Source: Thermincola ferriacetica
GTDB lineage: Bacteria > Bacillota > Thermincolia > Thermincolales > Thermincolaceae
Length of the DNA stretch: 64,000 nucleotides
Assembly: GCF_001263415.1 (NCBI RefSeq)
Contig: NZ_LGTE01000014.1
Span: 1-64,000, forward strand
Direction: 5' to 3'
The position numbers and the translations under genes are program-made. Position 1 is the first letter of the stretch. Each line of letters begins with the position of its first letter. Positions 1-64,000 of this stretch are shown here, piece after piece. The notes below the pieces were generated by a model that made no database searches, was not told where the DNA came from, and saw only the letters and a program-made list of their open reading frames with translations.

Positions 1-229
1 GTTAAGGAGCGACTGCGCCCGCAAAACCGCTGCCGGGCCGGCAGGGAGTTCCCGCATGTCCGAAGATGGCGAAGGCCGCCGGGAAGTCCGGCGCTCAACA
101 TAGGATGAGTGACCGGACGGGAGGCGGCCTGACTATCAGAAATGCTATATGAGCCATCGAGTTCGGGAACGCTGCCTGCCCGGCAAGGGTTTGCAGCACA
201 AAGCTCCCAGGTAGCGGAGACACCCTCCT
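1..229 (+). repeat. Dispersed structured element, copy 1 (cut by window start)
   Basis: This stretch matches 8769-8997 over its whole length with only scattered substitutions, so it is one copy of a dispersed element whose left end lies outside the window. It has no convincing reading frame. It folds as a long imperfect hairpin: TGCCGGG near 31-37 faces CCCGGCA near 179-185, AGGCCGCC faces GGCGGCCT, and GTCCGG faces CCGGAC at the tip. Differences from the second copy tend to preserve pairing. It could be a structured RNA gene or a small non-autonomous mobile element; I recognise no named family. Confidence 0.6.
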
Positions 230-254
230 ACCCTGCCGGTATTCTCCAGCACAA

Positions 255-297
255 AGCTCCGTGGTAGCCGGGACACCCCACCCACTCTGCCATAATT
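255..297 (-). repeat. Short repeat module, inverted copy at 8396
   Basis: About 40 bases ending in ACCCCACCCAC are repeated in opposite orientation at 8396-8440, with the shared core GGTGTCCCGGCTACC and a GGAGCTT.GTGCTGC tail. The same end sequence, more diverged, also closes the structured element at 8740-9005. It overlaps the last codons of the amidase gene. Confidence 0.5.
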
Positions 298-1034
298 TAG
301 ATGTTGGCGCCGGAGTCCAGTTTATCCAGCAGCCTGGCCAGTGTGGCCGCCATTTCGCCCCAGGTAACATTAGCATCCAGGTTATGTTCGCCAAAAACAA
401 GCCCTGCATCTTTCAGACGCTGAAAATCCCTGATAGCCCAATGGGTGGGTGGTTGAGACGGCGGTTGCGGCGGCGGCACAGGCGGTTTCGCCGGTCCTTC
501 CAACCGCAAAGCTTTCGTAACCGCTTGCGCTATGGCGCCGGCCACCTCTTCACGAAAACCGTCTTCTTTTAATTTCAAGGCGTCTTCCCGCCTGTCAATG
601 AAAAGGTTCTCCAGGAGTATGGCCGGGACTGCCGTTTCTCTCAGTACGGCAAAGTTGGCCTTTTTTTTGCCCCGGTCAGGAAACCCAGCCCTTCTGTAGA
701 AATCAGCTATTTCTTTATGGATTATATCCCTTAGGCGTTGCGTCTCTTCCCAGGCGGCCGTATAGATGAAACTCTCAAATCCTGTGCCGCCGCCGGCATT
801 GACATGAACAGACAGAAAAAGATCAGCCCCAACCCTATTGGCATATAGAGCCCGTTCCGCCAAACTGACAAAAGTATCCGTAGTCCGTGTTAACCGCACA
901 TCGGCATAATTAGCCAGTTTATTTCTTAATTTAAGCGCTATATCAAAAGCAATATTCTTTTCCTGCAGGCCATAACCCAGCGCTCCCGGATCGTCTCCCC
1001 CGTGGCCGGGGTCAATGACAAGCTTTTTAGCCAT
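297..1034 (-). CDS. N-acetylmuramoyl-L-alanine amidase with C-terminal SLH-like segment
   Basis: This is a zinc amidase of the Amidase_3 family that cleaves the bond between muramic acid and the stem peptide of peptidoglycan. The 245-residue protein opens with VIDPGHGG (first zinc His), has the Glu of LQEKN, the second His in SVHVNA and the catalytic Glu in ILLENLF near residue 144, so the site looks complete. A proline-rich linker at about 183-200 leads to a short segment (HWAIRDFQRLKDAGLV..WGEMAATLARLL) that resembles one S-layer homology repeat, a wall-binding module. No signal peptide is visible, so export may be atypical, or the enzyme acts on the mother-cell side during sporulation. The start sits behind AAGGAGG. 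It is transcribed away from the mutasome operon. Family call firm; physiological role open. Confidence 0.9.
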   Translation of the reverse strand: MAKKLVIDPGHGGDDPGALGYGLQEKNIAFDIALKLRNKLANYADVRLTRTTDTFVSLAERALYANRVGADLFLSVHVNAGGGTGFESFIYTAAWEETQRLRDIIHKEIADFYRRAGFPDRGKKKANFAVLRETAVPAILLENLFIDRREDALKLKEDGFREEVAGAIAQAVTKALRLEGPAKPPVPPPQPPSQPPTHWAIRDFQRLKDAGLVFGEHNLDANVTWGEMAATLARLLDKLDSGANI

Positions 1035-1210
1035 ATCGGAACCTCCTTGTAATTTATTTACTCTATTTTATGTTCCCGCTGCGTAAAAAATAATTCGGTA
1101 CCCACTATGCAGCTTTTATTGAACCGGGCAAACCGAACAAAAAACTAGCCTTCATTACTACGAAAGCTTAAATAGAGAGGTAGCTTCACATCACTGATTT
1201 TTTTCCTTCC

Positions 1211-1239
1211 TTGACACGGGAAAAAAAAATTTTTATAAT
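1211..1239 (+). promoter_or_regulatory. Consensus sigma-A promoter of the mutasome operon
   Basis: TTGACA at 1211-1216 and TATAAT at 1234-1239 are separated by exactly 17 bases, mostly an A/T run. Both hexamers are perfect. Transcription should start near 1246, so the TTG at 1211 cannot be the start codon of the downstream gene. Confidence 0.88.
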
Positions 1240-1247
1240 AAGTTTAT

Positions 1248-1261
1248 CGAACATATGTTTG
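1248..1261. promoter_or_regulatory. LexA (SOS) box
   Basis: CGAACATATGTTTG fits the Gram-positive LexA/DinR operator CGAAC-N4-GTTYG/C, including the preferred purine and pyrimidine flanks of the spacer. It lies immediately after the -10 box and over the expected transcription start, the classic position for repression. It predicts damage-inducible expression of the ImuB-like, DUF6504 and DnaE2 genes. Confidence 0.85.
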
Positions 1262-1273
1262 GTGGTGATGCTT

Positions 1274-2392
1274 TTGTACACCGTAGCCCATATCTATACC
1301 GGCTTAAAATATCGCAACGATGGTTACAAAAATTTTACCCGGGAAGCGCTGGACATGCTGGCCAACTTTTCTCCCAGAGCGGAAATTTACAAAGACAGGG
1401 AATTTTTTCTCGACCTGACCGGTGCAAAAAATGTTCACAAAATTTTGGAAGATTTAACCGAATTGCTGACGCCTGCCTATTGTGATACCATGGTTATTTC
1501 CGTTGCCTGCACAAAACTTACGTCCAGGGCCTGCTCACTGGCGGTGGTAAACATGCCAAAAAAATATATCGGGACCCTGCCGGTAACGTTGAAGGTAGTT
1601 AATAAAAATGTCATCCTGGCCACGGTCGGTCCGGATGAAAAAAACTTTTGGTCTCTTCTCCCTGTTCATTTGCTTTGGCCGTTAGATAACCGGCTTATCC
1701 GACAACTGCAGTTTTTGGGGCTGAACAGTTGTAAACAGGTACAGGAAATTTCCCTAGCAGAACTGGCCCGGCATTTTGGCAGCCAGGCCCATTTCATTTA
1801 CCGGTACTGCCGTGGCATTGATTATGAACGGGTTCGTTCCGTTACAGGTTCAGACAGGCAGTTAATGAGGCATTACCCTTTGCGAGGATGTGCTGACAGA
1901 CTGCAGTGGGATCTGCTGTTCCGCCAGGCCGCCGACAGCCTGGCCGCGGAACTTTCCGCCCGGCTGGAAGGTTTCCGGGAGTTAAAACTGATCGTTCAGG
2001 ATGAAGACCATCGGATAAAAACAGCAGCCAAGAAATTTAACCGCGTCCTATTTACTTCTTCGGCAATTCAAACCAATTTACACCTGTTGATAAACCGGCT
2101 GAGTTTGTCCGGCCCCCTGCGCAGCATCATGATTTGCCTGCAGGGGATCACCCCGGTCCCGGCACAACAGACAGAACTGTTTGCCGAAAAGGCGCTCGCC
2201 AAACCGCAAGCAAAACCGGCCCGGGAAAAACTGGCTGAGGTTATTGAAAACCTGAACCGCAAATATCCTTCGCAACCGGTAAGCCTCGGAGGACTGTTAA
2301 CCATCAGCAGGCGGGAAAAAATGCTGCAGTTGTGGGACCCTTACCGTTTTACCAAAGAAAAGGTGAAAATGCTTGGGGAAACTTATCGATAG
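1274..2392 (+). CDS. imuB-like: ImuB-like, catalytically degenerate Y-family DNA polymerase
   Basis: This protein of about 372 residues resembles the palm, thumb and little-finger parts of Y-family polymerases but lacks the usual N-terminal segment with the first catalytic Asp. In the palm motif (Y..DE-FLDLTG in active enzymes) it reads YKDREFFLDLTG, so the Asp of the DE pair is Arg in the simplest alignment. The thumb helix-hairpin-helix is recognisable as LDNRLIRQLQFLGLNS followed by IYRYCRGIDYERV, and the little finger by the LRGCADRLQWDLL region. This is the pattern of ImuB, a non-catalytic adaptor that links a DnaE2 polymerase to the sliding clamp. The start chosen is TTG at 1274, eight bases after GGTGG and downstream of promoter and LexA box; the longer frame from 1211 begins inside the -35 box. 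Its 3' end overlaps the DUF6504 gene. I identified the family from motifs, not by search. Confidence 0.75.
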   Translation: MYTVAHIYTGLKYRNDGYKNFTREALDMLANFSPRAEIYKDREFFLDLTGAKNVHKILEDLTELLTPAYCDTMVISVACTKLTSRACSLAVVNMPKKYIGTLPVTLKVVNKNVILATVGPDEKNFWSLLPVHLLWPLDNRLIRQLQFLGLNSCKQVQEISLAELARHFGSQAHFIYRYCRGIDYERVRSVTGSDRQLMRHYPLRGCADRLQWDLLFRQAADSLAAELSARLEGFRELKLIVQDEDHRIKTAAKKFNRVLFTSSAIQTNLHLLINRLSLSGPLRSIMICLQGITPVPAQQTELFAEKALAKPQAKPAREKLAEVIENLNRKYPSQPVSLGGLLTISRREKMLQLWDPYRFTKEKVKMLGETYR

Positions 2393-2615
2393 ACCTATTG
2401 CTGTAAATTATAACGCCGAAAAAGGCCCGGTAAGCATATGCTTCGATGGTAACGTCCTGCGGGTAGCGGAAATTCTGGAAATCTGGAAAGATACGGGGGC
2501 ATGGTGGGATGGCGAAGGAGAAAAAACTTTTTTCCGAATCCAAACAGAAAACCAGGGCCTTTGGGAAATATACCGCGAAAACACAGAATGGTATTTATAT
2601 AAAATATATGATTAG
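2373..2615 (+). CDS. DUF6504 family protein of the mutasome operon
   Basis: This 80-residue protein has the pattern IDRPI-V....GPV-I-F-G..LRVAEILEIWKDTGAWWDGE followed by an ELYR/EIYR-like stretch and a terminal YD. That matches DUF6504, small proteins often encoded beside imuB and dnaE2. Its biochemical role is unknown; the Trp- and Tyr-rich beta pattern suggests a small barrel that binds a partner protein or DNA. Translation starts at TTG behind AAAGGTGA, overlapping the end of the ImuB-like gene by 20 bases. It ends 11 bases before the polymerase start, so the three genes are very probably co-translated. Confidence 0.75.
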   Translation: MGKLIDRPIAVNYNAEKGPVSICFDGNVLRVAEILEIWKDTGAWWDGEGEKTFFRIQTENQGLWEIYRENTEWYLYKIYD

Positions 2616-2626
2616 GGAGGAATTCT

Positions 2627-5600
2627 GTGTCTTTTGTGCACTTACACGTCCATACCCCTTTTTCTTTTCTGGATGGAGCCGGCAAAATCGAAGATTTAAT
2701 AGCCAAAGCGGTGGAAATGGGTTGTCCGGCTATAGCCATGACTGACCATAACAACCTTTGCGGCGCCGTAAAATTTCACCAATTGGCCACCGCTGCCGGA
2801 ATTAAGCCCATAATTGGCACAGAAATTACCATGCAAGACGGCCATCACCTGACTCTGCTGGCCCGTAACCCGCTGGGCTATGCCAACTTATGCCGGATCC
2901 TGACCGATGGCCATTTAAATAGTCCAAGAGGTTATCCGACAGTAAAGCTGTCCACCCTTGCAAAACATTGCCGGGATATAATTATCCTTTCCGGATGCCG
3001 GATGGGAAAAATTCCTTCCTTAATATTGCGGGGCAGGTTCCGGGAAGCCCTAAATACAGCCGCCGAATACCTGCATCTGTTTGGCCGGTCTAATTTCTTT
3101 TTGGAACTGCAGCCGCCACTGCTGCCCGGTTCCCAGGCCTTAAATAATTACCTGACGCAATTGGCCGAACAGTTAAAAATGGATATTGTGGCTACCAACA
3201 ACGTTCATTATTGTACAAAGGAAGGCTTTCCCGTCCATGACTTGCTGACCTGTATCCGGACCCTGACTAAACTGAAAGATGTTCACCCTGAACGCCGTTT
3301 AAACGCAGAAAACGACCTGAAATCACCGGCAGAAATGGCAAATTTGTTTTATCAATACCCCCGGGCCGTCCACAATACCCTTATGATTGCCGACCAGTGT
3401 GCCCCCGCCCTGGAACTGGGTGAAAAGATTTTCCCTTCTTTTCAGGTCCCTTCCGGCGAACCGGCCGCCGCTTACTTAAGGCGGCTTACTTACGAAGGAG
3501 CCCGGAAAAGATATGGCCGCCTTACCCGGGCCATTACGGAGCGCCTGGAGCATGAACTTGATATCATCTGTCGCCTGGGTTACGAAGATTATTTCCTGTT
3601 GGTCTGGGATTTGGTTGATTATGCGAAAAAACAGAAAATCAGATACGCCGGCCGGGGTTCTGCGGCCGATTCAGCGGTCGCTTACTGCCTTTTTATCACA
3701 GAGGTGGACTCTATCAACCGCGGCCTTCTTTTTGAACGTTTTATGAGCCTGGAAAGGGCCCAAAAGCCTGATATAGACATTGACTTTGACTCCCGTTACC
3801 GGGACCGGGTGGCTGATTACCTATACAAAAAATATGGCAGCAACAGAGTGGCCGGTGTCTGTACCTACAATACTTTCCGGGCCCGGTCGGCTTTCCGTGA
3901 CCTGGGCAAAGCCATGGACTTTCCCGCAGAAGAAATCGATTTAATCGCCAAAAGGCTGCCCTTCATCCGCGCCGACCAGATAGACCTGGCCCTGGAAAAA
4001 TTCCCGGAGCTTCGCGAGGGGGGGCTCCCCCTCGAAAAGTACAGGCAGCTTTTTGGTTACTGTGCAGCAGTATCAGGTTTCCCCCGTTTTATCAGCACCC
4101 ACCTGGGAGGCATCGTGGTCAGCAGGGACCCCCTGGTTAACCTAACCCCCTTGCAGAAAGCAGCCAAGGGAATTGTCGTAAGCCAGTTTGACAAGGAATA
4201 TATTGAAGATTTGGGGTTGGTAAAACTGGATTTGCTCTCTTTACGCACCATGTCAGTGGTAGAAAATGCTACCTTGACCATCAGGGCGGAAAACCCGGAA
4301 TTTGACTACGAAACCATTCCTCTTAACGACAAGGCCACCTATGAACTTTTAAACACAGGCCAAACAATAGGCGTTTTTCAATTGGAAAGCCCCGCCCAAA
4401 GAGCCCTGCAGAGCCGGCTACAGGCCTCCTGCCTGGAAGATATCGTAGCCAGCGTGGCTTTAATCAGGCCCGGCCCTATTAAAGGGAATATGGTGGAACC
4501 TTTTATCGCCCGCCGCCACGGCAAAGAACCCGTTTCCTATTTACACCCCAAATTAAAGCCGATCCTGGAAAAAACCTATGGCGTAGTCCTGTTCCAGGAA
4601 CAGGTTATAGAAATAGCCACAGTAATTGCCGGTTTCACGCCCGGAGAAGCTGATCGCCTGCGCCGGGTCATGACTCACGCCCGCTCGCACGAAGACATGC
4701 TGGGCATTGGCCGGGAATTTGTGGCTAAAGCAATTGCCAATGGAATAAGCAAAGAAATAGCGGAAACCATTTTCGGTTATATTGTGGGGTATGCCAGTTA
4801 CGGATTTTGCGAAGCCCATGCTGCCGCTTTTGCCACCACGGCATATAAAACTGCTTATCTGGTTAAGCATTATCCCGCTGAATACTACGCAGCTATCCTC
4901 AGCCACCAGCCTATGGGTTTTTATGGCAGCAATACTATTTGCGTGGAAGCCCGGCGCCGGGGGATAAATATCCTGCCTCCGGACATAAACTTAAGCCAGC
5001 TGGATTTTACCGTAGAAAAAGGAAATATTCGCATATCTTTAAGCCAGGTTAAAGGAATGAAGGCTTCTGTCCTTGATAACATACTGACCGAACGAAATAT
5101 TGCCCCTTTTTCCGGTATCGACGATTTTTTAAACCGGGTAAAAATCGACAGAGCGCTGCTGACCCACCTGATTTTATGCGGTGCTTTTGACTCGCTACAT
5201 TCAAACAGGAAACAGCTTCTCTGGTGGGTTAACCAACAGAAAACATTTAAACTGCAAAAAGAAGAACGGGTTTGCCAAAACGGAAGCTTACCGGTAAATC
5301 TGCCCTGGCCGGAAATCGCTGACTACTCGGAAGTGGAGAAATTCAACTGGGAGTATAAGATTTTGGGTATTGATGTACGCAGGCACTATATGAGCTACTG
5401 GCGGGCTTACCTTGATAAGCACGGTTTTACAAACAGTTTGAAAATAAAATCCCTGCCCCACGGAACAAAGGTCAAGGTGGCGGGCCTACCTATCCGTCCT
5501 CACCGCCCGCCCACAAGGTCCGGTAAAGTTGCCGTTTTTCTATCCCTGGAAGACGAATTTGGCCTGGTGGATGTTACCCTCTTCGAAAAGACCTATCAGA

Positions 5601-5713
5601 AATTCGGCAATATAATTTTCAGCAGGCCGACGCCTCCGCTGCAAATCTACGGTACCCTGCAACGCCGTGGTAACGGAGTCAGTATCATAGCCCACCAGGT
5701 CAGAACCTTGTAA
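2627..5713 (+). CDS. dnaE2: DnaE2/ImuC-type error-prone DNA polymerase III alpha subunit
   Basis: This is a C-family replicative-type polymerase of 1028 residues, shorter than housekeeping DnaE and close to ImuC/DnaE2. The order is: PHP domain (HLHVHTPFSFLDG, then MTDHNN), palm with GRGSAADSAVAY near residue 342, catalytic PDIDIDFD near 381 and a third acidic site in VKLDLLSL near 533, fingers, tandem helix-hairpin-helix, and a C-terminal OB fold (about 940-1000). Catalytic aspartates are intact. It starts at GTG with AGGGAGG five bases upstream. Being last in an operon with ImuB-like and DUF6504 proteins under a LexA box, it is inferred to make the bypass synthesis step in damage-induced mutagenesis. 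It could instead be a spare DnaE, but length and context favour ImuC. Confidence 0.85.
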   Translation: MSFVHLHVHTPFSFLDGAGKIEDLIAKAVEMGCPAIAMTDHNNLCGAVKFHQLATAAGIKPIIGTEITMQDGHHLTLLARNPLGYANLCRILTDGHLNSPRGYPTVKLSTLAKHCRDIIILSGCRMGKIPSLILRGRFREALNTAAEYLHLFGRSNFFLELQPPLLPGSQALNNYLTQLAEQLKMDIVATNNVHYCTKEGFPVHDLLTCIRTLTKLKDVHPERRLNAENDLKSPAEMANLFYQYPRAVHNTLMIADQCAPALELGEKIFPSFQVPSGEPAAAYLRRLTYEGARKRYGRLTRAITERLEHELDIICRLGYEDYFLLVWDLVDYAKKQKIRYAGRGSAADSAVAYCLFITEVDSINRGLLFERFMSLERAQKPDIDIDFDSRYRDRVADYLYKKYGSNRVAGVCTYNTFRARSAFRDLGKAMDFPAEEIDLIAKRLPFIRADQIDLALEKFPELREGGLPLEKYRQLFGYCAAVSGFPRFISTHLGGIVVSRDPLVNLTPLQKAAKGIVVSQFDKEYIEDLGLVKLDLLSLRTMSVVENATLTIRAENPEFDYETIPLNDKATYELLNTGQTIGVFQLESPAQRALQSRLQASCLEDIVASVALIRPGPIKGNMVEPFIARRHGKEPVSYLHPKLKPILEKTYGVVLFQEQVIEIATVIAGFTPGEADRLRRVMTHARSHEDMLGIGREFVAKAIANGISKEIAETIFGYIVGYASYGFCEAHAAAFATTAYKTAYLVKHYPAEYYAAILSHQPMGFYGSNTICVEARRRGINILPPDINLSQLDFTVEKGNIRISLSQVKGMKASVLDNILTERNIAPFSGIDDFLNRVKIDRALLTHLILCGAFDSLHSNRKQLLWWVNQQKTFKLQKEERVCQNGSLPVNLPWPEIADYSEVEKFNWEYKILGIDVRRHYMSYWRAYLDKHGFTNSLKIKSLPHGTKVKVAGLPIRPHRPPTRSGKVAVFLSLEDEFGLVDVTLFEKTYQKFGNIIFSRPTPPLQIYGTLQRRGNGVSIIAHQVRTL

Positions 5714-5874
5714 ACTGTCTGCCACGTCAGGACCCTGTCAGCTATCGACCCCGTCAAGCCGTTGTCGAAACCGCTTGCCCCCCAAAAACAACCACTCACC
5801 CCCGGATTTGATCGTTTCACCCACAGTAATATCAACAACAAAAAAGCTGGCCACATAAACATATAGAAGAACAC

Positions 5875-5908
5875 GCCCCAATACCCTGGGTATTGGGGCT
5901 TGTCTTTT
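5875..5908 (+). terminator. Rho-independent terminator after dnaE2
   Basis: GCCCCAATACC (5875-5885) pairs perfectly with GGTATTGGGGC (5889-5899) around a three-base loop, followed by TTGTCTTTT. It lies 160 bases after the polymerase stop, before the next ribosome site. Confidence 0.7.
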
Positions 5909-5980
5909 GAGGTCACCAATTGCCAGTTAACCTCATATGTTAAAACAAAAAATACTTTATCAAAAAAGAGGAGGATAAGC

Positions 5981-6334
5981 ATGAAATACAGTGAACAATG
6001 TAGAAAGCATTATCCAGGCCCCGGCCATATGCCCGATTATGGGATGATGCCCGATTTTGATTACGGTGCAGGAATACCGTGTCCCCCGGGCGGCTATATG
6101 CCCGGTTATGGAATGCCCGGAATGCCGGGAATGCCCGGTTATGGAATGCCCGGTTATGGAATGCCTGATTATACCGGTCCATATTTCCCCGGTTATCCAG
6201 GCGATGCGGAAACAGCCGCCCTGGTCAGGGAAATCCATGACATGACATCTGAAATCAAACATCTCTGCCACGAAATGCACCATATGATGATGCAAATGCA
6301 TAAAGATATGAAAATGAAAATGCCGAAAGGCTAA
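5981..6334 (+). CDS. Met/Gly/Tyr/Pro-rich repeat protein with His/Met-rich tail
   Basis: This 117-residue protein of unknown function is low in complexity. Residues about 25-75 are tandem GYGMPG, GMPG and GYGMPD repeats, mirrored in the DNA as 9- and 15-base repeats. The C-terminal third is an amphipathic stretch very rich in Met and His (CHEMHHMMMQMHKDMKMKM). There is no signal peptide or membrane segment. The repeats recall spore-coat or inclusion-type proteins and the tail could bind copper or another soft metal; both are guesses from composition. The ATG is chosen because GAGGAGG sits seven bases upstream; a longer frame exists but has no ribosome site. It is monocistronic between two terminators. 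Confidence 0.75.
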   Translation: MKYSEQCRKHYPGPGHMPDYGMMPDFDYGAGIPCPPGGYMPGYGMPGMPGMPGYGMPGYGMPDYTGPYFPGYPGDAETAALVREIHDMTSEIKHLCHEMHHMMMQMHKDMKMKMPKG

Positions 6335-6734
6335 AGGGAATGCCGCTGCACAGTGCCGCTATGGAGGTAAAACCACAGCGGCAATTCTTTAATTCGGGCT
6401 CGTCCCCCTAATTTTCTCAGAATGACCTTCTTGGATACCTAAAATGCCGCTAAATCAGCGGTATTTATTTCATTTGACTGCATATGTATTATTAATTCAA
6501 CAGTTCGATTAACGCTGTAACGGTAAAACTTCTGTCCCTACGCAATTACAGGTGCTGCATAATGGCTCCGGTTACAGTGCGATGGCCGGTTGGTTGGACA
6601 TGGTAACAAATAACCACTGTGAGCCTTCAGCTAAAGGATTACCAGTTCAGGAATAACTTACATAGGGCAAAACGGCAGGTATTTTCTCTTCAACGTCTAA
6701 ATAATTAAGAATCAATTAAGGGCAGGTGAGTTAC
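6335..6734. other. Intergenic stretch 6335-6734
   Basis: It holds the hairpin at 6354-6390 and a second hairpin at 6442-6466 (AAATGCCGCT facing AGCGGTATTT, then ATTTCATTT), which may be another terminator. The remaining 260 bases are AT-rich and I see no gene or clear promoter there. Confidence 0.5.
6354..6390 (+). terminator. Hairpin downstream of the Met-rich gene, containing a repeat module
   Basis: TGCCGCT-A-TGG pairs with CCA-C-AGCGGCA (one mismatch) around AGGTAAAA, followed by ATTCTTTAATT. It is probably the terminator of the 5981 gene. The left arm and loop (CCGCTATGGAGGTAAAAC) recur at 8457-8476 and inverted near 8658-8680, so this may be an inserted module serving as a terminator. 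Confidence 0.5.
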
Positions 6735-7274
6735 TTGAAGAGAACAACTAACTTAAACAGAAAAAGAGATTTTATACGTTGGTTCCTTGGTAAACACCAG
6801 TTAAAAAGTCCTGAAGCGGCCCGATTACTCCGATTTATATTAGAAAATGACCATATCTTAAAAAAGGTCAGATTTGTGGAAAACATTCGCTATTACTCTG
6901 ATGCCGTGCTTATTTCTTCCACTGATTCAAATACTATTCCTTATATTTTGCGTTTGGAAAACCAATATTATTTCGACGTGGAAGAATTCATCCATTGTCT
7001 TGCGGCATCACCACCCCATAGGCTGTATGTCTGGTTATCATTCAACAAGGATTTTATCTGCAGCTTTTGCCCGCATATGCAGGAAAAATCAGCATCAAGC
7101 AGTCTGACCAGAAGGCAGATACGCAACCTGGAAAGAGAAATTACAGAACAGATCCTCCTTAGAGAATCAGCGGAACAAAAGCTGCTGGAGTTAATTGACA
7201 AGGCGCTGGACAAGGGAAGCAAAGAAGAGTTCTTTCGCCTGACACATCAATTGAAGAAGATTCAACAAGGATAA
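6735..7274 (+). CDS. ypiB: YpiB-like protein (UPF0302 plus IDEAL domain)
   Basis: This cytoplasmic protein of about 179 residues matches B. subtilis YpiB in layout. The N-terminal UPF0302 domain starts with the KRDFIRWFLGKHQLKSPEAARLL pattern and runs to about residue 115; a short charged helix follows; the C-terminal IDEAL motif reads LLELIDKALDKGSKEEFFRLTHQL. The exact role of the family is unclear. GTG at 6726 would extend it by three residues, but TTG at 6735 is five bases after AGGTGA and is preferred. A strong terminator follows directly. Confidence 0.8.
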   Translation: MKRTTNLNRKRDFIRWFLGKHQLKSPEAARLLRFILENDHILKKVRFVENIRYYSDAVLISSTDSNTIPYILRLENQYYFDVEEFIHCLAASPPHRLYVWLSFNKDFICSFCPHMQEKSASSSLTRRQIRNLEREITEQILLRESAEQKLLELIDKALDKGSKEEFFRLTHQLKKIQQG

Positions 7275-7279
7275 AAGGC

Positions 7280-7308
7280 CCATGGCGACTAACGTCATGG
7301 ACTTTTTT
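7280..7308 (+). terminator. Rho-independent terminator of the ypiB-like gene
   Basis: CCATGGCG (7280-7287) pairs with CGTCATGG (7293-7300), with one G-U pair, around ACTAA, followed by a six-T run. It starts five bases after the stop codon. Confidence 0.8.
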
Positions 7309-7513
7309 GCGCAAAACCCGCCAGATTTTTTCCCTTAATTATTTCATGAAAAGGAAATTCATATATTAATAACGAAAAAATAAAAAAGGATAAAATTCCG
7401 GTAAAAGATTAACTAACAGGTTGTCTGTCAAACGGGATTTACTGAAGACGCAAGGAACCGTTGCTTCCTTGGCATAAAATTTCTCATATTTATAAAGGAA
7501 AGGAGATCAGCTT

Positions 7514-7939
7514 ATGTATTTAAACAACCTCTTTGTTTACGGCACTTTATTACCCGGTCTTGAAAACCATGAAAAATTCATAAAAAAATACCGGCCGGAA
7601 GTCTATAAAGCCAGCGCTAAAGGAACCATGTACTACATTCCTGAAGACAATTACCCGGTTGTACTGGACGAAGGTGACGGGGAGATAAAGGGTGTTCTTT
7701 TTGTAACCCGGGAATTACCGGTAATCCTGCCCGAACTGGATGAAATCGAGAAATTTACCGGGGTAGAAAGTCAGAGCCACCTGATAAGAGAAATCAGAGA
7801 CGTGAAAAATCTGGAGACCGGGGAAGTTGTCAAAGCTCATATGTTTTTATGGCCCCCATCCAAGGCCGATTGGCTGAAAAAGAACGGCGCTGTAATTAAA
7901 GACGGCGACTGGAAAAGATTTCTTGGAAATATGGAATAA
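7514..7939 (+). CDS. Gamma-glutamylcyclotransferase-like (AIG2/GGCT fold) protein
   Basis: This 141-residue protein begins LFVYGTLLPGLENHEKF, the substrate-binding signature of the gamma-glutamylcyclotransferase/AIG2 fold. A GTMYYIPEDNYPVVL strand follows, and the acidic catalytic position is likely the Glu of LPELDEIEKF near residue 78. Enzymes of this fold release 5-oxoproline from gamma-glutamyl peptides or amines; the substrate here cannot be told. The ribosome site AAAGGAGA precedes the ATG. It stands alone, with its own terminator and a small CAAGGAA/TTCCTTG hairpin upstream at 7451-7471. Confidence 0.8.
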   Translation: MYLNNLFVYGTLLPGLENHEKFIKKYRPEVYKASAKGTMYYIPEDNYPVVLDEGDGEIKGVLFVTRELPVILPELDEIEKFTGVESQSHLIREIRDVKNLETGEVVKAHMFLWPPSKADWLKKNGAVIKDGDWKRFLGNME

Positions 7940-7961
7940 TTTTGAAGGACTGGTGAAAAGT

Positions 7962-7995
7962 TAATGCCGGCGTTCTAAACGTCGGCATTACTTTC
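7962..7995 (+). terminator. Terminator between convergent genes
   Basis: TAATGCCGGCGTT (7962-7974) pairs with AACGTCGGCATTA (7978-7990), interrupted only by one G-U pair, with a three-base loop. Short T runs flank both sides, so it may serve both the 7514 gene and the minus-strand gene ending at 8011. Confidence 0.75.
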
Positions 7996-8010
7996 GAACC
8001 GGCCCGCCCA

Positions 8011-8226
8011 CTATTTGTTTTTTGCAGCCTTTTTCTGTTCTTTTACCTCTTTAACCAGGGGTTTATAGAAGTTAACAATATCTTCTTTAAACTTTTTGGC
8101 GCAGTCTTTGCAGATACACCAGCACGCTTTGTCAATCTTGTCTCCTTCTTCCAGGATCAACGTACAACTTAACTCCCCCATTTCAGCGCCGCACATATCA
8201 CAATTGGCACAGGCAATTTTTGTCAT
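8011..8226 (-). CDS. Small cysteine-rich protein, probable metal binding
   Basis: This 71-residue protein of unknown function carries CANCDMCG at residues 6-13, a further Cys at 21, and CWCICKDC near 35-42, then a Lys-rich helical tail. Seven or eight cysteines in paired CxxC spacing suggest a zinc ribbon or double zinc knuckle. GGGAGGGTGACAG precedes the ATG. There is no membrane segment. A role in stress or regulation would be speculation. Confidence 0.75.
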   Translation of the reverse strand: MTKIACANCDMCGAEMGELSCTLILEEGDKIDKACWCICKDCAKKFKEDIVNFYKPLVKEVKEQKKAAKNK

Positions 8227-8456
8227 TCTGTCACCCTCCCTTTTTTAAATTGTTATAATTGTTCTTAAAGTTAATTATAATTAATGAGGTGGCAAAAGGA
8301 AAGAATTTTCCGCTAATTAACATTTTGGAACAAAAGATTTTTAAGGTTCATCCAGCCAGAGATCAAAAGTAGCGCTGCTTATACAGCATCTGGAAGGGTG
8401 GGTGGGGTGTCCCGGCTACCATGGAGCTTGGTGCTGCAAACCCTGGCCAGGCAAAT

Positions 8457-8492
8457 ACCCGCTACGGAGGTAAAACAACTGTTGCTCCGAGG
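8457..8492 (+). repeat. Repeat module CCGCTAYGGAGGTAAAAC with GTTGCTCCGAGG
   Basis: The left half (CCGCTACGGAGGTAAAAC) recurs at 6356-6373 and, inverted, near 8658-8680. The right half (GGTAAAACAACTGTTGCTCCGAGG in two overlapping parts) recurs inverted at 9021-9046 and in degenerate form at 39662-39684. Confidence 0.55.
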
Positions 8493-8496
8493 TTAC

Positions 8497-8641
8497 GGGC
8501 GGAGACAGTGTAAACTCCGTTCGGTTGAAATTGCCGGACCCGGCCAAATCGTCATCCGTGACTCAATGGCCGGGTTTCCGGCGTCCGTGCCGGAAACGGC
8601 AATTTCAAGTCCTCACTGTCGTTAACACTGTCTATCCGCCC
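8497..8641. repeat. Long inverted repeat (three nested stems)
   Basis: GGGCGGAGACAGTGT (8497-8511) faces ACACTGTC-TATCCGCCC (8625-8641); TTGAAATTGCCG (8525-8536) faces CGGCAATTTCAA (8597-8608) perfectly; CCCGGCC (8539-8545) faces GGCCGGG (8568-8574). The nested order supports a folded RNA or hairpin-type mobile element. No coding capacity is evident. Confidence 0.6.
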
Positions 8642-8739
8642 TCCACCAAGTCGCAACTTAATGTTTTACCTCCATAGCGGTATTTTCTGTTTTTCTTAAA
8701 GCAATGGTTATTTCACCATGCAGCGCCTGCCGGCAACAG

Positions 8740-9005
8740 GGAGGGGTGGGTAGGGTTCACAGGCTACCGTTTGGGAGCGACTGCGCCCGCAAAACCGCTG
8801 CCGGGCAGGCAGGGAGTTCCCGCATGTTTGAAGATGGCGAAGGCCGCCGGGAAGTCGGGTACTTAACTTATCTTGAGTGCCCGGACGGGAGGCGGCCTGA
8901 CCTGTGAGAAATGCAATATGAGCCATCGAGTTCGGGAACGCTGCCTGAACGGCAAGGGTTTGCAGCACAAAGCTCCCTGGTAGCGGAGAACCCCTCCACC
9001 CCTCC
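8740..9005 (+). repeat. Dispersed structured element, copy 2 (complete)
   Basis: This is the full-length partner of copy 1 at 1-229. Its ends form an imperfect terminal inverted repeat: GGAGGGGTGGGTAGGGTTC...GGCTACC at the left, and the complement of GGTAGCGGAG..CCCCTCCACCCCTCC at the right. Inside, CAGGCAG and TTCCCG of the left arm pair with CTGCCTG and CGGGAA of the right arm, AGGCCGCC pairs with GGCGGCCT, and the tip stem is GTC-GGGTACT with AGTGCCCGGAC. Whether it is an RNA gene or a MITE-like element is undecided. Confidence 0.6.
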
Positions 9006-9020
9006 TTAGATGGGGAGGCA

Positions 9021-9046
9021 TAGCCTCGGAGCAACGGTTGTTTCAC
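9021..9046 (-). repeat. Inverted copy of the GGTGAAACAAC...GCTCCGAGG module
   Basis: Read on the minus strand it gives GGTGAAACAACC followed by GTTGCTCCGAGG, matching 8469-8492. The GGTGAAACAACC part is the motif that recurs between genes at 39662 and 55799. Confidence 0.5.
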
Positions 9047-9158
9047 CGGCACAGCGGCAAACTAAGAAAACTCTAATATGCACAAATTACCCTGGTTTAA
9101 CATAAGATAAACCGAGGTTAGCACTCAACTCAAAAAATAAACATAAGGAGGGTTATAT

Positions 9159-9254
9159 ATGGCTGATGTTAAAACTCAAGAATGGTGGGGTAACTTTGCG
9201 TTTATTCTCTTCTTAGTTCTTATCCTTCTCTTCTTCGGAGACGGAGTTTGGTAG
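9159..9254 (+). CDS. 31-residue single-pass membrane peptide (YjcZ-like)
   Basis: This short frame encodes a polar start (MADVKTQEWWGN), one hydrophobic helix (FAFILFLVLILLFF) and the tail GDGVW. AAGGAGGG lies seven bases before the ATG and a strong terminator follows about 50 bases after the stop, so it is very probably a real monocistronic gene. The layout recalls the YjcZ/SspO-type mini-proteins of Firmicutes, some of which are made in spores; the match is by pattern only. It may sit in the inner membrane as an accessory or regulatory peptide. Confidence 0.7.
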   Translation: MADVKTQEWWGNFAFILFLVLILLFFGDGVW

Positions 9255-9305
9255 AAACTGTTGGACCAAAAACACAACAAATAAAATACTAATACCAACT
9301 GAAAA

Positions 9306-9370
9306 AAAGAGGTCAAATGCTTCCTTGGACATTAGTCCCACCCCGCGAACATTTGACCTCTTTCTTTTAT
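9306..9370 (+). terminator. Terminator of the 31-residue peptide gene
   Basis: AAAGAGGTCAAATG (9306-9319) pairs perfectly with CATTTGACCTCTTT (9350-9363) over 14 pairs, with a 30-base loop and a T-rich tail (TTTCTTTTAT). The loop is longer than usual for a terminator. Confidence 0.75.
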
Positions 9371-9383
9371 CTTATAAAATTTA

Positions 9384-9412
9384 TTGATTTTTTACCATAA
9401 TTCGATTATAAT
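9384..9412 (+). promoter_or_regulatory. Sigma-A promoter of the zinc-ribbon gene
   Basis: TTGATT (9384-9389) and TATAAT (9407-9412) are 17 bases apart. The expected start near 9419 places the hairpin at 9424-9499 at the very 5' end of the transcript. Confidence 0.75.
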
Positions 9413-9423
9413 TGGCATAGCAT

Positions 9424-9499
9424 CTTATTCGCGTCGGTATAGTTCAATGCCTCATCCTTATAAACGGAAGTGAACTAACCTCTCGACGGTCAGAATAAG
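9424..9499 (+). promoter_or_regulatory. Hairpin leader upstream of the zinc-ribbon gene
   Basis: Three nested helices: CTTATTC (9424-9430) with GAATAAG (9493-9499), CGTCG (9432-9436) with CGACG (9484-9488), and GGT-a-TAGTTCA (9437-9446) with TGAACTAACC (9471-9480). The ribosome site follows 20 bases later. It looks like a designed 5' UTR structure (stability element or regulator), not a terminator. Confidence 0.55.
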
Positions 9500-9528
9500 T
9501 GAATCCCCTAAGGTAAGGAGGTTAGAAA

Positions 9529-9810
9529 ATGTTCCAGGACAAAACTCTCGTTTGTAAGGAATGCGGCGCTGATTTTGTATTTTCAGCCAGTGAACAGGAA
9601 TTTTACGCCGAAAAAGGTTTTCAAAATGAACCTGCCAGATGCCCTGAGTGCCGCGCAGCACGCAAACAGAGAACGAATAAAGGCAGCAGAGGCCCCAGGG
9701 AAATGTACAACGTTATCTGCAGCAATTGCGGCGCAGAAACCCGGGTTCCTTTTAAACCGTCCCAGGATAGGCCCGTATACTGCAGGGACTGTTTTGAAAA
9801 TCTCAGGTAA
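9529..9810 (+). CDS. Double zinc-ribbon protein (CxxC-x17-CxxC type)
   Basis: This 93-residue protein has two metal modules. The first has CKECGADF.FSASEQEFY..KGF and CPECRAARK (about residues 9-45), typical of the bacterial probable zinc-ribbon family. The second has CSNC, 17 residues, then CRDC (about 65-88), the CxxC-x17-CxxC domain. Such proteins are abundant but uncharacterised; nucleic-acid or ribosome binding is a guess. AAGGAGG precedes the ATG. The gene has its own promoter and a structured leader, which suggests post-transcriptional control. Confidence 0.85.
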   Translation: MFQDKTLVCKECGADFVFSASEQEFYAEKGFQNEPARCPECRAARKQRTNKGSRGPREMYNVICSNCGAETRVPFKPSQDRPVYCRDCFENLR

Positions 9811-9897
9811 AAGTTGATATTCATGTATAACTGACCGGAGGATAACAATACTCCGGTCTTCCTATTTTCCAGCTTTATTTAAGACTGTTACCTATTT

Positions 9898-11367
9898 TTA
9901 AAGCCTTTTCGGGACAAACAGATATCTTCCGTCCTCTTCACCAATCACTTCATAATTATCATTTCGGAGCAGATCTTCCAGAACGGGCATTTCACTGTCG
10001 ACAATAAAGATGACGTTTCTATCCTTTATCTTTAATACTTCATTTAAGGCCCTTTTTTCTGCCAAAACGTCATGAAAATTATGCATTTCTTCCCTGCTGT
10101 ACAATTCAATCCTGATATCCGAATAAACATAATTATTTTCACGCCAGTCATCTTTGTTCAGAACAAAAAGAAGATAATCTGAAAGATATTGCTTGCAAAC
10201 AATTAGATTCTGAGTCATGGGCAGCCTGGCCAGCAGGTTTTCCAGAGGCAAAGGATCGGCAGGCAAAGGTTCATCAGACATCTTTTGGGAAACGAAAAAT
10301 CCCGTTAATCCTATCGCGACAATGATGCTGGTACCTATAAGAACCGCTCCGATTTTTCTTTTCTCTTTCAGAATATCGTCAACAACAGGCCCTGCAATAA
10401 AAATAAATACGGGAACTGTAAACATCATATTCCGGTAACTGTAAAGAATCAGGCCGGTAAAAACCAAACCCAAAAGATAATCCAGCAAAGCTCTCTTTTT
10501 ATATACCAGAGAAAATACTATCAGAACAGCCATCAAAAAAGGTGCAAAAAAGAATTTGAATACGAGGAACAGGGGAAACTTATAATCGTGTTCGAAATAA
10601 CGCTGCAGTACCGAAAAAGGCGAAGACCATTCAAGCACTTCATTGTGCCGGATATTTACACCGGAATGAAACAGGTCAATTAGAAAATCGTAGCGGTTAT
10701 GTATTAAAATAAAAAGTACAGTTATCAAACCAAGTGATACCGGCAAAACCCCTGTAAAAAAATAAAACTTTTCTTTCTCCCCGTCAACATAGGCATTTAC
10801 GGCAAATAAGACCAGAACCATCAAACCGTAAACCCAAAAACCGTGTACCTGGCTCCACACCATCAGTGTTAGTATTATCCCGCCAAAGAGACCGGCTGTC
10901 GGTTTTTGCCTGCATCTGTCGGCAGCAATGAAAAAAATCATAAAAAAAATTAACGACAGGATGTTTGGCCTGATATTTAAAAAAGGAATGGTAAAAAACA
11001 TAATGAATGAAAGCAGCAGCAGAAACGCCCGTCGGCTAAAGTACTTTAAGCCCAAATAAGTAAACATCAGTCCTATAAGAACTGACAGGAATACCCCGAT
11101 CATTTCTAAGGAAAAAAGACCGCCCATTTTATAAACCATATAAAAAAACAGTTGAGCAAGCCAGGAGTGATAAATCATGGGGCTGGCTTCATGGTTATAG
11201 ACCAGAAAACCTGTCTGGGGAACGCTATGGTGAGTGTATATATACCGTCCTGCCAGTAAGTGATACCATGTATCATCATGGACCTGTATACTTTCCATGA
11301 CGGCTGCTGCCGCAAAAACAATTATCACAGGTATAACAACTTTCCAGTTGCTTTTCAGAACTTCCAT
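9898..11367 (-). CDS. Polytopic membrane protein, GT-C glycosyltransferase-like
   Basis: This 489-residue protein has about ten hydrophobic segments and a C-terminal soluble domain of roughly 120 residues. Near the N-terminus it has an acidic pair in HDDTWYHLLAGRYI and a downstream HSWLAQLFFY, the arrangement of GT-C enzymes and mannosyltransferase-like membrane proteins, where the first loop Asp binds the lipid-linked sugar. Substrate unknown; O-glycosylation of exported proteins is one possibility. It is the last gene of the cytochrome locus, 46 bases after the first NHL gene, so it may act on the exported cytochromes or propellers. The functional call is inference from topology and motif position. 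Confidence 0.6.
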   Translation of the reverse strand: MEVLKSNWKVVIPVIIVFAAAAVMESIQVHDDTWYHLLAGRYIYTHHSVPQTGFLVYNHEASPMIYHSWLAQLFFYMVYKMGGLFSLEMIGVFLSVLIGLMFTYLGLKYFSRRAFLLLLSFIMFFTIPFLNIRPNILSLIFFMIFFIAADRCRQKPTAGLFGGIILTLMVWSQVHGFWVYGLMVLVLFAVNAYVDGEKEKFYFFTGVLPVSLGLITVLFILIHNRYDFLIDLFHSGVNIRHNEVLEWSSPFSVLQRYFEHDYKFPLFLVFKFFFAPFLMAVLIVFSLVYKKRALLDYLLGLVFTGLILYSYRNMMFTVPVFIFIAGPVVDDILKEKRKIGAVLIGTSIIVAIGLTGFFVSQKMSDEPLPADPLPLENLLARLPMTQNLIVCKQYLSDYLLFVLNKDDWRENNYVYSDIRIELYSREEMHNFHDVLAEKRALNEVLKIKDRNVIFIVDSEMPVLEDLLRNDNYEVIGEEDGRYLFVPKRL

Positions 11368-11413
11368 GGCCTCTCACCTCAGGTTGTTCATCATGTATTA
11401 CCCGGTCGACAGA

Positions 11414-12346
11414 TTAATAGCCCCACACTGATATGGCATGCTTTTCTGTGTTGGCTATGTATATAATTCTGTTTTTCCGGTCAATGGCCAGTGTAGACGG
11501 ATTAAGCAGTTCTTTCCCGTAAGTAAACATAAATTTCCCCAGATTATCAAAAACAAAAACTTTTCCCACTCCGTTATCCACTATATGTATCCGGCCAAAT
11601 CCGTCCACGGCTATACCCTGCGGGTTTTTCATCCCGATATCCGCCGTCGGAAAATCATAAGCAAACCAACCGGCACAGTTAAATACCTTGACCTTTCCTC
11701 CGGCCGGGTCAGTGACCACCACACGGCCGTCTGATGTTACAACAATGCCATAGGGGAATTCCAGCTTCTTTTTTTCGTTGTCCCCCTTCACCTCCATGAT
11801 CATTTCCCCGTCCTGAAATACGGCCAACCAACCGTTAATATTCACATCGGTGACATAAAGTACTTCCCCGTAAACCGCAGCGCTGACCGGTTTTATCTGC
11901 CGTTCTTCCGCCGTTTCATAATAAGCATCCAGCAGCCTGCCATTCGGGGCATAGAAGCCTATACCCCCGTTCAGGTAGTCAGCAATCAGCAGTCCTCGCG
12001 CAGTGCTGACCATTCCCTGGGGCGCTCCCCGACTTTTCGTTATCTTTGCCCTGAAACTACCTTTTTTCACACCTTCCGGCGAAAATATATCTACCCTTTC
12101 CTCTCCAAAATAACTGACAAAAAGTTTCTTCTCGTAAACATAAACCCAGGCCGGTTTTTTGTCGTCCGGAACCCTGATTTCCCCCAAATAAACAGGCACA
12201 TCTTTCTCTCTTAAACTGCGATGCTTCAGGGTTAAAGGTTTATCGGCCTTTCTGTAAACCATCCAGGCTGCTCCCGTTGCTACCGCTATCATTACAAAAA
12301 GGGCGGTTATAATGAAGCTTTTTTTCTTCCACCTGTTTTCTGCCAT
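11414..12346 (-). CDS. Membrane-anchored NHL-repeat beta-propeller protein (1)
   Basis: This 310-residue protein has an uncleaved-type N-terminal anchor (about residues 10-30) and then NHL-type repeats with the pattern (P.GI.V..DGRV.V.D....KV.VF), five to six blades visible between about 50 and 308. The propeller should lie outside the membrane. NHL propellers are mostly protein-binding scaffolds and no catalytic residues are recognised. It shares layout with the propellers at 25956 and 28252. It sits between the CcsA gene, 17 bases upstream, and the GT-C-like gene. Confidence 0.8.
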   Translation of the reverse strand: MAENRWKKKSFIITALFVMIAVATGAAWMVYRKADKPLTLKHRSLREKDVPVYLGEIRVPDDKKPAWVYVYEKKLFVSYFGEERVDIFSPEGVKKGSFRAKITKSRGAPQGMVSTARGLLIADYLNGGIGFYAPNGRLLDAYYETAEERQIKPVSAAVYGEVLYVTDVNINGWLAVFQDGEMIMEVKGDNEKKKLEFPYGIVVTSDGRVVVTDPAGGKVKVFNCAGWFAYDFPTADIGMKNPQGIAVDGFGRIHIVDNGVGKVFVFDNLGKFMFTYGKELLNPSTLAIDRKNRIIYIANTEKHAISVWGY

Positions 12347-12363
12347 AAATCCCTCTCCTGTTT

Positions 12364-13209
12364 CTAATCAACCGGTCTGGTAATCAGATCAAGATTGTGA
12401 TAGGTATCAGGCGTTACAATCCCGACTGCCCAGAAACTGATTATATTTGTTAACAGGCACCCCAGGCAAAGCCAGGCCAATTTTTCTCCTTTCCAGCCAA
12501 AGGTAAAATGCAGGTGCAGGTAAATTCCGTAAACAAGCCAACTAAGCAGGGACCAGGTTTCCACAGGGTCCCAGCTCCAGTAACTGCCCCATAAAAGTTT
12601 TGCCCAGATAGAACCGCTCAAGAGCATTACAGTCCCTGCCATAAAACCGACCAGGACAAGCTTCACCGAAATCCGGTCCAGCCTGGACAGTTCAGGGAGA
12701 AAACGGAACCTGTCGGGCATTTCTTCCTTACAACTATTCTTTATCAAGTACAAAATACTTGTTCCCGCGGCAAAAACGTAACAGGCCGTGGAAAGCAGGG
12801 CAAAAAGCACATGAACCACCAGCCAGTTGCTCTTATAGGCGGCTGTTAACGGCTCAATCGCAGGGTTATCGGCATAACCCCAGCCCATGACCAGGAAAGC
12901 AAAAGGTACGGAAATTAAACCGACGGGTCCTGTATGGCTGTATATACGTCTGGCGGCCAGGTACACCCCCACAGCCAGCCAGGCAACGGTGATGTTTAAT
13001 TCATATAAGGTCCTGACCGGCAGGTGATCGGAAGTTACGGAACGGGTCACCACCACCACCGTATTGGCCAAAAATCCTGCCCAGATGATAACTTTTTCTG
13101 TTTTTTCGGCAAATACCTTGCCGCGGGCAAACCAGGCAATATAAAAAAGGGTGGCCCCAATGTAACTGCCAACGGTAACCCAAAAAAAGAACATCTCCGT
13201 TTTGGACAT
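12364..13209 (-). CDS. ccsA: Cytochrome c biogenesis protein CcsA/ResC
   Basis: CcsA (ResC) forms, with ResB, the System II synthase that moves heme across the membrane and attaches it to CxxCH motifs of exported cytochromes. This protein of about 281 residues has eight or so membrane helices. It carries the WWD-type heme-handling signature as WGSYWSWDPVETWSLLSWLVYGIYLHLHF in two adjacent parts, plus conserved His residues around HV and near the end (TYHN). The start at 13209 has AGGGGGAG seven bases upstream; an alternative ATG at 13227 overlaps the resB stop (ATGA) and would add six residues. Placement inside the cytochrome locus indicates a dedicated ligation system. Confidence 0.92.
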   Translation of the reverse strand: MSKTEMFFFWVTVGSYIGATLFYIAWFARGKVFAEKTEKVIIWAGFLANTVVVVTRSVTSDHLPVRTLYELNITVAWLAVGVYLAARRIYSHTGPVGLISVPFAFLVMGWGYADNPAIEPLTAAYKSNWLVVHVLFALLSTACYVFAAGTSILYLIKNSCKEEMPDRFRFLPELSRLDRISVKLVLVGFMAGTVMLLSGSIWAKLLWGSYWSWDPVETWSLLSWLVYGIYLHLHFTFGWKGEKLAWLCLGCLLTNIISFWAVGIVTPDTYHNLDLITRPVD

Positions 13210-13223
13210 CTGTGTTCTCCCCC

Positions 13224-14216
13224 TCATCTGCGGCTGAAAAAAACTCTGAAAAAAAGCCCGGCCACTGCCAGTATACTGCCCAGGTAAATAAAAATTTCAC
13301 CCGGATCACTGGAAACGTCAAACTTTTCCCAGAAACGGTGTTCTACAAACTTAACTTCAAATTTACCGACTTTTTTGCTCTGACCCTGCCGGATAATATT
13401 TTTGCCATCCTGCTGCCCGGATATTTTTATTTCGGTGGCCGGCTTTACGGGAAATACCTCATTCTGCACCGGCCTTCCACCGGGAGAAATATCCGGGTAG
13501 AACCTTACTTCCCATTCGCCCAGGTCCGGGATGGAAAACCGGTCGTAATAAACCCCGTCCCTGTGGGTGGCAATATTCAGGAAATCATCCAGTACCAATT
13601 TCCCCTGTTTTTTTACCTGCAGGCGAACCGAATACCCCCAGTTCATGGAACGCCAGTAGTAACCCATAAACTTTACGGGCCGGTTTATTTCCATTACCCG
13701 GCGGTTTGGAAAAGTCCCCGTAAAAAAGTCCAAATCACTCCGCACCTGCCCGACGTTGTTGCCTTCCCGCACCAGCTCCAGTTTTTTCAGACCTACGGTG
13801 TATTCCTCAAAAACATGAAGCCGGCCTTTTTCCATACTTTCCATGTCAGCAGGAAACTTTATAGCCACACCCTCCGGAATCATGACGCTTCCTCTCATGC
13901 CGAAAAGGGATGAAACAGCAAAGCCGAACAGAATCACCACCATTCCCGTATGAAAGATAACGGATCCCCAAACGGCAACATTAAATCTGGTACCTCGGGG
14001 CTCTCTGAACCGGGCAGACACCCTTAGCAGGGTACAGACCGTCATGCTCGCGGCCAGGCCGAAAAAAACAATACCGGTTAAGACCGTAGCAAACAGAGAC
14101 CCCGGCCCGTTCCGCCCCGGCAAAAGGTAAAATCTGACCAATATCCCGCCTAGCAGAGCCAGCATCAGTACGAGGGCCGTATTTATATATTTTTTCCCTG
14201 TCATTGCAATGTCCAC
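13224..14216 (-). CDS. resB: Cytochrome c biogenesis protein ResB/Ccs1
   Basis: This 330-residue ResB-family protein is the partner of CcsA. Helices near residues 10-30, 40-60 and 78-100 precede a large external domain (about 110-300) with the family-type strands VMEINRPVKFMGYYWRS and GEIFIYLGSILAVAGLF at the C-terminus. It is thought to hold apocytochrome thiols reduced and to channel them to CcsA. It lies 57 bases after the giant cytochrome and overlaps ccsA, so ligase and substrate are probably made together. It is somewhat short for the family, but complete. Confidence 0.9.
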   Translation of the reverse strand: MDIAMTGKKYINTALVLMLALLGGILVRFYLLPGRNGPGSLFATVLTGIVFFGLAASMTVCTLLRVSARFREPRGTRFNVAVWGSVIFHTGMVVILFGFAVSSLFGMRGSVMIPEGVAIKFPADMESMEKGRLHVFEEYTVGLKKLELVREGNNVGQVRSDLDFFTGTFPNRRVMEINRPVKFMGYYWRSMNWGYSVRLQVKKQGKLVLDDFLNIATHRDGVYYDRFSIPDLGEWEVRFYPDISPGGRPVQNEVFPVKPATEIKISGQQDGKNIIRQGQSKKVGKFEVKFVEHRFWEKFDVSSDPGEIFIYLGSILAVAGLFFRVFFSRR

Positions 14217-14273
14217 CCTTCATGGCAACGGAATATGAAAACAGGACAGGTGGCAGTTCACCACCTGTCACTG

Positions 14274-17200
14274 TTAATATGTCTTGGCGCCATGGTTGCA
14301 GGAATAGGATGATATTCCCGCCACGGCTAAAGTATTACAGCTTCGGGTTCCTGTCGTATCGACAGTTTGGATAAAGAATCCGTTAAGGCCTTTCACCGCC
14401 CGGTAACTTCCGTCAGACTGCGTTGAAAAAGCGGCATTTTCACCATGGAGGGAAACATACTGGGTGCTGTTCTGCATGTATCCGGCAAAGTGGCAGTAGC
14501 GGCATACATTGGTGCCAAAGGTCGCCATAAAAGCGTCTGCTGCCGCCGAGCTGACCTTGGTGGTCAGGTCGCCGTAATGGTTGGACTTCCTGTGATAACT
14601 GCCGGTAGGGTCACTATCCGCCAGTGTTGCGGCAGATGAATCATTACCGTACTCCGTCGCCGGGTGACACTCGTTGCAGAAGCTGGCACTCCGCGGGTTT
14701 CCTTTCAGGATATAATCCCAGTTAGACCCGTGCGGCCCTCGCGGCTTACCGCCGGTGGTATCGGGGTTACCGTGGCAGTCGGAACAGGTCATATTGAACC
14801 GCCGGTTCGGATTGCTCGGGTGGAAGGCATACCCCGGTTTTGACGGGTCATTGGGAAACAGTTTATCGGCCTTCGCATTAATCGTTGCATTGTTAAAAGA
14901 TGTCTTTTTAGTGAAACTGAAACCGTGGGTTGAAACGTTATTCGGATTGAGATAGGCCACTATCCGTTTACCGCCCGATGTCGCCCCCGAATAACTGGAA
15001 TGGCACTTAAAGCATACCATATATTCTTGCAGTTCAGCCGGTTCTGTGGACACATCCGGCACAAATTCATAAGTATAGCCGTCAATCGCATAGGGGTTGT
15101 TCTTCCACGTACTGCTGTTCGGGTCCGGCGTATTTACAGCCGGCGAAGCAATAACCTTGACCCCGCTGACTCCTTTAAAGGCCTTGGATAACCGGGTGGT
15201 TAAGGGTTCTGATGCATCCATGTCCTGCACCGCATGCACGTTGTGGCAGTCCAGGCATTCCACATGCCGCTCCGCGGTCTTGATATCCTCATCAAAGGAG
15301 TGGACCAGGAAGGTGCCGCCCGGCAGGTGCCCGATGCCTTTGTCCTCCCAGAATTTAAGGTTACTGGCGGCGGTTATTCCATTATGGCATGTATAGCACA
15401 CATTTTCTTCCCAGTCAAAGACATTACCTACAATATTTGTTACATTGCCCCAGGCATCAATAACAGCCGTACCGTGAGGATCATGGCAGTTGATGCATTT
15501 TCCTTTCTGGTCTGCCGCAGCAGGTTCAGTATAATAGGTCCCGCCCGGCCAGGACGCCTTAGCCTTATGCACCCCCGCACTAAATACGGCAAAGCCCGGG
15601 TAACCGCTGGTTTTGGCCTTAATGGCTGGATATTCATGGCACTTGTTGCAGATTTCGCTGTTCGGTCCGTCATTCATAACCAGCATCTTGGGAATAACCT
15701 TGGCCGGGTCAGTACTGCCGTCGGTGGTGCGCCCGTGGCTGTTATGGCAGTTCAGGCAGACACCTTTTTCCCACACAGTTTTGTTGTAAACTATCGGCGT
15801 GTTAAAGTCGGCCAGCCACTGGGCATTAAGACCGTGTTTCGAGTTGTTGTATACTTTGGACCCGTCAAAGAGCCCCGTATCGGCCACAACATCTTCCCTG
15901 TCGTGGCACTTCAGACATAACAGGTTCTTTTCTGCTCCCGCCTCGTTTACAGGGTACCGTAGCATGGCCCCCTCCGCATCTTTATGGGGTTCATGGCAGT
16001 TGATACACTCACCGCTGCCGTAATCAGCAAGCTTCATTTTACTGTTATAGGGCACTCCGGTAGACGGGTTAATACTGGAATTACCGTGGTAGGTCTTTTC
16101 GTATACTGTCTTGCCACCGTATTCGCCATAAGCATAAGCGTCGCCATGACAACCGTAGCACAACGGATTAAGGTTCTGACCGGTACCGGCATTGGCGGAA
16201 CTCTTGATATATTCCCTGGTCGTATTTTCCGTCCCGGGCACAAATCTGCCGTGAGGGTCATGGCAATTGTAGCATCTGCCCGCATCTTCGTATACCCTCT
16301 CCCCTACCCAGTAGCGCGGAGTATAACCGCCTGAATATGTCACATGGAACACATAATCGGTGCTGTCATAGGCCTTGCCGTGGGCGGTCTTGTTGTACTC
16401 CACAGCTCCCGCATACCTGCCGCTGGCCGAGGGATTGGTATGGCAGATAAAGCACAGGTTGTTGTCATCGGGCGCCCTTAAAAGGTGCTTATAGTCAGAC
16501 CCATGCGGTACATGGCACTTGGTACAGTTACTTTCATACTGGCTGTTGTCCGACATTTTATAAACCGGAAAATCAACATTGTGTTTGGACTTATAATAAG
16601 CGGCAGTAATTTTATGATTGACCGTAAACTTATTATAATCACCAGGCTGGGCTTTCCCCTGTTCATGGCAGGACATGCACAGCCAGAGTTCAATGGAATC
16701 ATCGCCTGTCCTGGCAGTAATTGCCGACACCGGCGCTGTCAATTCGGACATATTGCCGGACCGGTCATATGCGGCAATCCTGTAATAGTACAGGGTATTA
16801 CCCCTTAAACCGGTATCCGTAAAGGTCAGGTCTTCTGTCTCACCCACGCGCAGGTATTCGATATTGTTCCGGCTGCGGTAAACGGCGTAGGCCACCACAC
16901 CGTCGGTCTCAGCGAAAGGATTGGTCCACCCAAGTACCATCTCGTTCCTGCCGCCGGCCTGAACACTCAGGTTCTTTGGTTTATTTGGCGGTGTGGTATC
17001 GTCTGACAGGTTAAATGGCAAAGTGGCAGCGGATACTGTCGTTGCCGTGGACTGGTTGCCGTGCAGGTCAACAGCCTTCACCTGATAATAGTACGTAGTT
17101 CCCGGTTTCAGCCCGTAATCCATAAACCCGGTGGTCGTGGTTGAACCGGCCAGGTAATAGGGCCCTCCGGCCTGCAGTGCACGATATACATTGTAGCCAC

Positions 17201-20200
17201 CCAGGTCACCGGCCGTGTTGGCCGAAGCGCCCCACGACAGCCGCATGGTGGTAGTCCCGGGGGTTAACACCGGTCCCGAAGACACCCCTTCCGGCGCTGT
17301 GGTGTCGGCTCTCTTAATCATCAGCATGGCACCGTAATCGGCGACCAGCGGATTGCGGCGGGCGCTGCTGTATGCCTTGAAGTTAAAAATATACCACCAT
17401 CCGTCAGTTCCGCTTGGCACGGTAAAACGGAATCGAGCATAACCGTATTCATATTGTGGCGTTTCCCAGGTAGGTGTCAAAGACGACGCCGGGCCGTCAA
17501 AATCACTCCAGGTTAACGCCGGTGAGACGTAGGTAGTACCACCGGGATATTCGGTGAAAACTTTGGCGTAAACAGTCTGCCCCGGTTCAAAGACAAAGGC
17601 TTCCTGCGTCCTGGCTGCATCCTTGTAAAACTTGAAACCTTTAACTGTCGCCCCATACTTAATCACCTGATAGGGTTTGAGATTTATGCTGGTATTGGTG
17701 TAAACATCAGCTTCCAGGCGATAAGCGCCGCTATAAATATTGGCCGTGGGAAGCTGGACATTAAAGGTCAGTATATCCCATAACCCATCTTCCGATTCCG
17801 TATAGACAGCCGACGTAAAGGTGGCTCGGGTCACATTCAGGTGGTCCTTAAAGTAAACCTTGTTGCTGGCCGACGGATTCAGGCCACCTGAGCTCTTCTT
17901 GCGCTTAACCTTAACGACAGCGTTTGAACCAAGAGGGAATTCCGTGGTATGGTTGGCGTTTACATCCAGAATTTCAAAAACGGTATCGTCTTCCGTATAA
18001 TATCCCTTTTTCACATAATTGTCCGCCGACAAGGTCTGCCCATATACAGGAGCCGTCAATACCGAGAAGTTGCCGTTGTCATCAACTGCCTTAACCCTGT
18101 AATAATACCCTTTTTCCGGCGTCAGGGCAGAATCGGTAAAGCTGGTCAGACCTGTTGTTCCCGCCAGCACGCCCGTTGCCTCAGTAAAATCAGGACTGGT
18201 ACCCCGGTAAACATGATACTGGACCACCTTGTAATTGTCAGTGGAAGCCGTCCAGCTCAGGGTCAGCCGGGTGCTGCCGGCGTTTTCGGGCACAGATACC
18301 TTGAGGTTTGTCGGCACTGTCGGCGCCGTATGGTCACTGCTCAGGCCGGGCGTCACGGTGACAGGAGCAGCAAGGGGCGTCAAATCAACGTTATCGTTAT
18401 AATCCCGGGCATATACCTGATACCATACCGGTATACCCGGTTTCAGGCCACCATCTTCAAACCACACCATGTTGGTCGTCTGCCCTGCCTCGTTGTAAAC
18501 CCTGTTATTCACCGTACCGTATTTGGTCCAGGTGCCGTCAGCGCCTACTTTGCGGTAAACATAATAACCGTACACATCGGCAGATTCGGAAGCAGGCCAG
18601 TAAACCTCTGCGGCTACCGCGCTGGTTGCCTGAGCGAACAAACTAACCGGGTTCTTGGGCGCTGTCACATCTCCTGCCGTAGGCCGTTTATCTTTCAACA
18701 TATTGGCCCTTGGATTATGCATATGCGGCTTATGGCACATAACCATACAGTCGTTGGTACCCTTGCTGTTTGCATCTGTTATCGGATGGTAAGCTGTCTT
18801 GGCTACCACACCATAAGGCCAGGTCTGCTGATAAACGCCGGGCGACACCTCCTGCATAAACCCTGTCAGATTCTGTATTCGCGTGGTATAACCATTTTCA
18901 CCGTGGCAAGTAAAGCAGTTATAGTCACTGCCCACCGGATCGGGATCATGGGGGTTGTGGCATATGGTACACTGGGTCGGATTGTCTTTCCAGTGTTCGG
19001 GAATGGTTACCCCATGGGGGCCGACCAGCGGTATGCTATCAATCTTTACCATTGCACCCGGCGATGTCTCACTGGTGTAGTATACATAAGAAGATACACC
19101 CTCACCGGTATACTCCTTATGGCAGGTAATACAGAACTGGCGCGGTTTATACGGATTCACGACATTGTTCATATTTTCTGGGAAATATACCTGCTGGGAA
19201 ACCCCCTGGTATACCCAGGTAATGGTCTGGTTACGGGCATAACTGTTCTTGTCCCGTAAGTATTTGTTATTAGTGGAACCGTGCGGTACATGGCACTCGG
19301 CACAGTACATCTTGGCCGTCGGATAGTTCTTGTACCGGTGCCCTTTGGCCTCGTACTGGGTCTTCAGGTCAGGGATCAGGTCTCCTTTGCCGTCCCTGGT
19401 CTGCCCGTTATGGCAGTCCACACAGAGTTCGTCCTTGGGCAGTTTTAACAGGGGCGGGAACATGGACCCGTGCGGTACGTGGCACTTGTCACAGTTGCCC
19501 CGGAAGGTGCTGTTGTCGGAAAAGGTCTTTATCGGAATCTCGTAATCATGGGGCGTACCGGTATAAAGGCTTACATTTATAGTATACGGCGACCTGTAGG
19601 CTGCATCCGCCACACTGGAATGGCACTTCAGGCACAGGGACCTCTCATCCAGGCCGGGCAGTTCCTCCTTAATCAGGTCCGCCCGCGGGTCATGGGGATG
19701 CGGCTTATGACACCTGGTCATGCAGGTGTTGTCTTTGGTGTCAGCATCTGTTATCCGGTGGTGAGACTGCAGCCCGGGGTATACCCCTTCCAGACCCGCC
19801 AGAGCGCGGATATCCACGGCTTCTCCATCAGAACTGTGGCAGTTGTAACATTTGTCTTCGCCTCCGGTCGGTGGCCACGGTTTGTGGGGATCGTGGCAGA
19901 TGACACATTCCCTGGTCCCGGTAGATTTATGGTCGGCAATCCTGTCCGGGTACGGCAGCGGCTGAATCGTCACCTGCCCCACTTTGATGGTATAAACAGT
20001 ATTATAAACCCGGGCAGGTTGATCCGACGTGGGATGACAGGCCAGGCAGAACTGCCGCGACTTGCCCTGAACCGATATATTATTGGGGAAGGTAATCCCC
20101 GTCTGGTACTTGTTACTGGTATCCAGCAGATAAGAAACGTTATCTGTCCCGTGGGGGTCATGGCATTCCGTACACAACAGTTTCTTGGTCGGATTGGCTT

Positions 20201-23200
20201 TGATGTAATGGCCGCCGTGGCTGGCCGCATTATACTTGGACGAGATGTCCACTTCGCCGGGATAGCCGTCATGGCAGGCCATACAGGCATAAATTTTCCC
20301 ATTGTCCGTTGCGGCGTCTATGGCCACTCCGTCTATGGTTTTTCTCAACAGACGCACATTGGTAGAAGCATGGTGTTCATGGCATTTCAGGCACGGGTTA
20401 TCTATCCCGGGGCCATAAGGGTTACTTGAGGCATCCCGTTCCAGCAGAGAATGCTTTTTGCCGGCAAACTTGGACTTCTGGTCGCTGAGAATGGTCCGTT
20501 GATCAGGGCTGGTGCCGTGGCAGTGCCAGCAAAAATCTTTGTAGGCCGGTACTTCTTCTCCCGTATCAGGGTCAATTACCGTACCCAGCGTGGTGGAATC
20601 AGGCTTGTAGACCCAGTTGCTGGTAACGGTGGCCCGCAGCCCGTACGGGTTGGTGCTGTTGTGCAGGGTATGGTCTTCCAGATGGCACTGTTCACAGGTA
20701 ACCTTTACCTGGCTGACAGGCCCCGGTTGAAGGACCGGATGCCTTGAATTACGGTCAAAAGTATCAAAATCGTGACAGGCGGCGCACTTCAATGCCGGCG
20801 AGTTACCGGTGCGGATATAGGATTTGTAAGTGCCGCCGGAGACATAGTGGTCGTAATTATGGCACTTGATGGCACAGGAAAAGCCAGTCTCCTGAAGATT
20901 GACGCCATAAGCCGGAATAAAAGCAAGCCTGTTGGGCGAATAAGCTGTCGAAGCCACGGCAATGCCCGTCTGTACAGCCCAGTCAAAACTGATGTAATGC
21001 CCGTTATCCAGCGTCCACCCCGGTTGACTGTTGTTAAACATACTTTTGCCGGAATGCGGGTCATGGCATGCCCGGCAGCTCACTTTCCACTTAACGTGAG
21101 TATGGTAGTTTTTACCATTACCATTTCCAAAATTACTTCCCACGGTCGGGTTCATATTTCCATTTATGCCGGTATAATATTGGCTGTCATGGCAGCGGAA
21201 ACAGATAGTTTCTTTCTCCGTATTCCAATTGGCATTCCACTCCACCGGTCCGTAAACTTTACTATTTACAACAGTGGTAGTGAACTTATCATTATAGTAA
21301 TTTCTTAACATATACCTGTTAGAAATATGCCCGTGCGGTTCGTGGCACATGGTACAGGTATTCCGGCCATAAAAATTCTGTTCATGGGTAGTTCCCAGGT
21401 AATTGTTGGACTGGTTCCATAAATAAACGCCAGTTTTCACAGTACCGTCATCATTGAGCACTTTTGTGGATGTAAACCCGTGGTCCTTATGACAGGTAAT
21501 ACAGAAATTGGCAGAATTGGATGTAATAATCAGCGGATAATCCTTGGACCCATGAGGCGCATGGCAGTTCCGGCATGTGATACCTGTCAGCGTTGAACTG
21601 GGCTCAAGGGTATTGTGCTTTGAATTGATAAAGGCCGTTTTATGGTCCTGGCCGAAGGGGTTGGGCAAGTCGGAATTCAGCCCGTGACAGGCCCAGCAGA
21701 AGTCATTGCCCCGCCTTTTTATCCTGCCGTCTTCCTTGGAAACAGTTGACAATAACCGGTAAACCGTTTCGGTCACCGTATCCCCGTCTTTCTTAATTAC
21801 CATAGGCGAACTGTAATGGGGGTTATGACAGACATCGCACGAATACCTGCCCTCCGGAACCTTGTGGTGCGAAGGATTATTGACAGGATCAAAGGCCGCC
21901 TTGGTGTTATATTTGCTCTGTGAGCCGTCATGGCAGGTATAACAGGAATCTGTTATAGAACTATAGTAAATCAGTTCGGCGCCCCTGGATGAATGAGTAG
22001 AGTGACAGTTCTGGCACAGGGTATCATTGGAACTGGACTTGTAATTCCCGTGGGGACTAACTCCGTAGTCTACCGTGGGTGTAGCCGATACATAAGAACT
22101 CATGGCCGACATTTTTCCGGCCACATCCACAGCCACCACTTTGTAGTAATAAGTTGTACCGTATTTGGCCGTACTGTCCGTAAAATAAACCGCTTTCATT
22201 ACAACATTGGGCGAACTGCTGATTTGATAACTTACGGTTGAATTGCAGGGGGTTTGTGTCAACCTGGCGTAATTTCCCGCCGGTTCGGTGGACCTGTAAA
22301 CATGATACCCGATTATGTCACCTTCCGTATTGGCGCTCCACTCAAGTCTAACAATTCTCTTGGATGGGTCCAAAGGGTTCTCAGTCAGCGACGCTTTCAG
22401 CCCCTGGGGCGCAAGTGGAGCTGCACCGTCAGTCCGCGGCGGTGCCAGAGTGGTAGTGGAACTGCTGAAACTGTAAGGCGAAACGTTTCCACATTTATCC
22501 ACGGCCGTAACCATGTAATAATAGGTGGTTTCCGCCAGCAGTTCCCGATCGGTGTAGGACGTGGATGTGGAATAACCGATATATTCATAGGGGCCGGAAG
22601 CCGAGGTAGCCCGGTAAATTTCATACCCGTCGACCCCGGTGCTGTTGGGAGCAGGGTCTGATGCGGGATCCCAGGTAAGTGTCACAGAACCGGCCGTTAG
22701 GCTGCTGAACCTGATATTGGCTGTTTTGGATGGCGACCAGTCCGGCGGAGTTGTATCATCATATACGGTGACGGCCACCGTCTGCTCATTGTACCCCAGC
22801 CTGCCTGTACTGGATGTGCCTATTCCAAGCACTCTCAAGTTATAAGTTCCAAAGGGCATCTGGTCATCAACTTTGACATTTACGCTAAACACCTCATCAT
22901 GAGCGGTCCCATTGCGATCTATGTACGGCCCGGAAGTGGACCCGTCATCAAGGGTAACACCTTTTTGCCCATTTGGGTTTGTTGTAGCCGGAAAGGCCGT
23001 CACCCAGATATAGGGGCTTTCCACCGGCGCCCCGTACATGGTGGACTGTTCGGCCCTGGCCCAGGGTACATCTCCTCCGGACATCTGCGACATGGTCCAC
23101 TTGGAGGCATCAGCCACCTGCAGGGCCCCCGCCACAGTAAACCGGCCGTAGCCAAGGCCGACGGTCCGGTAAGTCATGTTGAAACTGCCGCCCCTGGTGA

Positions 23201-23429
23201 CAGTCACGGCGTTGGTCCGCGGTACTTTGCCGTTGAGCGTTTCGATAGTCAGATAGCCCGTTTCATATGTATGGCAGGAGGTACAATAGGGCACATCCCC
23301 GGTGGTGGAACTGTCCACATGGTTATTGGGCCAGCTAAGGGCCACGGCCGGCACAATTAGGCACGTCCCCACCAACAGCAGGACTACCAGCCATTTTCTG
23401 TTTTTCATTATTTCCTTATACATTCTCAT
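14274..23429 (-). CDS. Giant exported multiheme cytochrome c with fibronectin III domains (45 candidate hemes)
   Basis: This 3051-residue protein has a signal sequence (KWLVVLLLVGTCLIVPAVA). I count 42 CxxCH motifs and three CxxxCH motifs. Layout: one heme site near residue 49; two fibronectin III-like domains (about 230-455); 25 CxxCH plus the three CxxxCH sites (about 468-1575); two more fibronectin domains (1588-1795); a beta-rich domain (1800-2040); two more fibronectin domains (2040-2240); then 16 CxxCH sites to about 3010. Many sites read CxxCHxPHG, giving a nearby second His ligand. No C-terminal anchor is present, so it is probably secreted or wall-associated. It should act as a long electron wire to extracellular acceptors (metals, humics, electrodes); that is inference. 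The ribosome site GGGTGAGGGA precedes the ATG. The frame is unbroken over 9.1 kb. Confidence 0.93.
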   Translation of the reverse strand: MRMYKEIMKNRKWLVVLLLVGTCLIVPAVALSWPNNHVDSSTTGDVPYCTSCHTYETGYLTIETLNGKVPRTNAVTVTRGGSFNMTYRTVGLGYGRFTVAGALQVADASKWTMSQMSGGDVPWARAEQSTMYGAPVESPYIWVTAFPATTNPNGQKGVTLDDGSTSGPYIDRNGTAHDEVFSVNVKVDDQMPFGTYNLRVLGIGTSSTGRLGYNEQTVAVTVYDDTTPPDWSPSKTANIRFSSLTAGSVTLTWDPASDPAPNSTGVDGYEIYRATSASGPYEYIGYSTSTSYTDRELLAETTYYYMVTAVDKCGNVSPYSFSSSTTTLAPPRTDGAAPLAPQGLKASLTENPLDPSKRIVRLEWSANTEGDIIGYHVYRSTEPAGNYARLTQTPCNSTVSYQISSSPNVVMKAVYFTDSTAKYGTTYYYKVVAVDVAGKMSAMSSYVSATPTVDYGVSPHGNYKSSSNDTLCQNCHSTHSSRGAELIYYSSITDSCYTCHDGSQSKYNTKAAFDPVNNPSHHKVPEGRYSCDVCHNPHYSSPMVIKKDGDTVTETVYRLLSTVSKEDGRIKRRGNDFCWACHGLNSDLPNPFGQDHKTAFINSKHNTLEPSSTLTGITCRNCHAPHGSKDYPLIITSNSANFCITCHKDHGFTSTKVLNDDGTVKTGVYLWNQSNNYLGTTHEQNFYGRNTCTMCHEPHGHISNRYMLRNYYNDKFTTTVVNSKVYGPVEWNANWNTEKETICFRCHDSQYYTGINGNMNPTVGSNFGNGNGKNYHTHVKWKVSCRACHDPHSGKSMFNNSQPGWTLDNGHYISFDWAVQTGIAVASTAYSPNRLAFIPAYGVNLQETGFSCAIKCHNYDHYVSGGTYKSYIRTGNSPALKCAACHDFDTFDRNSRHPVLQPGPVSQVKVTCEQCHLEDHTLHNSTNPYGLRATVTSNWVYKPDSTTLGTVIDPDTGEEVPAYKDFCWHCHGTSPDQRTILSDQKSKFAGKKHSLLERDASSNPYGPGIDNPCLKCHEHHASTNVRLLRKTIDGVAIDAATDNGKIYACMACHDGYPGEVDISSKYNAASHGGHYIKANPTKKLLCTECHDPHGTDNVSYLLDTSNKYQTGITFPNNISVQGKSRQFCLACHPTSDQPARVYNTVYTIKVGQVTIQPLPYPDRIADHKSTGTRECVICHDPHKPWPPTGGEDKCYNCHSSDGEAVDIRALAGLEGVYPGLQSHHRITDADTKDNTCMTRCHKPHPHDPRADLIKEELPGLDERSLCLKCHSSVADAAYRSPYTINVSLYTGTPHDYEIPIKTFSDNSTFRGNCDKCHVPHGSMFPPLLKLPKDELCVDCHNGQTRDGKGDLIPDLKTQYEAKGHRYKNYPTAKMYCAECHVPHGSTNNKYLRDKNSYARNQTITWVYQGVSQQVYFPENMNNVVNPYKPRQFCITCHKEYTGEGVSSYVYYTSETSPGAMVKIDSIPLVGPHGVTIPEHWKDNPTQCTICHNPHDPDPVGSDYNCFTCHGENGYTTRIQNLTGFMQEVSPGVYQQTWPYGVVAKTAYHPITDANSKGTNDCMVMCHKPHMHNPRANMLKDKRPTAGDVTAPKNPVSLFAQATSAVAAEVYWPASESADVYGYYVYRKVGADGTWTKYGTVNNRVYNEAGQTTNMVWFEDGGLKPGIPVWYQVYARDYNDNVDLTPLAAPVTVTPGLSSDHTAPTVPTNLKVSVPENAGSTRLTLSWTASTDNYKVVQYHVYRGTSPDFTEATGVLAGTTGLTSFTDSALTPEKGYYYRVKAVDDNGNFSVLTAPVYGQTLSADNYVKKGYYTEDDTVFEILDVNANHTTEFPLGSNAVVKVKRKKSSGGLNPSASNKVYFKDHLNVTRATFTSAVYTESEDGLWDILTFNVQLPTANIYSGAYRLEADVYTNTSINLKPYQVIKYGATVKGFKFYKDAARTQEAFVFEPGQTVYAKVFTEYPGGTTYVSPALTWSDFDGPASSLTPTWETPQYEYGYARFRFTVPSGTDGWWYIFNFKAYSSARRNPLVADYGAMLMIKRADTTAPEGVSSGPVLTPGTTTMRLSWGASANTAGDLGGYNVYRALQAGGPYYLAGSTTTTGFMDYGLKPGTTYYYQVKAVDLHGNQSTATTVSAATLPFNLSDDTTPPNKPKNLSVQAGGRNEMVLGWTNPFAETDGVVAYAVYRSRNNIEYLRVGETEDLTFTDTGLRGNTLYYYRIAAYDRSGNMSELTAPVSAITARTGDDSIELWLCMSCHEQGKAQPGDYNKFTVNHKITAAYYKSKHNVDFPVYKMSDNSQYESNCTKCHVPHGSDYKHLLRAPDDNNLCFICHTNPSASGRYAGAVEYNKTAHGKAYDSTDYVFHVTYSGGYTPRYWVGERVYEDAGRCYNCHDPHGRFVPGTENTTREYIKSSANAGTGQNLNPLCYGCHGDAYAYGEYGGKTVYEKTYHGNSSINPSTGVPYNSKMKLADYGSGECINCHEPHKDAEGAMLRYPVNEAGAEKNLLCLKCHDREDVVADTGLFDGSKVYNNSKHGLNAQWLADFNTPIVYNKTVWEKGVCLNCHNSHGRTTDGSTDPAKVIPKMLVMNDGPNSEICNKCHEYPAIKAKTSGYPGFAVFSAGVHKAKASWPGGTYYTEPAAADQKGKCINCHDPHGTAVIDAWGNVTNIVGNVFDWEENVCYTCHNGITAASNLKFWEDKGIGHLPGGTFLVHSFDEDIKTAERHVECLDCHNVHAVQDMDASEPLTTRLSKAFKGVSGVKVIASPAVNTPDPNSSTWKNNPYAIDGYTYEFVPDVSTEPAELQEYMVCFKCHSSYSGATSGGKRIVAYLNPNNVSTHGFSFTKKTSFNNATINAKADKLFPNDPSKPGYAFHPSNPNRRFNMTCSDCHGNPDTTGGKPRGPHGSNWDYILKGNPRSASFCNECHPATEYGNDSSAATLADSDPTGSYHRKSNHYGDLTTKVSSAAADAFMATFGTNVCRYCHFAGYMQNSTQYVSLHGENAAFSTQSDGSYRAVKGLNGFFIQTVDTTGTRSCNTLAVAGISSYSCNHGAKTY

Positions 23430-23443
23430 AGTCCCTCACCCTT

Positions 23444-25891
23444 TTAATCGGGATGGTTGGTCTTATCATGGCAGTCTTCACAACCCGTGGTTTTGTCAAA
23501 CCGTTTCAGGCAGGTGGACTCAAACCCGTCGCGTCTGATATGTTTACCGGTATTTGTGGTACCGTGGGTGTAGTGGCAGGTCTGGCAGATAATTTTTCCG
23601 TTTTCGTAAGGCAGATAATCAGGCAGGGGCACTGCGTAAGCCGTCTTGGTCACATACTGTGCGCTGACATTAACCGGGTGCATGTACATATGCATGGATG
23701 CATTCGACAAGGTCATCCCAGGCTGCTGCGTAGTGCTAATAGCATTCCGGCTGGCACCGGCCCCTTGGTTAAAGTCACTGTGGCAGGCGCCGCAGAATTC
23801 AACGGCCCCCCTCACATAGACAGTTTTTTCCCTTTTGTTGGCAGGGTCTGTGACAGCATAGGCCTCCACCGTGATAAGCGGGGGATTTTCGGTATTAAGA
23901 ACATTCATGTTTGTGCGTAAGTTGCGGTAATTATCGGACCCATGGGGGTCATGACAGGAACTGCAGGACAGGTTGGCATCAGCCACCTCAACGTTCTCAA
24001 TATTATTGCCCGGTGCAGCGTAGTTATATATATTGAGATCATGTCTGGAAGTCGGTATGTAGGCAGAACCGGCCGCCGTTGCCCCTCCTATGGACCCGTA
24101 AGGTCCGGCAATGGAATTGTACCAGGTAGTCCTGTAAACATCTGTCCAAACACCGTTGGGGTCTTTCGTCTGATCTGACGTGGGCCCAAGTAACTTGCCG
24201 TTAATTACATCATACTTGCTCTGGGTCCCGTCATGGCATGTTACACATAAACGGTCGGCATTGACTTCCTTTATCAACTTGGGTCCCAGGGCCGAATGGG
24301 TATAATGGCAGTTGCCGCAAAGCTCTGGGTTGTCCCAATAGTATCCGTGTGGGTTGCCGTGCGGGTTGTTCCCCGGAGGAAAAGCCCTAATGGTGCTGTA
24401 ACCCACCTGGCCGCTTCCGTTAATGGCATAAACCCGGACAAAATAGTTTGTATACGCCGTTAGAGAACCTTGATAATATGTATATTGTGTCTTGCCCGCT
24501 TCATCGGCGATGGTCGCCACCGGCGCTCCCCAATCATTTGAGGTGGAAACATAAACTTTGTAACTTACAGCTTCAGGAACGTCCTTCCAGTACACAGAAA
24601 GGTTAACCGTAGGTGTTGAACCTGTCTTAACCGCAGTTATTTTTGGCCTCAGGTCATTTAAAGTGGTAAAGGAATACTCCCCCGAAATACCCAGATTACC
24701 GCTCAGATCCCGTGACTTAACACGAAAGTAATAGGTGGTCAGGTTTTCCAACCTCTTCAGGTAAACAGCATGGGCAGTAGTTCTGGCATCGTACGAAATT
24801 GACCATTTGTAAACACCCGGTTCGGTGCCGTAATCCACAATGGAGTTGCCGGGCTCACTTGTATTCCAGTAGATCGTAACCGTATCGGCAGCAATATCCC
24901 CGGAAGAAACATTGTACACACTGGGAGCCACCGTATCAAGTTCGGCAGCGGTAGTAAATACCCGGTCCTCGCTTACCGCGGTATTGCCTGCCGCATCGGT
25001 AACAGTAATCTTATAATGATACTGGGTATTTAAAGAGAGGCCTGTCAAATCAACTTCATGTTTAAAGTCCCTGGCCGTTTGCGTCCTGTAAAACCCGTAA
25101 GCTTCCGTCGGGCCGTAATCAATCCGGTAGGAGGTGGATTCATTGGTGGAAAAACTGATGGTTGCAGCAGTTCCGGCAATTTCTTTTTCAGTCACAGATA
25201 AAATAACAGGCGGGGTAACATCCCAGACAAAAATATCATCAAAGTACACCTGTCTGTTAAATTCACCCAGCGCAATCTTGCCGTAGTTCAAGGAAGTATC
25301 GGCTGTGAATCCGATTAACTGGTTGTTGCAATATATTTCAATATTTGAACCCTTAAACTTGACCTTTATAACTGCCGGGTAAGGATTATTGGGAACAGTA
25401 GCGGCGTCCTCGCCTATATAAGGTACCTTCGGGTTCGTTGCCCGCTCCATAGTCAGCAGGTTATATCTTACTCCGTTTTTCTTGCTGTATAAGACAAACC
25501 TGGCAGAATTGGCACCGGCAGCCCCTGTCTCATCACAACTGTATTCCAGGCCGTAGTGGTTGTTTTCGTCCTGCCACCTGCCGGCAATATAGAATTTGCC
25601 TGTCCGGTCATTGGAATATACTTTGGCTTCCACCGCATAGTCCGTCCAACTGAGTGACCCGGCGGCAGCCCAGTTGGTTTCCGTATCAGGTTTGGTTAAT
25701 TCCGTATATTGGCCGTTGACAACTGCCCAGTTACCCTTTACAGAAGTCCAGTCATAGGCGCCCATATTAAATTCGTCGCTGAAGTAGGTACCCTGCTGTG
25801 ACCGGGCCGGAGAGGCAAAATAGGCTACATTGGCCGCTACAGTTGCAACGGCAATTAAAATTAACAATTTTTTGTATCTAAACTTCTGCAT
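23444..25891 (-). CDS. Exported 6-heme cytochrome with LamG-like and fibronectin III domains
   Basis: This protein of about 815 residues has a signal sequence (KKLLILIAVATVAANVAYFA), then a LamG/concanavalin-like jelly-roll domain (about 35-230, DEFNMGAYDWTS to VYFDDIFVWD), three fibronectin III-like domains (about 232-520) and a C-terminal heme domain with six CxxCH motifs (CGNCH, CVTCH, CSSCH, CGACH, CQTCH, CEDCH). The heme domain is clearly paralogous to that of 26970-28184: the same DGTQSKYD, SCHDPHG and ACHSDxNQ landmarks. ATG at 25891 follows AAAGGGGAGAGAGG; the longer frame from 26029 would run through the neighbouring NHL gene and is rejected. It lies 14 bases upstream of the giant cytochrome. 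The jelly-roll may bind polysaccharide or a mineral surface. Confidence 0.88.
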   Translation of the reverse strand: MQKFRYKKLLILIAVATVAANVAYFASPARSQQGTYFSDEFNMGAYDWTSVKGNWAVVNGQYTELTKPDTETNWAAAGSLSWTDYAVEAKVYSNDRTGKFYIAGRWQDENNHYGLEYSCDETGAAGANSARFVLYSKKNGVRYNLLTMERATNPKVPYIGEDAATVPNNPYPAVIKVKFKGSNIEIYCNNQLIGFTADTSLNYGKIALGEFNRQVYFDDIFVWDVTPPVILSVTEKEIAGTAATISFSTNESTSYRIDYGPTEAYGFYRTQTARDFKHEVDLTGLSLNTQYHYKITVTDAAGNTAVSEDRVFTTAAELDTVAPSVYNVSSGDIAADTVTIYWNTSEPGNSIVDYGTEPGVYKWSISYDARTTAHAVYLKRLENLTTYYFRVKSRDLSGNLGISGEYSFTTLNDLRPKITAVKTGSTPTVNLSVYWKDVPEAVSYKVYVSTSNDWGAPVATIADEAGKTQYTYYQGSLTAYTNYFVRVYAINGSGQVGYSTIRAFPPGNNPHGNPHGYYWDNPELCGNCHYTHSALGPKLIKEVNADRLCVTCHDGTQSKYDVINGKLLGPTSDQTKDPNGVWTDVYRTTWYNSIAGPYGSIGGATAAGSAYIPTSRHDLNIYNYAAPGNNIENVEVADANLSCSSCHDPHGSDNYRNLRTNMNVLNTENPPLITVEAYAVTDPANKREKTVYVRGAVEFCGACHSDFNQGAGASRNAISTTQQPGMTLSNASMHMYMHPVNVSAQYVTKTAYAVPLPDYLPYENGKIICQTCHYTHGTTNTGKHIRRDGFESTCLKRFDKTTGCEDCHDKTNHPD

Positions 25892-25955
25892 GCCTCTCTC
25901 CCCTTTCATCACAGCCAACTGAAGTCTCAAAGTATTCTCTGTGCGCAATAAACAT

Positions 25956-26954
25956 CTATCTGCCAAAGACTTGAATCCTGTTGTTTTCCCGGTCAGCCAC
26001 GTAAATCCTGCCTCTGTTGTCCACAGCAACAGCCGTTGGAAAATTAAACTGGCCTATATCCAGCCCCCGCTGGCCTATTGTTTCAATTTCATTGCCTCTT
26101 TTGTCCAGGACATGGATTTTGTGGGCCAGGGTATCGGCGACATAAAGGCTGCCCGTGCTTTCCTCAAAAGCAATCCCTTTCGGGTTGGCCGCACCTTTAC
26201 CGCTTATCCTGTCGGGCAGATACCGGCCGTTAAGGTCAAAAGTATCTATCCGCCCATTATTTGAATTAGCGAGATAAATTTCACCTGCATCTTCATTTAC
26301 AGCTATCCCGTTCACATATGACAATTCACCGGGATTACTGCCGGCGCGCCCAAAGTACCGGACAAACCGTCCGCTGTCATCGAACACCACAATCCGGTGT
26401 TGACTGACATCCGAAACATAAACATTCCCACTCCGGTCAACAGCCACAGTAACCGGAAAAATGTTGCCGCCAAGTTCTCTCAGGTCTTTTCCCCTGGGTA
26501 AAACACTCAATTGTTTGCCGTCAAAATTTAATACCTGGACACGGCGGTTGTAGAAATCAGCAACATAAATTTTCCGGCCGTATACCGCAATTCCTGTCGG
26601 GTAGTTAAATTCCCCTGGGCCTGCGCCCTGTTTGCCGAGAACGGTTTTAAAAGCTCCGTTGGCATCAAAAACTGCCACCCGGTGGTTAGCGCTGTCGGCC
26701 ACAAAAACATCGCCCCATTCACTGACAGCCACTCCCAATGGCCTGCTCATAACGCCGGGTTCATAAATACTGAACAGGTATTTATGCTTATCCGGTGGAG
26801 CAAAGGTTACAGTAAAAGGGTTGCGCTTGGTTCGGAAGTAGTACCAGCCAAAGAAAATAAGCGCAGCAATGATCAGAACCAAAATGGCTATTATTAAATC
26901 TTTTTTATTTACCTTTTTCTCTCTGATTTTGTTCAGTAAAGTATTCAGCCGCAT
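25956..26954 (-). CDS. Membrane-anchored NHL-repeat beta-propeller protein (2)
   Basis: This 332-residue protein has an N-terminal transmembrane helix (about residues 19-42, LIIAILVLIIAALIFFGWYY) and six clear NHL repeats with the canonical (P.GVAV...G.VFVADS.NHRVAVFD) pattern, evenly spaced by 45-48 residues from about 68 to 330. It is the most regular of the three propellers. Its gene lies between the two 6-heme cytochrome genes, 15 bases after the upstream one. A scaffold or docking function for the cytochromes is inferred from context; NHL propellers bind protein, RNA or sugar, and the ligand cannot be told. Confidence 0.88.
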   Translation of the reverse strand: MRLNTLLNKIREKKVNKKDLIIAILVLIIAALIFFGWYYFRTKRNPFTVTFAPPDKHKYLFSIYEPGVMSRPLGVAVSEWGDVFVADSANHRVAVFDANGAFKTVLGKQGAGPGEFNYPTGIAVYGRKIYVADFYNRRVQVLNFDGKQLSVLPRGKDLRELGGNIFPVTVAVDRSGNVYVSDVSQHRIVVFDDSGRFVRYFGRAGSNPGELSYVNGIAVNEDAGEIYLANSNNGRIDTFDLNGRYLPDRISGKGAANPKGIAFEESTGSLYVADTLAHKIHVLDKRGNEIETIGQRGLDIGQFNFPTAVAVDNRGRIYVADRENNRIQVFGR

Positions 26955-26969
26955 TACAGTACCTCCGGT

Positions 26970-28184
26970 TTACTTTTTGTGGCATTCTTCGCAGACAGCC
27001 TGCCTGTCAAGACGAATCAAGGCTGTGGAACCGGTTCTCTGGCTTATTCCCTTCCTGGCAGTACCGTGGGAATGATGACAGGTAATGCAAACTATAGTGT
27101 TGACGCCTGTCCCAACTTCCAGGGGCAAAGACGTTGTGAGGTACTCGCCTTTATAGTAGAGGGGAGTGTTTACTGCATGGATAAACTTGTTCATAGAAGC
27201 GGCAGTAAGTGGAAAACCGGGCTGCTGGGTGGAGGTGGCGGCCACGCTTCCGCTTCCCGAAGGCTGGTTGTAATCACTGTGGCAGGCCGAACAAAAATAG
27301 ATACTGCCCGTATCATAGGTAATATTTTCACCGTACCCGCTCGATTTGGCGGGATCGGTTTCCGCAAAAGCCCGAAAATTAACATTTACAGACAGCGTAT
27401 CCGTTACCCGGATAACTGTTCGCAAGTTCCTGAAGTTCCCGCCTTTCCCATGGGGGTCGTGGCAGCTTTCACAGCTCAGACCTGTCAGCCGGTCACTCAC
27501 GCCACCGGGAGCCACATTAAAAGAAACACCAAGGTTATGAATGGAAGTAGGACTGTTATTAATGGCTACATTGCTCTCAGACGTATATCCTGCATAAACA
27601 GCAGAATATACCGATTCTCCCACGGGCAAATTCTCCTCTGTACGCAACGCTCCGAATGGCCCGCCGGAAGTCTCAGCCCAGTCCCCGTTAGGAAGTTTGA
27701 CCCTGCCGTTCATAACGTCATATTTGCTTTGAGTTCCGTCATGGCAGGTGGTACAAAGAGCCACAGCATTGGGCGCTTTCATCAGATAAACTCCGGATGC
27801 GGCATGGGTGACATGACAGGCAGCACAGTAACTGCTATCGGTTTTATACGAACCATGCGGGTTGTTGTCAGGGGGAAAAGCTACCCCCACCGCAGTACTC
27901 CCTGTGCTGTCCTGTATTTTAAAGTAATAATTTACGTAGTTCCTGCATCCGGTATATGTAAAAGAAGACACAGTCACACCAGTTGCCTTCTGGCTCCAAT
28001 CCTGGCCGTCAAGACTGCAGTATATGGTAAAGGGAGGAGTACCCTGGAAATAGACGGTGCTGACACTCGTTGTAGGAGATTCATAAGTGATCTTAACCCC
28101 GTCAATAGTAACTGCTGCCAGGGCGGGGGAAATAACAGTAAAGAGAAAAAAACAAGCCAATATAAGCGATTTTCTCATTAACAT
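26970..28184 (-). CDS. Exported 6-heme cytochrome c
   Basis: This protein of about 404 residues has a signal sequence (KSLILACFFLFTVISPALA), a small beta-sandwich (about 22-105, fibronectin-like) and six CxxCH motifs: CAACH, CTTCH, CESCH, CSACH, CITCH and CEECH. It is a shorter paralogue of the 23444-25891 protein, sharing the DNNPHGSY start of the heme domain, DGTQSKYDV, SCHDPHG and ACHSDYNQ. ATG at 28184 is nine bases after GGGGGAG; frames starting earlier have the ribosome site inside them. There is no membrane anchor after the signal. It could deliver electrons from the membrane to the larger cytochromes; this is inference. Confidence 0.88.
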   Translation of the reverse strand: MLMRKSLILACFFLFTVISPALAAVTIDGVKITYESPTTSVSTVYFQGTPPFTIYCSLDGQDWSQKATGVTVSSFTYTGCRNYVNYYFKIQDSTGSTAVGVAFPPDNNPHGSYKTDSSYCAACHVTHAASGVYLMKAPNAVALCTTCHDGTQSKYDVMNGRVKLPNGDWAETSGGPFGALRTEENLPVGESVYSAVYAGYTSESNVAINNSPTSIHNLGVSFNVAPGGVSDRLTGLSCESCHDPHGKGGNFRNLRTVIRVTDTLSVNVNFRAFAETDPAKSSGYGENITYDTGSIYFCSACHSDYNQPSGSGSVAATSTQQPGFPLTAASMNKFIHAVNTPLYYKGEYLTTSLPLEVGTGVNTIVCITCHHSHGTARKGISQRTGSTALIRLDRQAVCEECHKK

Positions 28185-28251
28185 TCCTGGCATCTCCCCC
28201 TTTGGTGATTTCACCGGTAAAATTTAAACTTAAAGAATCCTGGTCAATTAA

Positions 28252-29196
28252 CTATCTGAACTCATATATAATTACCCGGTTGTTTCCCCTGTCGGCAACG
28301 TACAGCCTTCCTCGCTGGTCCATGGCCAGCCCTTCAGGAAAATTGAAATTGTGTTTCTTTTCACCAAGGCTGCCAAACTCACCCTTGTATTCACCGTCCG
28401 TTCCGAAAACTACTACCCGTGACCGCACTGAATCACTGACGAATACAAGCTTGCGGGATCTGTCGAATGCAATTCCGCCCGGCGTTGACAGATATTTCTG
28501 TCCCCATGACTTTGTAATCTCTCCGTTTTGCAAAACCACAACCTGTTTATTTTCAATATCTGTACCGTAGATCTTCCCTGTATCCGGGTCCCAGCACAAA
28601 TCTCCGTTAATGTTGAAGCCATCCTTTTTTGCGCCGCCCGGCAGCTTTTTCAGTTTTCTATCCTCTGATGAAAATGTATATAAATTCCGGTCATGTTCGT
28701 TCACAACGAACACCCGGCCCTTTTCCCCCACTATAATCCCATTAGGGATAAATTCCGCTGGTCTGTCAGCAGAAACGGTATATTTGTATTCACCGGAACT
28801 TTTAAACACTATTACTTCTTTCCTGTCATGGTCGGATACGTATAGATCTCCGTTCGGCCCCACCGCCATTGCCACCGGATTTTTAAGTTCCGCCAAACCC
28901 GTTCCAGGCCCGCTGAAACTATATAAATATCTCCCATTTTCAGCAAAAACCATAATTTTTCTGTTTCCGGCATTTGCTACAAAAACCTCGCCTTTAAGGC
29001 CTACTGCCACGGCAGAAGGGTGGTTTAAGGTGTTTGAACCATAACCAAATATAACATTATAAACCCGCAAACCCGAATAGGCCCATTGCTGGGTATTGCG
29101 CTGCCCCAAAACGGTTATTGCCAATACCAGGAAAACAATAAGCAGCAATGACACAGCAATCTTGTTTGGCGATATCAGGCGTTTCATCTCCAGCAT
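28252..29196 (-). CDS. Membrane-anchored NHL-repeat beta-propeller protein (3)
   Basis: This protein of about 314 residues has a membrane anchor (IAVSLLLIVFLVLAITVL) and six NHL-type repeats from about residue 48 (HPSAVAVGLKGEVFVAN) to the end (GLAMDQRGRLYVADRGNNRVIIYEF). It is paralogous to the propeller at 25956. ATG at 29196 is ten bases after GGAGG; the TTG two codons upstream is a less likely start. It precedes the 6-heme cytochrome in transcription order, so the locus alternates propeller and cytochrome genes. Confidence 0.86.
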   Translation of the reverse strand: MLEMKRLISPNKIAVSLLLIVFLVLAITVLGQRNTQQWAYSGLRVYNVIFGYGSNTLNHPSAVAVGLKGEVFVANAGNRKIMVFAENGRYLYSFSGPGTGLAELKNPVAMAVGPNGDLYVSDHDRKEVIVFKSSGEYKYTVSADRPAEFIPNGIIVGEKGRVFVVNEHDRNLYTFSSEDRKLKKLPGGAKKDGFNINGDLCWDPDTGKIYGTDIENKQVVVLQNGEITKSWGQKYLSTPGGIAFDRSRKLVFVSDSVRSRVVVFGTDGEYKGEFGSLGEKKHNFNFPEGLAMDQRGRLYVADRGNNRVIIYEFR

Positions 29197-29236
29197 CGGC
29201 AATTTACCTCCAAAGCTGTATCAGTCTTCATCCATT

Positions 29237-29890
29237 TCACTTCTTTTTTACCTGAGCCTGCAGCTTATAATAGGCCTCTTTGGCTTCCGAATGGCCCGGA
29301 ACCAGTTCCAAGGCCCTCTCATATGCAGCCAGTGCCTCTTCATTATATCCTTTTGCTTGATAAGCTTGTCCTAACAGATAAGATGCATCCGCCGAAGCAG
29401 GGTCCAGTTCTGTAGCCTTAACAAGCTGCTTGATAGCATCATCATACCTGTTTTGCTCAAAATACATCTTCCCCATGTAAAAGGGAGCCAATTTATGATC
29501 AGGGCTAATTTGTAAAACCTTGTTGAATTCCTCTTCCGCTTTTTCCAGCAGACCTATTTCTTTATAGCTTAAAGCAAGGTTAAAGTGAGCCGCCGGATTA
29601 CTGCTATTAATCCGGACAGCTTCTTCAAGGTTCTTTATGGCCTGTTGATAATCTCCTTTTCTGTAATAACGCCAACCAAGTTCAACTAAAGCATTGTCGT
29701 TGTCTTTTTGCCTGGCTACAATACCTTTATAATATTCTATTTCTTTGTCCAGGGGATTGATGGTCTCATATTGGTCCCAAAAAAACATCTCTCCAATCCC
29801 AATACCCAAGGCAAATATAACAATGGCAATAACAGCAAATATAGCCAAAGCTTTGGTAAATGGAATTTCGTTACTATAGCGCCCATCCAT
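29237..29890 (-). CDS. Membrane-anchored TPR protein
   Basis: This protein of about 217 residues has a transmembrane segment (KALAIFAVIAIVIFALGIGIG, about 12-33), a short linker and four consecutive tetratricopeptide repeats (about 65-215), each with the W/L-G-Y/A-P spacing, e.g. NALVELGWRYYRKGDYQQAI and ASYLLGQAYQAKGYNEEAL. TPR proteins assemble complexes, and in several cytochrome-maturation systems a TPR protein presents the apocytochrome to the heme ligase. That role is suggested by the ResB/CcsA genes in the same locus. The second ATG (29890) is used because it is six bases after GGAGGG, while the first abuts it. Confidence 0.85.
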   Translation of the reverse strand: MDGRYSNEIPFTKALAIFAVIAIVIFALGIGIGEMFFWDQYETINPLDKEIEYYKGIVARQKDNDNALVELGWRYYRKGDYQQAIKNLEEAVRINSSNPAAHFNLALSYKEIGLLEKAEEEFNKVLQISPDHKLAPFYMGKMYFEQNRYDDAIKQLVKATELDPASADASYLLGQAYQAKGYNEEALAAYERALELVPGHSEAKEAYYKLQAQVKKK

Positions 29891-29908
29891 TACCATCCCT
29901 CCAAAAAA

Positions 29909-30487
29909 TTAAAGTCCTCCGACCCTAACCACATCCACCAATCGCATTAATTGTTCATGGGATACTTTCCAGGCTAACCATTTATCATCTCTTCCCGGTT
30001 CCTTTGTCAGCACCTGCCCCATGTATTTGCCGCCAAGTACAATCATAATACGGTCTGTTTCAATGACCCTGTTTTTAAATTTGTCAGCTATTTCTCCATC
30101 TTTAGCCGGAATCTTTGTACTTATTTTTTGCGGATTGATAAGCCATACACTCAGTGCCACACTGTTACTCTGAATTTCATAAACAGCCTTTTCCACTTCC
30201 CGAACCCCTTCTAAAGGTGAAACCAAAGGTTCACTTACCGAAGTGACAACATCTTCGGCTAATTGCAATACCTTTCTGAAATTAGGATTTTTCCTGCCAA
30301 TTATAATGTCCCCGCCCGGAAGATGCAGGTAAAACTGCACCACCTGAAGAGAGATAAATTCCTGGTTTCGGGTTTCCCTTTTTGTTTCGTTATCCGACTG
30401 GTGCAGCAACCAGTATAAACCTCCACAAATGGCAAAGAATAAAAAACCGCCGATAACCCATTTAACATAGTTTTTACCAGTACGCAT
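29909..30487 (-). CDS. Membrane-anchored protein of unknown function, first gene of the cytochrome locus
   Basis: This 192-residue protein has a single N-terminal anchor (WVIGGFLFFAICGGLYWLL) and a mixed alpha/beta domain with no motif I recognise and no cysteines for heme or metal. AAGGAAGGG precedes the ATG. It lies 18 bases before the TPR gene, so it heads the run of ten closely packed minus-strand genes down to 9898. Its position suggests a link to assembly or regulation of the system, but nothing in the sequence shows it. Confidence 0.75.
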   Translation of the reverse strand: MRTGKNYVKWVIGGFLFFAICGGLYWLLHQSDNETKRETRNQEFISLQVVQFYLHLPGGDIIIGRKNPNFRKVLQLAEDVVTSVSEPLVSPLEGVREVEKAVYEIQSNSVALSVWLINPQKISTKIPAKDGEIADKFKNRVIETDRIMIVLGGKYMGQVLTKEPGRDDKWLAWKVSHEQLMRLVDVVRVGGL

Positions 30488-30833
30488 GAACCAGACCCTT
30501 CCTTAGTTTATTAAAGTTCATATTGTTTACATATTATATAAAAACCGGCCTTTCTACTTATTATTTATATCGAAAAAACTTAATAAAAAGTTAAGCAAAA
30601 GACAAGGCTTTGTTTATGTTTTGTTATATTTTCTACAAGCCCCTATAATTCCCTTCCGATATTAGAAATATTTTTCTGTATAACCAATTATTTTTACTTT
30701 TTTCACCATCATTTCGGCAAAAAAAGCAGGAAATTCTCCTGCTTTTATCATGCTGCTTTCTAAATATTTTAAAGTCCCGGCTTACATTGCTTTTATTTGG
30801 AAAAGCCGATTTAAGTTGGCCCCTTATGCCTTC
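30488..30833. other. Intergenic region upstream of the cytochrome locus
   Basis: This is an AT-rich stretch of about 345 bases. On the minus strand TATAAT occurs at about 30534-30539, but no good -35 lies 16-18 bases before it, so the promoter may need an activator or an alternative sigma factor. The terminator at 30717-30746 lies at its upstream end. No gene was found. Confidence 0.45.
30717..30746 (-). terminator. Terminator of the ADP-ribosylglycohydrolase gene
   Basis: On the minus strand AAAAGCAGGA pairs with TCCTGCTTTT around a five-base loop and runs into a seven-T tract. It insulates the cytochrome locus from the gene upstream. Confidence 0.85.
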
Positions 30834-31733
30834 TTAACTTCTTATTCTATGTAGTTCCTGTGCCAACTGCGATAATTCGTCCCTGCAAACTATGGCTTCC
30901 TTCCACCTGTCCGGAATACCTTTGTATCCGTAATACGCTCCTGCCAGGCCCCCTGTTACCGCCCCGCAAGTATCCGCATCATCCCCAAAATTGACGGCTT
31001 TAACCACAGCTTCCTCAAAATTGCTGGTCCTGAGTAGGCACCACAGACTTGTGCGAAGCGTGCTGACCACATAACCGCCGCTGTCAATCTCCGATTCCCC
31101 GGCATTTTGCAGAAAGCTATGGTAGGTATCTTCCCTGTCCTCACGCTCCAGCATACTCCAAATAGCGCTATTTATCCCCGAACCGGTGAGAATCTCCCGC
31201 AAAATTAAACAATATAATTCACAGGCAAATAAGGCATCAGGATGGGGGTGGGTAAGCATAGACTGCATACGGGCCATGTCCCTTAATAATTGTTCATCAA
31301 GGTACGCCAATGCAACGGGCGCAGTACGCATCAAAGAACCGTTGCCGGCCGCATGCTCGCCTCTGATTTCCATGACCCGCCCGGCCGTTTCTTCCCAGGT
31401 CAAACCTTCGGTGAGAAGGTTTAAAGCAATCTTCGTCGTGGTCCCGATATCTGGCGGATCCGTCTGATACCACTTGATAAATTCTTCCCGAATACAAGGT
31501 AGTGGGTCAACAGGGTTACTGACAATGCCCCGGGCGACAGCAACAGTCATTTTAGTGTCATCGGTGACTTCACCCGGTTTAAGCCGCCAGGGCCCACCGC
31601 CGGTAAGTTCCGTCAAACGTCCGTATTTCTTCCTGATTTCTTCCCGGCTCATAAATTCCAAAGTCGCTCCCAAAGCATCCCCACACGCAACGCCAAAAAG
31701 ACAACCCTTGATCTTATCCGCCATATTAGTCAT
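30834..31733 (-). CDS. ADP-ribosylglycohydrolase (DraG/ARH3-like)
   Basis: This 299-residue enzyme of the ADP-ribosylglycohydrolase family removes ADP-ribose from proteins or related substrates using two metal ions. It shows the family marks in order: GCLFGVACGDALGATLEF, then EVTDDTKMTVAVA (metal Thr-Asp-Asp), GNGSLMRTAPVAL, and near the C-terminus GDDADTCGAVTGGLAGAYYG with the second Asp cluster. All metal ligands appear present. It is monocistronic, divergent from the NuoEFG-like operon, and ends in a strong terminator. No nitrogenase or DraT partner is in the window, so the substrate is open; a toxin-derived or ADP-ribose ester substrate is equally possible. Confidence 0.92.
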   Translation of the reverse strand: MTNMADKIKGCLFGVACGDALGATLEFMSREEIRKKYGRLTELTGGGPWRLKPGEVTDDTKMTVAVARGIVSNPVDPLPCIREEFIKWYQTDPPDIGTTTKIALNLLTEGLTWEETAGRVMEIRGEHAAGNGSLMRTAPVALAYLDEQLLRDMARMQSMLTHPHPDALFACELYCLILREILTGSGINSAIWSMLEREDREDTYHSFLQNAGESEIDSGGYVVSTLRTSLWCLLRTSNFEEAVVKAVNFGDDADTCGAVTGGLAGAYYGYKGIPDRWKEAIVCRDELSQLAQELHRIRS

Positions 31734-31943
31734 ACCAATGCTTCCTCCTATTATTTTCCTTTAACCATTATACTTTGTCGTCCTGCCGGTGACAAACAAA
31801 ATCCCTTTTTCATTTCATTTTCTTAAATACTTAGCAGTAATTGGCCGGTTGACTTTCAAGTTAAGGCTCCTTTTTTTCCATAATATATAAGATAAATTTA
31901 TATCCTATTAAATACTCCGTATATATTATTTTTAGTTTTTTTG

Positions 31944-31972
31944 TTGTCCTATTTAAAGTTTTAGTTTAAAAT
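31944..31972 (+). promoter_or_regulatory. Sigma-A type promoter of the NuoEFG-like operon
   Basis: TTGTCC (31944-31949) and TAAAAT (31967-31972) are 17 bases apart, about 95 bases before the first start codon. The rest of the 335-base divergent region (31734-32068) is AT-rich and shows no other clear element. Confidence 0.6.
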
Positions 31973-32068
31973 AGAGTTGTGGAAATGAGCAGAATTTTGC
32001 GATAATTTGGGGAAGTTTCGTATTTTAGCAGGTTGCCAGCCATTTTTTAAGGAGGGAGAGGATAACGT

Positions 32069-32608
32069 ATGGGTATTCAGCTTTCAGAACAGGAATTGAC
32101 GGAAATTCGCTCGGTCACGGAGAAAGCGCTGCAAAAGAATAATGCTGACCGAGAAAAATTGCTGCCCATTCTCCAGGAAGTACAGCACAATCTGGGATAC
32201 GTACCAAAACAGGCAATGCAGCAAATATCTGAAGCACTCGATATTCCCGAAGTAGAAATCTACGGAGTCACCACCTTTTACAACCAGTTCCGGTTGAACC
32301 CGCCCGGTAAGCACCAGATTAAAGTATGTATGGGCACGGCCTGCCATATGACGGGCGGCCATATCATTATGGACTCTTTTGCCCGCCGTTTAAACATTAA
32401 AGAAGGAGAAACCACACCGGACCGCGAATTCAGCCTGGAACGGGTAGCCTGCGTTGGCTGCTGCGCCCTGGCCCCCGTGGTTGTTATTGATGAAAAAATT
32501 GAAGGAAAAGTAAGGCCTACACGTGTCGATGGTATTCTCCTGGGCTTTGAAATGGAAAAGAAATCGCAGGAAAAACAAAAGCAGGAAGAAACAGGTGAGA
32601 GCCAATGA
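32069..32608 (+). CDS. nuoE-like: NuoE/HydA-like [2Fe-2S] subunit
   Basis: This 179-residue thioredoxin-like ferredoxin subunit is of the 24-kDa NADH-dehydrogenase type. An N-terminal helical bundle (about 1-75, LLPILQEVQHNLGYVPKQAM) precedes the cluster-binding domain, with CMGTACHMTGG near 90 and CVGCCALAPVV near 130, the four Cys ligands of a [2Fe-2S] cluster. The Lys/Glu/Gln-rich C-terminal tail is dispensable-looking. It overlaps the next gene by four bases (ATGA). It should pass electrons between the FMN subunit and the third subunit. Start behind AAGGAGGGAGAGG. Confidence 0.92.
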   Translation: MGIQLSEQELTEIRSVTEKALQKNNADREKLLPILQEVQHNLGYVPKQAMQQISEALDIPEVEIYGVTTFYNQFRLNPPGKHQIKVCMGTACHMTGGHIIMDSFARRLNIKEGETTPDREFSLERVACVGCCALAPVVVIDEKIEGKVRPTRVDGILLGFEMEKKSQEKQKQEETGESQ

Positions 32609-34509
32609 ATGCTACAGTAGAAAAAAATTATGAAATCCTGAAAAACGATGCCCTGCAGGATATTTCTAAGTGGCAGGAAAAAGCCCGCGTTCTTGTTGGA
32701 ACAGCAACATGTGGGAGAGCAGCCGGAGCTTTGGAAGTTCTCGATATTTTTCGGAAAGAAGTTGAAAACCGCCAATTGGATGTAGAGGTTATGGAAGTAG
32801 GCTGTATGGGACACTGCTACGCCGAACCCATGGTCATTATTTACAAGCCAGGCTTCCCACCGCTATGTTACGGCTCTGTCGATGAGGGTATCGCCAAACG
32901 CCTGGTCACAGATTACCTGGAAAATGACGACCCTTGCTTTGATTTTGCCATGGCGGCCCTTGAACCCAATGACATGTTCCCTACTTTCGAAGATTTTCCG
33001 CGCGGTGTTTATGAACAAAAAATTGTTCTGGCCGATTGCGGTCTGATTAATCCTGAAGACATTAATCAATACCTGGCCCGTGACGGTTACAGTGCCCTGG
33101 CCAAAGCCCTGTCTATGAAGCCCGCGGAAGTGGTGGCCGAAATAAAAGATGCCAAACTGCGGGGCCGCGGTGGCGCCGGCTTCCCAACGGGAGTAAAATG
33201 GGAAATCTGCCACCAGGCTGTAAGCCCCGAAAAATACGTAATCTGCAACGCGGATGAAGGCGACCCCGGGGCGTTTATGGACCGGGCCCTGCTGGAATCA
33301 AATCCGCATCAGGTAATTGAAGGCTTAATGATTGCGGGCTTCGCCGTTGGAGCCTCCAAAGGTTACTTTTACGTAAGAGCCGAATACCCGCTGGCTATTA
33401 CACGGTTGCGCACAGCTCTGGAACAGGCGCGAGAAAAGGGTATACTGGGAAGTTCTGTTCTCGGTAGTGATTTCGGGTTTGACATAGAAATCTTCCAGGG
33501 TTCGGGAGCTTTCGTTTGTGGAGAAGAAACAGCCTTAATTGCCTCCATGGAAGGAAAACCCGGGATCCCTAACCACCGGCCTCCTTTCCCTGCCGTTTCC
33601 GGTTTGCGTGGAAAACCTACGGTAATAAATAACGTCAAAACCTTGTCTTACGTTCCGCATATCATTCGTAAAGGTGTTGACTGGTTTAAGAGTATCGGTA
33701 CCCCTGATAGTCCCGGCACCGCTGTTTTTGCGCTGGCCGGTAAGGTTGTCAGCACTGGTCTGGCCGAGGTTCCGATGGGTACCACATTACGGACCCTGAT
33801 ATATGACGTCGGTAACGGCATTAAAGATGACAAACCCTTCAAAGCCGTGCAAATCGGCGGGCCATCAGGCGGTTGCCTTCCCGAATCCTCACTCGACCTA
33901 CCAATAGACTTTGATTCCTTACAGCAGGCAGGAGCAATGATGGGGTCAGGCGGTCTGGTTGTGTTAAGTGAAGACGACTGCATGGTGGAAATAGCCCGGT
34001 ACTTCCTGGAATTTACGCAAAAAGAATCCTGTGGTAAGTGTACCTTCTGCCGTCTGGGCACCAAACAGATGCTGGAAATCCTTACAGATATCACTAAAGG
34101 CCAGGGCAAGCCAGAAGATATAGACTTACTTTTAGAGCTGGGAGAAGATATCAAAGCAGGTTCTTTATGCAGCCTGGGTAAGACTGCTCCCAACCCGGTT
34201 TTAACCACCATTCGCTTTTTCCGCCATGAATACGAAGCCCATATTCAGGAAAAACGGTGCCCGTCACTCATGTGCAAAGACTTAATCAGTTATATTATAG
34301 ACCCCGCAAAGTGCAGTAAACTGTGTGATGCCTGCGTAGGCAGTTGTCCTGTTGAAGCCGTTTACACCAAGCCCGACATGCTAAAAGACATTCACCAGGA
34401 TAAATGCGTCAAGTGCGATAACTGTTTGGTTACCTGCCTACCCTTGTACCAGGCAGTCGTGAAAGTATCACCGCCTGTTGCGGTAGAAGGGGGTGGCAAC
34501 CATGAGTAA
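32605..34509 (+). CDS. nuoF-like: NuoF/HydB-like NADH-binding flavoprotein with extra ferredoxin domains
   Basis: This 634-residue subunit oxidises NADH or reduces NAD+ through FMN. Domains: an N-terminal thioredoxin-like [2Fe-2S] domain (TATCGRAAG and GCMGHC, about 31-78); the NADH/FMN core with GRGGAGFPTGVKW near 186 and CNADEGDPGAFMD; the SLBB part; the [4Fe-4S] motif ESCGKCTFCRLG near 474; and a C-terminal pair of ferredoxin motifs (about 565-610). The first of these reads CSKLCDACVGSCP with an unusual three-residue first gap, and the second is CVKCDNCLVTCL. This layout is that of HydB-type subunits of soluble, often electron-bifurcating, hydrogenases and formate dehydrogenases, not of Complex I. 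It overlaps both neighbours. Confidence 0.93.
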   Translation: MNATVEKNYEILKNDALQDISKWQEKARVLVGTATCGRAAGALEVLDIFRKEVENRQLDVEVMEVGCMGHCYAEPMVIIYKPGFPPLCYGSVDEGIAKRLVTDYLENDDPCFDFAMAALEPNDMFPTFEDFPRGVYEQKIVLADCGLINPEDINQYLARDGYSALAKALSMKPAEVVAEIKDAKLRGRGGAGFPTGVKWEICHQAVSPEKYVICNADEGDPGAFMDRALLESNPHQVIEGLMIAGFAVGASKGYFYVRAEYPLAITRLRTALEQAREKGILGSSVLGSDFGFDIEIFQGSGAFVCGEETALIASMEGKPGIPNHRPPFPAVSGLRGKPTVINNVKTLSYVPHIIRKGVDWFKSIGTPDSPGTAVFALAGKVVSTGLAEVPMGTTLRTLIYDVGNGIKDDKPFKAVQIGGPSGGCLPESSLDLPIDFDSLQQAGAMMGSGGLVVLSEDDCMVEIARYFLEFTQKESCGKCTFCRLGTKQMLEILTDITKGQGKPEDIDLLLELGEDIKAGSLCSLGKTAPNPVLTTIRFFRHEYEAHIQEKRCPSLMCKDLISYIIDPAKCSKLCDACVGSCPVEAVYTKPDMLKDIHQDKCVKCDNCLVTCLPLYQAVVKVSPPVAVEGGGNHE

Positions 34510-35161
34510 AACGGTAACAATAACAATCGATGATAAACAAATTTCGGTTACCGAAGGCGAAAAACTCCTTTGGGCAGCGCTGGAAAACGGCATTTATATA
34601 CCGCATCTCTGCGGCGTTAAGGAAGCTGAACGTCCCGAGGCCAGTTGCCGGCTTTGTTTCGTAGAGGTCGAAGGAATGCCTAATCCGGTTACGTCGTGTA
34701 CCCTATCTGTAAAAGAAGGCATGGTAGTCAGGACACGCAGCCCACGGGTAGACAGATTAGTCCGGACAGGTTTCGAACTGCTGCTGTCCAATCACCGTTT
34801 AGGTTGTGCCAAATGTGCCAAAAACGGTAAGTGTGCTTTACAAAAAATGGCCAAAGAACGGGGACTAAAACTTAAGCTTACCCGGTTAAGAAGCCTTGTA
34901 AAGGAAACGCCTGTGGATGACAGTCCCCAATCGTTCAGTTTCGATCCTTCCCGCTGCGTTCTTTGCGGGCAGTGCGTTTGGGTAGATAGGAATAAAGTCA
35001 AGGTAGGCGCCATCGGTTTTATCAAGCGGGGTATGGACCGAAAGGTCTCAACTTTTGGGGAGGTAAAACTGGCCGAATCCCGCTGCACCCAGTGCGGTGA
35101 ATGCGTCAAGGTATGCCCCGTGGGCGCACTGACAGCATCTTCGGAAAAAGAGAGCCATTAA
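34502..35161 (+). CDS. nuoG-like: NuoG N-terminal-like iron-sulfur subunit (no catalytic domain)
   Basis: This protein of about 219 residues has an N-terminal plant-type [2Fe-2S] domain (CGVKEAERPEASCRLC, then C at TSCTL), a His/Cys-type segment reduced to LGCAKCAKNGKCALQ, and two [4Fe-4S] sites (CVLCGQCVWVDR, with the fourth ligand unclear, and CTQCGECVKVCP). It stops where HydA-type proteins would continue into the H-cluster, so it is an electron-transfer subunit only. A partner such as a formate dehydrogenase or hydrogenase must be encoded elsewhere. ATG at 34502 has GAAGGGGG upstream. The stop codon lies in the loop of the terminator. Confidence 0.88.
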   Translation: MSKTVTITIDDKQISVTEGEKLLWAALENGIYIPHLCGVKEAERPEASCRLCFVEVEGMPNPVTSCTLSVKEGMVVRTRSPRVDRLVRTGFELLLSNHRLGCAKCAKNGKCALQKMAKERGLKLKLTRLRSLVKETPVDDSPQSFSFDPSRCVLCGQCVWVDRNKVKVGAIGFIKRGMDRKVSTFGEVKLAESRCTQCGECVKVCPVGALTASSEKESH

Positions 35162-35176
35162 GGCTCTCTTTCCTTT
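35147..35176 (+). terminator. Terminator of the NuoEFG-like operon, overlapping the stop codon
   Basis: AAAGAGAGCC (35147-35156) pairs perfectly with GGCTCTCTTT (35162-35171), with a T-rich tail CCTTTT. The loop is ATTAA and includes the TAA stop of the last gene. Confidence 0.85.
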
Positions 35177-35292
35177 TAATTATTAAGTTTTTTACCCTAT
35201 TTAATTTTCCAAATGAATTAGAGCAGTGTTAATTGGAAGGAGTGTAGTTAATACAAGGTGCGGCTTTTAGTACAATAGCTGAGGCTGCGAGG

Positions 35293-35487
35293 TTACCTGG
35301 CCAGCACGATTAGCGCTCTTCGCACGGAGCCGTTGTCGGTATACAAGAGCTTAGTGGAAACGATATCCCACCCTACCGAGCAAAATTCGTTCAACGTGGT
35401 CTCGAACTCCTTGATCTGGGACTCCCTTTCCCCAAGATCACCACAATCGTCCAGCCGAGCTACCTCAACAACCCTGTACTCCGCCAT
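35293..35487 (-). CDS. Small DUF4177-like protein
   Basis: This protein of about 64 residues starts MAEYRVVEVARL and contains a Glu-rich helix followed by FCSVGWDIVSTKLLYTD and RRALIVLAR. The beta-alpha-beta-beta order and the GWDIVS strand resemble DUF4177-type mini-proteins of unknown function. ATG at 35487 lies eight bases after AAGGAG; the upstream GTG overlaps that ribosome site. Promoter-like AT-rich sequence lies upstream, and the gene appears monocistronic. Confidence 0.7.
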   Translation of the reverse strand: MAEYRVVEVARLDDCGDLGERESQIKEFETTLNEFCSVGWDIVSTKLLYTDNGSVRRALIVLAR

Positions 35488-35682
35488 TTCAACCACTCCT
35501 TAATTCAATTTTATATAATATTATATTGGATGATACAGACTAAAAAACCTCCTGAAAATGAGAAATTTACAAATGGGGATAACCGGCCCCAGGTATTTCG
35601 GTTTGGATTTGAATACATGCAGCTGCAAAAGCGCTTTTACCCTGGCCAAAGCTTCTCGAAATTCAAGATAACGGGCCCCTGT

Positions 35683-36423
35683 TTATTTTAGCTTATTTCC
35701 TTCGGGCACCCAGGACCAAAGTTTTTTCGGGACGTGCTTCCTGGCTAATTTCTTGTTCAGGCGGCCTTCCACCGTCTGCGAATCATAATAAACATCCCAG
35801 AAAGAGTCGAATTCATGTTCATCAAATTCCAACCCCAATTGACTGTATGGGTAAACCCTAACCTGGTTGTTTAGTAAAATATAGGCCTCTGAACCTCTTA
35901 TAATAACCACTGTCTCCTTCGGATAACGGCGCCGGAAATGCTGCAGCAATATATCTTCGATGCGGTGTCTGAACTCCGCCCTGCCCACTAGGGTTTTGGT
36001 CCGGTTTTTTGCCGGGTGGAACCTGATAAACCCCTTGACCCGGTGAATTTCGGCCCAGACCTGCCTGGCCCTGGAGTACAGTTGCGCCGCTTCAGGTGTT
36101 AATTTCCCCAGTACAACGCCGATTCCCTGCTCCAAAGCCTGATTTATGACTGTAAAAATAAGAAAATTATTGTCAGCAGACCGAAAACGGGCCGCATAAA
36201 GCAGTATTTTTTCCAACTGATTAAGCTGCCTGGGCCGGTAAAGCCAATCGACCCGGCCGTACTTTTTACAGTATTCATCGGCCAGTTGTTCCAGGGTATA
36301 ATCTTGATCTCCCGCACCGGCTTCATCAGCCAGAAACGAAACTCCCTTATTTAACCGCAGAAGCAAGGCTGCCTTCAAAAAGGAGCGGGGAGTTAACCCG
36401 CGATAAATCAACACCTTCATCAC
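35683..36423 (-). CDS. DUF4130 (TIGR03915-type) DNA-repair-associated protein
   Basis: This 246-residue protein has the family pattern WAEIHRVKGFIRFHPAKN in the middle and FWDVYYDSQTVEGRLNKKL...PKKLWSWVPE at the end. Such proteins are almost always encoded next to a TIGR03916 radical-SAM protein, and here it overlaps that gene by about 77 bases. It is presumed to act with its neighbour on damaged or modified DNA, but no activity is established to my knowledge. Several Arg/Lys-rich stretches fit nucleic-acid contact. The start is uncertain by one codon (GTG or ATG). The SOS box upstream of the radical-SAM gene would control both. Confidence 0.8.
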   Translation of the reverse strand: MMKVLIYRGLTPRSFLKAALLLRLNKGVSFLADEAGAGDQDYTLEQLADEYCKKYGRVDWLYRPRQLNQLEKILLYAARFRSADNNFLIFTVINQALEQGIGVVLGKLTPEAAQLYSRARQVWAEIHRVKGFIRFHPAKNRTKTLVGRAEFRHRIEDILLQHFRRRYPKETVVIIRGSEAYILLNNQVRVYPYSQLGLEFDEHEFDSFWDVYYDSQTVEGRLNKKLARKHVPKKLWSWVPEGNKLK

Positions 36424-37567
36424 TCCATAGGGCCAATTGTTCTACATGTTTAAAGCTGTTATAGATTTTGCCGTTTACAGTCAAAAAAGGCAGCGCCCTT
36501 GTCACCACCACACCCATTCGTTTCAATTGGGTTATCTCGGTAATCCGGCAACTCTTCCGGGCCTTAATAATTCTGCCGGCCGAAGTATGGCCAATGCCGG
36601 GCACCCTTAGCAATTCGTAATACGAAGCTTTGTTTACTTCCAATGGATACCGGTCTATATTTTTTAAAGCCACTGCCAGCTTAGGGTCCATCTCCAGCGG
36701 CAGATTTCCGTTCTTATCAAAGGACAGTTCTTCAAAGGTTAAGCGGTATTGCCGCATCAGAATGTCGGCCTGGTACAACCTGTGTTCCCGCAGCAAAGGC
36801 GTTGCCGCCATATCTTCCAGCGGGGTTTCCGGGATCGGTTGAAAAGCGCTGAAATAGGCCCTATGCAAACCGTAATTCCGGTACAAATTGTTGACGCTGC
36901 CCAGTATTTCTGCATCACTTTCTCCTGCCGCGCCCACGACAAATTGAGTGGTTTGGCCGGCTGGCAACCTGTTTCGACCCATGAGTTTGTTAACCCATTT
37001 CATTCTCACAAGCACATCATCACTCAAATTCTTGGTTTTGCTTAAACTCTTTAAACGCTTTTGATTAGGAGCTTCTACGTTTATGGATACCCGGGTAGCC
37101 AGCTCGGTGGCTTTTTCCACATAATCATAGGTCGCACCGGGTAAAATTTTCAAATGGATATACCCCTTGTATTGATATTTAAACCGCAGGAGTTCCACGG
37201 TGTTCAGCATATCAGCCATGGTCTTTTCCGGCCGGTAGGAAACTCCTGAACTTAAAAAAAGACCTTCTACATAATTGCGCCGATAAAATTCCATAAATAA
37301 TTTGGCCAGTTCTTCCGGCTGAAAACCGGTTCTAGGAACATCCCGCTGTACCCGGTTAGGACAGTAGAAGCAGTCTTTTTGGCAGGCGTTGGTCATCAAT
37401 ACCCGAAATAAGGAAACACATCTTCCATCGGGCAGGAAACTATGGCATACCACATTGCGTATGGCTCCCTGAAAGCCTTTGCTGTGGCCGGAACTGCACC
37501 CAGTCGCAGCACAAACATCGTATTTGGCCGCTCCTCCCAGTATCCTCATTTTTTCCAAAGTATCCAA
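36347..37567 (-). CDS. Radical-SAM DNA modification/repair protein (TIGR03916-type) with C-terminal HhH
   Basis: This protein of about 406 residues carries the radical-SAM cluster motif CQKDCFYC (CxxxCxxC) near residue 70, preceded by LMTNA and followed by a TIM-barrel-like core. It ends in a helix-hairpin-helix (LLRVPGIGHTSAGRIIKAR), a DNA-binding unit. An N-terminal AKYDVCAATGCSSG stretch, with extra cysteines, is typical of the family. The start is moved to TTG at 37567, nine bases after GGAGGTG. The longer frame from 37624 would begin inside the promoter, and family members begin with the corresponding Met-x-x-LEK-x-x-IL segment. A LexA box covers the promoter, so damage induction is predicted. 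The lesion or base repaired is unknown. Confidence 0.85.
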   Translation of the reverse strand: MDTLEKMRILGGAAKYDVCAATGCSSGHSKGFQGAIRNVVCHSFLPDGRCVSLFRVLMTNACQKDCFYCPNRVQRDVPRTGFQPEELAKLFMEFYRRNYVEGLFLSSGVSYRPEKTMADMLNTVELLRFKYQYKGYIHLKILPGATYDYVEKATELATRVSINVEAPNQKRLKSLSKTKNLSDDVLVRMKWVNKLMGRNRLPAGQTTQFVVGAAGESDAEILGSVNNLYRNYGLHRAYFSAFQPIPETPLEDMAATPLLREHRLYQADILMRQYRLTFEELSFDKNGNLPLEMDPKLAVALKNIDRYPLEVNKASYYELLRVPGIGHTSAGRIIKARKSCRITEITQLKRMGVVVTRALPFLTVNGKIYNSFKHVEQLALWSDEGVDLSRVNSPLLFEGSLASAVK

Positions 37568-37600
37568 GGCCCGCCACACCTCCGGTGATTCCCTAACAAA

Positions 37601-37629
37601 ATTATACAGAACAAACGTTCGCACGTCAA
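37601..37629 (-). promoter_or_regulatory. Sigma-A promoter of the radical-SAM/DUF4130 operon
   Basis: On the minus strand TTGACG (37629-37624) and TATAAT (37606-37601) are separated by 17 bases. Transcription would begin near 37594, upstream of the TTG start at 37567. Confidence 0.8.
37608..37621. promoter_or_regulatory. LexA (SOS) box inside the promoter spacer
   Basis: Read on the minus strand, CGAACGTTTGTTCT matches CGAAC-N4-GTTC with one off-consensus spacer base. It fills the space between -35 and -10, where a bound repressor would block RNA polymerase. Confidence 0.75.
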
Positions 37630-37638
37630 TTCAAAAAT

Positions 37639-38316
37639 CTAGCGATAGGCGCGAGCTCTTTTGGGGAACAGCCTGATAAGAATCATGCCGGCAATGAAAC
37701 CTCCTATGTGAGCCCACCAGGCCACCACATTACCGGGCGCCCCGATTGAGGCCAACCCGTTAAAAGCCTGAATCAGAAACCAGAGGATTAAAAATATCAA
37801 AGCCGGAATTTCCACAAAAGTAAAGAAAAAGAAAATAGGAATCAGGGTAACTATCCTGGACCTGGGAAAACAGACAAAGTAAGCCCCCAAAACCCCGGCT
37901 ATGGCGCCGCTGGCGCCAACCAGCGGTTCTTCCGCCAGGGGATTGGCCAGGACCTGGCCTATGCTTCCCGCAATTCCCACCAGCAGGTAAAAAATCAAAT
38001 ACCGAAAATGCCCTAACCGGTCTTCGATATTATCGCCAAAAACCCAGAGAAAAAGCATATTGCTTAAAACATGCAGCCAACCGCCATGCAGGAACATGGT
38101 GGTAAAAAAAGGTATCAAGACTTCCGGAGAAAAATTCCCTGTCAAAAAGCTGGCTGTGGCAATTTTCGGTACGACTCCGTACCTGTAGAAATAAAGAGTT
38201 AGTTCCCGCGGCCCCATACTAAGTTCGTGAATGAATATCAGTATGTTTACAATTATCAAAGTAACATTGGCAATAGGAAAGGTCCGCGGTCGAATGCTGT
38301 CACGAATGGGTATCAT
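37639..38316 (-). CDS. Rhomboid family intramembrane serine protease
   Basis: This 225-residue membrane protein of the GlpG/rhomboid family cuts transmembrane substrates inside the bilayer. Six helices are visible; the catalytic Ser lies in VGASGAIAGVLGAYF and the catalytic His in WAHIGGFIAGM. The HGGWLHVLSNMLFLWVFG motif (loop and helix 2, with oxyanion-type residues) is complete. GGAGGAGCAAG precedes the ATG. It lies just upstream of the radical-SAM promoter and ends about 10 bases from its -35, so it may read through into that operon. Substrates unknown. Confidence 0.92.
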   Translation of the reverse strand: MIPIRDSIRPRTFPIANVTLIIVNILIFIHELSMGPRELTLYFYRYGVVPKIATASFLTGNFSPEVLIPFFTTMFLHGGWLHVLSNMLFLWVFGDNIEDRLGHFRYLIFYLLVGIAGSIGQVLANPLAEEPLVGASGAIAGVLGAYFVCFPRSRIVTLIPIFFFFTFVEIPALIFLILWFLIQAFNGLASIGAPGNVVAWWAHIGGFIAGMILIRLFPKRARAYR

Positions 38317-38493
38317 CTTGCTCCTCCATATAACAGTTTTCTAATACCATAATAGAATTATTATAACCAAATTAACAGGGTTCCTGCTTTATTGCCTGTA
38401 ATTAATTGAAGCAAATATTCACTTGCCTTACTAACATGCTTTAAAAAGGTAGGCTTCGCCAAGACCTTCCGGGTAAAGCTTAGCTTTTTATGC

Positions 38494-38525
38494 CAAAAAA
38501 GGCCGTAACTTTCCGCGTTACGACC
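38494..38525 (-). terminator. Terminator after the two lipoprotein genes
   Basis: On the minus strand AGGTCGTAAC pairs with GTTACGGCCT (one G-U pair), followed by a six-T run. It lies about 40 bases downstream of the second lipoprotein gene. Confidence 0.8.
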
Positions 38526-38566
38526 TCTGTTATATCCGGTTCACTTCATCAATCCCCGGTATCCTG

Positions 38567-39040
38567 TTATATCCTTGACCAGAGATATTTCCAGTCACCG
38601 TTGACCTTCACCAAGTGCAGGGTATTGGTTATCTCTTTCTCTCCTTTGGGCGTATCCACTTTCACAGTATAGTAGACTTCCGCCACATTCCTGTATGGCA
38701 TTTTTGACTCAAAGGGGTCCTGCCACTCGGGGAGCATCTTTACTTTTACCAGGGCAAAGTTCTCATACTTAATCTTCATATGGCTTTTCTTTTCCGCCAT
38801 CTGTTTAGCAAATTGCTCCTTTGTTATTAAAGCCTGAATATCAGGGTGCAGATACCCATAAAGCTTGTCCCAATCTTCCTGCTCAGTGCTGGTCAAAACC
38901 TGGGTGGCTATTTCAGCTATGTCAGGAGCTATGTTAGGCTTTGGAGGGCTAACCTTGGCCGCCGGTCCCTTTCGACCGCATCCCATTACCCCGAAAAACA
39001 ACACCATTATTACAAAAAATATAAGTATCTTACGATGCAT
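38567..39040 (-). CDS. Lipoprotein of unknown function (paralogue of 39053)
   Basis: This 157-residue protein has a signal peptide with lipobox VMGC, so it should be lipid-anchored outside the membrane. The mature domain (about 40-157) has the order helix (DIAEIATQVL...DWDKLYGYLHPDIQ), helix (TKEQFAKQM), then strands ending DWKYLWSRI; this resembles an NTF2-like or DUF4878-type cone fold. It shares its domain plan with the adjacent protein, including DW..LY.Y.H.DIQ, NVAE..YTV and W.YLW, so the two arose by tandem duplication. GAGGGGGATATAGT precedes the ATG. Confidence 0.82.
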   Translation of the reverse strand: MHRKILIFFVIMVLFFGVMGCGRKGPAAKVSPPKPNIAPDIAEIATQVLTSTEQEDWDKLYGYLHPDIQALITKEQFAKQMAEKKSHMKIKYENFALVKVKMLPEWQDPFESKMPYRNVAEVYYTVKVDTPKGEKEITNTLHLVKVNGDWKYLWSRI

Positions 39041-39052
39041 ACTATATCCCCC

Positions 39053-39535
39053 TCAATTTTTTGGCCAGAGATAAGCCCATTTTCCATCAGGGCCTTTGGC
39101 CAGATAAAGGTTGCTCTTAATTTCCTGTATTCCTTTAGAGCCTTCAACAGTTACAGTGTAGGTTATTTCAGCTACATTGTTAAAAAGCAGTTCCTGATTC
39201 GCCGGGTCTCGCCATGTTTTTATAAATTTTAATTTTTCAATCCTGTAACCTTGATATTTTAATTTTATACGATTTCTGGCCTCTGTGCGCAGTCGTATGA
39301 AATCTTCTTTAGTTACCGTGCCCTGAATATCAACATGAATATAATCATATAAGGCCGCCCAATCGGCGGACATATAGGCATCAAGTACTCCTACGGCAAC
39401 CTTGGCAATCTCCGGAGGAATTCCATCGGCAACTACCGTACCCATAGAAGATTCTTTGCTTCCGCATCCGGCAGCAACCAAAACCGGCAGCAAGAAAACA
39501 ATAATTATGTAGATGAAGGAATTCTTCTTTGTCAA
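39053..39535 (-). CDS. Lipoprotein of unknown function (paralogue of 38567)
   Basis: This 160-residue lipoprotein has lipobox VAAGC and the same mature domain as its neighbour (DWAALYDYIHVDIQ near 60, NVAEITYTV, KWAYLWPKN at the end). It starts at TTG behind GGAGGAACC. It lies 12 bases before its paralogue and both probably form one transcript ended at 38494. An NTF2-like fold is suggested by the pattern only; ligand and role are unknown. Confidence 0.82.
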   Translation of the reverse strand: MTKKNSFIYIIIVFLLPVLVAAGCGSKESSMGTVVADGIPPEIAKVAVGVLDAYMSADWAALYDYIHVDIQGTVTKEDFIRLRTEARNRIKLKYQGYRIEKLKFIKTWRDPANQELLFNNVAEITYTVTVEGSKGIQEIKSNLYLAKGPDGKWAYLWPKN

Positions 39536-39685
39536 TTAAGGTTCCTCCCAGTAGCGCTTGTTTACACCTAACCCTATTTTAATATAATACAAAATTCACT
39601 TAACATAAAGAGTATTAACTGGACTTTCGCATTTTGAGAATTATTCCCTGTGCCCTGTAATGGTGAAACAACCGTTTTTCCGAAG

Positions 39686-42628
39686 CTATTCCAACATTGA
39701 TCCCGCTTCAGTGTCTTTTTTTATCTGGATGATGTTATCGGTCATGGAATCAAAGGTATCATCGTGACTGATAATAAACAACTGGTCAAAATCTCCTGTG
39801 ACCCTGGGAATGGTATCGGCCAGGTTCAACCGCCGGTCGGTATCCAGGTTGGCCGTCGGCTCATCAAAGAAACCTATCCGCACCTGCGACTGCTGTTTGA
39901 GTAGCGCTAACCTTACTGCCAGCGCAGCCGTCATCTGTTCCCCGCCGGAAAACTGCTTAAAAATGCGCACCCGTTCCCTGCCCTGGAAGTTGTCCGTCAA
40001 ACAGATGTCGTAATCACTCCGCCATTCGAGCATGGCGTTTTCGGAAGAAATCTGCCGGTAAATTTCGTTGGCTTCCTGGGACAAGTTTTCCAGGTAAACT
40101 TTGGCTATTGGCGCACCGGCGTTATTCAGGATACCGCGAATGGCCTCCAGAAGCCGTTGGGTTTTGCGTGTCCGGCGCATGTCTTCCTCCAGCTTCTTTA
40201 TAGCGGCCAGTTTTTTCTCCAGGCTACCCAGCCTTTCGATTGCTTCCTGCAGGTCATTTTTGCGTTCCTGCAATATCTGGTTCTGGGCAATATGTTTCTG
40301 CTTTATCATGTCCAACTCAGCTTTTTCCAAATTATAGGCTGTAGGGTTAAAACTTTTGACAAGCTGTTGTTTTTCTTCCTGTAGCCTAATGTATTGGTCC
40401 TTCTTGTTCGCTATTTCACCGGATAATTTTTGCAGTTCCCGCTCCAGGCTGTCTTTTTTGGCGGCTGTCGCCCGGTTTTCCATGTACAGTTCATAATCCC
40501 GGCGGCGCTGTTCCTGGGCCGTCCGGGTATTTTCCAGGGCCTCCTCCACCCCCTTGAATGCGGCGGCTTTCCCGGCTGTCTCCCCAACCCGAGCTTCCAT
40601 ATCTGACAATTTTTTCTTCTCTTGTTCCAGGGCAGCCAGGTCGTCTGCCAACAGTTTCTTTTTGGCCTGTACCTGGTCAAGGGCCCGGATAATGTTTTCC
40701 TTTTCCGTGGAATACCGGGTGAGAGTATTGGAAGCCTCCTGCAGCCTCTCGTTAAAATCCTTTTCCTTAGCTGCCCGCCGTGTCCCAGACTGCTCTAAAA
40801 CAGCTTCAACAGCAGCCAACACAGTGTCCAAGTCCCTTTCGTCCTGCCATTCCCTGTTCCAAAGATTACAGCACTTTTCCAATTCATCTGACGGCAAATC
40901 TCCGGTCTTCCGCAATTCATCCAACAATTCGGCAAAATCCGGCCGGCGAAAACGGAGTGTCAACTGGGCAATTTCTCCAGTCATTGCCTCTTTCTGCTGT
41001 TGTATCTGTTGCAACCTTTTTTTCTCAGCGCGTAGGACCAGTACTTTTTCCCTGGCCGCTTTGGCTTCCTTAACTTCATCGGCCAGTCGGAGGCCGGTCT
41101 CCTTTAAGGAATCAAGTTCTTTCTGCACTTCCGCAATCTGCCTGGCAAAAAAACCTCTCAGGTCACCCGCTACATTCTGGCAGGGGCTCTTTAAAAACGG
41201 ACACAAACCGTCAGCGGCCTGCTGGCTGTCTTTCTGCAGACTGTGGAGTCTTTCTTTAAGCTTAGCCCATTCTTCCCGGGACCGGTTTAGTTCCTTTTCC
41301 CGGGCTTCCAGTTGTTCGGCGACCGCCTCCAAAGGAGTTAGCTCTTCCAACCGCTCCAATATGGCGGCTTCCTCCTGGACCAGGCTCCCCTCCAGCAGTT
41401 GGCCTTTGGCGTTTATTTCACGGTAAATATCCTGCAGGCCGGCACAGGCCCCGGCCAGCTTCTCTTCGCTTTGTCGCCAACGCAGAAGCGCCTCCTGACC
41501 CGCCATTATCCTTTGATATTTTTCCTTTGCTTTGGCCAGTAGAGCGGCGTTCTCCGCCAACCGGTTATTAAGCTCTTTCTCTTCGGCCTGCAAATCTGCG
41601 GCCCGGGCGGCCGCCTCTTTCTCTTTGGCCCCAATAGCTGCCTGCAGCGCAGCCATGGTCTGCTTCAACCTGTTAACTTCCTGTTCCAGCCCTTCCTTTT
41701 CCCGCTTCTGCTTTTCCAGCAGCTTAGCCTTTTCCTGCAGTTCCAGGTAAGCCTTGTAGCCCGGCGCTGCATTCCGGACGACCCGGTAGGCCTGGGCAGC
41801 CTGCGCCAGATTTTCCCTCAGGTCCTTTTCCCGCTGTTCCAGCCCTTCAATGGTCGCCGCCAGGGCCTGCAAACTCGCCTCCGTTTTCTCCAGCCTCTCC
41901 TTTAACCGTTCCAGTTCCGTTACTTTTTGAGCCCGGTTTTGTACTTCACCTTCCAACTGTTGCAGTGTCTCCTCCAACTCCCTGATTGTTGTCGTCACCG
42001 ATTGGACCTGGGCTTTGACTGCATCATAATCCTGCACTTCAGCAGCAAGGACAGCCAGGTCCTTTTCCTGCTCGCGCATCCGCTCATCCAGCAACTTTGC
42101 GGCCGCCCGCGTGTTCAAGTAAGCGTCCCTGTACTGCTCCACCTTCAGAATGGCATCAAACTTCTTTTTTCTTAAAGACGGAGTTTCCAGGAAAGGTGCC
42201 ACAAAGGTGCCCTGGGGGACCCCTACTATATCCCGGAACAGGTGCTCCAGTTCCATGTCCTGGTCAATTCCCATGGCCTCCTTCAGCCAGTTTTTCACAT
42301 CCCTGGTTCCGTGGAGATCAAGTTCGCCGCCACTTTCCAGATCGAACACGGTCCAGAGGGAACTGGTACCCAGTTTACGGACCACCCTGTATTCGCGCTC
42401 ATCAATGCCGCAGAATTCCACCGTTATTGTCCCCGTTTTCGTCCCGTAGCGGAGGAATTCGCCGATTGTCCCCGGGTGGTGGTCAAAAAGAGCGAACCCG
42501 ATAGCCTCAATAATGGTAGATTTACCTGCCCCGTTAATCCCGGAAATGAAGTTCACTCCTTCGTTAAAGGTTATCTCCTGGTCCACGTAACTCTTAATGT
42601 TCTGCAGCCTGATTTTCCGAATCTTCAA
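39686..42628 (-). CDS. sbcC: Exonuclease SbcCD subunit C (Rad50-like ATPase)
   Basis: This SMC-like ATPase of about 980 residues works with SbcD to open and trim hairpins and blocked DNA ends. Walker A is GINGAGKST near residue 33. Long coiled coils run from about 175 to 440 and 510 to 850. The apex holds CPFLKSPC near 487, where a Rad50-type hook would read CxxC, so the hook is a variant with a six-residue gap. The C-terminal lobe has the signature FSGGEQ and Walker B IGFFDEPTANLD. TTG at 42628 with AGGAGGGG six bases upstream is the start; the longer frame has no ribosome site. It overlaps sbcD by 35 bases. Confidence 0.92.
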   Translation of the reverse strand: MKIRKIRLQNIKSYVDQEITFNEGVNFISGINGAGKSTIIEAIGFALFDHHPGTIGEFLRYGTKTGTITVEFCGIDEREYRVVRKLGTSSLWTVFDLESGGELDLHGTRDVKNWLKEAMGIDQDMELEHLFRDIVGVPQGTFVAPFLETPSLRKKKFDAILKVEQYRDAYLNTRAAAKLLDERMREQEKDLAVLAAEVQDYDAVKAQVQSVTTTIRELEETLQQLEGEVQNRAQKVTELERLKERLEKTEASLQALAATIEGLEQREKDLRENLAQAAQAYRVVRNAAPGYKAYLELQEKAKLLEKQKREKEGLEQEVNRLKQTMAALQAAIGAKEKEAAARAADLQAEEKELNNRLAENAALLAKAKEKYQRIMAGQEALLRWRQSEEKLAGACAGLQDIYREINAKGQLLEGSLVQEEAAILERLEELTPLEAVAEQLEAREKELNRSREEWAKLKERLHSLQKDSQQAADGLCPFLKSPCQNVAGDLRGFFARQIAEVQKELDSLKETGLRLADEVKEAKAAREKVLVLRAEKKRLQQIQQQKEAMTGEIAQLTLRFRRPDFAELLDELRKTGDLPSDELEKCCNLWNREWQDERDLDTVLAAVEAVLEQSGTRRAAKEKDFNERLQEASNTLTRYSTEKENIIRALDQVQAKKKLLADDLAALEQEKKKLSDMEARVGETAGKAAAFKGVEEALENTRTAQEQRRRDYELYMENRATAAKKDSLERELQKLSGEIANKKDQYIRLQEEKQQLVKSFNPTAYNLEKAELDMIKQKHIAQNQILQERKNDLQEAIERLGSLEKKLAAIKKLEEDMRRTRKTQRLLEAIRGILNNAGAPIAKVYLENLSQEANEIYRQISSENAMLEWRSDYDICLTDNFQGRERVRIFKQFSGGEQMTAALAVRLALLKQQSQVRIGFFDEPTANLDTDRRLNLADTIPRVTGDFDQLFIISHDDTFDSMTDNIIQIKKDTEAGSMLE

Positions 42629-43958
42629 CGCCTTCCCCTCCTTCCACGGCAGGTATTCCCCCGGCCGCGGCAACCATATCGGCAGAAAGGTCCTCTTCCG
42701 GCAATTCGCAGGCCAGCTTTTCAATCTCGGCAATCAGTTCCCGGGCCGGCTCCCCATTTAACGATGCTTCTTTCACCTTTATTACAAGACCGACCAGTTC
42801 ATCGGCAAAGTGCCGGTATGCGGGATGCTGCCTGCCGACCAGTTGTTTTAGTACCTGCCGCTCAATTTCCGCCCTGGTCATCATACTGCGGTCCTTGCCT
42901 TCCATGTTTTCAGCCGGCAGGTTGGCGTGGTTTTGCACCTCCACATATAGGCTTTGCGTTCCCTCCCTGATTTCTTTCGTTAAAGCTGCTACATCTATGG
43001 CCAGGGAAGAAAATTCGATTTCGCCCTTAAGGACTATCTGAACTATGGGTTCGTCAAGCTTTTCAACTTCCGCCTTCCTGAGCTCCTGCCATATCTTTTC
43101 CCGCACCTCTGCCGGATTGGCGGAACCCGTAATATCTATGGGTAAAATACATACCCTCCGCGGTGAAGCAGGGATATATTCTACCTTTTTCTCCAACCCG
43201 TTTACGGTTACATAATAAAAACCCTTTTCCCGGCCCTCTTTGGCCTCATCAATATGACAGTTTTCCAGGGAACCGGGGTTATAGACCCAGTCGTCAATTT
43301 CCTGGCGGGCATGTATATGGCCGAGGGCAATATAGTCCACCTGCCCCCTGTAGCTGTCCAGAATTTCTTTTTTCACTCCTCCCAGGTCCTGACCCAACAT
43401 CCTGTCAACTGCGGCATGCAAAAGTAAGACGGTAAAAGGCTTCTCCCCCTTATCACCGGCCCAAAAAGCAAGTTCACCGGCAATTTCTTCCAGTCGTTGA
43501 GCCGTTGTAGCTCCAAGATAACCCAGGCCGATGATTCTAATCCCCTGTTCCTCCAAAATACAGCCGCCTTCTTCCCGGTCCCACCCAGCAAGGGCTACTT
43601 TACCGTCCCGATAAACCGGTTTCAGCAGTTTTATGTAGCCAAGTGCATTTAAAAGGTTGAGCCAGGAACTTTTTTCCTGGTAAAAAGCCTTGTCGTGGTT
43701 ACCCTCAATGGCAACGACAGGAATTCCTGCTTCTTTGAGCGGCGTCAGTAATTCCATGGCTTGTCTGAGAGTCTCGGCATCGATAGCCCTTTTGTGGAAA
43801 AAATCTCCTCCAATGAGTACAAAATCGACCTTCCTTGCCAGAGCCGTATCCACCACCTGCTTGAAAGCCAATCCGAAATCCTGGAAACGCTGTTCCAGGT
43901 TAAACTGTCGGTGCCCCAGGTGAATATCGCTGGCATGGATAAAACTGACCTTGGCCAA
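42594..43958 (-). CDS. sbcD: Exonuclease SbcCD subunit D (Mre11-like nuclease)
   Basis: This 454-residue metallophosphoesterase nuclease shows the ordered metal motifs ASDIHLGH, LIGGDFFH, IEGNHD, LLLHAA and LGHIHARQ, all intact. A capping domain follows and then an acidic tail. With SbcC it forms the Mre11-Rad50-type complex. The frame begins at TTG behind AAGGGTGATG. It follows addA by 17 bases, so both end-processing complexes of the cell, AddAB and SbcCD, appear to be made from one transcript. Confidence 0.92.
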   Translation of the reverse strand: MAKVSFIHASDIHLGHRQFNLEQRFQDFGLAFKQVVDTALARKVDFVLIGGDFFHKRAIDAETLRQAMELLTPLKEAGIPVVAIEGNHDKAFYQEKSSWLNLLNALGYIKLLKPVYRDGKVALAGWDREEGGCILEEQGIRIIGLGYLGATTAQRLEEIAGELAFWAGDKGEKPFTVLLLHAAVDRMLGQDLGGVKKEILDSYRGQVDYIALGHIHARQEIDDWVYNPGSLENCHIDEAKEGREKGFYYVTVNGLEKKVEYIPASPRRVCILPIDITGSANPAEVREKIWQELRKAEVEKLDEPIVQIVLKGEIEFSSLAIDVAALTKEIREGTQSLYVEVQNHANLPAENMEGKDRSMMTRAEIERQVLKQLVGRQHPAYRHFADELVGLVIKVKEASLNGEPARELIAEIEKLACELPEEDLSADMVAAAGGIPAVEGGEGVEDSENQAAEH

Positions 43959-43975
43959 AAATCATCACCCTTTTT

Positions 43976-46900
43976 TCAAACAATTTCTACTGCCTTTCCC
44001 ACCGCAAACAGATATATGTATTTGGCCCGAACCGGTTTTTGCAATATACGCTCAACAGCCATGGCATAAATATTTAACTGGCCCCTGTACTTATCAGCCA
44101 ATACCTGAAGGACATCTCCCGCAGGGGGGCTGTTTTTCTCCACCGGGAGCCGGTCTGTTTTATAATCCAGTAAAACAAAACCGTCGCCCTCTTTCAGCAG
44201 GCAGTCAATAACCCCCTGCACCAGTACCGCTTCCCCACAACCGGCAGGCAGGTCGCTGTAGATAACTTCTGCCGGCAGTGTGACAGTAAAGGGAAGTTCC
44301 CGGTATATTTCGTCCGCCCGTAACATGCGGCGCCCGATTTCCGAATTAAAGAAACCCGCTATATCTTTTGGGTTGATCGCCTTGGCCTGCTCCGCGGTAA
44401 GCAATTCCCTGGCCTGCATGTGGGCCAGTTGTCGGGCAATGCCTTGTTCTGTCAAATCCCCCCTGAAGTCTAAATGCTGCATCACCAGATGCATAGCCGA
44501 ACCCCGTTCGGCGGCCGTCAGACCCTTCTTATTTTGATAAAACCTGGGCCTGATGAAATTAAATTTGCGCAAAACTGCTAATTCCCCGGCAGGATGGCTG
44601 CCGTGCGCTTCATCCATCTCCATCCCTGCGAAAGAGTTTTTTATTTCTGTTACAGCCGCCTTGGAAGGTTTAACCACGGTAAGAGCAAAAGGATACTTCC
44701 AGCTCAGGGCTTCGCTGATAACCTTTGTCTGCCCGGCGGTAATATCCACGGGTTCCATTTTCCTGACCTTTTCCAACAGTTCTTCGTAATCGGCGGGCTC
44801 TTCAGGCTGTGGTACAAGACATTCTCCCGGCCGCCAAACACGCACACTCCAAAGGGACCTGTCTTCCGCCGGCTCTCCTGCAGGCGCCTCATCACACCCG
44901 GCCAGGTCCCTGATGGACTGTCCTTCCCTGTGCCGGGCCACGGCAGGGCAGATCCAGTCCAGAAAACTCTTAGCGCCTGCCAGGCTAACATCGGGGAGAG
45001 GCCACTCCTTATGTAGCATATTTTGGCACCATTGGGCCGCACATTTTTCCAGTTCCGCCGCTGACCCAATCAGAATCAGCTTCTCCCTGGCCCTGGTGAG
45101 AGCCACATACAAAACGCGCATTTCTTCCGCCAGCATTTCCATCTGGTTCTTTTTCCTGATGGCGGACTGTACCAGTGACGGATAGGTAAGAGGCAACTCC
45201 GGCTCCATGACAGGCAGCCCGATGCCCAGTTCTTTATGCAGGACCACATTTTGCCTCAGGTCAACGGTATTAAACTGCTTGCCCAGGCCGGCCACAATAA
45301 CCACAGGAAACTCCAGGCCTTTGCTCTTGTGGATACTCATTATCCTTACCACATCTTCGTTTTCACCCAATGCCCTGGCTGTTCCCAAATCGTTACCCAG
45401 GTCCTGAAACCGCTCGATAAATCGCAGGAAACGAAACAGGCCCCGGTAGGCAGTGGCCTCATATTGCCGCGCCCGGTCATATAAGGCCCGCAAGTTGGCC
45501 TGCCGCTGCATGCCGCCTGGCATTCCGCCAACGTAGGTGTAATAACCGGTTTCATTGTACAGGCGCCAGACCAACCCTGCCAGTGAACCCTGCCGGGCCA
45601 TGGTACGCCACTGCTCGAGGGAGGTTAGAAAGGCCTGCAACCTAGTTTTGACAGGTTCAGGCACAGGGCCGTCTGCTGCCGCAGCCTGTACAGCATCATA
45701 AAACCGGCTGTTTCGGGAAGGGGCGCAGAGCCGGACAAGGGCCAATTCTTCCGCGGTAAGACCTACAATAGGCGACCTCAGCACAGCAGCCAGCGGTATA
45801 TCCTGGCGGGGGTTATCTATTATCTTTAACAGGGACATGACAATTTCAATTTCAGTAGCAGCAAAGTACCCCGTATCCAGGTCCGCATAAACAGGTATAC
45901 CGGCGCCCCGCAGCTCTTCCACAAATATATTGGCGGCTCCCCGGGTGGCCCTCATAAGAATGACAATATCCCGGTACCTGACAGGGTGATAACCGCCTGT
46001 GGTTTTATCAAAAACCTGGAGCTGGGGCCCAGGCCTTTCCGCTGTACCGCTAACCAGTTCTTTAATCCTTCTGGCAACCAGGCGGGCTTCCCGTTGGGTA
46101 GCATCCAGTTCTGCCAGGTCATCATCGGTATTACTCGCATCATCCCCCGCATCGATCGCATCCGGTTGTTCATTATCTTCGCCGCCGGGCGCGCCTATAT
46201 CCACCTTCTTCTCCAATAAATGGAGTTCCACCGGGCCTCCGGCAGGGGGTCCCCCTCCGGGGACATCGGCATAAAGAGCGCCACAATGCAATTCAGCTTT
46301 ATTATCATATATCAGTTCTCCCAGCCGCGGTGTCATGATCTGGCGGAAAATATAGTTTACCGCGTCAATCACTTCCCGGCGGCTGCGGAAGTTTTTGGTC
46401 AGGTCGACAGCCCGGCAGGCCTCTCCCGCCGTACGGGGATAAGCCAGGTACTTGCTCATAAACAGGGAAGGTTCCGCCAAACGGAAACGGTATATACTTT
46501 GCTTGACATCTCCCACCATGAACAGGTTTGGCCTTTCGGCGTCTTCGCCCTGCCTTGATACCAGGTGCAAAATGGTTTCCTGAACGGCATTTATGTCCTG
46601 GTACTCGTCCACCAGCACTTCCGCAAAGTATTCCCTGAGCTCAAGAGCAACTGGGGATGGCATTGGCTTCTGGGGCGTTGATTTTTCGTCCAGCAATACC
46701 TTTAGACAGTAGTGTTCCAAATCAGAGAAATCTACCAACCCGCGGGCAGTCTTCATCTCCCTGTACCGCTCCATAAAAGCTCTTACCAGCCCGGCAACGG
46801 TTCTGACATAAGGCGCGGTCCTTTCCAGGTCTGCCACGTGCTCGCCAAGCGGCCGGGCAAACAAATCCCTGCTCAGGGAAGCAATAGTCTTTTTTGCTTC

Positions 46901-47815
46901 TTCCCGCAGCTTCTTTGTTCTTTCCTTAAGGGTCTCGTCGATGTCCTTATTCCGGCAGGCCTTCAGCTTGCCAAACTGTAGATCCTGTAAGGCCCGGTGC
47001 AGACCGTCCCATGAACGGGCGGCAGCCAGCAGGTCGTGGACAACCACCATGTCATCCCGCAGGTTGTCCAGATATGCCGCCGGCCCACCGGGCCTGAGGG
47101 CCAGCTTTTCCGCCTCTTTGAGTTTGACCAGGCACCCGGAAAGCTGGAGTTCTGCCCACTGCAGCAGAATCTGCACCCAAGGCTGTTGCTCGAAGGAACT
47201 AATAGAATCGGGTTTGTAAGCAGCTTCCAGTTTGTCCAGCCAATATTCCGGCCAGGGGTTGCTGACAGCAAACCTGTAAACATCCAAAATTAACTGGTGC
47301 AGCCTGGAGTCATCCCGTTCTCCCCCATAGGCATCCACTAAAGCCAAAAACTCTTCATCCCCGCTGCTGTAGAGTTCTTCGAAAAGGTCTTCCAGCGTTT
47401 CCATCAGCATGAGGGCCGCTTCTGCATCGTCAGCGACCCGGAAGGCAGGGTCCAGTTCCAAACGGTAAAAATACTGTCTTACCACATCCAGGCAAAAGGA
47501 ATGGAGAGTAGTGATAAAGGCCCTGCTCAACAGGGTCGCCTGCCTGTTCAGGTGGAGCGATGCAGGGTTGTTGTCTAATTCCCGCGCAATAGCCAGGCCT
47601 ATTCTTTCCCGCATTTCATTGGCCGCCGCCTTAGTGAAAGTGACTATCAACAGGCGGTCCACATCAACAGGGTCTATCGGGTCCACTATCCGCCTGATGA
47701 TTCTCTCTACCAGTACGGCCGTTTTTCCGGCCCCCGCCGCTGCCGAAACCAACAGGTTGCAGTTCCGCGTGGTAATAGCAGTTATCTGTTCATTGGTCCA
47801 TTTTGTACCACCCAA
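43976..47815 (-). CDS. addA: ATP-dependent helicase/nuclease subunit A
   Basis: This 1279-residue UvrD-type helicase with a C-terminal RecB-like nuclease is the motor half of AddAB, which processes double-strand breaks to load RecA. It carries Walker A (SAAAGAGKTAVLVERI), helicase motif II (LVDEYQDINAVQE), NFRSR (motif IV), SIHKSKGLEF, VALTRA (motif VI) and the nuclease motif LLDYKTDRL near the end. The start is TTG directly after the addB stop codon, with AAGGGGG eight bases upstream. All catalytic motifs appear intact. Confidence 0.95.
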   Translation of the reverse strand: MGGTKWTNEQITAITTRNCNLLVSAAAGAGKTAVLVERIIRRIVDPIDPVDVDRLLIVTFTKAAANEMRERIGLAIARELDNNPASLHLNRQATLLSRAFITTLHSFCLDVVRQYFYRLELDPAFRVADDAEAALMLMETLEDLFEELYSSGDEEFLALVDAYGGERDDSRLHQLILDVYRFAVSNPWPEYWLDKLEAAYKPDSISSFEQQPWVQILLQWAELQLSGCLVKLKEAEKLALRPGGPAAYLDNLRDDMVVVHDLLAAARSWDGLHRALQDLQFGKLKACRNKDIDETLKERTKKLREEAKKTIASLSRDLFARPLGEHVADLERTAPYVRTVAGLVRAFMERYREMKTARGLVDFSDLEHYCLKVLLDEKSTPQKPMPSPVALELREYFAEVLVDEYQDINAVQETILHLVSRQGEDAERPNLFMVGDVKQSIYRFRLAEPSLFMSKYLAYPRTAGEACRAVDLTKNFRSRREVIDAVNYIFRQIMTPRLGELIYDNKAELHCGALYADVPGGGPPAGGPVELHLLEKKVDIGAPGGEDNEQPDAIDAGDDASNTDDDLAELDATQREARLVARRIKELVSGTAERPGPQLQVFDKTTGGYHPVRYRDIVILMRATRGAANIFVEELRGAGIPVYADLDTGYFAATEIEIVMSLLKIIDNPRQDIPLAAVLRSPIVGLTAEELALVRLCAPSRNSRFYDAVQAAAADGPVPEPVKTRLQAFLTSLEQWRTMARQGSLAGLVWRLYNETGYYTYVGGMPGGMQRQANLRALYDRARQYEATAYRGLFRFLRFIERFQDLGNDLGTARALGENEDVVRIMSIHKSKGLEFPVVIVAGLGKQFNTVDLRQNVVLHKELGIGLPVMEPELPLTYPSLVQSAIRKKNQMEMLAEEMRVLYVALTRAREKLILIGSAAELEKCAAQWCQNMLHKEWPLPDVSLAGAKSFLDWICPAVARHREGQSIRDLAGCDEAPAGEPAEDRSLWSVRVWRPGECLVPQPEEPADYEELLEKVRKMEPVDITAGQTKVISEALSWKYPFALTVVKPSKAAVTEIKNSFAGMEMDEAHGSHPAGELAVLRKFNFIRPRFYQNKKGLTAAERGSAMHLVMQHLDFRGDLTEQGIARQLAHMQARELLTAEQAKAINPKDIAGFFNSEIGRRMLRADEIYRELPFTVTLPAEVIYSDLPAGCGEAVLVQGVIDCLLKEGDGFVLLDYKTDRLPVEKNSPPAGDVLQVLADKYRGQLNIYAMAVERILQKPVRAKYIYLFAVGKAVEIV

Positions 47816-50800
47816 CTATTGGTCCCCCTTTCTAAGGAGCCGGGCCCATACTTCGTTATCATCCAGATGGGACAGCGCCCGGTAACGGTTCTCGGCCAAA
47901 AGTAAATCAAACTGGCACACGGGCTTAAAAGGGCAAAATACACAGGCCGAAATGTTTTTGTACTTGTAGGGGTTTACTGCCACAACGCCGTTTAGAATTT
48001 CACCGCCCGTTTCGGCGAATACCTGTTCCAGGTAGCAGCGTAAAGCCGTAAACTGCTCCAGGGAAGCGACAGACGAGGTAGCATAAAAATTACCTTCCCT
48101 GTTAATGGCCACGGGGAACAATTCGGAGTACCCCGTTTCTATCCGGTTATCCATCATCCTGACTACCTCCGGGTCACCCAGCAAAAAACCCTGCATTTTC
48201 AGCTTTTTCATAATTTCCTTTTCCACCTGATCGGGGGACATGGGACCGGCGCTCCTTATAACCGGTTCCTTTACGGTAAAGTACAACACCGCCCCTGGTA
48301 AACCGGGCCGGCCAACGAGGCGGGCGCTGTGGGTCAGGGCCACGTGCAGGTACGTAAGAAGCTGCAATCTTAGCCCGTAATAAATCTCAGCCAGGCTGAG
48401 TCGGTTATCACTGGATTTATAATCGATCACGCGCAGGTAATCGGCCTCTTCCGTCCTGGCCACATCTAACCGGTCAATCCTACCTACCAGGTGCAGTGTG
48501 CCGCCCCCGGCAAGTTCAACGGTTACCGGAGGGAGTTCTCCGCCGGCGCCAAAACTCAGCTCTACTCCCACCGGGCGGAAGATACTGCGGCGGGCATGTT
48601 CAGCGAGGATAACGGCTGCCCTGTTTACCGAACGTTTTAGTTTGCCCGTCAAATACCTGTACCTGGCAGTGCTTAACAGAATTTCACTTTGCAACTGAGG
48701 CGCCAGTTCTTCCACAACTTGTGTCGCCAGGTCGCCACAATCTTCACGGCTCAGTTGTGCCCAGTCTACCCCTCTTTCGGCCAGCCGGTCATTAAAAAGC
48801 TTCAGGGCAGCATGAAAAAATTCTCCCATATCAGGAGCAGCCAGCCGAAACAGCAGTCGCTCCTTTAATCTCAGACCGTAACCGGCAAAATGGGCAAAAG
48901 GACATGCCTTGAATTTTTCTATCCTGGAAACACTGGCCTTTAGAGGCTGGCCATAGAGAGCCCTGCTCACTTCAGGGGAGATTCTTTTTTCCGTGTTGGT
49001 ATGGAAAACCCCGCGTAGAACCTTAGCCAACCGGCCCCTCCCGTCGGCGCTGCCGTTAAACCAGTTGTAGACATCCCACCAAACAGGATCGATGGCCCGC
49101 CCCGCTTTTAACTCCCGCAATTGGACAGCCAAATCAGCCAATACCCGCTGAGGGTGGATAAAATATTCTAACCCGCCTGCTGTCCCGTCCGGCAGCTTGT
49201 CAACCTGGTAAAAGGTTTCATTAAGGCCGGGGAAAAGCTCCTTAATCCGCCTGATTACCGGCGAGGGAGTCAGCGCCCGGCCTTCCTCGTCCGCCAGGGG
49301 AAAACTCAGCCATAACTTTTCACTGGCCCTGGTTAAAGCCATATAAATCAAATACTGTTCGTCAAAAGCTTTGCGCCTGCCCCCGGCAGCCAAAACCACT
49401 CCTGCCTCGGCCAGCCTCTCTCTTTCTGAATCATTAAATATACCGTCGTCCGCCTGGCGCGCAGGCAGCGCCCCTTCATTGGCGCCCAGGATGAACAAAG
49501 CCCGGGTATTGGCGCTGCGCGTCCTATCCATCGTCCCCACAACCACCTGGTCCAACCCCGGTGGAATAAGCCCGAGGCGCAGACTCTCCAACCCTGCTTC
49601 CAGTACGGCCAGGTAATCTTCCAGGGAAACAGATTCTTCGCCAATGGCTTCTACCATTTCGTCAAAAAGGCTCGTAATACCGCCCCATACCTGCAAATGT
49701 TCCCGGGCCTGCTCAAGCCGGCCGGCCAATTCTGCTTCCCGCGCCCACTTATGTAAAATTTCCGGCACATGCAGGTCTTCCAAAAGGGTATATACGGCGG
49801 CAGTAATTTCCGCAATATTTCCCGCCTGCCTTAGCTTTTCCGTGAAAAGGCCCAAACTGCTGACTACCTGTAGCCTCCCCCGGTTTACAGCCGCCAGTTC
49901 AGCTTTTTCTTCCGGCACCGGTTCCGCATCTTCTCCCAGGGTAAATTGCCGCAGGTAATGCCAGGGGCCGGAAGCCCACCTGGCATAGCCCCTGATTCCG
50001 TGGGCCAGAACATAGTTCTCCAGTAAATCGGCATCCTCCCGACTTACCGGCAGCAAATCCGTTTTCAAACACCGGAAAAGCGGCTCGTAGGACCAGTCCT
50101 TAATCACCGTTTCCACGGCTGACCTGATCAGTTCCACCAGTGGATGATGTAGCATATTCCGCTTGCAGTCCATAAAAAAGGGGATGTCGTAATCCTGAAA
50201 TACGTCGGCAATCAGGTCCCGATAGGGACCCAGATCCCGAAGCAGGATACCAATGTCCCGCCAGCGATAATTTTGCTCCCTGCAAAGGTAAACAATTTTC
50301 CGGGCTACCGCCTCCACCTCTGCCCGTCTGTTGACAGCCGCAGCCAGCTCGATCCCTTCCCCTGCTCCGGCCGTTTCCGTCGGATGCCGGAAATAACACC
50401 GTTCCAAATGAGCTAGACTGTCACTGTTTTGAAACCGAAAGGGTATGGCCGCATCCAACAATACAGGCGGTTCAATTTTTACCCCGTTTTTTTGCGCACG
50501 GTCGGTAATTTCCCGGAAAGTTTCCCAGGTAGGATAAAAAAGGTCCTGCTCTTGCAGTTCCCGCCCGGTATCTTTAGGCTCAAGGCACAAAGTCACATGC
50601 ACCTTTTCAGCTTTACCGAGGATTTTTTCAATAACATAATGCTCCTGGGGAGTGAACCCGGTAAATCCGTCCACCCACACCTCCGCCCCCTCAAGAATAG
50701 AGGAACCGTCGAGTTTCTCAGCCAAGAGCGTCAAGTAGTCATCGGGATCCGTATAACAGCCGGCCAAAAAAGCGTCAAATTCTCTATAAATTAAGGCCAG

Positions 50801-51280
50801 ATCCTGTAACTTGGCATTCAATAATCCCGGTGTCTCGTCGGTTTTTTCCGCCGCCAGAGCCAAATCCCCGGGACCCACCCGATAGACTTTCATTTCTCCG
50901 ATGGACCTCGCCAGGGCATCGGCAAACCCGGGCCTGTCCGCGCTCCGCGCAAAAACCCGCAGTTCACCCCGGTGGTGGTCCAAGAGACGGCGTAATACCA
51001 TTCTCTTGCCCAACTCACCGATAGGCACCCGGGCGGCGCCGCCCGTTTCCTGCAGTACCCGCCAGGCCAGCCGGCGGAAACTTAAAACCTGGGCCCGGAT
51101 AATCCCGCCCAAACCGTAATTATGGGCAAGGGCATATTCCATTTGAAAAGTGGCCTGTTCTGGGACGAGAAAAATAATGGGGCTGCCCATGGGCTCTTTT
51201 TCCAGAGCCAGCCTGATATTTTCAAGGCAGTATTGCGTTTTTCCCGTTCCCGCCCGACCGATGATAAAACGCAGTGACAA
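47816..51280 (-). CDS. addB: ATP-dependent helicase/nuclease subunit B
   Basis: AddB is the second half of the AddAB break-repair complex. This protein of about 1154 residues starts with the Walker A GRAGTGKTQYC and has inactive-helicase features typical of AddB. It ends in a RecB-like nuclease (VIDYKSSDN near 990) framed by the four Cys of a [4Fe-4S] cluster: one in FKACPFAHF near 840 and three in CVFCPFKPVC near the C-terminus. TTG at 51280 follows AAGGAG by seven bases; a GTG three codons earlier overlaps that ribosome site. It heads the addB-addA-sbcD-sbcC operon. Confidence 0.94.
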   Translation of the reverse strand: MSLRFIIGRAGTGKTQYCLENIRLALEKEPMGSPIIFLVPEQATFQMEYALAHNYGLGGIIRAQVLSFRRLAWRVLQETGGAARVPIGELGKRMVLRRLLDHHRGELRVFARSADRPGFADALARSIGEMKVYRVGPGDLALAAEKTDETPGLLNAKLQDLALIYREFDAFLAGCYTDPDDYLTLLAEKLDGSSILEGAEVWVDGFTGFTPQEHYVIEKILGKAEKVHVTLCLEPKDTGRELQEQDLFYPTWETFREITDRAQKNGVKIEPPVLLDAAIPFRFQNSDSLAHLERCYFRHPTETAGAGEGIELAAAVNRRAEVEAVARKIVYLCREQNYRWRDIGILLRDLGPYRDLIADVFQDYDIPFFMDCKRNMLHHPLVELIRSAVETVIKDWSYEPLFRCLKTDLLPVSREDADLLENYVLAHGIRGYARWASGPWHYLRQFTLGEDAEPVPEEKAELAAVNRGRLQVVSSLGLFTEKLRQAGNIAEITAAVYTLLEDLHVPEILHKWAREAELAGRLEQAREHLQVWGGITSLFDEMVEAIGEESVSLEDYLAVLEAGLESLRLGLIPPGLDQVVVGTMDRTRSANTRALFILGANEGALPARQADDGIFNDSERERLAEAGVVLAAGGRRKAFDEQYLIYMALTRASEKLWLSFPLADEEGRALTPSPVIRRIKELFPGLNETFYQVDKLPDGTAGGLEYFIHPQRVLADLAVQLRELKAGRAIDPVWWDVYNWFNGSADGRGRLAKVLRGVFHTNTEKRISPEVSRALYGQPLKASVSRIEKFKACPFAHFAGYGLRLKERLLFRLAAPDMGEFFHAALKLFNDRLAERGVDWAQLSREDCGDLATQVVEELAPQLQSEILLSTARYRYLTGKLKRSVNRAAVILAEHARRSIFRPVGVELSFGAGGELPPVTVELAGGGTLHLVGRIDRLDVARTEEADYLRVIDYKSSDNRLSLAEIYYGLRLQLLTYLHVALTHSARLVGRPGLPGAVLYFTVKEPVIRSAGPMSPDQVEKEIMKKLKMQGFLLGDPEVVRMMDNRIETGYSELFPVAINREGNFYATSSVASLEQFTALRCYLEQVFAETGGEILNGVVAVNPYKYKNISACVFCPFKPVCQFDLLLAENRYRALSHLDDNEVWARLLRKGDQ

Positions 51281-51468
51281 ACCGGACACTCCTTACAGCA
51301 GAAATGTTTAAATTGAACACAAAGGTGCAGAATAAAAATTAATTCGCCACCGGTTCCGGGGATTCCTTTACTTTTTCCCGGAAAAGCAGGAATCGCTGTA
51401 CCTCTGTCGAAAAAGGTACAGGTGACGAAAAGGCCCAAAAAGGAAGTCGCAAAAAGGAGGAGAACAAC

Positions 51469-52446
51469 TTGAAAAAATTTGTTATCTCTATTTTAGTCTG
51501 TTTAACAGCCTTCACAGGCCTGACCGGCTGTCAAAAAGCGACAACCCCCAAATCAACTGCCGAAAATACTTTAAACCAGCCCCTCAACATAGGCGTACTT
51601 TTTATAGAAGATAACCTGCCTTTTTTTATTGCCGAACAGGAAGGCGCCTTTGAAAAGGCCGGCTTAAAGGTTAAACTGATACCCTTCCAAAGCGCTGCAG
51701 AGCGGGATGCAGCCTTACAGGCAGGCCAGATAGACGGTGAAGCTGCCGACCTGGTGGCAGCAGCATTGCTTAAAAAAGGCGGCACCGATGTGCGCATTTC
51801 GTCTATTACCCTGGGCGCCACTCCGCAGGAAGGACGGTTTGTCCTCCTGGCAGCTCCCGGATCAAATATTACCAGGGTCGAAGAATTAAAAAATGTGCCC
51901 ATTGCCGTATCGGAAAATACCATTATAGAATATATCACAGACCAATTGTTGCTGGGCGCCGGTTTCGCCCCTGCAGAAATCAAAAAAATCAGCGTACCCA
52001 AAATGCCTATCCGCTTGCAAATGCTGACCAACAATCAGGTCAAAGCCGCCCTGCTGCCTGACCCGCTGGCCAGTTTGGCAGAAAAACAGGGAGCGCAGGT
52101 AATCATTGACGATACCAAGATAAAAACCAATGTTTCACAGGTAGTTTTGCTGTTTAGGAAAGATGCGATCGATAAAAAACGGGCCGCCATCAAGAAACTT
52201 GTGCAGGTGTACAGCGAAGCGGCACGGAATTTAACCAGAAATCCGGATAAATACCGTTCGCTGCTGATCGAAAAGGCCAAAATTCCCGACCCAATCAAAG
52301 ACACCTATAAATCACCGACTTTTTCCAAACCGACTGTCCCGTCAAAAGAAGATATTGACAGAGTCCTGAACTGGATGGTGGGCAAGAAATTACTGGACAA
52401 AAAATACAGTTACGATGAAATGGTCGACGTGAGTTTACTCAAGTAA
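51469..52446 (+). CDS. ABC transporter substrate-binding lipoprotein (NMT1/NitT-TauT type)
   Basis: This 325-residue extracellular lipoprotein (lipobox LTGC) has a periplasmic-binding-protein type II fold. The first mature strand reads LNIGVLFIEDNLPFFIAEQEGAF, typical of the NMT1/THI5/SsuA group whose ligands include sulfonates, nitrate, pyrimidines and aromatic acids. The ligand cannot be told. It starts at TTG with AGGAGGAG upstream. A hairpin CTGTACCT/AGGTACAG (51396-51421) lies in the leader but resembles no riboswitch I know. It is first in a three-gene operon. Confidence 0.88.
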   Translation: MKKFVISILVCLTAFTGLTGCQKATTPKSTAENTLNQPLNIGVLFIEDNLPFFIAEQEGAFEKAGLKVKLIPFQSAAERDAALQAGQIDGEAADLVAAALLKKGGTDVRISSITLGATPQEGRFVLLAAPGSNITRVEELKNVPIAVSENTIIEYITDQLLLGAGFAPAEIKKISVPKMPIRLQMLTNNQVKAALLPDPLASLAEKQGAQVIIDDTKIKTNVSQVVLLFRKDAIDKKRAAIKKLVQVYSEAARNLTRNPDKYRSLLIEKAKIPDPIKDTYKSPTFSKPTVPSKEDIDRVLNWMVGKKLLDKKYSYDEMVDVSLLK

Positions 52447-52463
52447 TCGGTGGAGTTTTTGCC

Positions 52464-53213
52464 ATGATCAGACTGGAAAACGTGAGTCTTACCTATAACC
52501 AAGCAAATACTTCTGTGCAGGCACTGCAGAATGTCAGCCTGGAAATCAAGACAGGCTCCCGGTTGGCCATAATCGGCCCTTCCGGCTGCGGGAAAAGTTC
52601 CCTGCTCTTTTTAATCGCCGGACTGTACCGGCCGACTTCCGGAGAAATTTATATATCCGGGCAGAAGATTACCGGTCCGCGGCAGGAAACAGCCCTAATT
52701 TTGCAGGACTACGGCCTTTTCCCCTGGAAGACCGTATGGCAGAACGCTTGCCTGGGCCTGGAAATAAGAGGGGTTGCTCCATCGGAGCAGCGCAAAATTG
52801 TGGGACCGATTCTGGAACAACTGGGTCTTGGGGAATTTGCCCACCACTACCCTACGCAGTTGAGCGGTGGTCAGCGACAGCGGGTGGCTATTGCCCGGGC
52901 ATTGGCCCTGCAGCCTGATTTGCTGCTGATGGATGAACCCCTTTCATCCCTTGATGCATTAACCCGGGAAAACCTGCAGGACTTCCTTCTTGATATATGG
53001 CAGAGACACGGGTTTACATTAGTGTTGGTTACACACAGCATTGATGAAGCCGCCTACCTGGGCGACTATATTGCGGTAATGTCTGACCGGCCAGGTCGTA
53101 TAGTTTCCCTGGTCGAGAACGCCGGTTCCGGCAGCAAGAATTTTCGCCAGTCTCAGCATTTTCATACCCAGTGCAATAATTTGCGCAGGATGCTGGGGGT
53201 GGGCGCAATATGA
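52464..53213 (+). CDS. ABC transporter ATP-binding protein (NitT/TauT type)
   Basis: This 249-residue ATPase energises the transporter encoded around it. Motifs: Walker A GPSGCGKSS near 39, Q-loop LQDYGLFPWKTV, signature LSGGQRQRVAIARAL, Walker B LLLMDEPLSSLD and the switch His in VTHSIDEA. The PWKTVWQN sequence after the Q-loop is typical of the SsuB/TauB/NrtD subgroup. It overlaps the permease gene by four bases (ATGA). Confidence 0.95.
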   Translation: MIRLENVSLTYNQANTSVQALQNVSLEIKTGSRLAIIGPSGCGKSSLLFLIAGLYRPTSGEIYISGQKITGPRQETALILQDYGLFPWKTVWQNACLGLEIRGVAPSEQRKIVGPILEQLGLGEFAHHYPTQLSGGQRQRVAIARALALQPDLLLMDEPLSSLDALTRENLQDFLLDIWQRHGFTLVLVTHSIDEAAYLGDYIAVMSDRPGRIVSLVENAGSGSKNFRQSQHFHTQCNNLRRMLGVGAI

Positions 53214-53965
53214 AAACGAAGGCTATAGTGACCAGAATTACGGAATTGCTGGTCGCTCTTATCTTCATTCTGCTCTGTTGGCATCTACTGGCCCTGGTCC
53301 TGCACAGCAGTATATTGCCCACACCTTACCAGGCCCTGCGCACCTTTGTTCAGGTCTTTACCGGGCGTTTATGGTCTCACTTTTATGTAAGCGCCTACCG
53401 GGTCTTCGCCAGTCTTGCTCTGGCGTTACTGGCTGCAGTTCCTTTGGGCCTTCTGCTGGGACGCGTTGAAAAACTGGATCGCCTTTTCGCTCCGGTGGTC
53501 TACATCGTTTACCCAATTCCCAAAATAGTCCTACTCCCTATTGTCTTTTTAATATTGGGTTTGGGCGACCAGTCAAAAATATTTATGATCTGGCTAATCG
53601 TCTTTTTCCAGATTCTCGTCACGGCCCGCGATGCCGCCAAAGGGGTGCCCCGGCAAAATATCTACTCCATGCGTTCACTGGGCGCCGGCAGGTGGCAAAT
53701 TTTTCGCCACGTGATTTTCCCGGCCAGCCTGCCTAAAATCATTACCTCTTTAAGAATCAGCCTGGGTACTGCCATTGCCGTCCTCTTCTTTGTAGAATCC
53801 TTCGCCACCACAGAAGGATTGGGTTATTTCATTATGGATGCCTGGAGCAGGATGGATTACGCCGAAATGTTTGCCGGCATTATCGGTATGAGTCTGCTGG
53901 GACTGATTCTGTACGCTATTGTGGATTTGGCTGAAGCCATATTCTGCCGCTGGCAGCGCTTTTAA
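53210..53965 (+). CDS. ABC transporter permease (NitT/TauT type)
   Basis: This 251-residue permease has six helices and the EAA-like coupling loop (SMRSLGAGRWQIFRHVIFPASLP) near residue 160 that contacts the ATPase. It belongs to the BPD_transp_1 family together with the two genes before it. No paired second permease is present, so it probably forms a homodimer. It is the last gene of the operon; about 95 bases separate it from the convergent permease gene, with no clear terminator. Confidence 0.93.
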   Translation: MKTKAIVTRITELLVALIFILLCWHLLALVLHSSILPTPYQALRTFVQVFTGRLWSHFYVSAYRVFASLALALLAAVPLGLLLGRVEKLDRLFAPVVYIVYPIPKIVLLPIVFLILGLGDQSKIFMIWLIVFFQILVTARDAAKGVPRQNIYSMRSLGAGRWQIFRHVIFPASLPKIITSLRISLGTAIAVLFFVESFATTEGLGYFIMDAWSRMDYAEMFAGIIGMSLLGLILYAIVDLAEAIFCRWQRF

Positions 53966-54059
53966 AAAAAACTGCCGGTTATAATTATCCTTTAATGGAA
54001 ATTTTTAAACTTTTTATGGGCAGATTTTGATTTTTATAAATACGTTCGTCCCTTCGAAC

Positions 54060-54596
54060 TCAGACCTCCTGGCTTCGGGTCTTTTCATAAATTAATTCCC
54101 TGGATCGGGCAGGTATCATTTTCTCTATAAAAAATGCAGCCGAAAGAAAGCCCGCAATACTCACTGTAATATGGATGAGAGTAAACCTTAATCCCAGCGA
54201 AGCGCTCTCGTATATTACCAGGGGTAGTTTTGTGCTCGACCATGCCCCCAGGAAGAAAAGCACATAAGCCAACCTGGCTCCTTTTTTTATCAGCACGGCC
54301 GCTACCGGAAAAGCCGCATACAGCGGTCCTGCCGCCGCAGAGCCAAGAATAAAGGCAATCATTATCCCTTTCAGGCCCGACCCTTCACCCATAAGTTTAA
54401 TCATGGTTTCCTTCGGCACCCATACATCAAGCAAGCCCACCAGAATAAAAATGGGCGGTAGAAACAAAAGCATTTCCCTGAAATTTTGCACTGTAATATT
54501 GACAGCTTTCAGTCCTGTAGAATGATCATAGAAATACATACCCACCATTATCAGGGCAAAAACAAAGGCAAAGCTATACCGTCGCAAATTCATCAC
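54060..54596 (-). CDS. Half-size permease (PF03773/ArsP-like), second subunit
   Basis: This 178-residue membrane protein has five hydrophobic segments and the sequence GSAAAGPLYAAFPVAAVLIKKGA, matching one half of the DUF318/ArsP_1 permeases that export arsenicals or related compounds. The normal protein is about twice as long with both halves fused. Here the second half-gene overlaps the upstream half-gene by four bases, so they probably form a heteromer. Substrate unknown. The first helix is preceded by a basic start (MNLRRY). Confidence 0.78.
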   Translation of the reverse strand: MMNLRRYSFAFVFALIMVGMYFYDHSTGLKAVNITVQNFREMLLFLPPIFILVGLLDVWVPKETMIKLMGEGSGLKGIMIAFILGSAAAGPLYAAFPVAAVLIKKGARLAYVLFFLGAWSSTKLPLVIYESASLGLRFTLIHITVSIAGFLSAAFFIEKMIPARSRELIYEKTRSQEV

Positions 54597-55072
54597 ATCA
54601 TCACCCGACTTATTATCACAGTAAAAATCATGGCTACCAGAAAAGCAAAGCTATTCCTTAATAGCGCCACCGTTTTGTTAAAGTAATTTATTTCCGTTGG
54701 CAGAGTCACTATTCCTACAGCCATCAGGGTGGAAACAAAAGCGGCAATCTGGGGATAACCGGCGCCCCCTTTTAACAGGGCTGCCGCCAGCGGAAAAGCG
54801 ACAAACCCGGGAATCAGCGTGACTGAACCAACCACAGAAGCAATGATAATGCCGATAATACCTGATTTTTCGCCCATTAATCGGGAAATGGTAGCAGGAC
54901 TCAAAATTGCCAGGGATATACCGACGAACATCAAAATGGCCAGTAACTGCGGCGCCAGGTTCGCAAAAGATTTCCAGGCTTTAAGAACAGCCATCTTTGT
55001 TTTCTTCCGGTCTTTTGCAAAAGAGTAAAGCAAACCTACAATAGCCAAACCATATAAAATTGCCCCGCTCAT
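54593..55072 (-). CDS. Half-size permease (PF03773/ArsP-like), first subunit
   Basis: This 159-residue membrane protein has about four to five hydrophobic segments and a loop GSVTLIPGFVAFPLAAALLKGGA that aligns with the corresponding loop of its neighbour, so the two halves share ancestry. It lies 14 bases after the PadR gene. The arrangement regulator - half permease - half permease recalls two-gene permeases in Clostridia. The exported compound is not known. Confidence 0.78.
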   Translation of the reverse strand: MSGAILYGLAIVGLLYSFAKDRKKTKMAVLKAWKSFANLAPQLLAILMFVGISLAILSPATISRLMGEKSGIIGIIIASVVGSVTLIPGFVAFPLAAALLKGGAGYPQIAAFVSTLMAVGIVTLPTEINYFNKTVALLRNSFAFLVAMIFTVIISRVMM

Positions 55073-55086
55073 TCAATCCACCACCT

Positions 55087-55440
55087 TCATTCATCGTTGT
55101 CATCCACCGCGGGCAAAGCCGCAAAAGTAGTCAGGAAGAATTCCAGGTTTTTTTTCTTCATCTCGATATCTTCCTTAAATTCAACCAATTTCTTTCTCCC
55201 CAGCCGAGTAATTTTATACCACTTCTTGGCCGGTCCCGGTTCCGAAGTATCCCAGTAAGATTCAACAGCACCCATTTTCTCCAGTTCCTGGAGAGCACGG
55301 TATACAGCAGCGCTATCAGCCCTGTTATGAGGCATTTGCTCTTCCATTTTATTAAATAGGGTTAGTCCGTAGGCGGGTTCCTGAGCCAGGAACAATAATA
55401 CGAATGCAGGGATATGCCGGCCATATCTGCATTTAGGCAA
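55087..55440 (-). CDS. PadR family transcriptional regulator
   Basis: This 117-residue winged-helix regulator has the PadR helix pattern (FVLLFLAQEPAYGLTLFNKM), the wing (SAAVYRALQELEKMGAVESYW) and GPAKKWYKITRLGRKKL, and a C-terminal dimer helix. The start is TTG behind GGAGGTGAG. Two copies of the palindrome TGTTATTAACA overlap its own promoter, indicating autoregulation. The permease genes follow in the same transcript, so it most likely controls their export function in response to a small ligand. Confidence 0.92.
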   Translation of the reverse strand: MPKCRYGRHIPAFVLLFLAQEPAYGLTLFNKMEEQMPHNRADSAAVYRALQELEKMGAVESYWDTSEPGPAKKWYKITRLGRKKLVEFKEDIEMKKKNLEFFLTTFAALPAVDDNDE

Positions 55441-55481
55441 ATATTCTCACCTCCTGCAGCAAATCGCTTTATACATATATA

Positions 55482-55509
55482 TGTTATTAACATTATAGTG
55501 TTATTAACA
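55482..55509. promoter_or_regulatory. Paired operator for the PadR regulator
   Basis: TGTTATTAACA occurs at 55482-55492 and again at 55499-55509, 17 bases apart on centre, each a near-perfect palindrome. One lies in the -35/-10 spacer and one abuts the -10 box. This is the expected arrangement for an autorepressor. Confidence 0.75.
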
Positions 55510-55521
55510 TTTGTTTGTCAA
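55492..55521 (-). promoter_or_regulatory. Consensus sigma-A promoter of the padR-permease operon
   Basis: On the minus strand TTGACA (55521-55516) and TATAAT (55497-55492) are both perfect and are 18 bases apart. The mRNA would begin near 55486, with the ribosome site GGAGGTGAG further downstream. Confidence 0.85.
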
Positions 55522-55557
55522 GAAAAACAACCTCCCGTGCAGGAGGTTGTTTTTCTT
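55520..55557 (-). terminator. Terminator of the DUF1540 gene
   Basis: AAGAAAAACAACCTCC (55520-55535) pairs perfectly with GGAGGTTGTTTTTCTT (55542-55557) over 16 pairs, with a six-base loop. The stem begins in the DUF1540 stop codon and its end touches the -35 box of the padR promoter. Confidence 0.85.
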
Positions 55558-55705
55558 AAGCTTTAGGTTTGAATGTTTCACACTTAGTCTGTTCAGAGTT
55601 AGTTGACCTGGAAACACCGCTATGGTCTACCTGAATCATGGGCGCATTGCACATAATGTTTTTGTTGTAGTGACATTCTACCACATTGCATTTGATATCC
55701 GGCAC
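55556..55705 (-). CDS. DUF1540 protein
   Basis: This protein of about 49 residues has the DUF1540 pattern: IKCNVVECHYN..IMCNAPMIQV, then a C in TKCETF near the end. Four or five cysteines suggest metal binding; some family members are made in sporulating cells. GTG at 55705 is chosen: GGAGGAGGTGATT lies just upstream and family members begin with the equivalent of x-DIKCNV. The longer frame to 55747 would place this ribosome site inside the gene. Confidence 0.82.
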   Translation of the reverse strand: MPDIKCNVVECHYNKNIMCNAPMIQVDHSGVSRSTNSEQTKCETFKPKA

Positions 55706-55814
55706 AGAATCACCTCCTCCGGTCTGGTTTAGTTTTTCCGTCTCCATTTTTAATCTTTCCCTGATACGGGACTAAATATGAATTAATAATATTGTAATGG
55801 TGAAATAACCATTA

Positions 55815-58800
55815 CTATGGCATATTATACCTTTTCAGCAACTCTTCAAATTCCTTTTCAGGAACGGGTTGACTGAAAAAGTAGCCCTGCATTTCATAGC
55901 AATGCTGATTCTTCAGGAAATTCAGTTGTTCTTCCGTTTCAACTCCTTCAGCGATCACTTTCAGGTTCATATTCCGACACAAAACTATGATCGTGGAAAC
56001 AATTGCGGCATCATTAGGGTCACAGGCAATATCCCTGACAAAAGAACGGTCTATTTTAAGCGTATTAATGGGAAAACGTTTCAGGTAACGCAGAGAAGAG
56101 TATCCTGTACCGAAATCGTCAATAGCTATCTGGACCCCCATTTCCCTTAATTTACGCAAAACATCAACAGTATAATCCACATCCTGCATGGCTATACTTT
56201 CGGTTATTTCCAACTCCAAGTATTGCGGATGCAGCCCAGTTTGTTTTAATGTCTTGGCTACCGTATTCACCAAGTTTTGGTGTTGGAATTGGTAGGCGGA
56301 CAGGTTGACCGTCACACGCACGGGCATATACCCGGCATCCTGCCAGGCTTTATTTTGGGCGCAGGCAGTTCGCAGTACCCACTCGCCGATGGGAATAATT
56401 AACCCTGTTTCCTCGGCCAGTGGGATAAATTCTGCCGGAGGAACAAGTCCCAATTCCTTATGCCGCCAACGTATAAGGGCTTCCATTCCCGTAATCCGGC
56501 CCGTCCTGATGCATACCAAAGGTTGATAATAAACCACCAATTCCCGGCGCTCCAAAGCATGGCGCAGGCTGTTTTCCATAGCCATCCGTTCGACAATTTT
56601 TTTGTTCATGGCAGGAGTATATAACTGATACGTATTGCGTCCCTGTTCCTTAGCCCGGTACATAGCCGTATCTGCATTTTTCATCAGGATTTCTGCCTTC
56701 TCTCCGTCACTGGGATATAAGGCAACGCCTATACTGGCGGTGATATAAAACTCATGGCCGCTCAAGGTTACAGGTTTTTGGAAAACCTTTAATATCTTTT
56801 GCGCAATTTTGGCTGCTTCTTTTTCACTTTTGATCTGCGGCAGTAAAAGCGTAAATTCATCGCCGCCCAAACGGGCAATAGTATCGCCCTTTCGTAAGCA
56901 GATACTTAGCTTTTTGGCCACTTCCTGCAGCAACCGGTCCCCAATAGAATGGCCTAACATATCGTTGACCAGTTTAAACCTGTCCAAATCCAGGAACATT
57001 ACTGCCAGCATTTCATTATTGCGTTTGGCATGAGCCAAAGCTACATTGAGGCGGTCATTAAATAAAACCCTATTGGGGATATCCGTTAGAGGATCGTGAT
57101 AAGCCTGGTGGGTAAGCTGTTCTATCATATTACGTTTTTCGCTGACATCGTGGAAAACCAGAACAACACCTATAATTTCTCCCTCTCTATTTTTAATGGG
57201 CGCCGCCGAATCTTCGATAGCATATCTTCTACCGCTTCTATGTATCAATACCGTATGATTAGCCAGGCCTACAATATTGCCTTCACGGAGGCATTTTGTC
57301 ACCGGGTTTTCTACTACCTGACCTGTTGTTTCGTTGATTATGTTAAAGACTTCCAGCAGCGGCCGGCCGCAGGCCTCATCGTTGGTCCAGCCCGTAAGAA
57401 CCTCAGCCACAGGGTTAAGGTAAGTAATGATTCCTTGGCCGTCAGTGGTTATTACGGCATCTCCTATGGAATGGAGGGTTACCTGGGCCCTTTCTTTTTC
57501 TTCCCAAATAGCCTGTTCAGCCTGTTTACGCTCAGTAATATCTCTTACCACACATACCGTGCCGCCTCCTTCTATCAGAGTCAGGGATACCTCCTGGGGG
57601 AAAAAGGAACCGTCTGCTTTGCGACCAACGGCCTCAGTCCGAATATAACCCTGTTTATATAATCCGGGCAAAACTTCCTTTTCAAACCTGTCCCTTTCTT
57701 CTTCATCGTATAAAATATGCCATGTCTTTCCGATAAGCTGAGCAGGATTAGCATATCCGTATATCCTGGCATGGGCTTCGTTCATGTAAGTATATTCCCC
57801 GTTTGTGTTGAGGATAGCCATACCGTCCATGGAAGCCCGCATGGCCGCTGACTGCTGCCGCAGAAGCTCTTCGGTTTTTTTCCGCTCAGTAATATCTCTC
57901 ACGACTTCAATGGCCCCGGTTATTTTACCGGCAGCATCCTTCAGCGGAGCAGAAGTAATCTCGACACACAACAGACCTCTTTTTGATACCGGACATCTTT
58001 CAACGGTTTGGATAATGCCTTGTTTTATGGAAACAGCCACCGGACAACCGGGGCATACCTGTTCTCTGCCCTCGTAAGCTTTGTAACAATATTGACCCAC
58101 CGCTTCTCCCATCAGTTCTTTAAGAATTTTATTCTGGTAAATTACGCGATACTCCCTATCCTGAATACTGATTCCGTCCCCGATCCCGGCAACAATGGCC
58201 TCAATTTTGTTTTTTTCTTCCTCTGCCTTCATCCTGGCTTGCTGCAATTCCAGGAAATTCTGCTGCAGTTTTCCGGCCATGGACCGAAAGTTCACAACAA
58301 GGGAATTCATTTCAGTAAAAGGACTATAAGGCCATTTTATCTCTTCCCGGTTAGAAATCCGACAGGGCAGGTCTGTGGTGACACTAGCCAATTTGGCCAA
58401 AGGGCCTGTCAGGTGTTTGCTCAACAAACTGCCCAACAGAAATGCCACCAGGGTAAATCCAAGCATACCGGCCAAGTAATCAGTGGTATTGTGCAGCATT
58501 TCTTTTAAATAAGGAGCAAACGGTATTTCTATTGCTAATTTCCAGGGAATATCCGGAGCAACAGAGCTCTCATAAACATAGCGAGAATTCTGCCACCTCG
58601 CAAGTTCCGTTAATTTGCCGTCATCGGGCGGCAGCCAGTGGTAAACATTGTTGGCCGGTAAATTTTTCTCGGCCAGTTTTGGTTTGTACCTTTGCATGGG
58701 ACGCAATGCCGGCCGGGTACTCGCGATAACTTTGTTATTTCTGTCGAGAAGGGTAATATCCATTTCGTCACTGTGCCTGGTTGTTATAAGCAAATCAGAA

Positions 58801-59864
58801 ATGTAACCCAGGTTTAAAGCCCCTGCAACAAAACCGCGAAGTTTATCTTTTTGCACAATCGGAATTCCCATGATAACTACCGGCTTGGCGTTACCTACCC
58901 GGGCCAGAAGCACATCACTTATCACAGGTTTCAGGGTAGCCCGCATATCTTTGTAATGCTGACGGTCAGCAAAGTTCGCACCCAGGGAAAGCTTGCCGTT
59001 CTCCCTATACGGCGCAAATGTTATGGCCGTAGCCTCAATATTATCTACATGCACACGGTCAAAATAAGTAAAAGAGTCTTTAATTTGCTCTGTGGCCTTC
59101 TGTAGTTCTTTAGTAGGCTGCATGTTGGACTGGAGAGCAATCTTTCCCAAACTGTTTAATGCATGCAGATGTTCGTAGCGCCAGGTAATCAAATGAGCTA
59201 CAATTTCTTTCGCCTCTCCGGTAATATGTATTTTGTTTCCTGCTGTGAACTGCCGTTGTTGCCTGTTGTTGTTGACTGCGGTAAATATCAGGGCAGGAAT
59301 TAAAATAAAGGCCATAAGAAGATTAAAGACCGTCTGATAAAAAGAAACCTTTCCCTTCTCTTCAGAGTTGAAAACCCATCGGGAAAGCGGCAGGTGGTTT
59401 AGGATCAGACTGGCCACCAGGGCGTTGAATATACCGTTAACACCGAATTTAAGAGTAACCACCAAAACTTCATCCAAATTTAAATGTAGTAAAAAATAAT
59501 TAACCAACCAGCCCAAGGGGAGGCCGAGAAAAAACCAGAAAAGGCCGTCGGCCAATACTAAATTTTCGTTCTTGCGGCGGAAATAAATGCCTACAAAAAC
59601 CGCTTCCAGAATGCCGATAATGAGGGGACAAAACTCCCGTAGCCAGAAAAAAACGGAACCGTATGAAACAGTAGCTGCCACCACGCCCCAAAAAACCCCG
59701 TATAAACCTATCACCAATAACACGGCGATACTGCCAAAAAGCAGATTTACGCCGGGAACTAACGGAAACCCGCCAATATTACCGGCAATTCCAAGCATTA
59801 TTAAAATGGCAAGAAAAATTGCAGACCGTACGGATGAAATCCCCAGTTTGCGGCCAATCAACAT
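55815..59864 (-). CDS. Membrane c-di-GMP sensor with Cache, HAMP, three PAS, GGDEF and EAL domains
   Basis: This protein of about 1349 residues has, in order, a six-helix N-terminal membrane domain (about 1-185), a helix near 205, a Cache-like external sensor (about 220-450), a helix near 470, HAMP (485-545), three PAS domains (560-930), GGDEF with intact RLGGDEF near 1000, and EAL with EALIRW, ITESIAM, DDFGTGYSSL and KIDRSF intact. Both synthase and phosphodiesterase sites look active, so the net output cannot be predicted. The first PAS has a Cys-rich insert (YCYKAYEGREQVCPGC and RCPVS), which may bind a metal, heme or redox ligand. The start at 59864 lies five bases after GGAGG. Monocistronic. 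Confidence 0.92.
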   Translation of the reverse strand: MLIGRKLGISSVRSAIFLAILIMLGIAGNIGGFPLVPGVNLLFGSIAVLLVIGLYGVFWGVVAATVSYGSVFFWLREFCPLIIGILEAVFVGIYFRRKNENLVLADGLFWFFLGLPLGWLVNYFLLHLNLDEVLVVTLKFGVNGIFNALVASLILNHLPLSRWVFNSEEKGKVSFYQTVFNLLMAFILIPALIFTAVNNNRQQRQFTAGNKIHITGEAKEIVAHLITWRYEHLHALNSLGKIALQSNMQPTKELQKATEQIKDSFTYFDRVHVDNIEATAITFAPYRENGKLSLGANFADRQHYKDMRATLKPVISDVLLARVGNAKPVVIMGIPIVQKDKLRGFVAGALNLGYISDLLITTRHSDEMDITLLDRNNKVIASTRPALRPMQRYKPKLAEKNLPANNVYHWLPPDDGKLTELARWQNSRYVYESSVAPDIPWKLAIEIPFAPYLKEMLHNTTDYLAGMLGFTLVAFLLGSLLSKHLTGPLAKLASVTTDLPCRISNREEIKWPYSPFTEMNSLVVNFRSMAGKLQQNFLELQQARMKAEEEKNKIEAIVAGIGDGISIQDREYRVIYQNKILKELMGEAVGQYCYKAYEGREQVCPGCPVAVSIKQGIIQTVERCPVSKRGLLCVEITSAPLKDAAGKITGAIEVVRDITERKKTEELLRQQSAAMRASMDGMAILNTNGEYTYMNEAHARIYGYANPAQLIGKTWHILYDEEERDRFEKEVLPGLYKQGYIRTEAVGRKADGSFFPQEVSLTLIEGGGTVCVVRDITERKQAEQAIWEEKERAQVTLHSIGDAVITTDGQGIITYLNPVAEVLTGWTNDEACGRPLLEVFNIINETTGQVVENPVTKCLREGNIVGLANHTVLIHRSGRRYAIEDSAAPIKNREGEIIGVVLVFHDVSEKRNMIEQLTHQAYHDPLTDIPNRVLFNDRLNVALAHAKRNNEMLAVMFLDLDRFKLVNDMLGHSIGDRLLQEVAKKLSICLRKGDTIARLGGDEFTLLLPQIKSEKEAAKIAQKILKVFQKPVTLSGHEFYITASIGVALYPSDGEKAEILMKNADTAMYRAKEQGRNTYQLYTPAMNKKIVERMAMENSLRHALERRELVVYYQPLVCIRTGRITGMEALIRWRHKELGLVPPAEFIPLAEETGLIIPIGEWVLRTACAQNKAWQDAGYMPVRVTVNLSAYQFQHQNLVNTVAKTLKQTGLHPQYLELEITESIAMQDVDYTVDVLRKLREMGVQIAIDDFGTGYSSLRYLKRFPINTLKIDRSFVRDIACDPNDAAIVSTIIVLCRNMNLKVIAEGVETEEQLNFLKNQHCYEMQGYFFSQPVPEKEFEELLKRYNMP

Positions 59865-60065
59865 AATGCCCTCCAGCGCCATAAGTTTCCAGGTAAAGAA
59901 CAATTCAATATATTTTTCGACATTTAGTAATTTTTTCCTTCACAAATCAAGATATTGTGAGCGTTTTTTACCTGTTCAAAATATCAACTTTTGTATCGTT
60001 CATTTTGATGCAGGGGCATAAGCATTTGTTTGTAGGGCCATAACTAATTCCGAATAGGCGCCAAA

Positions 60066-60095
60066 TTGACTTGCCTGTCCATATCTTGCTATAAT
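60066..60095 (+). promoter_or_regulatory. Sigma-A promoter of the 55-residue gene
   Basis: TTGACT (60066-60071) and TATAAT (60090-60095) with an 18-base spacer lie about 70 bases before the ATG at 60167. Confidence 0.65.
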
Positions 60096-60166
60096 TTTAA
60101 CTGTACTAATACTCCCATCTTTTATTGACGCTTATCAAATGCCTAATATGAAAGGGGAGGCTTTTC

Positions 60167-60334
60167 ATGGATAACCGGGCTCAGCAGCAGAATAACTGTA
60201 ATCACTGTTCGGTAAGTAATCTGCGGAAATTGAAAAAAAATTGGCTGGAAACACAAAATGAAGAAGACAGGGTAAAATATTTGGAAACTTTAAAGCGCTG
60301 CAATGCTAAATTAGTTGATGACAATGAAATATAA
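60167..60334 (+). CDS. Small 55-residue protein with one CxxC motif
   Basis: This frame encodes an N-terminal Gln/Asn-rich segment, the CNHC motif near 11-14, and a long charged helix (SNLRKLKKNWLETQNEEDRVKYLETL) with one more Cys near 45. AAAGGGGAGG precedes the ATG, a promoter lies upstream and a strong terminator follows, so I consider it a real gene. It is too short for family assignment by eye. The CxxC could bind zinc with a partner, and the helix could form a dimer. Confidence 0.65.
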   Translation: MDNRAQQQNNCNHCSVSNLRKLKKNWLETQNEEDRVKYLETLKRCNAKLVDDNEI

Positions 60335-60341
60335 CTGCAGT

Positions 60342-60378
60342 AAAAGAACAAGCCGGGATTTACCCGGCTTGTTCTTTT
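60342..60378. terminator. Bidirectional terminator
   Basis: AAAAGAACAAGCCGGG (60342-60357) pairs perfectly with CCCGGCTTGTTCTTTT (60363-60378) over 16 pairs, with T runs on both sides (ATTTTTTCC to the right). It ends the 55-residue gene and the minus-strand gene, whose stop codon overlaps it. Confidence 0.88.
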
Positions 60379-60574
60379 ATTTTTTCCTTGGCCTGAGAAA
60401 ATAAATCAGCACTACGGCAATGGCAGTCAAACTAAAAATCTTCATTCCAATAGCCAAAGACTTCAGTTGGACTATCGCTATAGCTAAGAGAATGAGCATA
60501 TAGCGGTTCCAACCCTTTTGAAAATAAGCGGCTACCAGGCATCCCACAACAATTAATCCGAAAATTGCCAACAT
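60377..60574 (-). CDS. Small membrane protein, two to three helices
   Basis: This 65-residue hydrophobic protein has helices at about 2-18, 27-40 and 45-60 and ends with a basic tail (RPRKK) inside the cell. AAGGAGCAGAC precedes the ATG. It resembles small uncharacterised Clostridial membrane proteins and has no motif I recognise. It is convergent with the 55-residue gene. Confidence 0.7.
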   Translation of the reverse strand: MLAIFGLIVVGCLVAAYFQKGWNRYMLILLAIAIVQLKSLAIGMKIFSLTAIAVVLIYFLRPRKK

Positions 60575-60844
60575 GTCTGCTCCTTTTCATCAAGTTAATA
60601 GTTATTAAATATTTGACAAGGCAGGGTATTTTCCTCCTAAAGGTACAAACCTATTGCCACAATACTGTCATGCGGGGATATCGCTTGGATTTTCAGACCA
60701 TGCAGATACCCTGTACCGTCCCGACTTTCGTGGTGGTGTCTGGCGGTACGTTTATTTATACAAAAATTGCCTTGAATAGAGAAAAATATAGTGCGTTATA
60801 GTTGGGAAAATTAATTTAGGAAAATATCCGGGAAGGTGGCACCG
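60575..60844 (+). other. Long leader region with alternative pairings
   Basis: This 270-base space before the FMN protein gene can form two mutually exclusive helices: GCAGGGTA (60621-60628) with TACCCTG (60707-60713), or GGTACA (60642-60647) with TGTACC (60712-60717). TTGACA occurs at 60613-60618, but no good -10 lies 17 bases after it. No riboswitch family is recognised. Confidence 0.4.
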
Positions 60845-62299
60845 ATGAAAAAAATATGGGAAAAAGTGTTTTTCTCGTCTTTAGCAATAGCGCTGGGGTA
60901 TCAGGGAGCCAGGTTTCTGGCCAGAAAAATTATCCATGATGTAAGCACCGATGCCATAAGTACGATTATGACAGACCTTTATGATGAGAATTTGTGGGAG
61001 TTTGTTTCAGCGACAACTAAGTTTGGACCACAGGTTATCGTAGAAACCAATTTACGCTCGCAGGAAGGTCAGATGATCAAACGGCCACTGGGTTCTCCCA
61101 AGAAATTTCCAAGCCTCGACCAATTAATGTTTAATATAGGACAGCTTCATATAATGCCTACTCCCCTTGAGCAACCTGTGGATACTAAAGTGGTTATAGG
61201 TAAAAACTGCAAACATCCTTTAATTATAGACCTGCCTATCATGGTCTCCGGTATGGCATTTGGTGCAGCCCTTTCGGAAAAAGCCAAAGTAGCCCTGGCT
61301 AAAGGAGCCAGCATGGCCAATACAGCAACAAATACAGGCGAGGGGCCTTTTCTGCCAAGCGAAAGAAAAGCAGCCAAAAAGCTAATATTACAGTACAACA
61401 GGGGAAAGTGGAATAAGAGTGATGAAATCCTGAAACAGGCCGATGCTATTGAGATTCAAATTGGCCAAGGGGCTACTGGCGGGACAGGGCATAAAAATAA
61501 CGTTGGAATAACCGACTTTAAACTGGCAAAAGGTTTTGGAGTACTTCCCGCTCAAGATGCTGTACTTCATGCACGGCATGCCGAAGTCAGCACTCCATCG
61601 GAGCTTCCCAAACTTGTGCAAAAACTTAAAAGCGTAGCCGGCGATATTCCTATTGGCGTTAAATTTGGCGCCGGTAAGTACCTGGAAATGGATATGAAAT
61701 GGGCAATCGACGCAGGCGTTGATTTTATCACAATAGACGGCGCCGAAGCAGCCACCAAAGGGTCCGCCCCCATACTACAGGATGACTTTGGCATCCCCAC
61801 TATTTTTGCCATTAACCGCGCCGCTCAATTTTTGCAAAAACAGAACTGCCAGGACAGGATTTCTCTGATTGCAGCCGGCAAAATCCGGACACCGGGAGAC
61901 GTACTAAAAGTTTTAGCCTTAGGGGCAGATGCAGCTTATATTGGCGCCATTGCTTTATTTGCCATGTCCCATACTCAGGTATTAAAACCTATCCCCTTTG
62001 AGCCGCCCACTCAACTTGTTTATTATGACGGAAAATATGCAGATAAGTTTGACATAGCATCGGGAGCAAAAAACCTGGCTAAATTTCTCAAGTCCTGTAA
62101 TGATGAACTGATAGAAGGTATCAGGGCACTGGGCAAAACATCTGTCGGTGAAGTCAACAAGGACGACCTGGTAGCGCTGGATGACATTACGGCGAAAGGT
62201 GTAGGAGTACCTTTAGCCTATGAGCCATGCATCACGCCAAATATTTATAACAAAAAAATTCCCCTCTCGACTGAGGGGAAAAGACATGAGGAAGGTTAA
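60845..62299 (+). CDS. FMN-binding glutamate synthase-like protein (GltS central domain only)
   Basis: This protein of about 484 residues corresponds to the FMN-barrel part of glutamate synthase. It has a short N-terminal hydrophobic helix, then VSGMAFGAALS, an ATNTGEGP segment, QIGQGATGGTGH, GVKFGAG, FITIDGAEAATKG and a late AAGKIRTPGD glycine-rich phosphate-binding region. The amidotransferase domain is absent and no CxxxxxCHxxxC cluster motif is seen, so it is unlikely to make glutamate by the usual route alone. It may be an FMN oxidoreductase of unknown substrate. ATG at 60845 is five bases after AAGGTGG; an upstream in-frame GTG lies in that site. A weak hairpin (62307-62329) lies after the stop. 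Confidence 0.85.
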   Translation: MKKIWEKVFFSSLAIALGYQGARFLARKIIHDVSTDAISTIMTDLYDENLWEFVSATTKFGPQVIVETNLRSQEGQMIKRPLGSPKKFPSLDQLMFNIGQLHIMPTPLEQPVDTKVVIGKNCKHPLIIDLPIMVSGMAFGAALSEKAKVALAKGASMANTATNTGEGPFLPSERKAAKKLILQYNRGKWNKSDEILKQADAIEIQIGQGATGGTGHKNNVGITDFKLAKGFGVLPAQDAVLHARHAEVSTPSELPKLVQKLKSVAGDIPIGVKFGAGKYLEMDMKWAIDAGVDFITIDGAEAATKGSAPILQDDFGIPTIFAINRAAQFLQKQNCQDRISLIAAGKIRTPGDVLKVLALGADAAYIGAIALFAMSHTQVLKPIPFEPPTQLVYYDGKYADKFDIASGAKNLAKFLKSCNDELIEGIRALGKTSVGEVNKDDLVALDDITAKGVGVPLAYEPCITPNIYNKKIPLSTEGKRHEEG

Positions 62300-62306
62300 A
62301 GTTAAT

Positions 62307-62329
62307 GCCAAGGTAAAACCCTGGCTTTT
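62307..62329 (+). terminator. Probable terminator after the FMN protein gene
   Basis: GCCAAGG pairs with CCCTGGC (one mismatch) around TAAAA, followed by TTTTG. It lies eight bases after the stop codon. Confidence 0.5.
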
Positions 62330-62360
62330 GCCTGCTATATATTTACCGGCCGTAAAACAT

Positions 62361-64000
62361 TTAGTTATCAACCGGCTTACCGGCTTCAAAAGATATCATG
62401 GAAAATTTAAACACTTTTTCAGGGCAGTTTTGTTCACAGCGTTTGCAGGCGGTACCGTTGCAACGGTCAGGTCGCAGCACTAATACCGAATCTGTATCTT
62501 CCGAGAAGGAAAGAGCCTTTTCCGGGCATTTCTCAATACATGTTCCACATTTTGTACACCCGGGGAAATTGATACAGCAAGGATAGCCTACAGAATCGAT
62601 ATAAGCAACTCCCTTGTAGCCCAAATCGGGAATATCACGCTCATAAAGTTTGATAATTTTAGCATTCTGAACAGGTTTAATTAACTCAGGAAGGTTATAA
62701 AACTTGCTAAAACGCCGGTACTGCTCCCAGGGCATCCCTTCGCCCCAGAGAGATAGTTCGAGTAAGTATGCCTTTTCAAAAACTTTAGATTCTGCAAACA
62801 TGCAGTGATTGGCCCTCAGTTTACGGGCCAGGGCCTGAAGTTCCCAGAGCCGTTCAGGATCAAGGACAATGTCTCTGGCCATAGCAAGAGAAGTGTTCCC
62901 CACCTGATATATTTTTTCCGCCCCCGGGGGTACCAGACCGATCTGCAGGGCCTTTGCAGCATTTACGTACGTTCCGGAGGCTCCCGCCATGTATGCTGTC
63001 TTAATATCAGAAAGCTCAATACCGGCTTCACTGGCCAGCGTTACAAATCCTGCTCTTATTGCCCCAATAGCTTTGCCCGCTTCAACTATGTCGTGCTCGC
63101 TGAATGAAACACGGGGCCCCAGATGAAGCCTGCTATCGGGAGTTTTTATGTGCGGCAGACGGATGAGATTTGCTGCCATGGCCTCATAAAGAATGGCAAT
63201 AACACCGGTGCCGGTAATTCCCTTGATGGGGGCCGTTCCCTCCTCGATAACCCGTTCTGACGTAATATCCACCAGGTCGCCGGATGTACTGTTCAGCTCA
63301 CTGTCAAGAACCAGGCACCTGTAACCCACCTTTTCTTCGGTAAGGTCATGTATTGCCCCCGGAGCCGCCAGCATGCCAAATTCAATATGCTGGCCCTCAA
63401 GAGCCGGGCCGGCGGCACAGGAACCCGTTATAATACGGTCACCTATTTTCAGAGCCATTTCCGCATTGGTGCCATAATCAGTAACCAGGGCGATTTCTTC
63501 TTTCTCCAGCAATCCTGACTTTACCATCATGGCAAGAGCATCAGCGCCAATTTCATGCTTAACCGCCGCCGGAATAAATACGTCCACATTTGGAGCCAGG
63601 GCCAGTCCGCGAACCTTGTCGGCCGGTAAAACTTTGGCATCCCGGTTTGGCGGTACAATGCCCAGAGCTTTTTTCTTTCTTTCCCCGGCATAGGCCAGGT
63701 CCCGGATTTCAATTTCTTCGAACAGGGAAAGTTGAATGGGATTACCACACACTGCCAAACGGACAATGTTTTCCCTAGGCACTCCCAGTCTGTCAATAAG
63801 CTGGTTTACTGTATCTATTATAATACTGTGAGCTTTATCTAGCCCGACTTCAATGGCAAAAGTCAGGTGATCCATCACGTTGGCCCCGGGTAAGGGGTGG
63901 CGGGCAGTAAGAACAGTAGCAAGAATTTTCCTCTTTTCAAGGTCAACGGCCTGTCCTCTGAACCCACTGGTGCCCAAGTCAAGGGCTATTCCTATTTTCA
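62361..64000 (-). CDS. ramA-like: RamA-like corrinoid activase: ASKHA ATPase plus two [4Fe-4S] (cut by one base at window end)
   Basis: This protein of about 546 residues is almost complete: reading backward from 64000 the frame continues KIGIALDLGTSGFRG, and the missing base before TG would make ATG. It begins with the ASKHA phosphate-binding motif LDLGTSG, has a second nucleotide motif (VTDYGTNAEMALK) and GTGVIAI, and ends with two ferredoxin-type clusters (CTKCGTCIEKCP and CNGTACKRCEQNCP). This is the plan of RamA and related activators, which use ATP to reduce cob(II)alamin in methyltransferase corrinoid proteins. Related DUF4445 proteins such as RACo have an N-terminal [2Fe-2S] domain that is absent here. 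No methyltransferase or corrinoid protein is in view, so its client is unknown. Confidence 0.88.
   Translation of the reverse strand, partial: KIGIALDLGTSGFRGQAVDLEKRKILATVLTARHPLPGANVMDHLTFAIEVGLDKAHSIIIDTVNQLIDRLGVPRENIVRLAVCGNPIQLSLFEEIEIRDLAYAGERKKKALGIVPPNRDAKVLPADKVRGLALAPNVDVFIPAAVKHEIGADALAMMVKSGLLEKEEIALVTDYGTNAEMALKIGDRIITGSCAAGPALEGQHIEFGMLAAPGAIHDLTEEKVGYRCLVLDSELNSTSGDLVDITSERVIEEGTAPIKGITGTGVIAILYEAMAANLIRLPHIKTPDSRLHLGPRVSFSEHDIVEAGKAIGAIRAGFVTLASEAGIELSDIKTAYMAGASGTYVNAAKALQIGLVPPGAEKIYQVGNTSLAMARDIVLDPERLWELQALARKLRANHCMFAESKVFEKAYLLELSLWGEGMPWEQYRRFSKFYNLPELIKPVQNAKIIKLYERDIPDLGYKGVAYIDSVGYPCCINFPGCTKCGTCIEKCPEKALSFSEDTDSVLVLRPDRCNGTACKRCEQNCPEKVFKFSMISFEAGKPVDN

Follow-up and report, generated by a model that had tools for sequence, protein, structure and literature searches.

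The locus raises the question of whether one very long reading frame encodes a genuine multiheme cytochrome and, if so, how such a protein could serve extracellular electron transfer in a bacterium of Gram-positive type. In the window (the whole stretch of 64,000 nucleotides analyzed here, from a genome of 3.18 Mb in 78 contigs), the frame was found on the minus strand at 14274-23429, and the plus-strand reading of the same stretch was full of stops. The first-pass annotation had claimed 42 CxxCH and 3 CxxxCH motifs. The exact count agreed, giving 45 sites in 3051 residues, with CxxxCH at residues 852, 1236, and 1561 and no Cx4CH. Shuffling of the protein at constant composition produced 0.1 CxxCH motifs on average and 2 at most, and 90 of the 95 cysteines lay within heme motifs. 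Pfam matches were obtained for Paired_CXXCH_1 (225 bits), Cytochrome_C7, and Cytochrom_c3_2, all above the cut-offs. Assignment to the DmsE-type decaheme family was also tried and dropped; TIGR03508 scored 152 bits against a cut-off of 192, in scattered stretches. The heme sites were arranged as 1 + 28 + 16, at residue 49, residues 472-1566, and residues 2251-2980. As annotated, two heme blocks (28 and 16 sites) flank a fibronectin III (FN3)/beta cassette, but the annotated layout had left out the lone site at residue 49 and an N-terminal beta/FN3 stretch. The gene and its parts are as follows.

14274..23429, minus strand: giant multiheme cytochrome gene, 3051 aa, 45 heme sites
23340..23429, minus strand: signal peptide, about residues 1-30; hydrophobic peak of 2.68 in the first 45 residues, AVA-type cleavage site by eye
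23271..23285, minus strand: isolated N-terminal heme site CTSCH, residues 49-53, kept in all full-length orthologs
22065..23270, minus strand: N-terminal beta domain and two FN3-like domains, residues 54-455, the fastest-evolving part
18675..22064, minus strand: heme block 1, 28 sites, residues 456-1585, from motif count and ortholog alignment
16710..18674, minus strand: heme-free FN3/beta cassette, residues 1586-2240, kept in all orthologs
14475..16709, minus strand: heme block 2, 16 sites, residues 2241-2985, from motif count and ortholog alignment
14277..14474, minus strand: C-terminal tail, residues 2986-3051, with two invariant Cys and one His

Next, relatives of the gene were compared. 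Intact full-length orthologs of 3054-3060 amino acids and 56-72% identity were found in G001, G002, and G003, which belong to one genus, and in G005. Two Carboxydocella genomes carried orthologs of 2792 amino acids, and a partial ortholog in G009 kept all 38 heme His columns that it covered, so that the orthologs span five genera in all. The gene was present in 6 of the 10 genomes of the class, and in a phylum-wide sample of 399 genomes the two Carboxydocella were the only other carriers. A frame break, a possibility raised by the first-pass annotation itself, found no counterpart in the relatives: the same full-length frame was open in four other assemblies of the order (3056-3062 codons) and in Carboxydocella. 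Between congeners, dN/dS lay at 0.06-0.09 for the heme blocks and at 0.09-0.14 for the cassette, and rose to 0.18-0.33 for the first FN3 pair; judged by these ratios, the gene is under purifying selection. Therefore, it is very unlikely, to the point of being negligible, that the giant frame is an artefact of a pseudogene or an assembly fusion. Together with the signal peptide, these results bore out the annotated single, intact, exported protein.

The heme sites were conserved position by position. All 45 heme His columns aligned in each of the four full-length orthologs of the class, and the Carboxydocella ortholog kept 44 of the 45 sites. Furthermore, 51 His residues outside the motifs were invariant across the orthologs where present, against 45 hemes, indicating that there are enough second ligands for bis-His ligation of every heme; we infer that the sites are occupied and ligated in this way. 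The remaining Carboxydocella site is CxxxCK. In both orthologs, this site, which matches residue 852, reads CYLNCK (L021:11183-19561) and may hold a Lys-ligated heme c; in the vicinity are several CcsB-like genes. In a scan of genome contigs by exact peptides, which would overlook orthologs below ~60% identity and has no bearing on absence, for example in Thermincola, the nearest named relative was the MAG HGW-Firmicutes-14 (70% in the best segment), followed by Carboxydocella thermautotrophica. The Carboxydocella thermautotrophica ortholog (41% identical, 42 CxxCH and 2 CxxxCH) resembles the present gene also in its NHL-hexaheme-giant neighborhood with CcsB genes, but differs in lacking the first FN3 pair and in its one CxxxCK site. 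Strain 41T is reported to have 30 multiheme cytochromes (PMC6085454).

The giant gene belonged to a run of eleven ORFs in one direction, from 30487 down to 9898, with gaps of less than 60 bases. The other ten members are listed in the order of the run.

29909..30487, minus strand: anchored protein, family not recognised, first gene of the run, N-terminal anchor
29237..29896, minus strand: TPR protein, N-terminal anchor
28252..29202, minus strand: NHL-repeat protein, N-terminal anchor
26970..28214, minus strand: OmcS-like hexaheme cytochrome (P0002)
25956..26954, minus strand: NHL-repeat propeller protein, N-terminal anchor
23444..26029, minus strand: FN3 domains and OmcS-like hexaheme domain (P0003); the true start probably lies inside this ORF
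13224..14216, minus strand: ResB-like heme-lyase subunit (Pfam PF05140, 74.3 bits)
12364..13227, minus strand: CcsB-like heme-lyase subunit (TIGR03144, 169 bits, just under the cut-off of 187.6)
11414..12346, minus strand: NHL-type protein, N-terminal anchor
9898..11367, minus strand: polytopic membrane protein, family not recognised, last gene of the run

A single N-terminal hydrophobic anchor was found in each of the TPR, NHL, and first-gene proteins, which may act as membrane-anchored assembly or docking factors. The ResB/CcsB pair would constitute a dedicated System II heme lyase for the giant cytochrome. The order TPR-NHL-hexaheme-NHL-FN3/hexaheme-giant-ResB-CcsB-NHL was identical in the window genome (G000), G001, G002, G003, and G005, all of one taxonomic order. 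Of this order, NHL-hexaheme-giant is retained in Carboxydocella, next to a 49-heme protein and several CcsB copies. The polytopic membrane protein gene was not found beside the orthologs, and no promoter or terminator signals above chance were detected at the operon ends. A parallel with Geobacter, in which an NHL gene would flank omcS, was not borne out by the literature, where GSU2505 is listed only as hypothetical. Beyond the downstream end of the operon, an Rfam TwoAYGGAY RNA candidate was observed at window positions 8490-8648 on the minus strand (46.7 bits, cut-off 43). The window also has UPF0302/IDEAL, AddB-type, and AddA-like genes and a bacterial DNA polymerase III alpha gene, as expected of a Bacillota-type bacterium. 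A RACo-type corrinoid-activation gene at 62361-63977 and NuoE/NuoF-like and ferredoxin-type genes at 32069-35161 hint at an acetogen-like or C1 metabolism.

We then analyzed the relationship among the giant protein, the operon hexahemes, and OmcS. P0002 was 36% identical to the C-terminal half of P0003, and its heme domain contained six CxxCH and six further invariant His among orthologs. Searches of the hexahemes against PDB sequences by phmmer and hmmsearch gave no cytochrome-filament match, so hhalign was run against OmcS itself to test for homology; the OmcS sequence used matched chain 6EF8 over all 407 residues. The P0002 family profile matched OmcS with a probability of 98.8% and a score of 125.9, over hemes 1-3 only. 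Controls in which OmcS was shuffled reached at most 52.7 with the motifs fixed and 66.6 with the motifs and all His fixed (n = 100 each). The start of heme block 1 scored 146.6 against the P0002 profile, and in a blastp comparison with P0002 the giant protein matched at residues 416-627 (E = 2.7e-12); this likeness includes a conserved CHxxH arrangement. Heme block 1 as a whole matched OmcS directly at a weak 25% probability. On these profile comparisons, P0002-type hexahemes are homologous to OmcS, and the start of block 1 is homologous to the hexahemes. Block 1 also contained a tandem unit of seven hemes in two copies.

19656..20396, minus strand: tandem 7-heme unit, copy A, residues 1012-1258
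18681..19496, minus strand: tandem 7-heme unit, copy B, residues 1312-1583

The two copies aligned with a score of 358, compared to a maximum of 116 in shuffles. Together with the homology of the block 1 start, this tandem duplication suggests that internal duplication accounts for part of the growth of the giant protein and that the protein has a module in common with the filament-type hexahemes. Because of that homology, including CHxxH, we also considered that the giant protein might itself polymerise into a filament. However, known cytochrome filaments are built of small subunits with 4-8 hemes (PMC9473688), and the bulky FN3 cassettes would be expected to hinder regular stacking; such a filament is quite improbable. 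With 8 sequences, AlphaFold2 gave no usable heme geometry for heme block 1 (mean pLDDT 26), and with 15 sequences for the hexaheme, the heme domain reached pLDDT ~30, with only the N-terminal beta domain well predicted.

The relevant known systems are OmcS of Geobacter (PDB 6EF8) and CwcA of Thermincola (Tfer_0075). The six-heme family of P0002 and P0003 matches hemes 1-3 of OmcS, and the giant protein is linked to that family through its block 1 start. The giant protein differs from OmcS and CwcA in its 45 hemes, its FN3/beta cassettes, and its length of 3051 residues. CwcA comes from a Gram-positive bacterium and is assigned to the wall; this OmcS-like hexaheme has been proposed as the conduit through Thermincola walls, which are 20-80 nm thick (PMC7911101).

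The heme-free parts of the giant protein bear on where it acts. FN3 and Ig-like domains were found by the Pfam scan, and the central cassette of 655 residues (~1586-2240) matched fn3 with 93.8 bits; we read this cassette as two FN3-like domains, ~235 residues of unclassified beta type, and two further FN3-like domains, the exact domain number being our own reading. The same scan found no S-layer, peptidoglycan-binding, or known mineral- or sugar-binding domains, and both an LPxTG motif and a hydrophobic segment after the signal peptide were absent. An S-layer-fusion cytochrome was rejected, given the lack of an S-layer Pfam domain and of any hydrophobic segment past the signal peptide. The FN3 and Ig-like domains, and a sequence devoid of wall-spanning or anchoring motifs, would also suit a terminal reductase and adhesin lying wholly outside the wall, whose FN3 domains attach to minerals, polysaccharide, or partner cells and whose heme blocks exchange electrons with the solid while a hexaheme filament crosses the wall. 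The OmcS-like hexahemes of the same operon are indeed the better-precedented wall conduit. Nevertheless, the first FN3 pair was poorly conserved and is missing in Carboxydocella, and the binding domains to be expected for minerals or sugars did not appear in the Pfam scan. This location entirely outside the wall is possible, and we regard it with some doubt.

By heme number, the protein had been annotated as among the largest cytochromes c, which proved to be overstated. The same genome encodes a protein of 2115 amino acids with 58 CxxCH (L037:10701-17048 = G000:C1:76700-83047), which lies in a parallel cluster together with cytochromes of 10, 12, and 17 hemes and TPR, NHL, and hexaheme genes. 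Its relatives have 67 hemes in G009 (L069:6957-14192) and 73 in G002 (L068:9166-16965), and Carboxydocella has a 49-heme version. In the literature, Methanoperedenaceae reach 69 and 113 hemes (PMC7082337), an ANME-2c fosmid encodes 86 hemes in one protein (PMC9012536), and Desulfuromonas acetexigens has up to 86 motifs (PMC12133095). With 45 hemes, the protein is large, not exceptional. The giant ANME cytochromes (MHC types A-C and the 113-heme Methanoperedens protein) are likewise exported multiheme proteins of great length that include heme-free accessory domains, and their proposed role is electron passage through the outermost layer (PMC9012536, PMC7082337). However, they are archaeal, have S-layer or pectin-lyase-like domains, and in some cases a C-terminal membrane helix, none of which was found here. 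The Desulfuromonas acetexigens proteins are bacterial giants linked to extracellular electron transfer (PMC12133095), a likeness drawn by description, and their host, unlike ours, has an outer membrane.

A distant relative of 1176 amino acids with 25 CxxCH was observed in the MAG Bacillota bacterium SKS3.bin3 (L022:17483-21013), downstream of genes with 10, 12, and 17 CxxCH, the same count series as in the second cluster of the window genome. Elsewhere in that genome, a doubled-CXXCH match with an in-frame TGA (G000:C15:37034-37108) is possibly a broken multiheme gene. A tail with two Cys and one His (such as SCGSDSKQCDDHKGY) is common to several giant cytochromes and absent from the hexahemes; similar tails occur in L037:10701-17048, L068:9166-16965, L069:6957-14192, L021:442-5784, and L034:9795-14567. 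This tail is possibly a disulfide or sorting feature.

The 45 hemes of this protein and the 58 of another one encoded by the genome could also point to an electron store, in which the hemes mainly act as a capacitor buffering respiratory electrons when the acceptor is out of reach. However, a store needs neither the position-by-position conservation of 45 sites nor a fixed operon with hexahemes, and we consider it unlikely. The reading toward which we lean, with modest confidence, is that this giant protein is a true c-type cytochrome, made by a bacterium of Gram-positive type (Bacillota-like), and acts with the hexahemes in extracellular electron transfer across or over the wall. The signal peptide would export the protein, and the System II (ResB/CcsB) lyase encoded immediately downstream would probably load its ~45 hemes. 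Long covalent heme chains could then carry electrons through and over the cell wall and exchange them with the OmcS-like hexahemes of the same operon, and the FN3/beta segments may position the protein in the wall or on the surface. The location, the continuity of the chain, and the transfer with its direction are what we infer from these features.

In OmcS-like packing, the spacing is ~0.8 nm per heme. At that spacing, block 1 would reach ~20 nm and block 2 ~12 nm. In the first-pass annotation, the split layout suggested a pair of wires linked by a spacer both rigid and adhesive, a picture that is hypothetical here. If stretched out, a spacer of about six beta domains of 100 residues each would far exceed the electron-tunnelling range and thus break, not join, the wire, so the heme-free cassette counts against one continuous wire. 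The gap between the blocks could be closed if the protein folds back or if partner cytochromes bridge it. A more specific form is a covalently fused counterpart of the nanowires, in which an OmcS-like module was duplicated into a 28-heme wall-crossing chain, followed past the cassette by a 16-heme chain, with hexaheme filaments docking; we put this forward as speculative and rather improbable. If true, it would represent a way across the wall that differs from both porin-cytochrome complexes and S-layer fusions.

Giant multiheme cytochromes are already known; what is notable here is the Gram-positive host, the heme-by-heme conservation, and the operon with OmcS-like hexahemes. It is not settled how Gram-positive iron reducers pass electrons across their wall of 20-80 nm, and the giant cytochrome is a concrete candidate for this step. 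Its candidacy rests on heme positions kept almost one for one in five genera, a fixed operon, and a heme lyase of its own. Since the cultured Carboxydocella thermautotrophica has an ortholog, the idea is directly testable.
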